From Selaginella tamariscina (lineage: Eukaryota; Streptophyta; Lycopodiopsida; Selaginellales; Selaginellaceae): DNA of 64,000 nucleotides. The notes beneath the pieces are model-generated. The model was given only the letters and a program-made list of their open reading frames with translations. It was not told where the DNA came from and searched no databases. The position numbers were made by a program, and so were the translations under genes. Positions 1-64,000 of the stretch are shown here, in pieces (positions within the stretch are counted from its first letter, which is position 1; every line of letters starts with the position of its first letter). The stretch spans positions 174,501 through 238,500 of the forward strand of contig PUQB01000127.1 in assembly GCA_003024785.1 (NCBI GenBank), given 5' to 3'.

Positions 1-664
1 GAAGCGGTTGAATATGACAGTGTCTGAGTATATAGACTACTGGATGAGCCTACGTGATGAAAGAAAGCTGAAAGGGCTGCTTTACCTCAAAGACTGGCAC
101 TTTGTCAAGGTAGTGTAATTATGTGTATAGTTACGTATGTATGTACATATAATTTGTATAACGTATACTTTGTATGCAGGAATATCCAGATTACGAAGCT
201 TATACCACCCTAGGCTATTTACAGATCTGGCTTAACGAATACCTCGACTTGGCCCCGTTGCATATTGCATCTGAACAGTCTGAATGTTGTTCTGATTACC
301 GCTTTGTATACATGGTCCAGCAGGTACTATACACACACGCACACACACTCTTATTAAGTTCGTATGATTCTAGTACATGACACCATTGCATGCAGATGTT
401 TTTTAGATCCATAGCTGGTCAGCAATGTATGTGGAAAGAATCTGGCATCTTTTATCACCGGAGCAAACTCCATATATATATAGGTAAGCTACTCTCGACA
501 TCTATCTATACGTATACACATGTATATGTGTGTATGCATATATTCGTCTAACCAATTTCACTGTGACAGGCATAAGAGACAGACGGTTTATGACATCTAT
601 GCTGAAATATCAAATACTGAATTCCCTTACTTTCACAAGGTTTGCATTACAAATATAATGTTGT

Positions 665-697
<33 letters not shown>

Positions 698-1455
698 CTA
701 TGTGTATGTATGTATGTATTTATGGATAATGGCAGACACGCGGATGGAATGTGTTCAAAACCCAGGGGATATTATTTTTGTTCCAAGTGGCTGGTATCAC
801 CAAGTAACAAACATGGTACGTAATATTAATTTAGAATGCATTATATATGTTTATGTTGCAGGAAGATGTGATTTCAATCAATCACAATTGGTTCAATGCC
901 TGCAATCTTCATTGGGTGGTAAGTTCTTATATATAATATGTATAACTTTGAAAACTTATATAAAATAGTTATATATATGTATATTAACTATTAATTTATA
1001 TATAGAGTATTAATTATTTATTATTCGTAGTGGCGCTTGCTTCAAGATGATTACAAGGACACAGTGGCATCAATAGAGGATATACGAAGCATTTGCAGCG
1101 ATTTTGAGGCATTATGCCAACGAAACCTTGCAGCAAATTCGGGTAATAAGTGTAAATAAAAGTATATAGACAATAGTACAATTATATTATGTATTTCATA
1201 CTAGTTTACAATGATATTATTATATACTTTATAATTAATATTAGAAATTTCAGCATGAATTTTGAAGACTTTCTAGTTTTATAACTACCATGTTAAAAAT
1301 ATATGAAAAGAAGCAAACAACAACTGGAGTTTGATCTGAGGCAGCTGAAGAATGTGCTTGAGAGCATGTGTAAAACTGTATATTTTCTATCTTCAACCAA
1401 TGCTGCTGTTAAACTCCTTAATGAAATTAATGAAATTTTAAGTATTTAAGATATT
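1..1455 (+). pseudogene. JMJD4-like JmjC-domain oxygenase, 5'-truncated by window, probably pseudogene
   Basis: Fe(II)/2-oxoglutarate oxygenases of the JMJD4 type hydroxylate proteins. Conceptual exons with GT-AG borders are about 1-110, 180-323, 374-483, 570-639, 736-815, 862-918, 1031-1141 and a degraded last exon near 1254-1455. Visible motifs are TPLHADV (first iron ligands H and D, 377-400), LLSPEQTPY (449-475), GDIIFVPSGWYHQV (about 770-805) and INHNWFNACNLHW (about 874-915, second iron His). The iron-binding triad is therefore present. Against function: an in-frame TAG at 404-406 right after the H-A-D motif, an exon 4/5 junction that does not keep phase, and stops in the last exon (MNFEDF then stops, followed by an FDLRQLKNVLESM-like tail). 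Introns are only 45-112 bp and rich in TG and TA repeats. Family assignment is fairly secure; pseudogene status is inferred from the stops. Confidence 0.72.
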
Positions 1456-3706
1456 GGAGTTTTTAGAAGTGTTTGAAGTTACGTAATATATATTATATAT
1501 ATATATATATATAATATATAATAGATAGAATAAACATGAAATTTAATGTAATTTTTCATGACATATTTTTTAAAACAATAATATGACTTAAAACCCAATC
1601 CACACACTAGTTTTATAATATAAGTATGGTTTTAAGAGAAATGATAAACTTTTTAACCTTGAGGGTTCGCTTATTTTTTGGACTTCTTTTCAAAAATTAT
1701 TTATCTTTTCTATTTAAATTTGTTAATGATTATTTATCTTTTCTATTTAAATATTGGTAATGGGTTTTAGCAATATTCCATACAAGAATTTATAAATTTT
1801 TCACATATACAATTATTAAAATATAATAATTATATTCATCATGCAAAAAACCAAGTCAAAAGTATTAAGATATATAATTGAGCATTTGCACATTATCGTT
1901 TGTGTACATGTGTTAAATTTACTGTGTTGTAAATTATATAGTAAAACAACTAAATTAAAATATAATAATTACTAACAAAATATGTCTAAATGTATTTTAT
2001 GAAATATTGTGAACGATATGCCGAATGTTTAGGATTGGTCCATGTCCTTTTATCATTAAGTATGCCTTGGTTTTGAGTTGATATATACTCATTAATATTT
2101 GTGAATTCTGAAATAATTTTCTTGATTATAAGAAAATTTGGGTTTTCATGGATTTTTGGTTCCATAAACTTTGATTTAATAATTCTCATAAATAAATATT
2201 CCCTAACGTTTTATTTATATGATTAATTATTTGCATAACTTTGACATGCCAAATTGTTATATTATTTTATAGTTTGGTTGCTCTTATCTTGTATTCTTTG
2301 CTTTATATTTTTATTTAATTCATCATATTAATTTATTAATAATATCATCTTTTAATATTATTTTGAAACAGCTCGAGTTTTTGCATTGAGTAATGTTGTT
2401 TGAATCATATTTATTTGGTAATATATGATCCATTCCACTTTGGATTTGAACTTGTATTTTATTGGTTAAATATTATTATAATACTATCACTTGTAAATCA
2501 TGTCATACTTTGAGTCAAGATTGTACAACTTTTATATTTTATATTGCTTGTCGTGTTTCATTCAATTTTTTTTAACTATATTAAACATTTTTGTAGTTAA
2601 TTAGTTTTCCATGCCATATTATGTTATTATTTTTAATGATGGTATAATAAATTTTATTAATGTTATGGTTTCTAACTTATATGTTAAATATCTCTTGTCC
2701 CAATTATGTTGTTTATACTCACATATTTGTGGATATTGTCTTGAATATTTTGTTAATGAATTCTGCTTGTCTTTTACCTTGTATATACCTTGTGAATAAG
2801 ATGTTATATAAACATTATGATTAATTAACAAAACATAAAATGTGGTGACTTTTGTTAATAACATGAATTCTTGATCCTTGGTGCTCCATAGCATATTAAG
2901 ATAGTGTTCCATAGCATTTTGTAAAAGAATTAATAATATCATATTTTGTATTGGTAACTCTTTTGCAAAATGTTATGTGTTCTCCTTTGTGTGCTTCCTA
3001 TAACATTTTATAAGGTAATATGGTATATTAGTGCATATCACAAATGATTTCTTTTGGTTAGTCACACTATACACCTTGGGTACAATGCCCATACATACTT
3101 AACTATACTTTTCAAATATTGTGATAATATGTTTATATTCATAACTTATAATAAAATAGCATATGGTAATTCATATGGAATTTTTATAATGGGAGGTTCT
3201 CCTATGGTAATTTTACTTAAATAATATACTTGTTAGTGTAAGAATTATGGTTTGTGAATGATTTTAAAATCAAATTCTTGAAAAAGTAAGAAGTATCTTA
3301 TTAACAATCTTGTAATATTGGTTTTGTTCAAAAAAATGTATTAATGCTTAATAATTCACTATAAATTTAACATAATTAGCCAATAAATAATTTTAAAATT
3401 TCTTCATTACATATATCATCCCAAGTGCTTCTTTTTAGTAGTTATTTCTTTAGTATGTGTAATCTTTTATTAACAAAATAAATTGGTCGATCTTTCCCAT
3501 CATTTTGAGTTTGGGTGAGTATACACGTCATCTGATTATCATGGGAATAAATAATTTCATGTATAAGTAAATACTTCACAACTTAAAATCACCAGTATTG
3601 GTGCCTTGATAAGGGTCACTTTTATTGTTTAATTGCAGATAAATCATTGATGATAACCATCTTCTCAAGAAATCGTTATACCTCCATTAAATTCCTAGGT
3701 GGTTGG
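1456..3706. other. AT-rich intergenic DNA, no gene seen
   Basis: Strongly AT-rich sequence with a TA microsatellite at about 1489-1521. The open frames here are low-complexity (I/N/K/Y/F-rich) and show no domain. Nothing else is supported. Confidence 0.7.
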
Positions 3707-4323
3707 TTGATGGTGGTTTGACCACCACCAAATGACCAGTAGACGCAAATGAGCGGCAGTCTAGAAGGAGGCCGAATGATGGAGCGCGTAACGTACAACA
3801 TGTATGGACCGATAGCAACGGCTGTCAGCGACACTAACATTAGACTAGATCTAATCATTCGAATCAACTACCAAGGTATTAAGGACAACACACGTGAGAG
3901 AGGTGCATTAAGTTAGTAGAGAAGACCCAGTCGTAGGGTGGAGGCCCAGTGGGGGAGTCATCTTCTCATGTGTTTTTGTTTCGACCATCTTTGGGGAAGG
4001 GGGCCACCTTGTACTTCTAAGAGGTAATATATATCTTCTGTCTATCATTGCCCACCTCCCAATCTCCTTCCTTTCTCTTCTTCTCTTGCTTCCTCCTCAG
4101 CAGGAGCCCAGACACCCAAAAAGAAGGAGAGCTCCAATCCATTGGTACACGGACCCTTGTAGTGTCCAGGTAAAGGCCACCACTACACCTTCCTGTACAT
4201 CTCAAAATAATGGTCAGACCCCCGGCTCGAAACCCCGAATTGGGCATTGGCAACAGCGTCTTGGCGACCACTGAGACCACCTAAAGTCACCCCACATCTA
4301 GCTTACAAAGTCCCAGATGATCA
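3707..4323 (+). repeat. 5' LTR of family I copy I-1
   Basis: Starts with TTGATGGTGGTTTGACCACC, like the LTRs at 22499 and 29374, and ends in GATGATCA just before TTTGTGGCAACCACGG. The second half (ACACGGACCC, GGTAAAGGCCACCACTACAC, CAGCGTCTTGGCGACCACTG) aligns with the other family I LTRs. The first half is more diverged. Confidence 0.7.
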
Positions 4324-5819
4324 TTTGTGGCAACCACGGAGGAATAGTTGTTATACATGGATGGAGTTCATTGTAACAAGCTAAGTTGTTACCCCAAAAA
4401 AAGATTGGAGAGCCGGGGTTAACTCGTTCAAACCACTGGAGATAAGTAAATACCAACTGGTTAGGAGGATGCATCATGCTGGTCAGGAGAGGCCAATGGA
4501 AGGCGAAGTAGCACCCAAATGCCACAGTCGACCCCAACTTTGCCAGTCTAGGTTCACGATGTAGACACCACATTGTCAACCTCAGGAGAGGAGCCCGGCA
4601 CAACACCATCAAAGTCGGTCCCAAGTCACAAACAATGAAGAAATGTACAAAGAACCCCTAGCACGCCCTAATGAAATTCCAGGTGTAGGAATGTATAGGA
4701 ATGAACAACATCTGGAAGGGCGAGACCACATGGTGATGATTGAGTAGAGTGGGATGGATGGCTGGACAAAGGAAGCCCACCACCTGCTCTTAATGTAGGT
4801 GAAAGTGACGATTATGATGAGCCAACACACTACATAGCTGAACCCGTATTTGAAAAGTACCTTGGAGGGAGAAGACCTTATGCAGAAGAACCTCATGACA
4901 TAGGAAGTCTACGTTGGAGGTGCAGGAAACTCGAAGTGGTGACAATAGCAGAAGGGTGGATGAGAGCTAGAGGTCTTGCATGGCCAATGCTACAAAATGC
5001 AAGGTAGTAAATCCAGGGCTGCCATCACCCAACAGGGCAAGCTAGGCTAGCTGTTGATGCCCGAAAAGAGGGAGGAAGAACCTCATCTGGAAAGCCCCCA
5101 TAGGGAGGGGTGCCAAAAAGACCTTCACACTAGGAGTTTAGCAGATTGGATGACGTAGCAGGTCTAGGTGAGTATCGAGATAGCGGCTTGAGGTTCCGCA
5201 AGGCCAGGCAACACACAGGAAGGCCATCCACAAGAAGGCGACTAGATGTTGATGAGCTGACAGACTAGGAAGGAGTGCTAGTAAGGGGGACCACACTATG
5301 GTGAGTGGTCACTCTGGGCTAGGGAAGAGGGGATTCTGTCCCAAGGCGAGGAGAATCCACCCAAGCGAGTGAGACCTTACCGACAACACAAGGGGATTTT
5401 GCAAAACCATACGACAGAGCCGCAACAACCAAGAGACAAGGGAATACCATTTCAAGGCAAGGAGATTTTGCCCCGATAGCTATAACCATTATGACATTGC
5501 GAGGGGATTTCGCAAGGTTGCATGGTCCTGCCAAGACAATTGCTAGACAAGGAGATACCGTTCAGTCGTTCAGGGAGGACACATGCTGGTCATGAAGGGG
5601 ACCTGAGGAACAACCAGGAGGAATCCATCCTTGTCACCAACCCTGAATGGAATGGCGGGTGTGCAAGGGAAGAAAAAGGTACCCACATGGTACTAAAACA
5701 TGACCTCAACATGTTTGAAGTTGAAGGACCAAACTGAAGTACTTCCCAAGAGCGCGAAAAGCCACAGGAGTAGACCTAGTAACCTTACTAGCCCACATGC
5801 TCAATCGAATGCAGAAGCA

Positions 5820-6305
5820 CGATGATAGTGCCCTTACCCGCGTTTCGGGGAGCGAAGGGTGAAGACGCTGACCAACACGTGCATAAGTTCGAATAGGTGT
5901 GTCAGCTGAGAAGTGTAATCAATAACCACAAAAAGCTGAACACATTCGTATGCACCCTAGACAAGAAGGTGCATGCTTGGTGATGTGATTTCACAAGGCA
6001 AATGAAGAATCTTGGTGGGATTCTACTCCGAGAGCATTCTTGAACACTTTTCAAGAGGTGAAGAGCAAGGAGGAAGTAATCCATAAGCTAGCTAACTTGA
6101 AGCAGAAAGTAGAAGAGTCGGTCAATGAATATATGGTTTGCATGTTTGGGTATATCAACTAACTAAGGATCCACCGGTTGACCTTACCAAGAAGATGTGG
6201 TACCACTGCCAGAGATTTGCAAATGGATCAAGTTGGACGATGATCAAACGTTTCACAAGTTATTTCGCTACGCTAAGAAAGCTGAGAAACAGTGTCGAAG
6301 GAAAA
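5820..6305 (+). pseudogene. family I gag remnant (copy I-1)
   Basis: A retrotransposon gag-type capsid fragment. Pieces in several frames read GAKGEDADQHVHKFE, LRSVINNHKKLN, CTLDKKVHAW and LDDDQTFHKLFRYAKKAEK, matching the better preserved gag of I-3 and I-4. Multiple stops and frameshifts mean it cannot encode a protein. It ends abruptly at the junction with the family II LTR at about 6305. Confidence 0.65.
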
Positions 6306-6309
6306 TCAC

Positions 6310-6795
6310 TCGGGGACTCATATGTTTGGGACTTGATGGCTTTAGTGATAGCGCATTACTAGTCCTTGCTAATGATCACACACATGAAGAAAAAAAAGAA
6401 AGGGAAAATATGAGATGAAACTCATGACACAAAAGATACACTAATTAATATTTAATTTCATCATAAGAGCACACACAAACAATATCTTATCACACCTATT
6501 TACAAAATAAGAAAAGAAAAGAAGAAACTAGAGACTCTCCTTTATATCCCTATATATGTTCAAACCCTTGAGCCTTGATTCCTTATATACCCAAAATAAT
6601 ATAAAGAATGCATGTAGGGTAGGGTGTAAGAGAGGGTGTAAAATGGGGGTTACATAAAAATAATGGTAGGGGGTTATGGAAGAAGGTGGGTTTGACTCAT
6701 AAATGGTGGGGTTATAAAAGAAGGTTGACTTGACCCATAAATGGTGGGGGGTTACGGAAGGTGACTTCACTTTGACTTGGGAAGGACAAAGCAAA
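6310..6795 (-). repeat. family II LTR (left copy)
   Basis: About 490 bp nearly identical to 18485-18985: shared AAATCACTCGGGGACT, the tract with ACACACAAACAATATCTTATC, ATATCCCTATATATG, and repeated GGTGGGTTTGAC / CATAAATGGTGGGG motifs. On the minus strand it carries TATA-like ATATAAGG and CATATATAGGG boxes. It is separated from the internal part of family II by the 6848-10541 segment. Confidence 0.6.
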
Positions 6796-7139
6796 AAAAC
6801 TATGCCTAATTTTATAAATATAGGGTAGAAATTTTTTGACTAACATACATACTAGGGGAAGTACTAAGGGTTCAAGAACAAGGGTTGGTTTTTGGGTTGT
6901 AACATGTATAAATTATGTTATAATTTGTTAAAATACAGTGAAAAAACATTTTATTATTTTCACATTTAAATTATGTTTTATTTCACCATGGCATATGTAA
7001 TTTGATAGTAAGTTAAATTAGGAATAATTTTTACTTTGTAAATAAGGATAGAAAGAAAAAATTATTTAATTTAATATATCAAATAAAATATATTTTAGTT
7101 TTGAATTATATCAAAATGCACACCTGTATATAATTATAA

Positions 7140-8720
7140 CACACATTGTTAAAGTTTTAATCCGAAGGGCCAACACGTAACAACACGTGGTTGCCAAGTG
7201 GTCATTCAGCGTCATCACCTGTGTGAGCAACGCTAAGTCTTCCAAGATAACCCTAAGAGTCTGACTCATAGGCCCAGAAGACTAAGAGTCTACCCTCAGT
7301 CCCCTAAAATGACAATCTCCTGAACCCTAGAGGATAACCCGAGTAAACTTTAAGATCCTGTCCCAGTAGACCTAGGCAGGCTCATGCCCTAACCCCACAA
7401 AGGAGATGTGTCTCACACATACCCCTATGACAGGGCCAAGGCATCGTCACTTACCCCTTGAGGAATCACCCTCATCCGGGAGTACAACCCCTTTAGGGCA
7501 ACAAGGGTAACTAACCCCTAAGGGTTTGGGTGGCCAAGTCATACCCTAGACCTAGGGCTAGTACTTAGTGAGGACATGAGTGTGCGCCGTAGGCGGACAC
7601 GAGTGTTCTATTAAGTAAACTCCCTAAGGCTAGGTTTGCAAAACCCTAAGTACATGACCTTGCCAAGGAGGACACTCCCCTAACCAAGTGTGCCTAAGCA
7701 CACCTAGTTACGAGACTTAACCTCCCTTGAGCAAATGCCCAAGGCTTAGCTCCTAGTGCGAGCACAAGCATGTCTATTTGTCAGAGTATCCAACCCCTTG
7801 GCGACAAGCCTATGACACAACCCCAAAGGGTTGCTTAAGTGTTGTATCGCGTGACGTCTAGCCCAGTGTCACATCTTCATGTGACACTGCCTTCCCGATG
7901 TGGGCTATCATGCCATAGCCCTTAGATTTAAGAGTTACACCAAGTGCTACAAATGTGGCTCCTAAATGCCAACTCTAGAACCCCTCAATTATCCCTCAAG
8001 ACTCGGTAAAGAAACCTTGTTAATCAAGAACCCACACCCACAGTTGGACAAGGACATGAATGTGTCCTGGTTAGCTGTGAGTGTTACTCCTAGCTTGACG
8101 TGGAGGAGGAGGATGGAGACAAGCCTCAACCTCTACTTCTTGGAACGTGCATCTTGACAAGTCCTCCAAGCATGGATTCGCCAACGTTAAGGGTAAGCTA
8201 CCCCAAAGGTGGACGTACCCCTGTTGTCTGGAAGTTAGGGCGGCACAACAGAGGGTTGTGCCTTGGTGACACAAGCTAGAGCTTGTATCGGGAGAAGAGT
8301 AACGAGCTCAGTCATGAACCCAGGAACCCTCACTCCTACATATTTTACCTTATTTGTGATAGAGCCCCCCCCCTTTTTTCCTGTATGTGTAAGTGGGCTA
8401 GCACTAAATTAGCTAGCCCCTTAATTAATGAGATGAGTTTGCACACTAACCCTACCCTAAACCCTACCCAAGGGGGTGGGGGTTTTAAGGCGTGGGTTAG
8501 GGCAACACTAGGGTTAGGTCAACCCTAGGGGTGTTCCTAACCCTATTTAACATGCCAAACATCTTACTAGACGTCAAATTGGGGTGGGTTTTCTAGAAGG
8601 TAAGTGCTACCTTCGCTTAGAGTTTCTCGCGACATCTAAAGATAGCCGGCCGGACTACCCCTAAACACCTAAGTGCACTAAGCAAGGCTGTTTCTCACTA
8701 CATTTAGGGTCCGTCAACAT
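7140..8720. repeat. GC-rich CCCTAA/CCCTTAGG-rich tract, non-coding
   Basis: A sharp compositional change from flanking AT-rich DNA. It is rich in ACCCTAA, CCCTAAG, CCCCTA and AACCCC words, including ACCCTACCCTAAACCCTACC at 8446-8465, which resembles degenerate plant telomere repeat. The short open frames show no recognisable domain. It could be degraded interstitial telomere-like repeat or a non-coding part of a retroelement. Confidence 0.35.
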
Positions 8721-9293
8721 AGTACAGTAGTAACAACAGTTAATGTCCAAAGTAAAGAGTGAGTCATAGTAAAAACTATGACACACATACATCCTCTATG
8801 TAAACTCGACAATTATGGCTTAATAAAAGATATTTCATTTTGAATTATATAATGTTTAACCTATGTGTATGTGTGTGTGAGAGAGACAAAGAAGGAGAGA
8901 TGCATTATAAATCCATGATCAATTGAAATGGTGTGCCTATGAAGTTTAATTTCATATATGTGCGTGTGTTGCTCGGGCGTGTGTGTGCTCATGGATGTGT
9001 ATATGAGGTGCCCATGTTAGTTTTTTGTCTCTGAGTTTATAATGTGGTTTAATGGTTTAATATTTTTAATTGAAAATTTGTGACTATGTGCATGGATATG
9101 AGCATGTGTTAAAGGTAAACACATGTGTGTGTATATATATATATATAAGCATGTGTGCATGCATAAATCTCTCTTCGTCCCTCTCTACACACACATATAT
9201 ATAATGTCTGTAAGATGTTTATACTTATATAAAATATTACATGTAATACACGTAAGCTTAACCTAAACAGTGGATCCTAAAAATATGCTTTAG

Positions 9294-10125
9294 GGTTCTT
9301 CTGTGAAGCGGCGACGCTCCGTTGCTACAGATTCATGGTCCGTGCGCAGTGATACGGCAGCGTCTTGGATGTGGATGAACTTGATCGCCAGGCCAAGGCC
9401 ATGATTGAGACCCCTCTGTCCAGGATTTCAAGTATCTAGCTGTGTCAATCTGTGTATTTGGAGATTTTCATGTATGTGTATGTGTATGCCTACATTTAAT
9501 AAATCTGCAATTTTGATGTGCATTCCAAAGATTTTGACTATATATTCTTCATAAGCGTGCTTTGCAAATCCGCGGCATGGGTTTAGCTCTCCAAGATATG
9601 GCGTTGTGCAATATCAACGGTGGCCACTACTAGAGTATGTATTTTCAATCTAGTGAGTGGATTCATGGTTATACACTACAGATACAACTACACATACATA
9701 GAAATCTATATGTATAACCATACAGATTTCTATGGGTTGTAGCATGTGTGCTTTGAAGTGTATGTATATGTGCAGGATTATGCTCTGTAATAGATGCATG
9801 ATTTAAGTCTAGCAGGTCTTAACATGGAACTGTTGTACAATCGAAATTGCATGGTGTATGGTTGTATGTACATGGCCATGGCTATATGGATTGATGTACA
9901 AGAGTGACATTTGAGTACTTGCCGTGAGACTGTGTTTCTTGTGTACATTTAGCATATATGTCTTTTTGTTCTTATTTCATGTCCTGTGTCTTCACAGATA
10001 ATACAAAACTTGTTTATATTCTGCTGTGTGAGATACATTGCTGCTCGCACATATACACCTTGAGAGCACAATGGTTGTCATATGCAAGATGTGTGCAAAC
10101 TAATGCCAAAGACAAAAACCAGGTT
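9294..10125 (+). other. exon-like captured gene fragments, unrecognised
   Basis: Three GC-richer islands in AT-rich DNA look like exons. The first, about 9294-9427, follows a TTTAG acceptor and encodes FFCEAATLRCYRFMV, a stop, then LDVDELDRQAKAMIETPL. The second, about 9556-9629, encodes RALQIRGMGLALQDMALCN. The third, about 10062-10122, encodes RAQWLSYARCVQTNAKDKNQ before a GTTTAT donor-like site. I do not recognise the gene. The stop in the first piece suggests a dead copy, perhaps carried by the surrounding segment. Confidence 0.3.
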
Positions 10126-10899
10126 TATTCATGTGTACTCCTAGTCTCCTTAGTTAGCAATAAATACATTTTATATAGTTATTGCAGGGATTATTGTTCC
10201 TTGCTATATATATTATATGTAATATTAATAAATTTACATTATATATACATTCATATAGTTATTGCAAGGATTAGAAAGATAAGTGAAAAAGCTTGGAAGA
10301 AAGAGACAAGTGAAAAATAAAGAGATTTAATGTTTATTGTTTTAATTTAATTAATGAAATTTAAAGAGTTTTTATTAAGTACAATTAAAATCAATAAACA
10401 AACTTAAATTAAATATAAAATTATATAGAAAACAAATAGAAATTATTACTGTATAAATAAGGGTAAAAACAAAACAATATTACAAGGTATATTAACTATA
10501 TAACTAATGTAAAAAACAAACCAATGTCGACCCCTAGTATGTTCACAGTTTTTTACAAAAACAAAGGCTTGTTTTTTAGAGATGTTTTTTACCTTAAAAA
10601 TGATAAAAACTAGGGTTTATATTTTCCGGTGGTGCATGGAAGAAGATAAAGAAAATGTGCATGGTCAAAGCAAGTACTAACTATATGCATTAACATAATA
10701 ATGTTGACTAGTTTGACTATGCAAGAAAGACAAAGAAGGGGAATAGTAAAATGAAATAGAGACGTAAAATACGAGTAAAAGACTAGTCCACTATATGCAT
10801 ACCAAGGGCTACTAAGGTGATGGTCCAAATTTTCCTGTGACAAAATCCACCAAACAACATGCATTGCCATGCGATGCAGGTTGTTTGACAACGATAGCC

Positions 10900-11745
10900 A
10901 TATCTTTAGCAAACTTGAATGGAAAACAACATGACACGGGTTATTGGTTACAAGTTGAAGCGCTTTTATGACCATTCTTATAAGCCTCCACAATGATGAA
11001 AGGTCCATCCATCTTTGTAAGAACTTCTTTGAGAAGGTCTTATCCAATCGATTATCATATCACATCACTAAATCACTCACATGGAGTGGTCGTTCTAGAA
11101 TTTTCTTGTCGAATTTGGCCTTCCACTTTTGCTATATTGCCTTCATAAGTTGTAAGGTTTGTCGTTGTGATTCATTCATGCTCTCCAATTGACGACCTTG
11201 CTTGTAAGTCCTCACATCCCAAGCCCATGCCTTCAATGCTAGACGCAAGCTTGGTATCTCCAGTTCAATGGGAGTATTGCTTCTATACCATAAACTAATT
11301 GAAATGGTGTGTACCTAGTAGCAACTTTGTGTGTTGTCCTGAAAGCCCAAAGTGCTGCCAGTAACCACTTGTCCCCATCATTCTTATGATCCACCGCAAG
11401 CTTAGCTAATATATTGCACAACACTTCATTTCGTTCGTTCCACTAGTCCATTAGCTTGAGGGTAATAACTTGTTGATTGTCATTGTGTGATGGACAATTG
11501 AGAAAGAAGAAGCTCCACACTTCATTGCAGAAATGATAACCTTGATTTGTTATTATCTCTAATGAACACTAAACCTGGTGACAATGTTTTGGATGATGAA
11601 ATTTGTTGCGATCTTTGGTACAAGCTTGAATAGAGATTGCTTCCACCCACCTCATGAGATAGTTAGTACCCATAATAATGTATCTATTTTGGGAAAAAGC
11701 CACTGGCAAGGGACCAACAAAGTCTATTCCTTGTCAAGCCACGAC
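10900..11745 (-). pseudogene. family II integrase core and C-terminus
   Basis: Integrase inserts retrotransposon cDNA. On the minus strand the segment reads GIDFVGPLPVAF (first catalytic Asp), TNQGYHF (where TDxG is usual, so the second Asp is Asn), YPQANGLVER (catalytic Glu), then WLLAALWAFRTTHK and TPFQLVYGIEAILP. The tail DGPFIIVEAYKNG is the standard C-terminal part. Frames change between motifs. It is the 3' end of pol in this element. Confidence 0.75.
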
Positions 11746-11749
11746 CCAA

Positions 11750-12110
11750 GAGCAGGATAAAAACAAGGAGGCTTGACTCAAGAACAAAGGCAAGATCAAG
11801 GAATAAGACAAAAAATAAGGAATATGACAAGAATGATTGTAGAATGACTGGTGTTGATAATAACTAATTGTACAACAATTAGGTTGGAACTTTTATACTC
11901 ACAACTTCAAGAGCTAATCTAAGCATAAACTAAAAATGATACTCCAAGAGCTAAGCTAGGCATGAGCTAAAAATAATGTCCCTTATCTTGTAGGTATATC
12001 CTATAAGCATATCCTGTAAGCATATCTTATAGGTATATCTTGTAGGCATATCCTGTATTCTGTATTCTGTAGGTCGTATCCTATAAGCATATCTTGTATT
12101 CTATATCCCC
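11750..12110 (-). repeat. solo LTR of family III inserted in family II integrase
   Basis: An inverted copy of the LTR at 40249-40615: it shares CCTGCTCTTG, GAGTCAAGCCTCCTT, the ACTAATTGTACAACAATTAG palindrome-like core and the series of CTATAAGCATATCCTGTA units. It lies between the integrase zinc-binding part and core of family II, with no internal family III sequence beside it, which is the pattern left by LTR-LTR recombination. Confidence 0.55.
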
Positions 12111-12360
12111 ACTTCTCGAATGGACCTATTGGTAAAATAGGATGCAAAGGTCCCTTGTTCCAAAAGTCTGACAGACATGGCAAGTCCAACACCCTCCTTA
12201 ACATCCTTGAAGAGGGTTGGACAATAATATCCTGCATTGACTATCTTCTTGGAAGTATAGTCGTGTGAAAAGTGTCCACCGCAAAATCCTTCATGGCATT
12301 GCTTCATGATATGTTTTCTCTCCTAACGACCCACCACTCGTTAGCACACCATCTCTCCTA
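12111..12360 (-). pseudogene. family II integrase N-terminal zinc-binding region
   Basis: On the minus strand CHEGFCGGHFSHDYTSKKI followed by AGYYCPTLFKD and VKEG is the H2C2 integrase zinc-binding pattern (H...H...C) seen N-terminal to gypsy integrase cores. It continues into the core beyond the solo LTR. The frame is lost after the motif. Confidence 0.65.
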
Positions 12361-12403
12361 TCTTATAAAGTAACTCACTTATCACCATATAGGGTCAAGA
12401 TTG

Positions 12404-12997
12404 TCATATGATCTTCTTCTTCTGGGTTGTTGTACAACCTTCTAGAAACTTCCCATCCATTAAGAAATCGTAGACTTCTTGATAATTCTCCATGTTTGGT
12501 GAAAGAGCACAAACCTCCAAAAGATAATGGAACTTCTCAATGTCACCTTGGTCCAACATTTTTGCTAGACCCGCTCTTGTGCTCTTCTCATGTTGAAACT
12601 CAAAATCATACTCAATCAAGGTCACGATCCACCTAGAAAACTTTCCTATGAGCCCATGCTTGTTGGCAATGTACTTAAGTGCTGCATTGTTGATGAGGAA
12701 AATAAAGTGGCGCCCCCACAAGTAATGCTTAAACTTCTCCACTACATATATGATTGTTGCTGCTTGTTTTTCCAACAATGGGTAGTTGAGCTCTAGCCCT
12801 TGCAATTGCTTTTCTGCATAATAAACAAGAAATAAGTATCCACTTGTCCCCTTTTGCATTAGGATCACAGTGATTGAAACTTCTCCAACGCTAAGATTGA
12901 CATAAAACAACTCCTCCCATTTAGGTGCCACCAAAATCGGATGTGAACTTAGTGCAATTTTGAGCTTCTCAAACGATGTTTGACATGAAATGTCCAT
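12404..12997 (-). CDS. family II RNase H domain (pol fragment)
   Basis: An open 197-residue stretch. Seen in order: FEKLKIALSSHPILVAP, a GYLFLVYYAEKQLQG segment, NYPLLEKQAATIIYVVEKFKHYL, FLINNAALKYI and GKFSRWIVTLIEYDFEFQH. These are the conserved blocks of gypsy RT-linked RNase H. The usual TDHAALKYL reads INNAALKYI, so one catalytic Asp is replaced by Asn. It degrades the RNA strand during reverse transcription. It sits between RT (13029 onwards) and integrase. Confidence 0.8.
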   Translation of the reverse strand: MDISCQTSFEKLKIALSSHPILVAPKWEELFYVNLSVGEVSITVILMQKGTSGYLFLVYYAEKQLQGLELNYPLLEKQAATIIYVVEKFKHYLWGRHFIFLINNAALKYIANKHGLIGKFSRWIVTLIEYDFEFQHEKSTRAGLAKMLDQGDIEKFHYLLEVCALSPNMENYQEVYDFLMDGKFLEGCTTTQKKKII

Positions 12998-13028
12998 TGA
13001 AATGTGACTCCCTTATGAAGTAGCTGGT

Positions 13029-15463
13029 TTAATGGATATGTCTCTCTATGAATCCCTCCACAAATCTGTGATAGTACCTTGCCAACCCTACAAACTTTTG
13101 TACCTCCTTAACACAAGTTGGAGTTGGCAACATGAGTAGCTTGTCCATCTTGTCTTGACTCGGCTCAATGCCATCCTTTGAGATCACATGTCCCACTAAG
13201 GTGCCCTTAATACTACTAATCTGACACACTTTTTTGGGTTTAAACATCCTTTTGCATCATCCATCCTTTGGAATGCTAGTTGTACCTTCTCCAAGTGGCT
13301 CATCCTATCGCTATAGATGCAAAAGTCGTCGAGGTAAACCCTAATGAAAAACCAAGATATGGTTCAAACACCTTGTTCATCAATCGTTGAAACGTTGTTG
13401 GAGCATTTGTGAGTCTGAACAACATCACCTTATAAGCAAAGCTTTCCCATGGTGTGATAAAGGTGGTCTTTAACTGGTCCTCCTCTCGAATCCTGACTTT
13501 CAAGATGATGAATAGAGATTGTATGTGCTGACATGGGCGTGGATTTGTTTTTTCTTTCCCCAGAAGCAGCAAATACCTCGGTTTGTGAGGTATTCGTGTT
13601 TTCCCCCTTTGGGCATTTGTGGGGGCATTTGCCTGAAGTGTGTATGCTGTTAATGAGGCTTGGTATGCTGGTATGGGCGTGGTGCATGTGGTCTATGCTG
13701 GATTTGGTCCCAAGTTTTCATTTTATAGCATTTCCCTCCTTCGGGCATGTGCGGGGGGCATGTTGCTTGATGTATAGCGGCTATTTTTAGTGGTCTGGTG
13801 GTGCTTGTGATGCTCTAAGGTTGTTCTATAGGCTTAGTAGGTGCTAGACATGGGCCGGTTTATGTTTATTCTTCTCTGGGAATAGTGAAGTCCACTCAGT
13901 TTGATGGACGACCGCATTTTCCCCCTTTGGGCATTTGCGGGGAGAGTTTGGCTTCTCGCAAATGCTACTGTTTCAGAAATTCAGCTTGGGATTGAGGGTA
14001 TAGGGATGTATGGTCGTTGCCTAGTCTGGACGTGTGGTGACTTTGGATATGTTTTCGTTCTGAAACAGCATTTCGACAGGTCTTTTCGGTGGTTAAGGCC
14101 TATCTTTTTGGCTTTTTGCTGCGTGGGCTCTTTCTGTTCCGCTTTTGCACCTGCTGGATCTTCCTCCTCCCATTGTCTTAATCCTTTGATAGTTGCGCAA
14201 CGTTGATAGGTCCTTCTAATGGGGGATGCACTCTTCCGTGAGTTCCTCGGTGAAGGAACCATCGGAAACTCGGTATTGACTCATTCTGACTTGTTTATCA
14301 GATGAGCGATTACCAGCTGTGGGTTCTTGAAGTGAGTGTATCATTCAACATGGGTGGATGCACTTAGTGAAAGATAATGTGGGTTCTGTAGGTTGGGATA
14401 AGCGGCTGTGTTGCCAGTTTGCTGGTTTACACAAGATGATTGAGTTTGCGTGGCAGTTTTTTTCTTAGTTTTGTTTTCTGCTGCTGATGGTGCTAGTTCA
14501 TGTGGGTTAGACACTTGCTGGTGCTACTGTGGCACATTTGGGTGTGGTGTGGTGTGCTAGATGATTCTACCATTGGCTTGGCTCATGTGGGTCGTTGTTC
14601 AAGGTAGCACAGGTGGTGACAGGTTTTGAAGGGGTGTTGGTTGGTGTGGGTTAGGCACCTTTCAATGCTCTGTGGAGGAAGGACTTGTGGGCTTCTTGGG
14701 GTTGTGTACAGTGCTGGTGGGTGTGGGTTAGGCATTTGCCGGTACTTTCTTGGTGTGAGGGATGAGTTGGTCTCATCCTCCTTGGTGATATCTTTTACTT
14801 GGCTCACCATCTTGAAGATTCTTTGGAGTGGGATGAATATTCTTAAGGGATATTCTTGGCATATGCTATTGGGAATATGCTGAAGGAATATGCTGCTTTG
14901 TGCAGTATATTTTTGCAGTATATACAGGTCTCCAAAAGGTATATACATGGGGCAGGTTCTTTGAGTTGTTTCATCTGGGTTTCTGTATGTGGACTGGTTC
15001 ATGGATCAGCATGCAACAGTATCCCGACAAAGATGGTAAAGGTCTGAAGCATGACAAAACCGAGTATCTGCGAGCTCGAGCTTTCAAGTCCAAGACTCCA
15101 AGGTATATGAGATATTCTTTGAATATTCTTGGGTATCTTGGAGACAATATATAGTTTAGCATACAGAATATTCTTGTATATTTGTTTTCTCATTTTTAAT
15201 ACGATTATCATTTGAATCCTGACTTGGAAATACCCAGAGTACCCATCACAAAATGTGTATGTCTCATGCCCCATCACTTCATCCAGTATCTCATCCATGA
15301 AAGGAATGGGGTGATGATCTTGATGTGTGCCATCATTTAATCGTTTGAAGTTGACACAAACTCGCCACTTACCATTTTTCTTTGGGGCTACCACCACGGA
15401 GAAACCCAATCTGACGTTCCACCTTAAAAATGAAATCGAACGTGTAGCTTTATGAACTCTCAT
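13029..15463 (-). pseudogene. family II reverse transcriptase, split by a 1.7-kb insertion
   Basis: The N-terminal part is at 15463-15214: SVVVAPKKNGKWRVCVNFKR, HHPIPFMDEILDEV and FCDGYSGYFQVRI. The C-terminal part is at 13499-13029: TTFITPWESFAYKVMLFRLT, NAPTTFQRLMNKVF, then SIKGTLVGHVISKDGIEP and VQKFVGLARYYHRFVEGF. The two halves join at the VRI codons, where 13500-15213 is inserted. The YxDD region is damaged near 13330. The order and spacing are those of a gypsy RT. Confidence 0.8.
13500..15213. mobile_element. 1.7-kb insertion in RT with 12-bp target duplication
   Basis: GAATCCTGACTT occurs on both sides (13488-13499 and 15214-15225). Removing the insertion plus one copy restores the RT reading. 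The insert contains three variants of TTTGGGCATTTGYGGGG (near 13603, 13740 and 13925) and runs of ATATGCT/GGAATAT near 14860-14900. It has no recognisable protein, inverted ends or long poly-A. The 12-bp duplication fits a non-LTR-type (LINE/SINE-like) insertion better than an LTR or cut-and-paste element, but the class is uncertain. Confidence 0.6.
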
Positions 15464-16165
15464 AAACTATGCTCTATTTCAAAGGACCCATCCTATAAGC
15501 CTTTTGTGCAACTCCCTTCATACCTGGTTTAAGTGGGATCTCATGTTGCACAATATCTACTTGACGAAGCTCCTCATATGATGTCGCAAAAACTTGGGGA
15601 ACTTCAATAGCATGCTCATGTATTGCTCCTTCTCCTCAGGAGTCAAAATTGACTAAGCATCTCTCCAAAAGAGCTCGTCGCTCCACTTCCTTTGCCTCAA
15701 ACTTGTTGCCACTACTTGCTTCCTGCCCCTTTTCAACAACCCCTACTACCCCTCCTTGAGCCTCCTGCTCCTGGGTGAGTTGTTGATCATAGACCTCATG
15801 TCTATCGTGAGGCTCCACACGCGTAGCAACCTTAGGAATTGCCTTGAGGGCATACAATTCCTTCTCCTCTTGCTCACTCTCAGAATCTGAGGTTGTCACC
15901 TCACTATTACTGCTAGAATCATATTCCTCACATGGAAGATGACTCCTCATCTACAACCTTTGTTGTGTTTCCTTGATGGCTATTGTCACTTCTTGACTTA
16001 TGACCAATAGTCATCTCCCCTTTTTCCAATAATTCTTAGCATCAACCTTATAAAGCCAAGGTCGACCCAAGATCATAGGATAACCATGTGCATCCCGTCG
16101 TAGTTGCATGACATGCACATCTATAGAGGTAGTTATCCCGTGCACTGTGATCGGCAAGTCAATAA
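15464..16165 (-). other. family II protease-RT linker
   Basis: This is the region between RT and protease. The minus strand holds an acidic stretch at 15636-15950 (EEYDSSSNSEVTTSDSESEQ, then EQEAQGGVVGVVEKGQEASS), probably a flexible linker of the polyprotein. No enzymatic motif is seen. Confidence 0.5.
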
Positions 16166-16411
16166 TCATTCCCACTGGCTTGACACGTCGATCATCGCCA
16201 CCCTAATCCTCCAATTCGATGGTTGGTTGCACTTGAGACCAAGTTTCTCCATCAACCAGCTACTCATGACATTGATCTCTGCACCACCATCTACTAAACA
16301 CGTTGCACACATTCCATCTACTACCACATCCACAATTGGTGCCACGGCATTCGTATTGGATTCTCTTGTTATCACTTGTACATTTCGCATCACCTCATTC
16401 CTTCTTTGCAC
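16166..16411 (-). CDS. family II retropepsin-like aspartic protease fragment
   Basis: The minus strand reads VDVVVDGMCATCLVDGGAEINVMSSW. LVDGGAEINV is the DSG/DTG active-site loop of plant gypsy proteases, here DGG. It cleaves the Gag-Pol polyprotein. It lies between the zinc knuckles and RT, as expected. Frames on either side do not connect cleanly, so the polyprotein is broken. Confidence 0.7.
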   Translation of the reverse strand: MQRRNEVMRNVQVITRESNTNAVAPIVDVVVDGMCATCLVDGGAEINVMSSWLMEKLGLKCNQPSNWRIRVAMIDVSSQWE

Positions 16412-16563
16412 GAGTACTAATCCCTTGTCGAAGCTCTCTCCTCAAGCTTGGGCATTTTGACAATAATTGTGCAACTGTAATGTTGGCACGAGTATCTCCT
16501 AGATCCTCGACAATTGAATATTCCTTCTGCCCCTTGCCAATCCCCATATCCTGTATACCAACC

Positions 16564-16944
16564 TTACGTCGTGGCTTGGTACCTTCCTTTTCTTCTTTTG
16601 CTTGCACGTGTCTCCACTTGTTCAGGTTGCTCCACTTGTTGCTCCCCTCTGGCTCTCTTAAGACCTAAGAGATCCAAGTCACCTTGCTCGGTTGTTAACT
16701 CCACCAAATGAACACTAGGTTGGTCCCTCTGTTGTGGTGCAGGAGTTGATTGAGGTTTCTGAGGACACTCATTTGCATAGTGTCCCACCTGTTTACATGT
16801 AAAACATGTCACCTGTGGTCGTGGTTGTTGACATTCAGTGGCATAGTGACCTTGTTGTTTACAAATGTAACAAGTGACATTAGCTCGATCCCTAGGTGGC
16901 CTTGGAGGTTTTGGTCCTGTTGGCTTTGCTTGAAGCAAATGCAA
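16564..16944 (-). CDS. family II Gag zinc knuckles (two CCHC)
   Basis: Two nucleocapsid-type CX2CX4HX4C knuckles are visible: CYICKQQGHYATEC and CFTCKQVGHYANEC, in a proline-rich context with a basic tail (RASKRRKGR). They bind genomic RNA. This frame overlaps the end of the capsid frame (16809 onwards), so one frameshift separates capsid from nucleocapsid. Confidence 0.8.
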   Translation of the reverse strand: MHLLQAKPTGPKPPRPPRDRANVTCYICKQQGHYATECQQPRPQVTCFTCKQVGHYANECPQKPQSTPAPQQRDQPSVHLVELTTEQGDLDLLGLKRARGEQQVEQPEQVETRASKRRKGRYQATT

Positions 16945-17639
16945 CTTGAGTCGTTGAGATCTGAAGTTAATTTGGCAATACTACTCTCCAACTCAGATGA
17001 TTTGACTGGAACGGTTGCAGGAATCACAACTTGGGGTGTTGTAGAATTGGTGCCAACCTTGGTTGTGCTACTTGAGATTGAGGCTTCATCAGGATCCATG
17101 AGAAGTGCCTCCTTTTTCATAGCAATCTTCACAGCTTCCTGCAAGTTACTAGGCTCTTTGTTCTTTACCTTCTGGCGTAATACCGGCTTCAATCCAGTAA
17201 GAAACTTGTTGAACACCAATGCATCTATCCCCACAGCTGGTTTGGACTCCTTGGATGCATCCTCCTGTCCTTCGGAGGCCTCCACTCCCAAACCACTTCG
17301 TAGCTTACATTGGAGTTCCAACACACGCTCACTGAATGCCTTGACACTCTCTTCTTCACTTTGCCTCAATTGATCCAATTGCTTCATGACCTCATCCAAT
17401 GTCTCTGGCTTTCCATACTCTCCTAGAAAAGCCTCACTCAACCTCTCCCAACTAGCCTTAACATCACTAGTTTGACGTTCAAACCACTTCAATGCTCCAT
17501 CCTCCAAAAAGGATGGTAGAAGTTCTGCCCAAGTGGTAGAACTTCTATCTCCATTCGAAATGCATGCTCGCTTAAATGAACGTAAATACCGATCTGCATC
17601 CTCATTTTGCAGACCATGATATACTGGAATAGACACCAT
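16809..17639 (-). CDS. family II Gag capsid (retrotransposon gag domain)
   Basis: An open frame of 276 residues. The first part reads VSIPVYHGLQNEDADRYLRS, then LLPSFLEDGALKWFER, WERLSEAFLGEYGKPETLDE, and LDQLRQSEEESVKAFSERVL, the classic plant gypsy gag-domain blocks. A second helical part follows (NKFLTGLKPVLRQKVKN, LQEAVKIAMKKEALL). The most N-terminal Met at 17639 directly follows a stop ending the RNase H-like segment. Capsid forms the virus-like particle. Confidence 0.82.
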   Translation of the reverse strand: MVSIPVYHGLQNEDADRYLRSFKRACISNGDRSSTTWAELLPSFLEDGALKWFERQTSDVKASWERLSEAFLGEYGKPETLDEVMKQLDQLRQSEEESVKAFSERVLELQCKLRSGLGVEASEGQEDASKESKPAVGIDALVFNKFLTGLKPVLRQKVKNKEPSNLQEAVKIAMKKEALLMDPDEASISSSTTKVGTNSTTPQVVIPATVPVKSSELESSIAKLTSDLNDSSCICFKQSQQDQNLQGHLGIELMSLVTFVNNKVTMPLNVNNHDHR

Positions 17640-17654
17640 CTTTACAAGTGTAAA

Positions 17655-18360
17655 AATGGCAAAGGTTTCACCTGATTACAAGTAGATGAAGAGACGTCAC
17701 TTTGACGAGGCAATGCCCCCCTCTGTGCAAGCTCGTCAGCCTCTAGATTCTCTCTTCGAGGAACGTGCTTTATCTCAAAAGTGTCGAATCCCCTTTTGAG
17801 ATCTTGAACACATGCTCAAAAGCACCAACAACTCAAGCTTTCTCACTTCCACTGACCTTGCACTTGGTTCACCACCAACTTAGAGTCAACAACCAACCAT
17901 GTTCTAGAAGTTGGCTTAGAATTTTGATTCGCTTCCCTACTAAATCAGTTAGCACGACCCCTACACTCACAACTTGCTTCTTTGGCTTGTATGCTCCATC
18001 AAAATTGACTTGCCACATTAACAAGCACAACCGAACCTCTCACAACGCACGCAATACTCTTGCTTCACCAAACTCCACACTCCACAAGATTCCTAAAGAC
18101 TTAGATGAATCCAATGAAATATTGTCATGACAAATGTGAGGATTGATGTATGGAAGATCCATACACAAACGATGTGCCTCATCAATATCACCACTATTGC
18201 ATGGGTGCCAAATCTTGATCCATGCTTGATTTACCTCTTGCCTCCTTAAAAGCACATTCACAATTGCAAGTTGTAATTCAAACTTGAATTCTTCAAAATC
18301 CCATGCTTGAATGATCACCAACTTGTTATTTAAAATAAGATGCTCAAAACAACACTTCAA
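17655..18360 (-). pseudogene. RNase H-like domain upstream of family II gag
   Basis: The minus strand carries CMDLPYINPHICHDN further upstream, then WQVNFDGAYKPKKQV (first catalytic Asp block), VSVGVVLTDLVGKRI, and near the end EIKHVPRRENLEADELA, the C-terminal signature of plant-type reverse-transcriptase-like RNase H. The middle is frameshifted. It lies between the 5' LTR (18485 on) and gag. Dual-RNase H gypsy elements usually carry the extra copy within or after pol, so its place before gag is unusual. It may be a captured host or element fragment. Confidence 0.6.
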
Positions 18361-18484
18361 TATTTGATTTTAAAAAGACCTTGGAAGTTGAAAAAACCTT
18401 TTCTAAAAAGGATGTTCAGGTTCATGAAAATTCATAAACAACACACACTAGCATTCCATGCTCACTGCACCAAAAACATGTCGA

Positions 18485-18985
18485 AGAAAAATCACTCGGG
18501 GACTTATATGTTTAGGACTTGATGGCTTTAGTGATAACGCATTGTAATAGTCCATGAAGAAAAGAAAAGAAAGGGAATACATGAGATGAAACTCATGACA
18601 CAAAAAAATACACTAATTAATTTTTATATTTCATCATAAGAGCACACACAATATAATCAATATAATTCATCACACCTATTTACAAAGTAAGAAAAGAAAA
18701 GAAAAAACTAGAGACTCTTCTTTATATCCCTATATATGTCCTCAAACCTTTGAGCCTTGGTTTCTTATATACCCAAAATAATATAAAGAATGTATGTAGG
18801 GTAGGGTAGGGGTGTAAGAGAGGGTGTAAGATGGGGGTTTCATAAGAATAATGGTAGGGGGTTATGGAAGAAGGTGGGTTTGACCCACAAATGGTGAAGG
18901 TTGTGGAAGAAGGTGACTTGACCCATAAATGGTGGGGGGTTATGGAGAAAAGGTGACTTGACTTTGACTTGGGAAGGTGATAAGA
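18485..18985 (-). repeat. family II 5' LTR (right copy)
   Basis: Matches 6310-6795 over its length. Just inside it on the minus strand is TTTTTGGTGCAGTGAGCATG, a plausible tRNA primer-binding region. TATA-like ATATAAG and CATATATAGG lie on the minus strand. The far side (18986 on) is the 3' internal end of another family II copy, so the two copies were probably in tandem. Confidence 0.6.
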
Positions 18986-19600
18986 AAGGTGCATGGAAGA
19001 AGATAAAGAAAATGTGCATGGTCAAAGCAAGCACTAACTATATGCATTAACAGAATAATGTTGACTAGTTTGACCATGCCAAAAAAGACAAAGAAGGGGA
19101 ATAGTAAAGTGAAATAGAGATGTATAAATACAAGTAGAAGATTAGTCCACTACATGCATACCATGACCTACCAAGGTGATGGTCCAAATGTTCCCATGAT
19201 ATGAATCCCACCCAAACAACATGCATTGCCATGCGATGCGGGTTGTTTGACAACCGATAGCTACTGTTGAACATGAAAGTGCTTCAACCTATAATCATTA
19301 ACTCGTGTGCCATGCCGTTCTCCATCCAAGTTTGCTAAAAGATATAACCCATTCTTATAAGCCTCCACAATGATGAAAGGTTCATCCCATTTTGGTAAAA
19401 ACTTCTTTGAGGTCTTATCCAATCGACTATCATATTGCATGTAATGGATTAGTCTTCTACTTGTATTTATACGTCTTTATTTCACTTTACTATTTCCCTT
19501 CTTTGTTTTTTCTTGCATGGTCAAACTAGTCAACATTATTACGTTAATGCATATAGTTAATGCTTGCTTTGACCATGCACATTTTCTTTATACTAGAAGG
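18986..19600. repeat. family II 3' internal fragment with foldback
   Basis: 18986-19440 repeats 10618-11050 in the same orientation and includes the integrase tail, which on the minus strand reads PFIIVEAYKNGLYLLANLDG. 19442-19600 is an inverted copy of 18990-19155 (TAATGGATTAGTCTTCTACTT, and CATAGTTAATGCTTGCTTTG-like sequence), giving a stem of about 160 bp with a loop of about 290 bp. It abuts family I gag at 19600. Confidence 0.6.
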
Positions 19601-20240
19601 TGCATGCATGGTGAATGCAATTCAGGAGGCCAATGAGGGAGCTTAGTGGGTGATTGCTCAAAGAGCATTCCTAGACACCTTCCGCAGGGAGAAGAGCAAG
19701 GAGGTAATCCATTAATTAGCTGATCTAAAGCAAAAAGTAGGAGAGTCCATTGGCGATTACACGATCTACATGTTGGGATATATGGTTGACCTCATCAAAA
19801 GATGTGAGGTACTAAAAGGGTATGTAGCCAAAAATCCTTAAACAAATTGGGTTGGTTAACGATCGGGCGTTCAATAAGTTACTTTGATATGCCAAGGTAA
19901 AGAAGTAGGAGGCTGAGAGGCGTTAGGAAAGGAAGAAATAAGACAAGTTCGATGACGAGGGGGCAAACACCACCACTACATATGAAGAAAACATCTTAGA
20001 CACCCCAAGACTTGCATGGAAGGAGGAACTCCCAAGAGCTAAGGAGTGGGGATAACACCTACGAGGGGAAGAATAGGGATCAACAGTCATGCAGGTCAAC
20101 CTGACATTTGCCTTCACCAAATTGGGATACACAACAAAAGGAGACAAATACAGTAAGATATGTAATGTTCGAGGATTCCATAACACAAATGACTGCTATA
20201 TGCTAGTCAAGCTTATGGGCAAGGTTCCACCCTAGATAAC
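19600..20240 (+). pseudogene. family I gag remnant (copy I-2)
   Basis: Pieces read ANEGA, AFLDTFRREKSKE, LADLKQKVGESI and YTIYMLGYM, then a knuckle-like ICNVRGFHNTNDCYMLVKL near 20160-20215, matching the I-3 and I-4 gag. The 5' part of gag is missing because the copy begins at the foldback. Many stops. Confidence 0.65.
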
Positions 20241-20989
20241 AACAATGATGGCCGAGCAAAAGCTGGAGGTAGAGAACCAATGGGGCCAAGGCTGCCAAAC
20301 CGATGAGGGGAGCAACCCCATAGAAGGTTGCGCCCAGGGGAGAGCAGGCAACAGTCACGATCCCAGGTGCCCAACTCTATCGACAAAGATTTGAGAACAA
20401 GGACAGATAGTCGGAATGCCAGAAAATGATCTACACACTATATAATGGGCACCACCCACTATACGTTGTTCTTGGATCTCTATGATCAAGCCAATGTTGG
20501 AGGCACACGTACCAGAAATCGCAAAGATAGTCAACAACCTAACCACCTCCACATTGACATTGGTCTCTACAGCACATGTCAATCACGTAGCGATAGTACC
20601 AGCGGAGTCATAATGCGGGGCCATCATGAGGTCACAAGCCCAACAGATTGACCAACTAATCGACTTGGAGAACGAGGACGATGGAGAGTCTAGTGAAGAG
20701 GAGGTGGCAAATGAACCCTTCAAGCCGGGTCAATGGGCTAGGAAACGCGCCGAAGTAGAGACAGCAGCAAGATAGGTGAGACTCGCTCGGGGCGGGAACC
20801 AATGGAAACAATAGGAATCCAAGAAAAGCATCATAACCAGGTCTAGGAGACCCAATTATCACTGACCATAGGTGAGGTACTTCGCCTATCCCCCAGAATG
20901 TACAAAGTTCTCACCTGGGAATTGCACAGACTGGCAATAGAACTACCAAGAGTTGTAACACAAAAGTAAATTTTGTGGATAATGTACTG

Positions 20990-21410
20990 ATCATACCAAT
21001 CTAGATCGTAGGCCGTACCATCCGCAATGTCATTGTGAACGGCGATTCTAGCATCAACATCATGTTAGTAGAGCTTCACCAAAAGTTAGGAATGCAACCC
21101 TTGAAGCCCTCACCCTTCCTCGTGCACCTGGCAAATCAGACCAAGGTGACACCCAAGGGCGTTTTGAGGAGAGTCAAGGTCAAGATCTAGAGTGTCAAAT
21201 TGCTGGATCAACATCATCATCGTCAGCATGCACTCCAAAGGGAAATTTGACTTGTTATTGGGTCGACCTTGGCTACAAGGAGAAAAGGTGCAACATGATT
21301 GGGAACACCAGCAGATAAGCTTCCCTACAAAGGGTGGACTAATATCTATGGCTGTAGAACAAATTCGAGCACCACCTTCGGAGGTCTGGCTGCAGGAGTA
21401 CCACATGCCA
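20990..21410 (+). pseudogene. family I protease remnant (copy I-2)
   Basis: NVIVNGDSSINIMLVELHQK (about 21022-21081) corresponds to IIDGGLAVNVMSTELHRE in copy I-4. Downstream PSPFLVHLANQTKVTPKGVL and FDLLLGRPWLQGEKVQH (about 21247-21300) are the typical end of plant gypsy proteases. Frames shift between the blocks. Confidence 0.65.
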
Positions 21411-21889
21411 AACTAGATTAAAGGGCTAAACAATGACAAAGAGGCAGCCATTTTAGCTTGCTTGCCGAACTTGTTCATTGTGGGAGATGTAGACCTCTAT
21501 TAGGAGGTACATGAGACGGTCGCAACATACCACATGATCAAGATGGAAGAAGAGATGAAAGCACCAAAAGCATTCATGCCCCAGTGGCCAATAATATGGA
21601 AGGAGTTGAGGCACACCACTCTACCATCCCAGGAGGAGTACTGCAACAAGCCCACATACAAATAGAATATCACCCATGATGTGGCAATCACACAAGTCAA
21701 CAAAGGCATGGACAACGAACCCCAACTGGTGTAGATAAACACCCATGCAAGCTTGGAGTTCAGGGAACATATCACTGAATGCCTCTAGATTCACAAGGGG
21801 GTGTTTGCTTGGACGTACCATGACCTGAGAGGGGTACCATTGGAGCTGTGTTAGCACAGGATCAAGCTGAAGCTTGACATGAGGCCCAA

Positions 21890-22498
21890 CTACCAGCAAC
21901 AATATAGCATCAATCCTAACTACACATGGAAGGCCAAGTAGGAAATCGATAAGTGGCTAGAAGCAGACATTGTGTACCTCATCGAGAACTTGGAGTGGCT
22001 GTCATTAATCATCATTGTGCCAAAGAAGGACGGGTGACTGGGGATCTACATATACTACCAATGGCTGAACACAACCACCAAGAAGGACCCGTTTCATATC
22101 CCATTCACTGAGGCCATCTTAGAGGAAGTAGTGGGACACAAGATGTATTTCTTCATGAACGGCTTCAGTGGATACAACCAAGTCACTATCGTGATTGAAG
22201 ACCAAGCCAAGAAATCATTCATCATCGATTGGGGGTAATGTTGTTCGGCCTCTATAACACCCTAGCCACATTCCAAAGGTTGGTTTCAACAAGTATTTCT
22301 AGACAACCTCATGGACTTTGTCTAGGCATTTCTACATGACTTCATTGCTTACAGATCAGCAAAAGATTATGTGGAGTGTCTCAAATGAGTGTTTCAACAT
22401 TGTCAGGAGTTCGGGATATTCCTCACCCCCTCACAGTATGTGTTTGGGATGATTGTAGGGAAGCTGTTGAGACACATCATATCCAAGAAGGGCATTAG
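21890..22498 (+). pseudogene. family I reverse transcriptase, N-terminal part (I-2)
   Basis: Reads EIDKWLEADIVYLIENLEWL, IIIVPKKDG, KDPFHIPFTEAILEEVVGHK, MYFFMNGFSGYNQVTI, FLHDFIAYRSAKDYVECL (YVDDI position replaced) and RHIISKKGI, matching RT blocks in order. It is interrupted at 22498 by the LTR of I-3. The remainder continues at 30069. Both the active-site changes and stops show it is dead. Confidence 0.75.
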
Positions 22499-23187
22499 TT
22501 GACGATGGTTTGACCACTGTCAAACTGCCAGCCAGAGTGAACGAGTGACAGGACTGAATGCCAAACAATGAAGGTATTGCAGGTACGGACAGACGACGAC
22601 AGTTGTCAAGCGGCGCTTAACTAGGCACAGATCCAATCGTCTGGATCAAATACCCAGGGTACTCAGGACAGCACACATAAGGGAGGTGCATAAATATGAT
22701 AGGCATGACTCTGTCACATAGTGGCAAACCAATGAGAGAGTGCCACCTGTACCTAGGGTCTAGTGCTAGCCATCCCACTATATAAGAGGAAGGCTGGTAG
22801 TGGGTCAAGGTCCTTTTAGTCCAGTTTTCGTTTTGTATCTTGCTCCACCTTCCTGAGGCAACTTGTGCTCAGGCAAGCAATATATATATATAAATACATG
22901 TTCCTTCTGTTCACCATCTCTCCGGTGATTCTCCTCTCGCTCCGCTCATAGGCCAACAACGTACTTAGCTACCAAGCGGTAGCATTGCTCTAGGAGAACT
23001 CCCTCACCCCTGTACATGGACCCTCACGACGTTCGGGTAGAGGCCATTCAGCACCTTTCAATACTCCCGAGGTAAGGCCGGCTTACCAGCAAGAACCCTT
23101 AGGATTGGACGCTATCCACAGCGTCTTGGCGACCACTGAGGCTTCATAGCAAGCACCCCATCTGGCCTGCGGAGTCCTTGACAACCA
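22499..23187 (+). repeat. 5' LTR of copy I-3
   Basis: Starts TTGACGATGGTTTGACC and ends TTGACAACCA. It contains a TATA box (ACTATATAAGAGG, about 22775), an AATATATATATATAAATAC tract (about 22880-22899) and the CAGCGTCTTGGCGACCACTG segment. TTTGTGGCGACCACGGAGG follows as the likely primer-binding region. It differs from the 3' LTR mostly by transitions. Confidence 0.8.
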
Positions 23188-24600
23188 TTTGTGGCGACCA
23201 CGGAGGGATAAATTGTACACATGGATAGAGTTCACCGTAGCAAGTAGAGTTGCGGCCCGAAGGAGAGTCGGGATTAACTCATTTGAACAACTAGAAATCA
23301 ACAAGCATCAGCTGGCCAGGAGAATGCGTCGAGCCGACCAAGGAAGGTTGATGGAAGGCAAAGAGGCACCCTGGTTGCCACTCCTCGCCTACCCAAGAAA
23401 ATGATGCAAACACCACATGGCCGAATTGCCGAGAAGTGGTAAACCTGGCATAGCAGCAGAAGAGGCGGTCGCAAGCCACTGCTAATGAAGAAAGATATGA
23501 AGAACCTGCAGCACGTTCGGATGTTATTCCAAGTGTAGGAGCATGCAGGAATGAGCAACACCTGGACGGGCAACCTTGGCCGACAATGACCTACGATGTA
23601 GAGTGGGATAGATGGTAGGACAATGGAAGCCATCCGCCCCCTCTCAACGTAGGTGAAAGTGACGGCTACGTTGAGCCCCCACACCAAAGAGTAGAACCCG
23701 TGTTTGATGAGTACCCCCAAGGGAGGAAACCCCGCATAGGGGAACCCTAGGAAAGGGAAGGCCTGCACTGGAGGCAGGAATCTTGAGGTGGCAAAAGCAG
23801 CATGGATAGTGACAGGGACGAGAGCCAAAGGTCCAGCATGGCCAGCACCATGAGGGACATAAGGTTGGAAACCTAGGGCCGTCAGCACCCACTAGGGTAA
23901 GGCAGGGGGCTCGTGGCTACCTGAAAAGAGGGGAGGAAGAGCCTCGTTCGGAAGGCCCGTAGGGAGGGGCATCGATTACCGACAAAGCAACCTTTGCACT
24001 AGGAGTTTAATTGATCGGATGATGCAGCAAGCCAGGGTGGTTACCATGATGAAACTCGAGGCTTCGGAAGGCTGGAGTACACATAGGACGACCACCTGTG
24101 CGAAGGCGACTGGACGTCGATGAACTGACAAACTGGGAGGAGGTACCAATAAGGGGGCACACAGTGGCCACTTTGGGCAAGGACGAGGGGATTTCATTTA
24201 GGGGTGAGGGAAATCCACCGAGCGACCAAAACCGTATTGGCCCCCGTGAGGAAAATCCGCCAGGGCACACGGCAGAGCCGCAATCACCACGAGACGAGGG
24301 GATACTGTCTCAAGGTGAGGAGGATCCACCCCATCAACCACGATCGTCTAGATGCCGCGCCACCAGTCGTTAGATGGTCCTGCAGAGGGGCCCCGAGGGA
24401 CAACTGGGAGGAGCACGTCCTCATCACCCACCCTCAACAAGAGGGTAGGGGCGCGAGGGAGGAGAAAGGTACCCGTAGAATACCGGGACGTAAACTACAG
24501 CACATCCAAAGTGGAGGGTCCGAATTGAAGCACTTCTCAGGCTCAATGGGACGCCATGGGAATCAATCCGGTAATCTTACTAGCTCGCACACTCAATCAG
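23188..24600 (+). other. family I 5' leader (copy I-3)
   Basis: A GC-rich leader between the LTR and gag, conserved with 60832-62330 and partly 4324-5800. It includes a repeated motif around GAGGGGATT..GGTGAGGAGGATCCACC (24185-24330). The minus-strand open frames here look like shadows. No protein domain recognised. Confidence 0.5.
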
Positions 24601-24609
24601 ATGCAAGAG

Positions 24610-25450
24610 AGCATCATAACAGTGCCCTTACCTGCATTTCATGGAGTGAAGGGTGAAGACGGAGACCAGCACGTACACAAGTTTGAACATGTATGCAAAC
24701 TAAGGAGCGTAAGCAACAACCACAAGAAGCTGAGTATTGGCATGCATTCTGGACAAGAAGGCACACGCATGGTGGATGCAATTCCACGAGGCAAATGAAG
24801 GAGCTCGCTGGGAAACCACATGGAGGGCGTTTCTGAATACCTTTCGGGAGGAAAAGAGCGAGGAAAAGGTGATCCACAAGTTAACAAGCTTGAAATAGAA
24901 AGCGGGAGAGTCGGTCGATGAATATACGGTCCGCATGCTAGGGTACATTGCCCAACTAAGGGATGCCCCAGTCGACTTGACCAAAAAAATGTGGTGCCGA
25001 AAGGGACTGCAACCAGAGATCCGCAAGTGGATTGGCCTAAATGACAATCGAACGTTCGACAAGTTACTCTGGTACACCAAAAAGGCTGAGAAGCGGGAAG
25101 CCGAGAGACGCTAGGAGAGGAAGACGCAAGACAAATCAGACGCCAAGAGGGCAAACGACACCACCACGGGCGAGGAAAACCTCTTGGACATTCCAAAACC
25201 TGCCAGGAAGGAGAGACGGTCAGGAGCCAAGGGGCACATGCAGCTGCAGTGTGGGGATAACCAACGAGGGGCAACACGAAAGGAAGACTTAACCGCAACA
25301 CTGGCTCAAATGGGATACACAGCATGTGGGGACAAGTACTTTTGGGTATGTAACATCTATGGGTCTCACAACACGGACGATTGCTATCAACTAGCCGAAC
25401 TCCTGAGCAATAAGCTACCACAGGGAGCCGCATTGACAGTGGAATGAAAG
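24610..25450 (+). pseudogene. family I gag with knuckle (copy I-3)
   Basis: Capsid blocks: VPLPAFHGVKGEDGDQHVHK, FREEKSEEKVIHKLTSLK, AGESVDEYTVRMLGYIAQLR, APVDLTKKMWCRKGLQPEI and RTFDKLLWYTKKAEKREAE (to 25110). About 200 bases later comes a knuckle-like GDKYFWVCNIYGSHNTDDCY (25328-25387) and QLAELLSNKLPQGAALTVE. A few stops (for example TAG at 25113) break it. This is the best preserved family I gag together with I-4. Confidence 0.72.
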
Positions 25451-25695
25451 GCAGAAGGGGATGCAGATAACCGGAGGAGTTATGGTTGTAGAACGGAGGG
25501 GGACAATCAACCTCGTAGGAGGTCATGATCTGGAGACCGGAATCGTAGGTTCCATTCCCATGAACGGCAACCCTATCGACCCAGGTATGGCAACAGAGAG
25601 AGACGGCCAGAACGCAAGGAGATGACGTGCGCACTATGCTGAGGTCCTCACCTGCTCTACCGATGCTCATGGGTATCTTTAATCAAATGTTGGTT

Positions 25696-25966
25696 TGCTT
25701 CCTTACTCACTGCTTTAATACTATGGGTTTTGTTGCTCGTTCCGTTTTGTGGCGCCTTCGTGTTCCCCTGGTTTCACGTATTTATGGTTGACTTTTTCAT
25801 CTGCTAAGGGAGCCTATTGCACTGTGTTCATTTCGTCGTCCCGTCTTGGTAGTACGATTGCTACTTGGTTCACTTGTAGTGCGGGGTTGGTGTTGGGCTG
25901 GTAGGGATCTGCTCGTTACCTGCCTTGGCAGTGCCGGTTGCTTGCACCTCTAGCATTGGTTGCCAA
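25696..25966 (-). repeat. inverted internal segment of copy I-3
   Basis: Compared with copy I-4 (63373-63655), this stretch is present in reverse complement. For example TTTGCTTCCTTACTCACTGC here corresponds to the complement of the I-4 stretch at about 63615-63655, and CACCTCTAGCATTGGTT to the complement of AACCAATGCTAGAGGCACAA. Flanks (TAATCAAA left, CCAAGAATAACTGAGAAAGG right) are in normal orientation. A local inversion of about 270 bp occurred in one of the copies. Confidence 0.7.
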
Positions 25967-26169
25967 CCGCTCCAGACCAGCAAAGCCCAACTAGGGCCAA
26001 GAATAACTGAGAAAGGCAAGGAGGCAGAAATGCCCCACCTTCAGTATGGGAGAGACCAAGGCATCGACGGGGCAAGAAGTGCCACTTATTTCAATCGCGC
26101 GATGGGGGAATCGGGCACAAGGAGCAGCAAGGCCCCCACCAAGAGGCACTACAACCACAGTGGACTACG

Positions 26170-26560
26170 TGAATGACGTGCCGACCATTCCGATTCGTAT
26201 AGCATGCCGCACAATTAGCGAGGTGATTATAGATGGAGGATGGCAGTCAACATCATGTCAACAGAGCACCATCGTGAGCTGCGTATGCCAACTCTGGAGC
26301 CTACTCCCTTTCAGGTATGCATGGCAAATCAAGGTGAGGTAACACCCAAAGGCATTCTAAGGGTAATAGAAGTCGAGGTCCAAACTATTAAATTTTGAAT
26401 AAATGTTGGCGTCCTCCACATGCACGCCAGAGGGGGATTCGACTTGCTTCTTGGTTGATCTTGGCTCAGGGGCACAAAGGTGCAGCATGACTGGGAGCAC
26501 CAACAAATAAGATTCCGCACCAGGAGGGGAATAAGGTCTATGTCCACAAGCCAAATCTAG
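26170..26560 (+). pseudogene. family I protease remnant (copy I-3)
   Basis: VDYVNDVPTIPIRIACRTIS and EVIIDGG match VDYVNDVPTILVHMACHRIS and KVIIDGG in I-4. Further pieces (HPKAF, MLASSTCTPEGDST, then CFLVDLG) track the protease of I-2. Frameshifted after the DGG motif. Confidence 0.6.
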
Positions 26561-26963
26561 GCACCCACGCAAAAATTTAGAGCGCTAGAATACTAGGAGC
26601 CAAGCAGGTGCTGAGGATGGAACGAGGGCTCAATGGCGACCTCTAGCAGATGTCCTCTAGGCTCAAGCCGTGTCAGGCAGAAGGCCCCTCACCAGAGGCA
26701 GCACTACGCGAGCAAACCAAGGATCACAGGGGGGACGGTCAAAGCCCAAAACTATACAAACACAGTGTGGGAGCACAAAAACTGGTTCACTGACCACCAT
26801 GACGATTCCGGAGGACCCACTTGGACACACCCCAGTCAAACGACCGCACCATTCAAGCAGACCCGACCCAAGCCCGGTATCAGAATAGACCGGCATCCCT
26901 ATACCATCCCCGGCCTCAACCACGAGTACCCACAACCACACTAATTAGAGATTAGCATTGGAA

Positions 26964-26981
26964 GCGGGGGGGGGGGGGGGG
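26964..26981 (+). repeat. poly-G run
   Basis: A GC followed by about 16 consecutive G residues, just 3' of a polypyrimidine-poor stretch in copy I-3. Such runs are prone to slippage and to assembly or sequencing error. Confidence 0.8.
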
Positions 26982-27319
26982 AAAGCTCCGGCGAGGACAC
27001 TCCCTAGTAGAAGTAGGGTGCAAAGTCCCAGGTGTGGGACGCGCGAGACCGATAATGGAAAGCCTCAGTAGGAAGGGACCAACAAGTAAGGCTCTACAGT
27101 TAGAACCAGGGTGGGTCCCGCTAGGCACCATCAAGACCACAACAAGTGACAATAACGGACAAGCACTACGACGGACAATCAACAGTAGTTGCTTTGGGCC
27201 AAACATCCACCCTAGATGAAGCACATCCAAGGAATCCTGGGGTAGGGTAGCCAATGCGACGGGGAGACCCCAAGGAAGCACAATAGGAAGGACAACGCAG
27301 TCAGAAGCAGGATCTCTAA

Positions 27320-27720
27320 ACACACGTGTCGGGCGACACCATCATTGTGTATCTGGACGCAGGGATAGTCACGCCAGTCACCTCGGAGGACGTCATGAGG
27401 ACTGCCATGTCACCTATCCTCAGGAAGGAGGTGTACAGTGCCACACTTCCATTACCATGACCATAGATTGGACGGAGAGGAACCGGCCAGTGGTGATCGA
27501 AGAGATTCATGTATTCGAGGGCCAGGAGCGAACATCAGAACTCGTGTTTCCTAGGCACTCCAGGTTCAAAGAACTGATCGGCCGACCTGAATTCGGTGAG
27601 TCAGGAGACAACTGTAGTTGGATGAATTCTTCAACCTTCCATCGGCAGAAGTGGAGGCCCTAGGATTTGCTGAGAAGGCCAAACAATTCATCCAGTTGGT
27701 GGAACTTGTAGCTAGTTAGA
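27320..27720 (+). pseudogene. family I extra 3' ORF A (copy I-3)
   Basis: Reads VTPVTSEDVMRTAM, TIDWTERNRPVVIEE, and SELVFPRHSRFKELIGRPEF. The I-2 copy (32200-32700) reads APVTSDDITKSTM, WEVQVTYVGHERIA and TLVFPKYSPFKELV at the same positions, so this was a real protein conserved in the family. It lies 3' of where pol would be. Function unknown. Confidence 0.5.
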
Positions 27721-28439
27721 CCGGGCGCAAGGGGATACAGTTCTGCACAGATGGGAGCGCAGTCTTCCGCATTATGTTCGATGAACTAGTGATAGTCTTC
27801 CGACTATCAAGGGATGGCCTCGCCTTAGGAGAATTTTCTTACACGGAGCTTTAACAGCCCACCACCATAGGGACCCATGCACTACGAGGCATACAAGTGA
27901 AGGAGGAAGCAGCTAAATTCATAGCACTAGTGGCCTTCATGTTCATGGGAAGAACAGGGAGACAGATCATTAGGCGGTTGGTGAACGATCTTTGCAGGGC
28001 CTGGGAAGGAGTTGCGATAAACTAGGCAGACTGCCTTAGGCAGTACTTGGTTCCGACTCTAACCAGCTGAATCCACAAAGTTTGGACTGGGACTGAGCAA
28101 AGACTTTTTAGGGCCAGCCATATCACTATTATGACCACATGTTCATTTGGCCGAACAACAGTTAGAGCACCACCATCGCTCTAGACGAAGGACGAAGAAC
28201 AGAGGAGAGAAAGTCAAGACAACCGTAAGGAGCAACTAGGACCCCTGAAGTCGACAAAGGAACAGGCGGAAGGTAGCCCCCCTCCTGACCAAGAACCACC
28301 TAAGCACGGGATGTCAGAACCTATACCGCGGTTCCCCTGGCTATAGGACCCCCGTTACCACCGAAATCCCCATCGGAAACACCCAAGCAATCAACCAGGC
28401 TAGGCCAGGGAGAAAAGGAAGGCGAGTCTGAGGAAGAGT

Positions 28440-29330
28440 CAAAGGCTACCTACCAACATTTCCATGCCAACAGACGGTGGGCCTCAACGGCCTATATCAA
28501 GCTCGTGGAGGCCTTTGACCAGTTAAAGGAAGCAATGACAATGTTTAACAACCTCGACCTCCCAGCCGTGGCAAAAGAACACGATGCCATAGTGGCTGAG
28601 CTTATGGAACAACGACAAGAAGCACGGGAGGATACCCAAAAAGCTAAGGAACTACTGTGCCAAGGGGGCTGACTGTGTATGATAGTATTAAAAGGGAAGG
28701 ACTCCTGGGAACTCTGGAGCGAGAGAGCAACGAAATTCCATAGGTTATATAGTGAGTGCGAAACCCTCCTAGGGCTATTGGACAACCACCAGCACACTCG
28801 CAGCTAGGCCATAGCAAAGAAAGAAAAGCAAATTCACAAACTCAAGACTGGGATCGAGCGAAGGAGTGGGGAGCTCGAAGAAGCCCAAGCAAAACTGATG
28901 GTGGTCAGGGAAGAGTTGCACCAAAAGGCTCAACTCATAAGGGCTAGTCGCATCTATGGCCGGCCAGAAGGAACCCCTACTCGGAGGGCCATAGGCGAGC
29001 GTTGCATTATCGCCAAGTATAGGACAGGAGCATGGCTCAACCAGGAAATAGGACCCACCACGAATCACTACCACAGGATTGGTGGAGCATGCCTGACAAC
29101 AAGCCCAACTACTGTAGCAAGGGAACAAGAGTTATAGCACTCACGCAAGTGAGTTCAGGAGCTGGAGGCTCAAGTAAAACACACATGAGGCGGGGTTCTA
29201 GAGGGAGCTACAGAACGCTACCAAGCTATAGGAGGCAATGATCACAACCTTGAAGTAGAAGCTAGCCACAGTGGAAAACGAAGCTACTACCTACCGCAAC
29301 CACTCGGGCATAGCATAGGTGAAGGGAGCA
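28440..29330 (+). pseudogene. family I extra 3' ORF B, coiled-coil (copy I-3)
   Basis: Reads TAYIKLVEAFDQLKEAMTMF, NNLDLPAVAKEHDAIVAELM and EQRQEAREDTQKAKELL, then KEKQIHKLKTGIERRSGELE and EAQAKLMVVREELHQKAQLI. These are long charged heptad-like helices. Similar sequence occurs in I-2 (33760-34660) and inverted at 59480-60310. Probably a structural coiled-coil protein or domain. Stops are present. Confidence 0.5.
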
Positions 29331-29373
29331 CATGGCCCGAGGACGTGTCAATGAATAAGTCCTAGGCATCTAG

Positions 29374-29754
29374 TTGACAGTGGTTTGACCACCATCAAAA
29401 CTGCCAGCCAGGCAAATGAGCGACGGGATGGAATGCCAAGCAATGAAGGTACCGCAGTACAGACCGACAGTGACAGTTGTCAAGCGGCGCTTAACCAGGT
29501 GTAGATCCAATCGTCCGGATCAACTACCTAGGGTACTCGGGACATCACGCATAAGGGTGGTGCATAAATGTGATAGGTAGGACTCTGTCACATGGCGGCA
29601 AACCAGTGAGAGAGTGCCACCTGTACCTAGGGTCTAGCACTAGCCAGCCCATTCTATAAGGAGGAAGGCCAGTAGTGGGTTAGGGTCCTTCTAGTCCAGT
29701 TTTTGTCTTGTATCTTGCTCCACCTTCCTGAGGTAGCTTGTGCTCAAGCAGGCA

Positions 29755-29785
<31 letters not shown>

Positions 29786-30068
29786 CCTTTTGTTCACCAT
29801 CTCTCTGGTGATTCTCCTCTTGCTCCGCTCCTAGGCCAACAACATACTCAGCTACCAAGCGGCAGCATTGCTCCAGGAGAACTCCCCCACCCTTGTACAC
29901 GAACCCTCACTGCATCTGGGTAGAGGCCATTCAGCACTTTCTAGTACTCCCGAGGTAAGGCCGGCTTACCGGCACAACCCCTGGGATTGGATGCTATCCA
30001 TAGCATCCTAGTGACCATCGAGGCTTCATAACAAGCACCACATCTGGCCTGTGGAGTCCCGACGACCA
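29374..30068 (+). repeat. 3' LTR of copy I-3
   Basis: Starts TTGACAGTGGTTTGACCACC and ends CCCGACGACCA, after which RT of I-2 resumes. It contains TATA-like TCTATAAGGAGG and a long (AT)n at about 29754-29781. Collinear with 22499-23187. Confidence 0.8.
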
Positions 30069-30720
30069 AGAATCACAATAGACCATGGGGTGGTGTGGGT
30101 GATATCAAAATGCCACATCTCTAGAACATCCTCGAGCTCATGCAGTTCTTGGGGAAGGCAAGCTTTTACCACAAGTTCATTAGATAGTACACCAACAAGG
30201 CCCAACCAATGATCAAGCTTCTCACAAAGGAGACACCATATGAATGAACGATCAATCGACAAAGAGCTTTTGAAGACATAAAGCACTAGTTGGTGGAGGC
30301 ACCCATCCTCATTTCACTAGATTGAAATCGATAGTTCCATCTACATACAAACAGATCTAACATGGCAATTGGCACCGTTCTATCATAGGAGGACGAGGCA
30401 TGAATGTTGTAACCCATCGCATATGGGAGCCAACTCATGAAACCGGCCAAGCACAATTATTTAACAATGGACAAAGAATGCATGGCAGTGATCTATGGGG
30501 TTTCAAAGTTTGTCACTACCTCTTGGGCAACCACTTCGTGTTGATTGTAGACCACCACACCCTGTTGTACCTCATTAACAAGCCATAGCCGATTGGACGA
30601 TCAGTGGATCCTCTTATTGCAAGAGTTCGACTGCACAGAGTTCCACAAGGCTGGTAAGCTACATGTTTCCCCTAATTTTCTATTTAGGATATCAAGTGGC
30701 AAAACAACTAGACTTCACAC
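30069..30720 (+). pseudogene. family I RT C-terminus and RNase H (copy I-2)
   Basis: Continuation after the I-3 insertion: LMQFLGKASFYHKFIR, MIKLLTKETPYE, then RNase H blocks NMAIGTVLS (catalytic Asp position not conserved), PIAYGSQLMKPAKHNYLTMD, KECMAVIYGVSKF and a VDHHTLLYLINKP segment (30547-30588, Asp present). The order matches gypsy RT-RNase H. Several stops. Confidence 0.7.
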
Positions 30721-30999
30721 CATTGCTCGACATACTAGATGTCAACCTCTTTGAAGCTGCAGTAAAACTACACAACCCGTCATGAATCAACATGCTAGCA
30801 GACGTCATGGAGGTGTCGGAGTGGCAACAGCCAATACGACGCTACCTTAACAAAGGATTCAATGGACTCCTAAGGATGTTTTCTAGCCAGAACGTAATCT
30901 TGCCTGAAGGACCATGTCGTTCTAGCTGATCAAAGATCAGCTATATAAGGGGGAAGAGATGACACCCTCCGAAGATGTCCCCTAGGATGGGAAATCCCT

Positions 31000-32005
31000 A
31001 GGATCCTCAATGTAGCACATGCGAAGATTAATGTTGGACACTTTTGGGGGGGAGAAAACAATTAGAAATATTTTATAGACGGAACTGTGGTGGCCAACGA
31101 TCTTTTAAGATGCCACAAGAACAGCAAGGAGCTATAGCCACTATCAGCGAATCGGTCGACCAAAGGCTAGGCAATGTATAGAATACCACCATCAATAGGA
31201 ATGTTGATATTTGAGAAGTGGGGGCTGACTTTGTAGGAATGATTAATTCGAAGGCCCATACAACACACTTTAGGTACATTGTGGTAGCAATGGATTACGC
31301 TACAAAATGGGTAGAAGCAAAGGCACTTAGAGAGGCAATGGCAAGGCAAACGACCAAGTTCATCTATGGGAACATCTTGATGATGTTTGGATGTCCATTA
31401 GAATTAGTGTTAAACTAAGGGAGTCACTTTATCAACGAAGTGATCCGCAAGTTGGTCAGCACATTCATCATCAAACATCACATGTTAATAGCTTACTATC
31501 CACAATAAAACGAATAGGTGGAGTCCACCAATAAGACATTGGTGACGATCTTGAGGAAACTCTAATACGACGAACCCTAGCAGTGGGAGGAGATGCTACC
31601 ATTTGTCTTATGGGCATATCAAATGACTTTCAAATTGGCAACTAGAGCCATGCCCCTCCACTTGGCATATGGCTTGGAGGCCATCATGCCATGGGAGTTC
31701 ATCATTCCTAGCTTGCAAACAAGCCTGACAAAGAAAATCATGGAAGAGTTGGTGATCACCTGACAACAACAAGTCAAACATGGGAAAGACAAGAAAAAGA
31801 AGCTTCGAAGGTATGAACTAGGGCAATGGGTATGGTAGTACAAAAACCCATAGGAACTTTGGAAGGACAAGTTTAGACTAGGATGGAAAGGATTGTATGA
31901 GGTCCTTGAGGTTTTCAACAACGGGATGGTACTATTGGGCCTTAACGGACAACCACTAAGACAAAAGGTCAACGGAAACCACCTTAAGCCATACCCCACT
32001 TGACC
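31000..32005 (+). pseudogene. family I integrase (copy I-2)
   Basis: RRLMLDTFGGEKTIRNIL and LWWPTIF precede the core. The core, open at 31218-31418, reads GADFVGMINSK (first Asp), HFRYIVVAMDYATKWVEAKA, FGCPLELVLN (Asp of the DxG motif replaced by Asn), GSHFINEV, and AYYPQ..E..VESTNKTL (Glu). Tail: KQQVKHGKDKKKKLRRYE-like, then DGTIGP-type pieces. Typical gypsy integrase, inactivated. Confidence 0.72.
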
Positions 32006-32199
32006 GAATCCCAAGCAAGGTACCCTAGCACATAAGAGTGACGATAACAAGACCATCAAACAAATGGACAACAAACAGTAGGGTGGTACGAGCAAAAGCA
32101 GTGAGCATTCGGCAGGAGAGTTGGTCCTTAGAAATCACACGAGTGGCTAGCTTACAAGGTCACATGGTCCACAAAAGTGGACCACACACATGAGGCACA

Positions 32200-33230
32200 T
32201 ACTACGAAGGCAATGATGGTTGGGTAGTGCCATCATTGTATAATCAAGGTGCAAGGATAAATGCACCAGTCACCTCAGATGACATCACTAAATCTACCAT
32301 GTTAGTAGCACCTTCAAAACGGCGGCATAAACAGCCCAAGGGCGTACATTTTTTTTCTATTTTGTAACAGGCACTCCATGCTCAATTACTCAGTTCTCTG
32401 ATGCCATGCCCACAAATGGACCGAGTGCATTAGGCCAGCATTGATTTGGGAAGTCCAGGTGACCTATGTAGGACATGAAAGGATAGCCACGTTGGTCTTT
32501 CCCAAGTACTCTCCATTTAAGGAGTTAGTCAATCTATTTGAAGTAGTGCAAGCTAGGAAGAAGATGCATCTGCTTAGATTCTTTAGTCTTCCTTGAGAAC
32601 ATGTGGAAGACTCGGAGTTTGCAGAACTAGCAAGGTACTTTATCTACTCCGCCCAGTTGGAGACTGGGAAGACCAAGCAGTCCAAGATCCGATTCAACCT
32701 GGGGGGGCATGTCCTATCACATGGAAATCGATGATTTAGCGATGGCCTTCCAACTACTAGAGGGCAGGCTGCCGCTGGATGGCCTCTTAGAACTCACATA
32801 CCAATGGTTCTCCACGAAGGAGGAGATCTCCTTGTGCTTACATGAGGCACTTATCACCTTTTTTGTTCACAAAAAGAACAGAGAGGAGGATAACCACACG
32901 GCTAATGAACACCCTATGCTGTACATAGGAGGGGATTGAGGTGGTCTTGGTGGACGATCTCAAACACTACATGATTCTGGTGCTAATTGGCATCAACAAA
33001 ATTAGGAATGGGAGCAAGCAAAGACTCTCAACAACCGAGCACATCAACGTGATGATTGCTTAGTTGCTCAGTCAAGTTTCGACCCCCATACTTGTGCAGC
33101 TCAAAACTGATACCATAGGCCACTTAAAGGAGGGAGAGAAATCTAGGATGAGATGGGTAGACAAGGGAAAATAGCCGGAGGTCGAAGAGTCATCCTGCAA
33201 GAGGGGTCAAGACAAAGGATCCCATGGATT
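32200..33230 (+). pseudogene. family I extra 3' ORF A (copy I-2)
   Basis: Counterpart of 27320-27720 but longer. Besides the shared blocks it has FAELARYFIYSAQLETGK, SKIRFNL and an open stretch at 32709-32936 (MEIDDLAMAFQLLEGRLPLD, LLELTYQWFSTKEEISLCLH). It lies between integrase and the coiled-coil ORF. No known domain recognised. Position resembles extra ORFs of plant gypsy elements. Confidence 0.45.
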
Positions 33231-33480
33231 AATTTTCTTGCCTTAAACCATGGTTTTTACTATTCATGAATAGTAAACCCTAATTTTTAATATATATATA
33301 TATATATATATTATATATAATATTTAATATAATGAATAAATTAAAAAGGTATAAATTAAAAAATATAAGATTAAATTTATATATTTGATTTAATTTAAAA
33401 TTATTAAAAATCATTATATAAATTGGTTTGAAATTTGCTAATCTAAACTGCCATGGTTTATTTGGTGATTTAAACTATGG
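33231..33480. other. AT-rich insertion-like spacer in copy I-2
   Basis: An abrupt AT-rich stretch with (TA)n at 33290-33320 between GC-richer ORF A and ORF B. The segment ACCATGGTTTTTACTATTCA (33248-33267) and AATCTAAACTGCCATGGTTTA are loosely inverted. It may be a small insertion; no coding. Confidence 0.35.
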
Positions 33481-34671
33481 TCTAAATTAAAATTGTCAAT
33501 CCATGAAGTATCCCAAACTAAAGAAGTGGAGATTCAAAAATCTGTGAAAAAAGGAGTGAAGGTCCAGCAACAAAGTTCGTCCCAACAGTTCCCATTGCTG
33601 TAAACCCTTAATTACCCACAAACCCACCACAAGTACCGAAGAACCAGTTGGACACACTAGACAACCACCACAATCATTAGTGGTTGAACCCAAGGTTGAA
33701 GAAGAAGAGTCAAATGTTCAACTGTCAGACACCTACCACCGCTTCCACCTAAACGGGTGATGGGCATCTGGGGCCCATAGTGAACTCGTGAAGGCCTTTG
33801 GTCAGATTAGAGAGGCTATGGCAATCTACGACAACTTGGATCTCAAGGGGATAGTTGAGGAACACGACACCATTGTGGAGAGCCTCATAGGATGATATCG
33901 AACCACACAAGGAGATGACAAGAAGTATAATGCGCAAGTCCTCTAGGGTGTTCAACATTAGGAAAAGGCGAAGAAGGAACTAGCATTTTTGTAGCAAAAT
34001 TGTGTCTCAATAACTGCTGCATTTGACAAACTCCAGAAGAAGCACAAGGAACTCCAAAGAAGCCACAAGCAACTCCAGCGCAACCACAAGCAACTCCAGT
34101 GCAACCACAAGCAACTCTAGTGCAACCGTGAGTATGCGATAGTTGAGAAAGCCTGACAAGCCTAAGAGCTCGGTACCAAACTAAAGCAAAAGGAGGGGGA
34201 AGCTTAAGGACATCTAAGATTTGATAGCAATGGCAAAGGTAGAGTTGTGCCAACATAGCAACTAGCTCACAGCATGCGAGCAAGAACTGGACGAGGTCAA
34301 GGCACAGCTAACAGCACAAGACAAAAGGACCAAATAGGATGACCAGGCCCTAGTGATCCCACCTTAACATGACAAGAACATGGAGCAAGTACAAGCGCTG
34401 AGGCCAAGGTAGACCATGTAATCTTGGTGAAGGAGTTGGAAGGAACATGCAAAGCCACAAGTAGTGGATCAAGAAGAGCTACAACAACACAAACAAGTCA
34501 AGCATTGCAACTAAGCTATAGGGGCCACAGAGCTCATGGACGCAACAATACTGCACTAGAGCTTAAGTTGGAGGCAGTGGAGAAGGAAGGCGTCACATAC
34601 CATAACACTATGGGTGGCCCAAGGACGCTTAGGACATGCTCGAGATGCCAACAGATAAGCTGAGCATCTAG
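33480..34671 (+). pseudogene. family I extra 3' ORF B, coiled-coil (copy I-2)
   Basis: Pieces such as IREAMAIYDNLDLKGIVEEH, DTIVESL, and a short repeat encoding KQLQRNH/KQLQCNH units (about 34060-34125; 24-bp near-repeats CACAAGCAACTCCAGTGCAAC) lead into charged helices. Homologous to 28440-29330. Stops break it. Confidence 0.45.
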
Positions 34672-35390
34672 TTGATGATCATGCAACCACCAGCAAAGCG
34701 AAAGATGCATGCATGAGTGGCCCGGACAAAGGCTGAGACCTGGGGTGTCAACTAACAAAGGATGACCACGAATAGTGGCACAAGAGAATGTTGATAGTTA
34801 TGGTGGCACTGACATATCGAAACAGGTGTCAAGTGTGCTAACATCAAGCTGATTTGATTGTCTCTGACCACCAAGTACAAAGGACACGTATGGGAGGCAC
34901 GTTAAGATAGTTGACTAGTACTCGATTCTAGGGAGGACATCCAATGGGAGGAGCCACCTAGGCTATGGACAAGTACAACCCAACCCACTATATAACAAGT
35001 AGGCAAGTATGGGTAGGGTCCTAATTCATCTTCTTCTTATGTCTTGTCTAAGTGAATAGATAGAGATCTTGGCATCAACCACCCAGAGAAGGGGCCATTG
35101 AATCCAAGCTACAAATACATATCCTTCTTTCTATGTTGAACAACCAACCTCCCGGGCTATCTCTCTCTTTCCCTCTTCCTCTAGAATAAACTTGCCTCCA
35201 CAACGAAACTCTAGACCACCTATACACGGACTCTCATGGCGTCCAAGTAAAGGCCACCACTACACATCCTCATACCACTATACAGACCAAACTTTGTTCG
35301 AAGCCACAAGACTAGATGTTGGCAAGAGTCCTTACGACCATGAAACCACCTAGATTCCCTCACATCTGGCTTGCAGAGTCCCTGACGACT
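34672..35390 (+). repeat. 3' LTR of copy I-2
   Basis: Starts TTGATGATCATG and ends CCCTGACGACTA. Contains ACTATATAACAAG (TATA) and, near the end, ACACGGACTCTCATGGCGTC, AAGTAAAGGCCACCACTACAC and CACATCTGGCTTGCAGAGTC, all shared with other family I LTRs. The first half is strongly diverged, so it is a different subfamily from I-3. Confidence 0.65.
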
Positions 35391-36539
35391 AGAAAAGGAT
35401 CTCAAAAACTCTATGAACAACATCCACCTTATCAAGTATCCCACACATCTTTCCTATGATGCTGAGATATTAAAATCAAGATGAACAATTGGGCCTCTCC
35501 AAGCTTATCTGCAAGGAATTGAATAGGCCACTAGACTCGTTGATTCTATTGCATATTGTGCATTAACAACAATGGCAACTCATAATTGCATCTATAACAA
35601 TGTCAAGTGTACAAAGAACATATATTGACCACACCTATCTATCAAATATGACTTAAACAACATAAGGAACTCGTGTGCATGACAACAAGAATGTTGAACG
35701 TTGAGGTTGGCAACGAAATACGAAAGCACAAAGCTTATGAGAAAAAAAAATAAAAATAACAAAAGATACAATGATTGATTTATGTCCAAACGATTGCTTG
35801 GTAACCAAATGATCAATGCATTTGACATCCCCACAAATAAGCAGACGAAATTTTATATAGGATTTCTATATATAATTGGGTGTGTGTGTATATAATAATG
35901 TTATAACACACACACACAACCGCATAAAAATGCATGACGAGTTTAAGGTTAGGAAATTTTTCAAATCTTGTATAATTTTATTTGTCTGTCTATGTCTGTC
36001 ATCAACGGCCATCCTAAATCTTATCTAAGATCATCTTAAATCTCCCCATTAATAGCCATCCTAAATCTCCTCGTCCTTAAATTCCTAAATTTTATTCTAA
36101 ATTCAATTTAACGTTATCCTAAACTCACAAGGTTAAGGTTGTTAAGGGTTCAGCTAAGGATAAACGCACCAAGTTAAGAAAACAATTGGGTTAAGGTCAT
36201 GTTAAAATAACAATTTAGCTTAATAAAAACTAGGTTAAATGTCCAATTTAGGGATAAACTCAACATGTTAACAGGATTAGGTTAAGGATAATAACTGAGT
36301 CATAAATAGTTAAGCTTAAGCATAAACTCAAGAGTCATAAAATCACCATGTAAGGATCCTAAGAGCTTAAGAAAAACTCACTATGTCAAGGATAACAATT
36401 GCATTAAGGGTCCAGCTTAGGAGTTAAGGATAAGAACTCTTCTACCTCTTTCCTTTCCTATATTTAACCTCCTGTTTTCAATTTCCTTCTCCTACTTCTT
36501 CCTTGCCATCAAGTATCACCCTTTCATAACGTTTTGATA
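35391..36539. other. intergenic, AT-rich with TTAAGG/ATAAACTCA repeats
   Basis: No gene seen. At about 36120-36435 words such as GGTTAAGGAT, AAGTTAAG, AGGATAA and AAACTCA recur irregularly. A (GT)n/(AC)n pair at 35880-35920 can pair with itself. No LTR for family III is recognised here. Confidence 0.5.
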
Positions 36540-36639
36540 AACAAGGCTGCAGTTCTTCCTAATATTCACAAGTTCTACGACTGTCTATCAATCTGTGGAA
36601 GGGAAGACTTCACCGTTTGGAAAATTTATGCATTGTCAC

Positions 36640-37200
36640 TATAGAATTGGAGGTTCTTCGCTAGTACATCGAGGACAATTGGCATCCGGCTTCATTCATC
36701 ATCAAACCCCACAGGGACATCTATCTTCTTTGTCAAAAAGAAATATGGGAGTTTGCGTTTGGTTGTAGACTATAGGGGTTTAATCTAAGTCACTATCCGG
36801 AACCGTACCTGTTACCATTGATCCGAAACTTTTCGATTAGCTGCGAGGAACAAAGGTGTTCACGAAGATCGACTTACAAGAGGCTTACAATCTTGTACGG
36901 ATTCATCTAGGCAATGAGTGAAAGATTGCCTTTTGTATAAGGTAGGACATTTCGAGTACATGGTGATGCTTTCGGACTTATAAATGCCCCAGCCATGTTC
37001 CAACACATGGTAAACGACATCTTTCGCGACTTCTTGGACCAATTGTGGTGATTTACCTTGATGACATTTGATTTTCTCTAAGGACTAGGCGGCAATGACA
37101 GCATGTACGACTAATCTACAGAAACTTTGTGAGCATGGCCTGTATGCGAAGTAGAAGTGTTTTTCGACAGGGATATTATGGAGTTCTTGGTTACATCGTT
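36640..37200 (+). pseudogene. family III reverse transcriptase remnant
   Basis: Reads FFVKKKYGSLRLVVDYRG-like pieces, then GTKVFTKIDLQEAYNLVRIH, PIVVIYLDDI (YxDD active site present) and QKLCEHGLYAK-like residues in another frame. Frames shift several times. Typical gypsy RT order. Confidence 0.7.
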
Positions 37201-37369
37201 TCTCTGCTGGCTTTCATGAACATGCACAAGGTGAAGACTATGTGGAGTAGAAAGGCCCAAGTCTGTACGAGACGTATAATGTTTCCTTGGCTTTGCAAAC
37301 TTCTACATGGTTCATACAGAACTTGTCTAAGCTTGTACTTCCACTCACAAAACTCACCACATGCATAGG

Positions 37370-37700
37370 GTTTTCTCTTGGTCCAACAAGGCGGAACATA
37401 CATTCACAGTGCTCAAGGACGTCTTCATGACAGTTCCATTTTAGCACATCCTGATCCTTATCGTCCCTTCTTCGTTGAAGCAATGCCTTAAATTTGCAAT
37501 AGGTTCTATTCTATCACAAGTTGAGAAGACAAGTTACTCCATCAGTAGCCTTTTACTCTCGTAAGTTCTTTTGTTGGATATCAATTACGAGATTCATGAC
37601 AAGGAACTCAAGGCCATTGTGGATTTGTTCGAGGATGGCGGCACTTCTAGAAGGTGCTGCGCATCCTGTATAAGTTCTTACGGATCACAAGAACCTGTAG
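37370..37700 (+). pseudogene. family III RNase H remnant
   Basis: WSNKAEHTFTVLKDVFMTVP, then GSILSQVEKTS, and LLDINYEIHDKELKAIVDLF are RNase H-domain blocks in order. The second active-site region (VLTDHKNL) is partly visible near 37675-37690. Stops present. Confidence 0.62.
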
Positions 37701-38139
37701 TTTTTTCAAACAGCTCGAGTTCTCAGTCGATGACAGGCTAGGTGAGCGGAATTCTTATCACGTTTTAATTTTGTCATCGTCTATAGGCCCGGTTTTCGAA
37801 ATGGCAAAGCGGACGCATTGTTTAGGCGCTCTTACCTTGCACCGACTCCGAGCGATCCTGCATATGACTGTCAAAAGCAAATGTTGTTGGGTCCTAATCG
37901 ATTTTAGCTTGCGGGACTATAGGTTCATCTGGCTCCAGCAAATTCAACACTTCTACAGGACATCAGTTTGTAGTTGGCTACAAGACTTAGCAAAGAATGT
38001 GTTCTCACACATTAGTCCTAACATCGCAAGCTCCTCTTCCTCCAGTTCCTATTTAAACTACAAGTTATTTGCTATATAGGACAGACTCCTGTACCAAAGG
38101 TCTCTGTACGTTCTGTTGGTGTTTACAGGACTCGTGTGG

Positions 38140-38810
38140 TACAGATTGTCATGATACCTGGCTACATGACATTTTGGTGTGGCAAAGACAGTTGAGTTGG
38201 TGACTCGCAACTATTGGTGGCTTGGGTTGCAAGGTTTTGTGGAAAGGTTTGTACGGAGTTGTGACACCTGCAACAGGTCGAAGATGCCTTGTCACACGCC
38301 TTGGTCTTCTTCGTCCTCTTCATGTTCTTTCTACTCCTTGGAGATCCATTTTTATGGATTTCCTCACAGATCTTCCTCCTTCTTGTGGATTTGATGCAGT
38401 TCTTGTGGTGGTTAACCATTTCACCAAACAAGCTCATTTTCTACTATGTAATAAGATGGCTACAGGCCAGACAACTACTGAGTTGGTGATCTGCAAAGTG
38501 TTTCGACATCATGGTCTTCCTGAGAGCATTGTTTCTGATCAAGACTCATAATTCATGTCCAGATTTTGGCGAGAGCTTCTCTGGAGTCTACAAGTTAAAG
38601 TGATTTTTTTGGGATATCATCCGCAAACTGATGGGCAATTAGAACGCACGATTCAGACCTTGACAGTATCTTCGTTACTTCATCAGTTACCAACAGGACA
38701 ATTGGTTGGACCTTCTTCCTATGGTGGAGTTTGCTTATAACAACTCTGTTAATGCATCTACAGGCCAGACACCTTTCTTCACTCTTACAGCTACCATCCA
38801 CGTTTTGACT
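38140..38810 (+). pseudogene. family III integrase core
   Basis: CDTCNRSK (zinc-binding end), STPWRSIFMDFLTDLP (first Asp), FDAVLVVVNHFTKQAHFL, HHGLPESIVSDQDS (second Asp), GYHPQTDGQLERTIQTL (Glu), then PMVEFAYNNSVNASTGQTPF. The three catalytic acidic residues are all present. The frame is interrupted by a TAA at about 38549 and later shifts, so it is a relic, but a fairly young one. Confidence 0.78.
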
Positions 38811-38955
38811 TTGCTCCTCCTATTCTCCTTCTTTCGCTCCTACAATACAGGATCATCTCTAGTATCTTCATCAGGTACAGGATAATCTTTGAGTTCATCT
38901 TCAACAGCACAGGAATGGTACAAGCATCATGCTGATGCTCATCATCAGCCGACTT

Positions 38956-40200
38956 GCATACAAGGTTGGTGATCTCGTGTGGCTTTTCATCGGCATATTT
39001 GCACCAACAAGTATTCTTCTAAGTTGGATTTTCAATGCTTGGGTCCTTACAGGATTGCGGCTGAGGTCAATCCTGTAGCTTTCCGACTAGAGCTACCATC
39101 TTTTATGAAATTTCATCCTATGTTTTACACTTCTTTGTTAAAACCGTATCATCCTTTTTTTCTTCCTTGTCGTGCTTCTTTTCCTCCCCCTCTTGTGGTC
39201 ATTAACGATGAACCTGAGTACGAAGTTGCAGCCATTCTGGATTCTCGATTCATTGCCGTCAACTTCAATACTTGGTAAATTGGAAAGGTTATTTGCTTAC
39301 TGATCGCACTTGGGAACCTACATCCAATCTACTCTATGCTTCTTCTAAGGTTGCTGCCTTCCATTTGCATACAAGGTTGGTGATCTCGTGTGGCTTCTTC
39401 ATCGGCATATTTGCACCAACAAGTATTCTTCTAAGTTGGATTTTCAATGCTTGGGTCCTTACAGGATTGCGGCTGAGGTCAAATCCTGTAGCTTTCCGAC
39501 TAGAGCTACCATCTTTTATGAAATTTCATCCTATGTTTACACTTCTTTGTTAAAACCGTATCATCCTTTTTTTCTTCCTTGTCGTGCTTCTTTTCCTCCC
39601 CCTCTTGTGGTCATTAACGATGAACCTGAGTACGAATTCAGCCATTCTGGATTCTCGTATTCATCGCCGTCAACTTCAAATACTTGGTAAATTGGAAAGT
39701 TATTTGCTTACTGATCGCACTTGGGAACCTACATCCAATCTCTCTAATGCTTCTTCTAAGGTTGCTGCTTCCATTTGCATACAAGGTTGGTGATCTCGTG
39801 TGGCTTCTTCATCGGCATATTTGCACCAACAAGTATTCTTCTAAGTTGGATTTTCAATGCTTGGGTCCTTACAGGATTGCGGCTGAGGTCAATCCTGTAG
39901 CTTTCCGACTAGAGCTACCATCTTTTATGAAATTTCATCCTATGTTTTACACCTCTTTGTTAAAACCGTATCATCCTTTTTTTCTTCCTTGTCGTGCTTC
40001 TTTTCCTCCCCTCTTGTGGTCATTAACGATGAACCTGAGTACAAAGTTGCAGCCATTTTGGATTCTCGTATTCATCGCCGTCAACTTTAATACTTGGTAA
40101 ATTGGAAAGGTTATTTGCTTACTGATCGCACTTGGGAACCTACATCCAATCTACTCTATGCTTCTTCTAAGGTTGCTGCCTTCCATCGGCGTTATCTTGT
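38956..40200 (+). repeat. tandem triplication of integrase tail plus chromodomain, about 410-bp unit
   Basis: GCATACAAGGTTGGTGATCT recurs at 38956, 39367 and 39777 (periods 411 and 410). Each unit carries the integrase C-terminal fold (LDFQCLGPYRIAAEVNPVAF, LELPSFMKFHPMFYTSLL) and a chromodomain (INDEPEYEVAAILDSR, then YLVNWKGYLLTDRTWEP). Units differ by small indels that put them in different frames. Only the third continues into RRYLVKPG and the end of pol. Chromodomains are thought to steer integration through histone binding. Confidence 0.88.
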
Positions 40201-40248
40201 TAAACCAGGTCTTAGGACTCGTAGAACTCGTCTTTAAGGAGGAGGTGC

Positions 40249-40615
40249 TGTCACGACCCAATACATGATACAGGATATAGAATATGGGATACAGGATTCG
40301 ACCTATAAGATATACATATAGAATATGCCTACATGATATGCCTATAAGATATGCCTACAGGATATACCTATAGGATAAGGGTCACCATTTTTAGCTAGTG
40401 ACTAGATTAGGCTCATGACCAGCTCTTGAGTTGTGAGCATAAAAGTTCCGACCTAATTGTTGTACAATTAGTTACTATCAACACTAATTATTTTATAATC
40501 ATTCTTGTCTTGCTCCTTGCCTTTTTCTCATCTTAATTCCTAGTTTTTGTCCTGCTCTTGAGTCAAGCCTCCTTACTCTTGGTCTTGTTCTTAGTCCTTG
40601 TCCTTGCTCTTGGAA
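40249..40615 (+). repeat. 3' LTR of family III
   Basis: Starts TGTCACGACCCAATACATGA right after the purine tract. Contains repeated ATATGCCTATAAG/ACAGGATAT units and CTAATTGTTGTACAATTAGT. Similar, inverted, at 11750-12110. The right end is placed where AT-rich sequence begins and is approximate. Confidence 0.65.
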
Positions 40616-40696
40616 AATTATTATCAAATAATTAAGTTGATAAGTGTATTAGTATCATAGAATATTCTTATTATTTCGGTAGTATAAAATATTCTT

Positions 40697-42600
40697 TTTT
40701 ATGATGTTAAAACTAATTTAATGAACACTAGGTATGGTTAGTTAAAGATTAGTTTAATAATCAATTATTAATTATTTATTTAGCACTAATTATTAGCTAA
40801 TTATTTAATTAGAATGAAATTATGTGCTAATTATTAATTTATTTTATATTATCATTTTGACTTGTCATGTTCATGTTAGTTGAAAGGTGTTACATATATG
40901 CACACACACTATTATCTATGTATCTTTATATTGTGATTCGAATGCAATATTGTCCATTAACACTAAATGTATGACATGCTTAATTATGTGCTAAAGAAAT
41001 AAAAGTTCTCTTTAGTATTAGAAAACAATAAAATACACACATCAAATTATTTATATATTAATTCTTAATTAAATATTAAATAAAAAAATACAACATTTCA
41101 AAATATAATTTAATATATAGATATTATTATGAATATTTTAAAAGATTATTTATAAATAAAATAAAGATTTATTATTTAATTTTAAAAGCTCCTTTAATAA
41201 TTTTTAAAATTATTATTTTATATAAACATTCAAAATGAATAGAATTACAATAATTATTAATTAAATATTAATAAAATTTAAACTCCAATTAAAATAAGTA
41301 AAATGTAAATAATATCATATTTTATATTAAATATAATTTAATAGTGTATTTATGAAGGTTATAAGATATAACAAGTTATACACAAATAAATAAAGCAAAA
41401 CACTTATTTATTTACAAAAAGGAGTTAAACCATCAAACTATGGTTGGACAAAACCAAAGCACTTGGGATGGCACAAAGAACCACGTGCCCACCCTTCAGG
41501 CTTCTTCTTCACAATCTCTAAACTCCATTCACGCGTCCCCAAATTGTACACAATCATAGATGTTCTAGCTCGTTTCCTGTCGTGTCTTCCATCAAAAACC
41601 TAATAACAAAAATATATAATGTTAACTATGAGAGTTTAATATATCTAATTTTACCTGTATAAAGTCTTCATGCCTACAACAAACGGTGAACTCTTCAGTT
41701 ATGCAATACCGACCTCTTCCAAATGCTTTAACCCACATACTCTCCTCAGGCTTACTTACAAACTGGAACTCCTGTCCTTGTATCAGCCAAATTCCTATTC
41801 CTATCCACTGCCCCTCAAAAAAGCTGACTATATAGAACTTTCCTTCCCAATGCACCAACGAAAGTACACCATCCAACTTGACATTCTCAAACTTGTGTAG
41901 CATCACAGCCCACTCCATGCCATTCTTTACACTATAACGTGCAAATAACTCCCATAAAAGTCGTTCTTGAGTGCATATGTTTTACCGTCTTCTGCAACAA
42001 TTGCACAAGCAAATGGTCCCCTATCATGGTTTTCAGGCTTCACTAACCAGTCTTTATCTTTAGACTCATACACTAGTAGTGACTCATACACTAGTAGTGA
42101 CCTTTCCGAATACCCAAAATAGGCATAGATAAAGACCTGATAGTGACCACTATCAATGTCTGAAATAGTAGCAAAGCTAATAAATCTTACCCACTTGGGC
42201 AAAGGAGGCAGGTCCTTCCAATTACTTGTCATGGATTACCCACGGCAAATATGTAATGACTCCGTTCTATAAGAGCTAGACCTGAATTTGTGCAAGACCA
42301 TACCTTCGTGCAATCTAAGCATTTGATTCGAAACCATTTAGATAAGGAGCTATTATATAGAATGACATGATTATCTTCGTCTTCAGTGGTACGACGTGGG
42401 ACATTATGGTACTTTTCCCAAGACTTAACTTGTGCAGAGAGAGCTAGCACACACGTAGTTACATCACAATATGACCTCTTGAATTCAATGGAATCTACTA
42501 AGGTTTTCAAAGACTTGCACACCGACCGAGCACATAACAAACTTGGGAAAGGGAGTTTGAATAGGATGACTTCTTGAATAACGTTTGGTAAAGACAGAAG
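40697..42600 (-). repeat. left arm of large inverted duplication (F-box locus copy 1)
   Basis: Matches, inverted, 57094-58313 (for 40697-42128) and 43268-43736 (for about 42125-42590). Shared landmarks include TGAACACTAGGTATGGTTAG, GACTTGTCATGTTCATGTTAG, and the F-box coding region. Outside 40697 and 58313 similarity stops. Arms are separated by about 670 bp plus the inserted element in the other arm. Confidence 0.85.
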
Positions 42601-42648
42601 AGGTGATAAAGACTCTAAAGCCATTCTTGGTTTTTTTCTTGAATCCAT
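41438..42648 (-). pseudogene. F-box protein gene, copy 1, one frameshift
   Basis: F-box proteins are substrate adaptors of SCF ubiquitin ligases. ATG at 42648. N-terminal F-box-like segment: LPNVIQEVILFKLPFPSLLC and ARSVCKSLKTLVDS (about residues 20-53). Then a kelch/F-box-associated-type beta region: WFRIKCLDC, WKDLPPLPKWVRFISFATIS, SLLVYESKDKDWLV and EDGKTYALKNDFYG, followed by an exon 2 (41599-41438) reading RHDRKRARTSMIVYNLGTRE and PEGWARGSLCHPKCFGF. The intron is 41600-41654. Near 42235 one C is missing relative to copy 2 (AATCCATGAC versus AATCCCATGAC), which shifts the frame; a second break lies near 41930. Two in-frame copies of LLVYES come from an 18-bp tandem repeat. A recently inactivated gene. 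Confidence 0.75.
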
Positions 42649-43267
42649 TGTCCTACAGAAATAGTCACTGTTACCAAGACAATTCTCAAGTTCTCAAGAG
42701 AGAATGGAGCACCCAAGCTAGAAACTCTAGCTAAAACAAACTAGACAAACCCAAACTTACATTAGAAACTGTATAATTGTTGCTCTCTATTACAGATGAC
42801 TCGAAGCCTAAATCCTTCTTTTTTCTGTAAAAAAAAAGGGAAAAAAAACTATCTAAACTGCACATCTATTCAAGTCCACATTTGTTATAGATGGCTCGAA
42901 TCCCACATCCTTCTTTTTTTTGGCAAGAAAAAGACTATCCAAATTGCATAGCTATTCATGTCCATCGCTATCACTCAAATCCATTGTATAAAACCACTGT
43001 AATCCCTTTCTTTTTTATTAATTTTGAAGGACGTATGCTATCCTATTGGTGTTGGATTGCAACGCTACTTGGAATTCCCCTACAACATCGCAACGAGTGG
43101 ACAACATCACTATTTTAAAACCCTAGGATAATTGCATCACTGTTTTAAATCCCTTGGATATGGTTAGGATCTATAATAAGATAATAAGTGGATGGGCGTG
43201 TGTTACGTGGTCAAATAATCAAGACGTGTGATCAAGGTGCAAATAATCAAGGCGTGTGTTCAAGGTG
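42649..43267. other. spacer between F-box copies
   Basis: Presumed 5' flank of copy 1 and the centre of the inverted duplication. Contains two diverged direct pieces (GATGACTCGAAGCCTAAATCC at 42796 and GATGGCTCGAATCCCACATCC at 42890, each followed by TTCTTTTTT) and, at 43195-43275, near-repeats of CAAGGTGCAAATAATCAAGG and CGTGTGTTCAAGGTG. No gene. Confidence 0.6.
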
Positions 43268-43736
43268 CAAATAACCAAACGTTATTCAAGAAGTCATCCT
43301 ATTCAAACTCCCTTTCCCAAGTTTGTTATGTGCTCGGTCGGTGTGCAAGGCTTTGAAAACCTTAGTAGATTCCATTGAATTCAAGAGGTCATATTGTGAT
43401 GTAACTACGTGTGTGCTAACTCTCTCTACACAAGTTAAGTCTTGGAAAAAGTACCATAATGTCCCATGTCGTACCACTGAAGAACAAAGATAATCATGTC
43501 ATTCTATATAATAGCTCATCTAAATGGTTTCGAATCACATGCTTAGATTGCACGAAGTATGGTCTTGCACAAATTCAAGTCTAGCTCTTATAGAATGGAG
43601 TCATTACATATTTGCCGTGGGTAATCCCATGACAAGCAATTGGAAGGACCTGCCTCCTTTGCCCAAGTGGGTAAGATTTATTAGCTTTGCTACTATTTCA
43701 GACATCGATAGTGGTCACTATCAGGTCTTTATCTAT
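43268..43736 (+). pseudogene. F-box gene copy 2, 5' part, cut by the 13.4-kb element
   Basis: Plus-strand copy of the F-box gene: NVIQEVILFKLPFPSLLCAR, SVCKALKTLVDSIEFKRSYC, then a frameshift near 43485 and WKDLPPLPKWVRFISFATIS. It lacks the ATG and first about 20 residues of copy 1. At 42235-equivalent it keeps the C lost in copy 1. It breaks at the CTAT at 43733-43736 and resumes at 57094. Confidence 0.82.
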
Positions 43737-43763
43737 ATGCACGTTGTAACTAAAGTGGGCATG
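43737..43763 (+). repeat. left terminal inverted repeat
   Basis: 27 bp beginning ATGCACGTTGTAACTAAA and ending GGGCATG. Differs from the reverse complement of the right end at three positions (6, 19, 23). Directly preceded by the CTAT target duplication. Confidence 0.85.
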
Positions 43764-44268
43764 ATACGTGAAAATGGGAATATAAAATAAATTACTAATT
43801 AATACTTAAGTTTTAATTATTAATTAATCATTTAATTAATATGTAATTAAGCCTTAAATATTAATTAATTAATTAATTAATTCAATAACCTTACTTAGTA
43901 AGGAATATTCCTAAAATATCTTAGAATATTCATATTATTCTAAAAATAGTTTACAATAATGAAGAAATACTATCAAACATAATTACAAATGAAATCATTT
44001 TCTTATCAACATGTTAATTTATTTATAAATACTTTCTTCCTAACCATACAGAGAAATCTCCTCATTTTGTCTAAATCATCACTCTCCGGATTAATCAAAT
44101 CATTTTGGTCAATATCTTGATGTTGTTGCCCACCAAACTCTCACGAATGCAATTGGGAGTTGCCATCCTTGTTAATACATAAGATGTAATAAGACCAGGT
44201 CTGCATAAAGGCTCATCTAAAATGACGTTCCTTAAGAATAATATTATAAAGCGCCCGGTTGCTATCCT
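43764..44268. other. left subterminal region of the element
   Basis: AT-rich with TTAATTAATTAATTAATTAA-type runs near 43860-43880 and repeated AGAATATTC words. No gene. No copies of the GGCGGG palindrome occur here. Confidence 0.5.
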
Positions 44269-45300
44269 TCATTTTATAAAATTCAAATCACGAGAAAGAA
44301 AAGCTTCAGGAAATGTATGATACGGTGGATACTGCTCACAAAAATTTTCGAGATTCTTCTTTCTGAGGCACGTATCCAAGTAGTTCACTAGCTCATCCAT
44401 GATATCGGTATCAGAATATGGATCGAAAGTGATTGGATGAATACAAGCAATGTTTTGGTTGAGCATAGCCTTCTGAGGAGAGTCGTCTACTACTAAGATA
44501 TGTGCGTTCTTCATTATCCTTAAGCGACTGATCTCCCCATGAGTCCCAATTATTCTTTCATTCTTGAAGAAGTATGGCTTGCTTTCCTTTCTTATATTGT
44601 GAAATTCGAGAGGTTTATAACATATTCGCTGGTCAAAAATCCAATCTTTACGAATCACCTCTTCTGCAACACTACAATGTTTCTTAAGCAAATTCAACAG
44701 CGGTGTTAAGTTATGAATCTGCATGCATGACCAAATCCCCACAAGCGCACCCATCTCCTTAAGCTTTTGAAAGAGACGATCCAACCCTGGACGAAAAATA
44801 ATATCATATCGAAATTTACCATGACAAGGAATGAAATCTCCTTGTTTGATTTCTTTTTTCCTATCCTCGGGCCTTTGTCGATGAAGCAGAACACCATTGA
44901 CATCCAACAACACAATATGGCCATGAGTAACATGAGATAGCGTTGCCTCTTGAATACTTTGCAAATCACTTGTTTGCTCCCTTTCACATTTATCCGTTGC
45001 CACTATCTCGTTGCCTATCCCTTCATCATTTAATTGTACATCATCCTTACAAGATTCAGATATTGCATGCGCTGAAGAAATTGATTTCGGAACTGAAGCC
45101 AATAAAAATGATGATGAAAAACTGAAGTGGCCCCCATGGTAACGATGTTTTGAGCTGCATTATTATCCATTTCCTGCATGAACTCTGTCATTCTGACATG
45201 TGGCACAAGAAATTGTCGCCAAACCCCTCTCTTACCTCATGCCAATGCTGAAAATCCATGTTCTCAATTGTTTCATTACATCTGCAAAATGATAATTAGC
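44269..45300 (-). CDS. FCP1/NIF-like phosphatase (HAD superfamily), cargo gene
   Basis: FCP1/SCP-type phosphatases remove phosphate from serines, for example in the RNA polymerase II tail. The 277-residue open stretch (44269-45102) has HAD motif I as VLLDVNGVLL (D67, N69), the plant variant in which the second Asp is Asn; FRPGLDRLFQKLKEMGA; motif II region GIWSCMQIHN (S125); a Lys in ESKPYF; and motif III HILVVDDSPQKAMLN (D206-D207). The open frame starts at a TTG, not ATG. Upstream minus-strand sequence (to about 45300) has exon-like pieces CNETIENMDFQHW and MQEMDNNAAQNIVTMG with GT-AG borders, so the true start is probably there. The HAD core itself is intact. Because motif I has N for the general acid, activity is uncertain, but this is normal in the plant subfamily. 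It is downstream of, and co-oriented with, the ParB-like gene. Probably a host gene captured as cargo. Confidence 0.78.
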
Positions 45301-45558
45301 TGACCTTAAAATTATCAAGGTATATTATTTACCTTGTTAATGTGTGACCCATGTTTGAACTAAAAGCTTCATTAATCCTTGAGAATTTATTTTCTGTACA
45401 AATATAAACGAAATATACAAAAATGCCTTATGTTACACTCATTTACAACTATTCGTCACTCTAACAATTCATTAACAATTCTTCTTCGCTATTACCTTCT
45501 GAGTGAGGCGAAGAAGGTCTAAGCCGCTTGTGAGATGGTTCAAGATCTTCTGCATCTT

Positions 45559-48500
45559 CTATTGATGTTTCCATGGGTAATGGAGTGTGCAATGTTCTGT
45601 ACTCCTCGAGATAACTTCCGGTCTAATATCTGATTGAAGTTCGTCCTCAGACTCCGACATTGAACCAGATTCGTCTTCAGAGCTATCGCACTTATCTGGA
45701 GGGAACTTTCTCAAATACTCCTTTATGGATTCGTTGGGGTAGTCAGTTGAGAACCTATCTATCCACTTGTTCAGGTCCTCAACCATGGTCTTATCCTTTT
45801 CAACGGCAAATACACATGTATGCCGAAGGTAACACTCCTTCAAGACGGACCCCCTAGTGCAGTAGTCAAAAACCCACGCATCACTGTGAGGACCCCTGAT
45901 CAAGTTGACGATGCTCCGTGCCGCTTGACTTGTGATGTTTGGATAACGTGCCGAATACGTCACTCTATCGGTGTATCGGATGGAGGTTCAGGGCCGTTGG
46001 AGTGCAAACAGATGCCTGGCCAGTCATTTGGAAGTTTGAAACTGTTTGGCGCATTCCTAACAACCAAGTGAACAACCGAATCAATGCACTTCGGATCAGC
46101 ATCATTCATATAAAATCCTGTCCAACGATGTTTATTCCTCTTGGCAAAGGAAAGGCAAAGGTATCGGTGACATGAGCAAGAATCAAGAAATAAATACCTG
46201 AAAACGTAGATATCAGTCAAGAGTGCAAGTATGAATTCAATAATAAATACCTTCTTTGTACATGCTTGCACGGCTAAGTTTCTCCACCAAATCCTCTAGT
46301 GTCCTGTCTGTCGAAGGATTTTTTGACACCCGCCGATCCATCACGAACAATTGAAACGGTTTCCTACAAGCAGTGATGGTACCCCATAAAGTCTCCGAAT
46401 CCAACAACAAACATCTGTAGGGCTTGTCGTGATTCGTAGCATCCTCCTTTATAAGGTTCAACTCGGTTCTCCGCTGCTGAAGGACTGCCATAAGAGAAGG
46501 CGTCATCGCAATGTTCTCCTTTTGGCGTTGGCGTGCAATAGATTCTTGCCCAGATCTTCCGATTGATTCACCCATTCGACAAGCATATCATCGTTTGTCA
46601 CATGCAAATATTTGCTGACCTCTTCGTATGTTGAAGCCGAAATCCAACCCAGTTTGTGGCAGTGTATTCCCAACCACTCCTTGAAGTGCCTGACCGTCTT
46701 CAACTCCATTGCCTTGAGATGAAAAGGAGAGGTGGGGCTGCTGTTGTTAATCTGTAATTTGCCATCAATCACCAAATCAGCCAAGACTTCCATCTCCTCC
46801 ATCGTTGTTCCATTTAAAGGCTTCAACCATGTGAGCTTGAAATCGTTGTCTACATCCTTTATAGATTGAACAGACTTAGCCTTCGGCGTCTTACTGGGTT
46901 TCTTTGCAGACTTCTCTGAGGGCTCCACTTCACTTGTCTGCTTCTTCTTCAGTGTTCCTTTTGCAAAGGATTCCATAATCCCCAACCATTTGCAAAGATC
47001 CTATCCTCGGGACAAGAAATCAACATCATCAAAAAGGATGTTTCCTTCCCGCCCACCTGGGCAAAATCAACTGCTACAATTTCTTCAACTCTCTGAGAAA
47101 AAGACAGATTAATATACCGGCGAGATAAATCCCGCCCAAACAATTTGCTTACCCGGTAGTCCGCAGATTGTGTATTCCCTGCGGTAGCTCTTTGTGGTCG
47201 CTGAAGAGATTCCCACACGGCTCGCGTGTGTTTGAACTTCTCCCATATTTTGCTGTTGTAGTGGTTGGTGTCTGCAGCGTCCCATTCCGCCGATAACTTA
47301 TGGTACTGCTCGATTGTGAGATTCGGCTTCGCTAAAAACGCCGATCTTTTCGTCAGCTTCTCACGGGTATGCTCGGAAAGTTTTGTTGCCATCGTTCCTT
47401 TGTTGTGTTCGTCGAGAAGTCGTTGGGCTGCCGTTATTGTGTGCTGGCCACTAATGATGTAGTACTTAACTGATTTTCTATTCTCCGTCTGAACCTTCCT
47501 CATTTGTTCCGGTGTTGTGATCCACACTTTGTCAGCGCCTTTGTTCTCTTAGTATGCGCACAAAACAGCATTATGTGGAACGGTGTAAGAATTGTCGTCC
47601 TTCATCTTCTCCATGAGCTCAGCTACACGTTCCTGATTGAGTGGCCTGTAATTGAAGTTTGGGTTGACGCTGCAATACTTAACCCTACACTGGTAAATCC
47701 TATCATCCAACATCATTTCCTTGTGGCTTATTGCAGCATGGGACGCCACAGGTGCAGCTGACAAAGACTAATGATTTTTCTACGATCCGAATCAACATGT
47801 GTGATCCCCGATTGATGCTGTTCTAAGTTCTCGGCACACTCTTCCAGCTCCCGAAATTTGCTAAGCAAATTGAACGTGATCTGTAAAGAACCTGAGACCA
47901 AGCCACCCTCTCAATCTCCTTTATGATGTCGCTGTGTTCTTCTTCAATGTGAAGAGGGACGATTGCTCCACTTGCTGATTTTCTGTATTGTGAAGCAATA
48001 TCTCCTGACAATACACCTACTCGATGAGTCTGAAGATCTTCGAAGTAGACATCCAGATGGATCCCCTCCATAGATGGGCTTTCGTTGAGTTGAAGAAGAA
48101 CTCCAAGGTCAACATCATTAGTGAACACGTGAACGTCATTATCCACAAGTCGACAAAACCACCCGAAATTAATGTTGTAACTGGCGACCTCTGGATCCGA
48201 GAACGTGACATTGGATGGAACAAGGCATATGTGTCGAGCATCGTTCAATCTGGGTTCACAGCATGCTTTCGGATGCTTGACTAGCACACCCACTTTCCAT
48301 TGTTTTGCTTGTCCATGCGATGTGACAGAGGTTAGTTTGACAGCAACCATGGTTGTTCCAATGCGCTTCCCGTTTAGTTTGAAATATGGCCAAGTTGATT
48401 CCAGAATCCCCCTGCCCATCTCTTCTCCTGCTCTCGTCTTTAATGTCACCTCAATTCCACATCTGAATACAAAAATGATTAGTTCAAGTATCCGAGTATA

Positions 48501-48585
48501 ACAGATTTTATTTTAATTCTTACCCAGAATTTGACGACGACTCCATACTAATGACTCGATCTCCTTGTTTAATTAAATCGTCCTT
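45559..48585 (-). pseudogene. ParB-like N-domain plus methyltransferase-like protein, multi-exon, damaged
   Basis: Order on the minus strand: exon 48585-48524 (LIKQGDRVISMESSS), intron 48523-48463, then IEVTLKTRAGEEMGRGILES and a beta-rich region to about 47880; a leucine-rich coiled stretch (LLSKFRELEECAENLEQH); the ParB-like domain (47764-47400: FNYRPLNQERVAELMEKMKD, VPHNAVLCAY, stop TAA at 47549-47551, KYYIISGQHTITAAQRLLDE); a helical part with RAVWESLQRPQRA; a basic linker (KKPSKTPKAKS); and a C-terminal Rossmann motif (ITSQAARSIVNLIRG, WVFDYCTRGSVLKE, then CVFAVEKDK) followed by an acidic tail. The spacing resembles N4/N6 DNA methyltransferases, but no DPPY motif is visible (FVMDRRVS lies near the expected place). 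There is one clear in-frame stop and at least three frame changes. Short introns occur (46200-46253, 48463-48523). ParB-methyltransferase fusions are typical of phages and bacterial elements. Domain calls are from motifs only. Confidence 0.55.
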
Positions 48586-48881
48586 CTGCAAAATAATACA
48601 CTATGAATACAAATCATATAAAAAGCACACACACTTGTATAAACCCGAATATACAAAAATAATACACAGAGAGAAGTAGACGGAATTAACTGTCCAAAGC
48701 TCACCTTTGTGCTAGTGCAAAAGAAAGATAACATTTCGTTTTAGAACCACCACAAATGTGAGCTCTGGACAGTTTTACATAGTTTCCTAGCTTTGAAATA
48801 TTATGATAAGATGATAAAAGTAAATAAAATGAGATATGCAACTTATATATACTAATACACATATATATTCACATGGAAGGT
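48586..48881. other. spacer between ParB-like gene and left array
   Basis: Short AT-rich stretch. AACTGTCCAAAGCTCACCTTTG (48689 on) and CACAAATGTGAGCTCTGGACAG (48751 on) are imperfect inverted copies about 60 bp apart, a possible hairpin. No gene. Confidence 0.45.
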
Positions 48882-49815
48882 GCGGCGGGATTAATCTCGC
48901 CACCCCTTCAATGCCTCCTGAAAGAGTGGGCGGGATTAATCTCGCCACCTTTCTGGAGGCCTTGAACGGGAGTGCGGAATTAATCTTGCCACCCTTCTCG
49001 GTCTCAGAGAGAACTGGGCAGGATTTATTTGGCACACCCCTTCAGTGACTCCAGAAAGGAGGCGGGATTAATCTCGCCCACCATGTAAGGGATGGTTAAA
49101 TGAATTTCCCACCCTTCCCAGTTCTCTCCATTGGTATGTTGTAAACCTTCTACGTCTCAGACAGAAACGTTTGGGATTGGTCCGACTCACCAATGGAGAA
49201 AAAAGGGAAGGGTGGCGGGATTCATTCCTCCAACAGGCATTGAAGGCTCGGCGGGATTAATCCCGCCGCCCAGGGCCTTCACTCGGTCCCTATGCGGCGG
49301 GATTAATCCCGCCGGACGCCAATTCCCTGCGAAATCGGGCGGGATTAATCCCGCCGCCTAGGCCCTTTAGGCAGGCTTTGGCGCGGGATTAATGATTAAT
49401 CCGCCCGATTCCGCGCAGGGCAGCGGGATTAATCCCGCCGCCCGGCCCTTCACTCGGGCCCTAGGCGGCGGGATTAATCCCGCTGGACGCCAATGCCCTG
49501 CGCGAATCGGCGGGATTAATCCTGCCGCCTAGGCCTTCAGGCAGGCCAATGGCGGGGATAAATCCCGCCGATTCCGCGCAGGGCATGCGTACGCGCGGGA
49601 TTAATCCCGGGACGCCAATGCCCTGTGCGGAATCCGGCGGGATTAATCCCGCCGCCTAGGCCCTTCAGGCAGGCCAATGGCATCCCGCCCAATTCCGCGC
49701 AGGGCATGCGTAGCGCGGGATTAATCCCGCCGCTCATGAGGGTAACGAATGAGCAGCGGGATTAATCCCGCCGCCGAGTGGCTAATTATATAGCGGTGGG
49801 ATTAATCCCGCCGCT
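48882..49815. repeat. left palindrome array (about 19 units of GGCGGGATTAATCCCGCC)
   Basis: An 18-bp perfect palindrome and near-copies, for example at 48929, 49061, 49250, 49296, 49338, 49636, 49758 and 49796, spaced about 40-50 bp. Between units a second motif recurs: CCAATGCCCTGCGCG, TTCCGCGCAGGGCAT and CTAGGCCCTTCAGGCAGGCC, giving a higher-order repeat of about 85-90 bp in 49280-49740. The first units (to 49080) carry ATTAATCTCGCC variants. CpG-rich in otherwise AT-rich DNA. Lies just upstream of the first recognised exon of the ParB-like gene. Confidence 0.9.
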
Positions 49816-50151
49816 ACAACACACACACAAGATATATATATGTATATTGTGTGTAGGAGAGTGCGTGCATGTGCCAGAGATAGTTCAAATCAGATAAAAT
49901 TATACAGATATACACACACACTATATGTAATGTATGTTATACGCGTGTGTGTGCGAGAGATAGATAAATAAATAAAATTATACAGATCTGGTACACATAA
50001 TATATGTATGTATACATAGGTATATATATATTATATATATATATGTGTATATGTATATCGTGTGTATGCGTGTGTGAAACAAATAAAATCATACAGATAC
50101 ACACACACACACATATATAGAGATAAATAAATAGAATATATATATACAATA

Positions 50152-50196
<45 letters not shown>

Positions 50197-50232
50197 CAAG
50201 AGATAGAGATCTATAGAGAGAGAGAGAGAGAG

Positions 50233-50269
<37 letters not shown>

Positions 50270-50450
50270 GTGTGTGTATATGTATACGAGTGTGCGTGTG
50301 TGTGCGAGAGATAGAGATCTAAATTATATTATTAAGATACACACACATATAAATATATATGTGAATAAAAATAAATAAATATCACAAATAAACGCAGAGG
50401 AGTGTGCGTGTGTGAGAGAGAGAGAGAGATCTCACCTGTGTGAAAGATAG
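49816..50450. repeat. microsatellite-rich spacer ((TA)n, (TG)n, (GA)n)
   Basis: Alternating (AC)n, (TA)n and (GA)n runs, notably 50150-50196 (TA then TG), 50215-50235 (GA), 50236-50268 (TA) and 50415-50430 (GA). No coding potential. Such tracts are unstable and may contain assembly error. Confidence 0.8.
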
Positions 50451-50590
50451 AAGGAGATTTCGCCGCCGCCGCCGCCGCCGCCTTACAAACCCTAGGAATA
50501 TACCAAAACCCTAAAAGGAATAAAATATATATTAACCCTAATCAAATATTCATTTTAAGAATATACTTAAACCCTAAAAAGAATAAACTA
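50440..50590 (-). promoter_or_regulatory. possible promoter/5' leader with telo-boxes and (CGG)n
   Basis: On the minus strand: AACCCTA/AAACCCTA-related boxes in both orientations (50488-50580), a (GGC)n run (50462-50482), CTCCTTCTATCTTTCACACAG, then GTGAGATCTC, a plausible splice donor at about 50438. This looks like a plant 5' untranslated exon followed by an intron that would contain the left palindrome array and splice to the ParB-like gene. Inferred only from base pattern. Confidence 0.35.
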
Positions 50591-52592
50591 TAGATTCGCC
50601 TTAAACGAATATTCTTTCATTATATTATCAGCGTGTGCGTGTGCATGGTGGTATCACATACACCCCAAGAATAAATACATGCAAGGGTTTAACACGTGAC
50701 TGAGAGTGTTAAAGTTTCACATGCAGCGATACATATATACACACATAGTATTATACACATAAACATACATACATATTAGTACATATTAAATATTAGAGAG
50801 ATACAGTAGATCGTTATGGTGTGTATGTAGAGAAGAAGAGTGACAATACATATTATGGATCATGCATGATGTGTATGTTTGAAAAAAAGAGAGACAATAC
50901 ATATTTACATGGATCATGCATGGTGTGTATGTATGAGAGAAGAGTGAGAGTGTTAACAAATTAAATTCATACACATTGGATATATTAGTACACACATATA
51001 CATACACACGTGTATACACACAGACATACATACATATTACATGTGTAAATTCAATGTAGGGTTTAGGGTTTAGGGTTAGGATGGATCATGCATGGTGTTT
51101 ATGTATGAGAGGAGTGAGTGTTATCACAAATATACATTACATATTACATAATATTGTAACATCAGTACATATTATGGATTATGCATGGTGTGTATGTATG
51201 AGAGAAGGGATTATGCATGGTGACACTGTGTATGTATGAGAGAAGCGATAGAGTGTTAACAAATGAAAATCGTACACATTATATATATTATATTAGTACA
51301 CATACACACGTGTATACACACAGACATACATATATATTAATATGTGTAAATTCAATGTGTTACATACACACACACTGAGTACATATAGATCATACATGTG
51401 TTGAACATGATGTTTTTCAATAAAGAAGCAACATATAATTTCTCAAGTTTGGTTTAGGGCAATGTGTATGTGTGTGCATATGTGTCTCTCTAAGTGCTTC
51501 TAATGCGTGTGCACATGTATATATAAATTTATGATTGTGTTTAATATATAATATGTGCAAAACAAACATCGAATAATTAAGAAAATAATATTAATATACA
51601 CACTATGAACATATTTTAAATTATACATAATAATATATGATTTTATTTAATATATAGCCATATATAGTTAATAATATATATTAATTTAATATTGATAATA
51701 AGGTTTAAACACTAGAATAATTCTTGAAATAATAACAAATTAAATTGAGAAAATCCCATTAATATATACAAATGTAGAATAATTACTGAGATAATTAATA
51801 ATAAGACTAATTTAATTATGATAATCATGTTTAATATTGGAATATTCTTTGAATATTAAGAAAATAACAAAGAATATCCCATTAATAGTAGGAAATGTAA
51901 ATTAATTACTCGAGTAATTAAGAAAATAATAATAATAAACAGACTATGAATATATTTTAAATGATACATAATATATATCAATTTATTTATTGTATTAGTG
52001 TATATATATATATAATATAAACTTAATAATATATACTTGAATATTAAGAATGTAGAATAATTACAAAATTTCGTATTATTAAACAGCTTGAAGCATTTGA
52101 ATGACATTAAATGTAATTTTAAAACACTCATTGGAATTGAAGAGTATATATGTCAGACTGTCGGTTATTTGTTTCAACTCACTTAAATTTTCTTTTCTGT
52201 TATTTCAAAAATTTTGAATTTCTGATATAAGTATTATCAGTCTGACATGTAAATTTGAAAATACATTTAATTTTCCCACTCAAATTCAGATCTGGTTCTT
52301 CTTCCGGTAAAGGTTTCTTCATTTTCACTCTTTAGATTTTCTTTTTTCTTCTTAGTGATCAGCTCAGGAGCGACATTAAATTGGGTGCGCTATTGTTTAT
52401 AGAAAAGCACGGCGCCTTCAGTGCTGTTTATAAGTATTATAAACAAATTTAGATATATTTATAAAGATTCCACTCTCTTACATTCTCTTAAATTTTAGAA
52501 TTTTGGGATTTAGGAATGCATTAGGATTACAATATATTCTGTTAGGGATTTATCCCGTTTAAATATACTTTTAATTTAGTATTCTCGGTTAG
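50591..52592. other. AT-rich centre of the element, no gene
   Basis: Several near-copies of a unit with GGATCATGCATGGTGTGTATG, ATGAGAGAAG and ATACACACGTGTATACACAC (50860-51330). GGGTTTAGGGTTTAGGGTTA at 51059-51078 is a plant telomere-type repeat. 51500-52250 is almost pure AT. No supported gene. Confidence 0.6.
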
Positions 52593-53318
52593 CCGGGGGC
52601 GGCGGGATTAATCCGGCCATTTTTTTTTCGCCTCTTTGAAGAGGTGGCGGGATTAATCCCGCCACCATCTCTTTCATAGCTATGGCAGAATTAGTTCGGG
52701 CAATGCTTTTCCGCCTCTTACAAAGAGCGGCAAAATTAATCCTGCCGATAACTCTTTCAATTTGATAATGATTTACTTGAATTTATTAGAGAGAGTTGGT
52801 CGGCGGGATTAATCTCGCCAACCATTTTAGGAGGCAGAGAAGGGGTGGCAGGATTAATCTCGCCACTACTTCCCTGTTTAAAATATTTGTGGGCAGAATT
52901 CATCCCGAATCTCTTTAAAATCATAGTTTTCGGAGAGAGTTGTGGGCGGGATTAATGCCGCCGCTTATTCCCCGTCGTCAGAGTTGTGGGCGGGATTAAT
53001 CCCGCTACCTATTCTCCATCATCAGTGTTGTGGGCGGGAATTAATCCCGCCCCCTCTTCCTCGTCGGAGGAATTTGCGGCGGGATTAATCCCGCCGACTC
53101 TCACAGACGAGGAAGATCCGGCGGCGGGATTAATCCCGCCGCTACTTCCTCGTCTGAGGGAGCCCGCGGCGGGATTAATCCCGCCGCTCTCTCCAACGGG
53201 TAGAGTCGGCGGCGGGATTAATTCCGCCGACTCTCTCCGATGGGGTGGAGTCGGCGGCAAGATTAATCTGCCGACTCACTCTGAAGGGGTAGAGTCTACG
53301 GCGGGATTAATCCCACCT
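52593..53318. repeat. right palindrome array (about 15 units of GGCGGGATTAATCCCGCC)
   Basis: The same 18-bp palindrome as in 48882-49815, e.g. near 52645, 52989, 53076, 53121, 53167 and 53299, with variants (GGCAGAATTCATCCCG, GGGATTAATGCCGCC). Spacing about 42-48 bp in the right half. Linkers differ from the left array (CTCTTCCTCGTCGGAGG, CTCTCTCC), so the palindrome is conserved while linkers are not. It ends about 150 bp before the first codons of the DUF7869-like gene. Confidence 0.9.
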
Positions 53319-53464
53319 ATCAGTTATATTAATAAAGCATGAGATATTATTTTTATATATAATTATGTATTATTGCACATGCATATTATTAAGCAACTGC
53401 AGTTATGATTTCTTACAAATATTGTATAAACAGATATCATAAATAACACAATTATTTATGTGTA

Positions 53465-56400
53465 GGACAATATGTATAATATTGGAGATAAAGTAATGTC
53501 TTCTTCGGAACAACGAGATAGTTGGCACTGGAACTGTGGAAGTTCGAGATGATAATGCATCATGTCACAATATTGCCCAAGGATCTTGTGTGTACGTATG
53601 GGTGAACACCATTTTCAAGCATGTTGAGGTTCTTGGAATGGAATTTGAGGAGGGTTCTCTTGTATTGTGGAATTTGGATGAAGTCAAGGCTGACACAGAA
53701 TATACAGAGTCACAAACAAACAGTAGCACGAGTTTTCCAGATGATGGCTTGCCTGCTGTGATGGATGAGGTGATTCTCTTTCTTCATGAAATTGAGGTTG
53801 GGAGAGGCATCATCACAGCTATAAATCCAATGGAAGCAGTGTCAGAAGAGAAACTAGGGTTCGACTTCGTGGGTGTAGTTGTGACAGAGGTTTCACCTAA
53901 TGGCACTTTGTATCCTGGATCCCTCGTGAGGTGGCGAACATCTGAATTAAGACGGCAAGATGGTTCAACATATTCTGGGTTAGATATCAATAATAACAAC
54001 CCGGAAGAACAACCCATATTTGAAGAGGTTCCTTGCATTGGTCCTATTGTAAGAAAAAGGCGATTCATGGGTTGCAGATCTTCCCCTACATGTTTCAGCA
54101 AGAGGATGAAGATGGATCCACATCTTCCGAAAGTGTTATGAGCATTTCCACGATTGACTGCTGCAAGAAGAAGTGTTGTCAGATGGCAGACCGGAATGAA
54201 ATTACCCAATGTAGACATGTCTTTCATACGCTCACCCAAAAGCAAAGGCATGAGTTTGTATATGCTGCACTAACTGGGTGTATTGATGGGAATGGCTTCG
54301 GACACAGGTTATCAGAGTACATCCATGGTATTTAATAAGGTGGCCATCTGCTTCAAAGCTTGGTACAGTATATATGGGATTCCAAAGACCACGTTCTACC
54401 GTCGGAGGGATGAGTGGTTAGATGGAGTGCGAACCTCAGTACATGGGAACACTGGCTTGGTCAAAACCCGCTCTCACATTATGGCAGCCATAGAGATACT
54501 CAAGGCTTTTGTGGAAGCAAATGCAGACAGGATGCCTCACAAATGCCGAACCACAAATGCAGGGGTCAGGGAAAATCTCAAGGTTTTGCCTTCGATCTAC
54601 ACTCAATTGAAGCTGTGTGAACATGTGAACAAGTGCTCATCTTGATGGGGCTGCAAGCAATCTGCACTGGTACCTTTAAACATATGGAATACTCATTTTA
54701 AGGATGTGGAGATTGCAAAACACTCTAGCTTTTCCAAGTGTGACACTTGTACATCATTGAAGGCTGCAGAGGCTTGTGCAAAAACCTTGGTGGAGATCTG
54801 CCATTCAAAAGAAGATGGAGGCCCACATGATTGCACAACAAACTTGCCGGTCTCAGTACTATGCACACCGCATGCTTTCTGTGTCACACCCATCAGAGTA
54901 CCTGTGCTTGATCCATGACAAGATGGATCATTCAAAGACCAGCATTCCAAAGCTCGTTGCAACACCAAAGTGCCTTGGAAATGTCATGAAACTTCCGATT
55001 TCATTGACAGGTGTGCTAACACATGGACACGGTTGTGAGTCATATGGACACTTTTCACTTCCACATTGGTCTAGCGACTCCAATTTCACTATTGGGTCGT
55101 TGGTCATGTGTTTCAGAAACCTTGAAGCCCACTCACAGACAAGTCCTATCGGTGATCTCAAAGTGAAGAAACAACACCTTCAACCTTTACATAATGCTCT
55201 CATGAACACGTCTGCACTTAAGGCTACTTGGAAATATGAGAGGCATTGTCAGCAACCTGCACAAAAAACAGATGGCCCTGTTGAGAGTTCAGGTTCAGTG
55301 GAGGGATCTAGCTCAAATAGTGTACATGTGTCCTCAACATCAAATAAGCTTCCTCGTCATTTGCTTTTACAGATGGATAATTGTGCAGGCGAGAACAAAA
55401 ATAGGTAAATCATTTTACTTAAGGGTTTCTCAAGCTCATACTTACTTTTATTTTCTAGATATGTGCTAGCATACTTGTCAATGCTTGTTGCCAAAGGTGT
55501 GTTTGAAACAATCACGCTCAGTTTTCTTATGGTTGGTCACACTCATGAAGATATTGATGCGTTCTTCAACAAGGTCTCCAACTCTACAAAAAGGACAAGT
55601 GCACTTACCTTACCGCATATGATGAATCTTTTTGAAAATTGCATCTCCAAAAAAAGTTGTGCTTTGCTTGTGACTGAGGTGCCAGACTTCAAAAAAATTT
55701 CTCAAGGAGTATATAAAAGAGGGGAGTGATTCTTTAGTTGGTCACCTTGTGCCGCTACAATTCTTTTTCTCCATACGAGATGGTATATCTATTATGCAGT
55801 ACAAGTTATGACCATCAGAGCAGGAGTGGTTACCGAAAGAGGGGTTAATGCTCTTCAAAAGTGGAGAGAATGGAAAGCCACTTCTTCCAGAAGGACAACC
55901 AGACCCTATTCCATTGAGTGCCCAGTTCAAAGAACAAGAGGTTATTATTGATGGCATCAAAAAATATGTGGCATGGGTTCAAAAATCGATGCCAACTAAT
56001 TCTGATAAGGCAACTGGTTACTCAGAATTATATAAGCATGTGGTTGACTATTGGGAGACTGTTGTTCGAGAGTTGGAAGGGCCTACTGTCACAAGTACAG
56101 AATTGCAACACCCTTTTTGGCCTAAATCAAGGTGGCGAGAGGAGATTGAAATGACATCATTGAGCACAGACGACATAGAAGCCAGTAGTGATGTGGAAGT
56201 GCAAACCCCACACTTTGTTGGACAAAGGAACCAAAAACCTAAAGCATACTTTGATTGCTGCCAGGATCTTCAAAAAACTAATGATGGTTCTCATTACTCC
56301 AGATGCGTCATATAATCAACCTATTTGGATGGGTCAAATTATCGACACACCTGAAGTAATCACAAAAAATAGTATTGTTAAGGTTGCATGGTTCAAACCA

Positions 56401-56589
56401 CAAAAAAGGCGACACGAGAAGGAGAGCGAAAGATATAATGGATGCCTAGAGAAAACATGGTCTCCCAATCAAAAAGACCCAGCATGTTTTATAAATGTTA
56501 AATCCATTCGATATGGGTGGATGTCAAGAAGCGTTGATAAAGTCACGATTAATAAAACTGCAAGGGAATGTATGTTTTCTGAAGCTTAA
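53465..56589 (+). pseudogene. DUF7869-like protein, candidate transposase, damaged
   Basis: N-terminus: YNIGDKVMSSS, then EIVGTGTVEVRDDNASCHNI and GSCVYVWVNTIFKHVEVLG, a small beta domain; a second similar unit has LHEIEVGRGIITAINPME and FDFVGVVVTEVSPNG. Then a Cys-rich stretch (DCCKKKCCQ), an HTH-like part (ICFKAWYSIYGIPKTTFYRR) with the conserved VHGNTG, KCDTCTSLK, RSQYYAHRMLSVSHPSEY, KLPISLTGVLTHG, and the core LLLQMDNCAGENKNR-YVLAYL and FLMVGHTHEDIDAFFNKVS. In this family the Asp in QMDNC and the GHTHEDID motif resemble an RNase H-type (DDE-like) active site. A 54-bp intron (55405-55458) interrupts the NR/Y codons. C-terminus: YNQPIWMGQIIDTPE and KVAWFKPQ, a chromatin-reader-like end. Breaks: TGA at 54643, TGA near 55806, and frame changes near 54110, 54300, 54790, 55725 and 56280. 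Function as transposase is inferred from the family and context. Confidence 0.65.
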
Positions 56590-57066
56590 AGCAATTACAA
56601 AATTATAAAATATCATATATTTAATATTCATAATTATTATAAACTCTTTAATAATAGTACCAAATTGTTTACTTAACTATATAAATTTAAAAAATGATAT
56701 GGAAGATTGACTATATTATTATAGGATTTTATATATATATTATTACTACTACAATTTTTTAATTAATAATATTATATTTAAATATTAATATTTTAATAAC
56801 AACATCAATATTTATATAATGTACCTCTTATGCTCTTCCTTAATTGTTATATTAGGCAATATATTATATTTAATACCTTTTACTTTTATAATGTTATTAA
56901 TTTTTGTTCAATGAATGCTATAATTTATTAAAGGGTAGAATACAAAATAGAATATTTTAAAGAATATTCTATTTTCAAACATATATTCTAAAGAATATTC
57001 CTTTAATATTAGAAAATGCTAATTAAATAGTTAAAATTGCTAATTATTAGGAAATGGGACTATAGC
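56590..57066. other. right subterminal region of the element
   Basis: AT-rich with AGAATATTC repeats (56955-57005), similar in style to the left subterminal region but not a long inverted copy. No gene. Confidence 0.55.
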
Positions 57067-57093
57067 CATGTCCATTTTAGTTACAACTTGCAT
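57067..57093 (-). repeat. right terminal inverted repeat
   Basis: 27 bp that read, in reverse complement, ATGCAAGTTGTAACTAAA then ATGGACATG. Followed by CTAT (57094-57097), the target duplication, and then F-box copy 2. Confidence 0.85.
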
Positions 57094-57600
57094 CTATGCC
57101 TATTTTGGGTATTCGGAAAGGTCACTACTAGTGTACGAGTCACTACTAGTGTATGAGTCTAAAGATAAAGACTGGTTAGTGAAGCCTGAAAACCATGATA
57201 GGGGACCATTTGCTTGTGTAGTTGTTGCAGAAGACGGTAAAACATATGCACTCAAAAATGACTTTTATGGGAGTTATTTTGCACACTATAGTGTAAAGAA
57301 TGGCATGGAGTGGGTTGTGATGCTACACAAGTTTGAGAATGTCAAGTTGGATGGTGTACTTTCGTTGATGCATTGGGAAGGAAAGTTTTATATAGTCAGC
57401 TTTTTCGAGGAGAATTAGATATATTAAACTCTTATAGTTAACATTATATATTTTTGAACACCTATGATTGTGTACAATTTGGGGAAGCGTGAAGGGAGCT
57501 TAGAGATTGTGAAGAAGAAGCCTGAAGGGTGGGCACATGGTTCTTTGTGCCATCCCAAGTGCTTTGGTTTTGTCCATAGTTTGATGGTTTAACTCCTTTT
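57094..57600 (+). pseudogene. F-box gene copy 2, 3' part
   Basis: Continues copy 2 after the element: AYFGYSERSLLVYESLLVYE, WLVKPENHDRGPFACVVVAE, GKTYALKNDFYG, HKFENVKLDGVLSLMHWEGK and FYIVSFFEEN, stop. Relative to copy 1 it has lost the rest of exon 1 (the segment from GQWIGIG to HEDFIQ) by deletion at about 57413, but retains exon 2 remnants (57470-57590: MIVYNLGKREG, KPEGWAHGSLCHPKCFGF). Confidence 0.8.
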
Positions 57601-58313
57601 TGTAAATAAATAAGTGTTTTGCTTTATTTGTGTATAACTTGTTATATCTTATAACCTTCATAAATACACTATTAAATTATATTTAATACAAAATATGATA
57701 TTATTTACATTTTACTTATTTTAATTGGAGTTTAAATTTTATTAATATTTAATTAATAATTATTGTAATTCTATTCATTTTGAATGTTTATATAAAATAA
57801 TAATTTTAAAAATTATTAAAGAAGCTTTTAAAATTAAATAATAAATCTTTATTTTATTTATAAATAATCTTTTAAAATCTATATTCATAATAATATTTAT
57901 ATATTAAATTATATTTTGAAATGTTGTATTTATTTATTTAATATTTAATTAAGAATTAATATATAAATATCTTGATATGTGTATTTTATTATTTTCTAAT
58001 ACTAAAGAGAACTTTTATTTCTTTAGCACATAATTAAGCATGTCATACATTTAGTGTTAATGGACAATATTGCATTCGAATCACAATATAAAGATACATA
58101 AATAATAGTGTGTGTGTGCATATATGTAACACCTTCCAACTAACATGAACATGACAAGTCAAAATGATAATATAAAATTATTAATTATTTATTTAGCACT
58201 AATTATTAGTTAATTATTTGATTAATATGTAATTATGTGCTAATTATTAATTGATTATTAAACTAATCTTTAACTAACCATACCTAGTGTTCATTAAACT
58301 AGTTTTAACATCA
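57094..58313 (+). repeat. right arm of the inverted duplication
   Basis: Inverted match of 40697-42128, extending well beyond the gene into AT-rich flank (for example GACTTGTCATTTTGA-type sequence near 58155 and ACCATACCTAGTGTTCATTAA at 58277). Ends at about 58313 (AACATCATAAA). Confidence 0.85.
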
Positions 58314-59479
58314 TAAATAAATTCATTAGAAAAATGTATATTTATTTTGTGTACATGAATTTATGATAAAGATACGGAAAAAATTAGATTGTAATATCAA
58401 AGTGAGGACTTATATAGGTTATATAAGTTTCTAATTTCAACATGTGATTGTAAAGACTTTAACAAACATAACAAAAGTTCTCAACCACGTAAGAACCTTA
58501 TATTTGTTTTTTATTGACATTATGAATTGCCAATGAAAGATATTCGAACTTTGAACCCATGCTTTCAGTGAATATTATTATTGAAAAGATATTTCAAATA
58601 AGAAACAAATATTGATTTATTAATCATAATTTTAAAAGTTTATTTTGGTTTGTTATTTATAGTTTAAAAGCCCAATCCTAATTTTTTTCCTTTAATTTTT
58701 GAAACCAAATATGTTTCTCTTTAAATGAAATATTTTAAATTTTCCATATATTGAGAGAGAATATGCTAGTTGGGAATTCCTAGCCTTAAAGAGGAATACA
58801 CTCATATCAAAACATGCATACATTAATTTTTAATTAAATAAAATAAAATAAAAACAACAATTCAAAATATAATAATTTAAATTAATTATTAATATGTTCT
58901 GTATTAAATATAATTTAGTTTATAGATATTATTATGAATCTAAAATATTAAAATATTATATATAAATAAAATAAAGATTTACTATTTAATTCTAAAATTT
59001 CCTTTAATAATTATTAAAATTATTATATTATATAAACATTCAAATGCATAGAATTACAATAATTATTAATTAAATAATAAAATATTAATTGTTAGTTAAA
59101 TATTAATAAAATATAGTACCTTTATTATTGTGGATAGAATCTCGCATATCAAGCTATTTAAAGTCAGTAAATATGTGTATATAGAAATCTTTCTATCTCA
59201 CATACACATACACACATTGAGTTTACAAGATCTCACGGATTTGCATATGTTGACAAGATACACACACAATATATATGTAACATACATATGTATAAACATG
59301 CATACAAACAACTTATCTTATTGTTATCGACAAACATTATATACATATATAATTATTGTCAACATGCATCTAGGAGGTACCGCATGTGTGTGTTTGTATA
59401 TATATACCTTTGGTCATCTAAGTATTCTAAATATAATCCCATTGCATAATGTGCATGTCGTGCACATCTTTTAACAACT
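58314..59479. other. AT-rich DNA with a third diverged flank copy
   Basis: 58830-59115 resembles 41085-41285 in the same orientation as the left arm (ATAGATATTATTATGAAT, AAATAAAATAAAGATTTA, TAGAATTACAATAATTATTA), so part of the F-box flank exists a third time. The rest is AT-rich. An open frame at 59130-59474 is low-complexity and not supported as a gene. Confidence 0.55.
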
Positions 59480-60415
59480 TAGACAATCATGTGCATCTTC
59501 AACTGTTGGTTCAATATTACATGTTGGCACATCCTTGTGCCATGTTCTTAGTGTTCTCAACCCACTCTGAAGTGTTGGTGATATGTGGCGGCTTCCTTCT
59601 TCACTGCCTCTAACTTGAGCTCTAGTGTGGCTATCGTTGCATTCTTAAGCTCAGTGGTCCCTTGGAGCTTGGCCACATTACCTGCTTCATGTTCTTAGGC
59701 TTGCTCAAGTTGGGCCTCAAGCTCCTTGATTCACTCCTACGCTTGTTGTAGCTCCATGGTGGCATGTTGTTGTTGTTGTTGTAACCTAGCTGTTCTTCCT
59801 TCCAAAAAGGTTAGGCATTCTTAGACCTATTGTAGCTCCTCCTCCTCCTCCTTGATCTAATGCTCATGGTTGCACATGTCCTCTTTCAACTTCTTAATCA
59901 TAGTCAACATCTGGTCCACCTTGGCTTCGGTCACTTGTACTTGCTCCACATCCTCATCATGTTGGGGTAGGACAACCATGGCCCAATCTTCTTGTGTGGT
60001 CTCCCTGTCTTGTGCAGTCAACTATGCCTTAACTTTGACTAGTTCCCGATCACACATTGTGAGCTATTTGTGCACTAGCATAGCTCTACTCATGCCGCTA
60101 CCACTGACCAATATGCTTCATGGAGCTTCTCCTCCTTTTGCTTTAGTCATGTATTGAGCTCTTGGGCTTGTCGAGTTCCCTCAGCGACCACATACTCATG
60201 GTCGCACTGGAGTTGCTTGTTATGTCCCTTGAGGTCCTTGTGCCACTTATGAAGCTTGTTGAACACAATGGTTATCGAGATACAGTTCTGCTGCATGTCT
60301 ACTAACTTGTTGTTAGGAACTCTGTAGGCCAGATGTGAGGTGAATCTAGGTGGTTTTGGTGGTCACCTCAGGTTGCTTGGGGATATGTTGTGGTGGCCTC
60401 TACCCGAATGCCACG
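59480..60415 (-). repeat. inverted family I fragment (3' coiled-coil ORF and LTR end)
   Basis: On the minus strand 60415-60310 resembles the end of a family I LTR (GGTAGAGGCCACCACAACA, GATTCACCTCACATCTGGCC), followed leftwards by coiled-coil ORF B sequence (FNKLHKWHKDLKGHNKQLQC, EYVVAEGTRQAQEL). It is head-to-head with copy I-4. (TTG)n at 59767-59790 lies within it. Confidence 0.5.
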
Positions 60416-60831
60416 AGGGTCTAGCGCTAGGTAACCCACTATATAAGCAGGAAGGCTGGTAGTGAGTCGGGGTCTTTTTGGGAGTCAAGTCTGCATCTTG
60501 TATCTTGCTCCTCTGTCGGAGATAGTTTGTACTCAGATAGGCATTATAATATATCCATACTCCTACTTACCTTACAAGCGGGGACTCCCCACTTGTCCCA
60601 CTCCTAAGCTAAGCAACGCTCTCTGCCAAACCACCAAGGTAGAACTCCCGTACCTGTACACGGACCTTCATGGCGTTTGGGTAGAGGCCATCTAACACCT
60701 TCCAGTACTTCCGAGGTAAGGTCGACTTGCCAGTTCAAACCCCCAGAGTTGGACGCTCTCCACAGCGTCATGGTGACCACTGAGGCTTCCTGAGAAGCAC
60801 CACATCTGGCCTGTGGAGTCCCTGACGATCA
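60416..60831 (+). repeat. partial 5' LTR of copy I-4
   Basis: Matches the R-U5 half of the I-3 LTR: GGGTCTAGCGCTAGGTAACC, ACTATATAAGCAGGAAGGCT (TATA), GAGGTAAGGTCGACTTGCCA and CAGCGTCATGGTGACCACTG, ending CCTGACGATCA. The U3 half is missing, replaced by the inverted fragment on its left. Confidence 0.65.
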
Positions 60832-62329
60832 TTTGTGGTGACCACAGAGGGATAAATAGTACACATGGATGGAGTTCACTGTAGCAAGCAGAGTTGCGGC
60901 CCGAAGGAGAGCCGGGATTAACTCGTTCGAACAAATAGAGATCGACGAGCAACAGCTGGCCAGGAAGATGCGACGGGCTAGCCGAGGGAGGTTGATGGAA
61001 GGTAGCAAGGCACCTTGGTTGCCGCAATCGGCCCTTGCCTAACCTACCCGAGGGAATGATGTAAATACTGCATGGCAGAATCTCTGAGTAGCGGTAGACC
61101 TGGCACACCAGTGGTAAAGGTGGTTGCACACTGCTGATGACAAAGAAGGATATGAAGAAACTGTAGCACGTTCGATGTCAGTCTAGGTACAGCAGCATGC
61201 AAGTATGAGCAGCACCTGGACGGGTGACTTCACCTGACAATAACCTACGATGCAGAATGGGATGGATGGCAGGACGATGGAAGCTCTCCACCTCTCGATG
61301 TAGGCGAAAGTGACAGCCACAATGAGCCCCCACACCAAAGAGCAGAACCCGTGTTCGACGAGTACCCCCGAAGGAGGAAACCCCGCATAGGACAACCCCA
61401 GGAAAGGGTAGGCCTGCAACAGAGGCAGGAATCTCGAGGGGCGAAAGCAACACGGATAATGACGGGGGACGTGAGCTAGAAGTCCAACGTGGCCAATGCC
61501 ACAACGTAGGAAACCTAGGGCCGCCGTCACCCACCAGGGTGAGGCGGGGGCCCGTGGCTGCCCGAAAAGAGGGGAGGAAGAGCCTCATATGGAAGGCCCC
61601 CATAGGGAGGGGCATCGATTGCCAATAAGGCAACCTTTGCACCAAGAGTTTAGCCGATTGGACGATGCAACAAGCCAGGGTGGTTACCAAGATGAGAACC
61701 CAAGACTTTGGAAGGCTGGGTACACATGGGACGACCACCTGCGCAAAGGCGATTGGACATTGACGAGTTAACAGACTGGGAGGAGGTACTAGAAAGAGAG
61801 GCCGCACAGTGGCCACTCTAGACAAGGGACAAGAGGATTTCGTCTAAGGGCAGGAGAGATTCGCCTGAGCAACCAGTATCGCATTGGCCCTACGAGGGAA
61901 ATTTGCCAGGGCACACGGTAGAGCCGCAACCATCACCAGACGAGGGGATATCGTCTTAGGGCAAGGAGGATTTGCCCCATTGATCACAACCGTCTAGACG
62001 GTCGCAGGGGGATTCCGTGCACGGTCCTACAAAACCACTCACTGGATGAGGAAATACTGTCTAGCCGTGGTAAGCTGTGCCACCAGCCGTCAAGTTGGTC
62101 CCACGGAGGGGGCCCCCGAGGGACAGCCGGGAGGAGCCCGTCCTCTCAACGGGAGGGCAGGGCCGCGAGGAAGGAGAAAGGTACCCGTAGAATATCGGGA
62201 TGTGGACTACACCACGTCCGAAGCGGAGGGTCCGGATTGGAGCACTTCTCAGGCGCAACGGGACGCCGTGGGAACCAACCCGATTACCTTACTAGCCCGC
62301 GCACTCAATCAAATGTAGGAGAGCACTGT
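60832..62329 (+). other. family I 5' leader (copy I-4)
   Basis: GC-rich leader collinear with 23188-24600. Repeated motif GAGGGGATATCGTCT / GAGGAAATACTGTCT with GGAGGATTTGCCCC. Minus-strand open frames are shadows of no known domain. Confidence 0.5.
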
Positions 62330-62830
62330 AACAGTGCCCTTACTCGCGTTCCGTGGAGCAAAGGGGGAAGACACAGACTAACACGTATACAAGTTCGAAC
62401 AGGTGTGCGAACTTTGGAGTGTAATCGACAATCACAAGAAGCTGAGTGCATTCACATGTACTTTGGACAAGAAGGCATAGGCTTGGTGGATGTGTTTCCA
62501 CGAGGCAAATGAAGGAGCCTGCTGGGAAAACGCACAGACGTGTTCTTGGATACCTTCCGGGAGGAAAAGAGTGAAGAAGAGGTGATCCACAAGCTAACGG
62601 GCTTGAAACAGAAAGCGGGAGAGTTGGTCGACGAATACACAGTCCACATGTTGGGGTACATTGCTCGGCTAAGAGACGCCCCAGTTGACTTGACCAAGAA
62701 AATGTGGTACCGAAAGGGACTGCGATCAGAGATCCGCAAGTGGATCGGCTTAGATGACGACCGAACGTTCGACAAACTACTCCGATACGCCAAGAAGGCT
62801 GAGAAGCGGGAAGCTGAAAAACGCTAGGAA
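62330..62830 (+). pseudogene. family I gag (copy I-4)
   Basis: 62540-62827 is open: FLDTFREEKSEEEVIHKLTG, LKQKAGELVDEYTVHMLGYI, DLTKKMWYRKGLRSEIRKWI and DDDRTFDKLLRYAKKAEKRE. Upstream pieces (HKKLSAFTCTLDKKA-like, WWMCFHEANEGA) are in other frames. Retrotransposon gag-type capsid. Confidence 0.75.
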
Positions 62831-62989
62831 AGGAAGACATAGGACAAATCGGACACAGAGGGGCAAACGACACCACCTTGGATGAGGAAAACCTCTCTAA
62901 TGATCCAAAGCCGGCCAAAAGGGAGAAACGATCGGGAGCCAAGAGGCACAGGCAGCTGCAGCGGGGGGAAACCCAACACAAAAGGTAGA

Positions 62990-63371
62990 CTTATCCACAA
63001 CACTAGCTCAAATGGATACACCACATGCGGGGACACGGGTACGTAACATCTGCGGGTCTCACAACATGGACGATTGCTACCGACTAGCCGAACTCCTAAG
63101 CAATAGGCTACCACAGGCAGCCGCACTAATGGTAGAACGAAAGACTGAAGGGGTGCAGATGGCCGAAGGTGTTACGGCCGCAGGACATAGGGGGATAATC
63201 AACCCCGTAGGAGGTCCCATTCGGGAGACCGGAATCGTAGGTCTCGTTCCCGTGAGTAGCAACCATATCGACCCAAGTATGGACAGAGAGAGACAGCCGG
63301 AATGCAAGGAGGTGGTGTGTGCACTTTGCGGAGGCCCACACCCGCTTACTGATGTTCATGGGTATTATTAA
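62990..63371 (+). CDS. family I Gag knuckle region (copy I-4)
   Basis: An open 119-residue stretch with two Cys/His clusters: VRNICGSHNMDDCYRLAELL and VCALCGGPHPLTDVHGYY, separated by a Gly/Val-rich linker. Corresponds to the nucleocapsid part; the cluster spacing (C-x5-H-x4-C) is not the standard knuckle, so RNA binding is inferred. Confidence 0.55.
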
Positions 63372-63839
63372 TCAAACCAATGCTAGAGGCACAAGTAGCC
63401 GGCGTCGCCAAGGTGAGTAATGGGCAGATCCCTGCTAACCCAATGCCAACCCCGCACCGCAAGTAAACCAAGTAACGGTCGTACTGCCAGAATAGGACGA
63501 CGGGACAAACATAGTATTGTAGGCTCCCTTAGCGGACGAAACAAGAGAACCGCAAGGGCGGAGAACTAGGGAACGCAAACGTACGAAAAGAGGAAACAGG
63601 CAACAAACCCTCAGTACTAAAGCAGTGGGTAAGGAAGCAAACCGAAGGACTAACCATCTCGGGACTTGCGGAGCCCAACCAAGGCCAAGAATCGCTAAGA
63701 AAGGTAAGGAAATGGCAAAGCCGCACATTCAGAAAGAGAGAGGCTCAGACATTGACAGAGCAAGAAAACACCGCTGATTCCCACCACACGATGGGGGAAT
63801 CGGGCACAGCCAGCAGCAAGGCCCCCACCAAGAGGCACT

Positions 63840-64000
63840 ACAACCATAGTGGACTACGTAAACGACGTACCAACCATTCTGGTTCACATGGCGTGTCACA
63901 GAATCAGCAAGGTGATTATAGATGGAGGGTTGGCAGTCAACGTCATGTCAACAGAGCTCCACAGGGAGTTGCGTATGCCAACTCTGAAGCCTACTCCCTC
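63840..64000 (+). pseudogene. family I protease, start (copy I-4)
   Basis: TIVDYVNDVPTILVHMACHR and VIIDGGLAVNVMSTELHREL, with IIDGG as the active-site loop (Asp, Gly, Gly), then LRMPTLKPTPS to the window end. It is more intact than the equivalents in I-2 and I-3, and continues beyond the window. Confidence 0.65.

Follow-up and report, generated by a model that had tools for sequence, protein, structure and literature searches.

A large multi-gene DNA transposon family in Selaginella tamariscina with a DUF7869 protein as its probable transposase

The stretch of Selaginella tamariscina DNA analyzed here (64,000 nucleotides of contig PUQB01000127.1; hereafter, the window) carries a 13,357-bp insertion, 43737-57093, which is very probably one copy of an autonomous family of large class-II DNA transposons, with a DUF7869 protein (RNase-H-like core, DDD-type triad) as its transposase. 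According to the mechanism that we propose, this protein would bind the 26-27-bp ATGCA...TGCAT ends, pair them, excise the element and join it to a target cut with a 4-bp stagger, hence the duplications of that length. The transposase gene on the plus strand and the genes on the minus strand diverge from a variable centre, the palindrome arrays, one per side, would most likely be protein-binding, promoter-proximal control sites, and the two extra genes may influence transcription or replication in the host.

Both the 27-bp inverted ends and the CTAT at either border, which the initial annotation had described, hold to the base (Table 1). The uninterrupted paralogous site to which it had pointed was recovered as well: the joined flanks match the inverted paralogue at 758 of 791 positions (96%), and the junction is free of gaps. 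The host gene region, F-box-like by eye, forms an inverted duplication (40695-42589 versus 43274-58320, 93-96% identity), and this duplication predates the element insertion. At the right end, the window copy has a T at position 57071, whereas the other copies displayed have a C at this position of their right ends. A degenerate 26-bp end pattern, allowing up to 3 mismatches, occurs at 2 sites in the window and at none in 100 shuffles. The parse of the window copy is slightly ambiguous, as ATCTAT flanks the element on both sides and is also readable as a 6-bp repeat; we use the 4-bp duplication with symmetrical ATGCA...TGCAT ends, because other genomic copies agree on that parse.

Table 1. Features of the element and its target site in the window.
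Feature	Position	Strand	Remarks
Host gene copy, left part (F-box-like by eye)	43274..43736	+	96.4% identity to 42125-42589 inverted
Left target-site duplication CTAT	43733..43736		abuts left end; empty site 42125-42128 on opposite strand
Left terminal inverted repeat	43737..43763	+	24/27 identical to right end
FCP1/NIF-like gene (PF03031)	44269..45159	-	E 6.8e-12; 45.8 bits (cut-off 21.8)
Multi-exon gene, family unknown	45461..48546 (limits approximate)	-	exons inferred by eye; frameshifted in window copy
Array A of palindrome GGCGGGATTAATCCCGCC	48885..49811		upstream of minus-strand genes; 14 core sites, up to 2 mismatches; tandem arrays
Centre, AT-rich and microsatellite-rich	49820..52590		differs between copies
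Array B of palindrome GGCGGGATTAATCCCGCC	52602..53316		upstream of plus-strand transposase gene; 11 core sites, up to 2 mismatches
DUF7869 gene (PF25273), putative transposase	53497..56589 (core 54761-55729)	+	one GT-AG intron after 'ENKNR'
Right terminal inverted repeat	57067..57093	-	24/27 identical to left end
Right target-site duplication CTAT	57094..57097		abuts right end
Host gene copy, right part (from 57094)	57092..57421	+	95.2% identity to 41802-42130 inverted
Empty site (uninterrupted target) in inverted paralogue	42125..42128	-	

A search of the host assembly (300.7 Mb, 1,391 contigs) with the 26-bp end, the pattern on which right-end counts are based, revealed 4,201 sites with up to 2 mismatches, compared to 0 for the reversed control pattern. 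Furthermore, the first 464 bp of the element gave 40 near-full matches (40 scored among 1,575 first-look candidates) with 97-100% identity, the window included; 39 of them start at element base 1 and the remaining one at base 2. Other copies with the same ends, as anticipated from the window alone, are therefore present, and their homology stops at these ends instead of continuing past 43737 or 57093. By hand, 17 opposite-facing pairs of ends spaced 9-19 kb apart were counted among approximately 100 places listed. We compared 19 copies, i.e., 18 that were fetched and the window copy, and counted 16 of them as two-ended. Left out of the two-ended set were C443 (gapped) and C726, for which the right end was not seen in the stretch fetched, as well as C391 (gapped), in which a second, truncated left end faces the first.

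The 4-bp duplications predicted for other copies were found in 10 of the 16 two-ended copies, 9 of them exact, compared to 1 of 240 when left and right flanks were re-paired. Besides CTAT in the window, the exact duplications are AAAC (C715), AAAT (C549), ACTG (C450), TAAA (C788), ATAA (C80), ACCA (C84a), GATA (C36), and TGTA (C1305); C1305 has two right ends, of which the outer gives this duplication and the inner none. The tenth, AATG in C180, appears if the first element base is counted as changed, and in the genome the flanks of this copy, joined minus that base, have an overlap of exactly 4 bp. No 4-bp duplication was present in the other 6 two-ended copies (C502, C69, C87, C42, C68, and C84b), which may have recombined or been misassembled. 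Dispersed copies with common inverted ends and duplications of constant length characterize a class-II transposon with terminal inverted repeats. The 401 one-base gaps between copies in 97,246 aligned bases indicate that the assembly is not clean, and an assembly artefact or a chance inverted repeat might on that basis be suspected; this suspicion is refuted by the end counts, the shared ends and the recurrent duplications, and we give it practically no credence. As a separate observation, C391 (L021-L022) has two left ends and C68 (L043-L044) two right ends, each pair face-to-face and both copies gapped, so that these may be hybrids or assembly joins.

The C80 copy lies within the left subterminal region of another family member (L033-L034). 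The sequences on either side of it align to element bases 148-246 (100% identity) and 243-343 (93%), and the overlap between the two corresponds to the duplicated ATAA. Family ends were also seen 200-700 bp apart on C1, C25 and C80 (e.g., 563731/563980 on C80 and 192476/193150 on C25), which perhaps represents more nesting.

The abundance of the family was estimated in two ways. Across 13 copies (the two-ended set minus C42, C68 and C84b), 199 exact palindrome cores were counted (mean 15.3), which translates the genomic total of cores into approximately 2,040 element equivalents, and half of the 4,201 ends gives 2,100. Roughly 2,000 equivalents of approximately 14 kb would occupy an estimated 28 Mb, equivalent to 9% of the assembly, an extrapolation from few, non-randomly chosen copies in which partial copies count as parts.

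The DUF7869-like label given to the plus-strand gene agrees with Pfam, which assigns PF25273 to two pieces in the window (E 5e-14 and 1.1e-23; 52.8 and 84.2 bits; cut-off 26). The gene has several frameshifts in the window copy, and open frames are found in other copies (699 + 392 codons in C80; 660 + 392 in C84a). Among the 41 best-scoring genomic matches, the frame is open apart from one TAA in 40, and this TAA is intronic in both copies that were read. The predicted model, aligned to PDB structures, has an integrase/transposase-like (RNase-H-like) core that matches TnsB, IstA, Mos1, and Hermes; the comparison was done with VIA-align, and the assignment is confined to the families on its list. 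Foldseek alone gave no significant match with the same model, and no viral protein matched the structure at E 0.001. In a residue census, conserved acidic positions were located where a DDD triad would be expected (strand 1, strand 4 and the last helix), and the model suggests D169 and, probably, D327 and D369 (P0001 numbering) as the catalytic residues. Because of the predicted integrase-like core and these DDD-like residues, we take the DUF7869 protein to be the transposase; by its predicted structure, it belongs with the DDE/D (RNase-H-like) transposases.

Shortened copies that lack part of the gene set (C788, 9.6 kb; C42, 10.2 kb; C84b, 6.7 kb) would also be expected if DUF7869 were cargo and the ends were moved in trans by the transposase of another element. 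Against this stand the transposase-like fold predicted for the DUF7869 protein, the sole element protein that was modelled, as well as the frames open in 40 of 41 matches and the changes that favour third codon positions, and we consider mobilization by a foreign transposase improbable. A replicative route, copy-out and paste-in instead of cut and paste, would yield both large size and high copy number. Some 2,100 pairs' worth of ends are many for a 14-kb element, and TnsB and IstA are among the matches to the catalytic fold, as are Mos1 and Hermes; we regard such a route as unlikely, albeit less so than movement in trans, and favour cut-and-paste transposition by the DUF7869 protein.

In total, 84 homologues of the DUF7869 protein were found, the best with 49% identity over 86% of the query part P0001 and the nearest plant-named one from the liverwort Riccia sorocarpa (P0025; 34% identity over 89%). 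DUF7869 proteins occur in liverwort, molluscs, corals, other animals and plants, and metagenome sources; those of liverwort, molluscs and corals, compared as proteins alone, have the same catalytic core as the element protein. The N-terminal part of the homologues carries domain PF26133 in precomputed lists. Among viral contigs, 23 stretches fit a pattern and none encoded a relative, while 2 of 27 stretches from genome contigs did, both on short contigs that had been assigned to Bacteroidetes genome bins; one of these (L001) was examined for ends, and no convincing ones were found. The literature searched yielded no mention of DUF7869. Likewise, the present element was not recognised in the accessible portions of the literature on Sola, giant or bryophyte transposons (including PMC7913693, PMC13182070 and PMC11735767); as most subscription papers and Repbase fall outside that literature, the element may nevertheless have been published.

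The view of the initial annotation that the element fits none of hAT, MULE, CACTA, PIF/Harbinger, Mariner, and Helitron stands with respect to duplication length and termini. Target-site duplications are 8 bp for hAT, 9-11 bp for MULE and 3 bp for PIF/Harbinger, and TA for Tc1/mariner; the 4-bp duplication of the element differs from all of these. CACTA (En/Spm) elements have CACTA termini and a 3-bp duplication, whereas this element ends in ATGCA...TGCAT and duplicates 4 bp. The N-terminal part of 4 of 56 DUF7869 homologues matched the TNP1/En-Spm domain (PF03017) weakly, at E ≤0.1 (best E 6.6e-4); PF03017 was not reported for the window pieces or for the C80/C84a exon tested. Helitrons have neither inverted ends nor target duplications, in contrast to the inverted ends and CTAT duplication described here. 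Sola, which that list does not include, is reportedly found in plants, animals and protists (Bao and colleagues, 2009), and for Sola3 the target is TTAA.

Sola is a DDD/E superfamily (accessible part of PMC9587614) with three groups, Sola1-3 (accessible part of PMC4455052). Like the element, it combines 4-bp duplications with a DDE/D-type transposase, which here is predicted, and Sola2 elements with an extra gene, Fanzor1, are likewise described, where the element has the FCP1/NIF-like and the multi-exon gene (Sola2 according to the accessible part of PMC3627910). The element could thus be a Sola member, with DUF7869 being the Pfam name for the Sola transposase core. The 4-bp duplications of Sola2 in a dictyostelid follow AWWT (accessible part of PMC3627910), a pattern that fits 1 of the 10 duplications identified here (AAAT), and TTAA fits none. 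We give membership in Sola, judged here on duplication length and on targets as described, a chance somewhat short of even. Kolobok and piggyBac resemble the element in the 4-bp duplication and the DDE/D transposase and differ in their TTAA target (accessible part of PMC9587614); as for Sola3, this target is found in 0 of 10 duplications.

The element also carries two genes on the minus strand. One had been labelled FCP1-like, which Pfam bears out (PF03031), and in copies C549 and C450 its open frame comprises 340 codons. In its phosphatase motif, DVNGV, the position of the second Asp is occupied by N. Canonical FCP1/NIF members have DxDx(T/V); therefore, phosphatase activity is doubtful. In the genome, the NIF search (951 first-look candidates, 150 scored, 154 matches) gave at least 67 matches, among those listed, whose score and span resemble those of the element gene; a stop within the match was absent from 66 of these. 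Several lie approximately 630 bp from a listed left end, as expected (C715, C549, C450, C671, C708, and C747). This gene belongs to the transposon family. Other NIF matches score up to 166.9 bits and are probably host genes; strong NIF/FCP1-like genes were seen clustered on single contigs, C549 and C711. A protein search with the FCP1-like sequence found no homologue at E 0.001 among 558 candidates.

The second minus-strand gene has open exons in other copies, and no homologue was found among 7,990 candidates scored. The ParB/methyltransferase-like label previously given to it found no support: despite the suggestive hand-read motifs ISGQHTITAAQ and VFDYCTRGSVLKECY, searches of Pfam, NCBIfam, PHROGs, PDB sequences and phage tblastn returned neither a ParB nor a methyltransferase match, nor a convincing match to another family.

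From left to right, the element consists of the left end, the FCP1/NIF-like gene, the multi-exon gene, array A, the centre, array B, the DUF7869 gene, and the right end. The palindrome of the two arrays is 18 bp long, with a 16-bp core that was used for counting and a spacing of often 40-46 bp. With up to 2 mismatches, the core occurs at 26 sites in the window, all within the element and 25 of them in arrays A and B, and the genome contains 31,192 exact cores, compared to 0 for the reversed control. As the palindromes precede each of the divergent gene sets and are often spaced at 40-46 bp, we think of them as promoter-proximal binding sites. The half site GGCGGGA presumably resembles E2F sites, and the palindromes may be read by an element protein instead of an E2F-like host factor.

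Substitutions between copies were sorted by codon position (first/second/third); as the copies have a common history, pooled counts are not independent of one another. The changes favour third positions in the transposase gene: exon 1 gave 16/8/28 between C1305 and C84a, exon 2 gave 57/31/83 when pooled, and the excess for exon 1 between C180 and C84a was weak (24/25/32). For the multi-exon gene, a third-position excess appeared in 2 of the 4 exon pieces tested. The exon formerly called ParB-like gave 8/10/31 (C549 versus C84a) and the middle exon 7/8/20 (C80 versus C450), while the N-terminal exon was weak (117/78/137) and the last exon, pooled, displayed no clear excess (33/45/48). The FCP1-like gene was likewise weak (31/29/56).

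The 15 copies aligned to the window copy differ from it by 1,463 substitutions in addition to the one-base gaps mentioned above; 132 of these 401 gaps fall in runs of at least 3, which hold 17% of the bases. Over approximately 1,020 bp of the FCP1-like gene, C715, C180, C450, and C788 have 0 substitutions relative to C549, yet 4-9 gap columns. Copies that are almost free of substitutions differing by several one-base gaps per kb resembles an unpolished long-read assembly. We read the one-base gaps as due in part to assembly errors, and therefore the frameshifts of the window copy are not to be read simply as decay. Near-identical copies suggest recent activity, so that the family is a candidate from which to develop a working assay.

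As DNA transposons of large size are usually rare, a 14-kb one at approximately 2,000 equivalents is unusual. DUF7869 has been a domain of unknown function, and its role as a transposase is now directly testable because base-exact ends are at hand, together with target duplications, the nesting of one copy in another and a core predicted to be integrase-like. The accessory genes and palindrome arrays furthermore raise the question of self-control in so large an element. More tentatively, and with considerable doubt on our part, DUF7869 might represent an unnamed DDD transposase superfamily across plants, animals and other eukaryotes, of which the host harbors a giant element with several genes, accounting for about a tenth of its DNA, with many copies intact and with its own palindromes as a regulatory or clustering system read by an accessory protein.

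Other repeats were observed in the window as well. Positions 38954-40186 consist of three tandem units of approximately 411 bp with 97-98% identity and, by eye, a retrotransposon-like reading frame. Long repeats at 22491-26309, 29365-30068 and 60416-63999, as well as at 4145-6288, have approximately 66-85% identity and are probably older retroelements.
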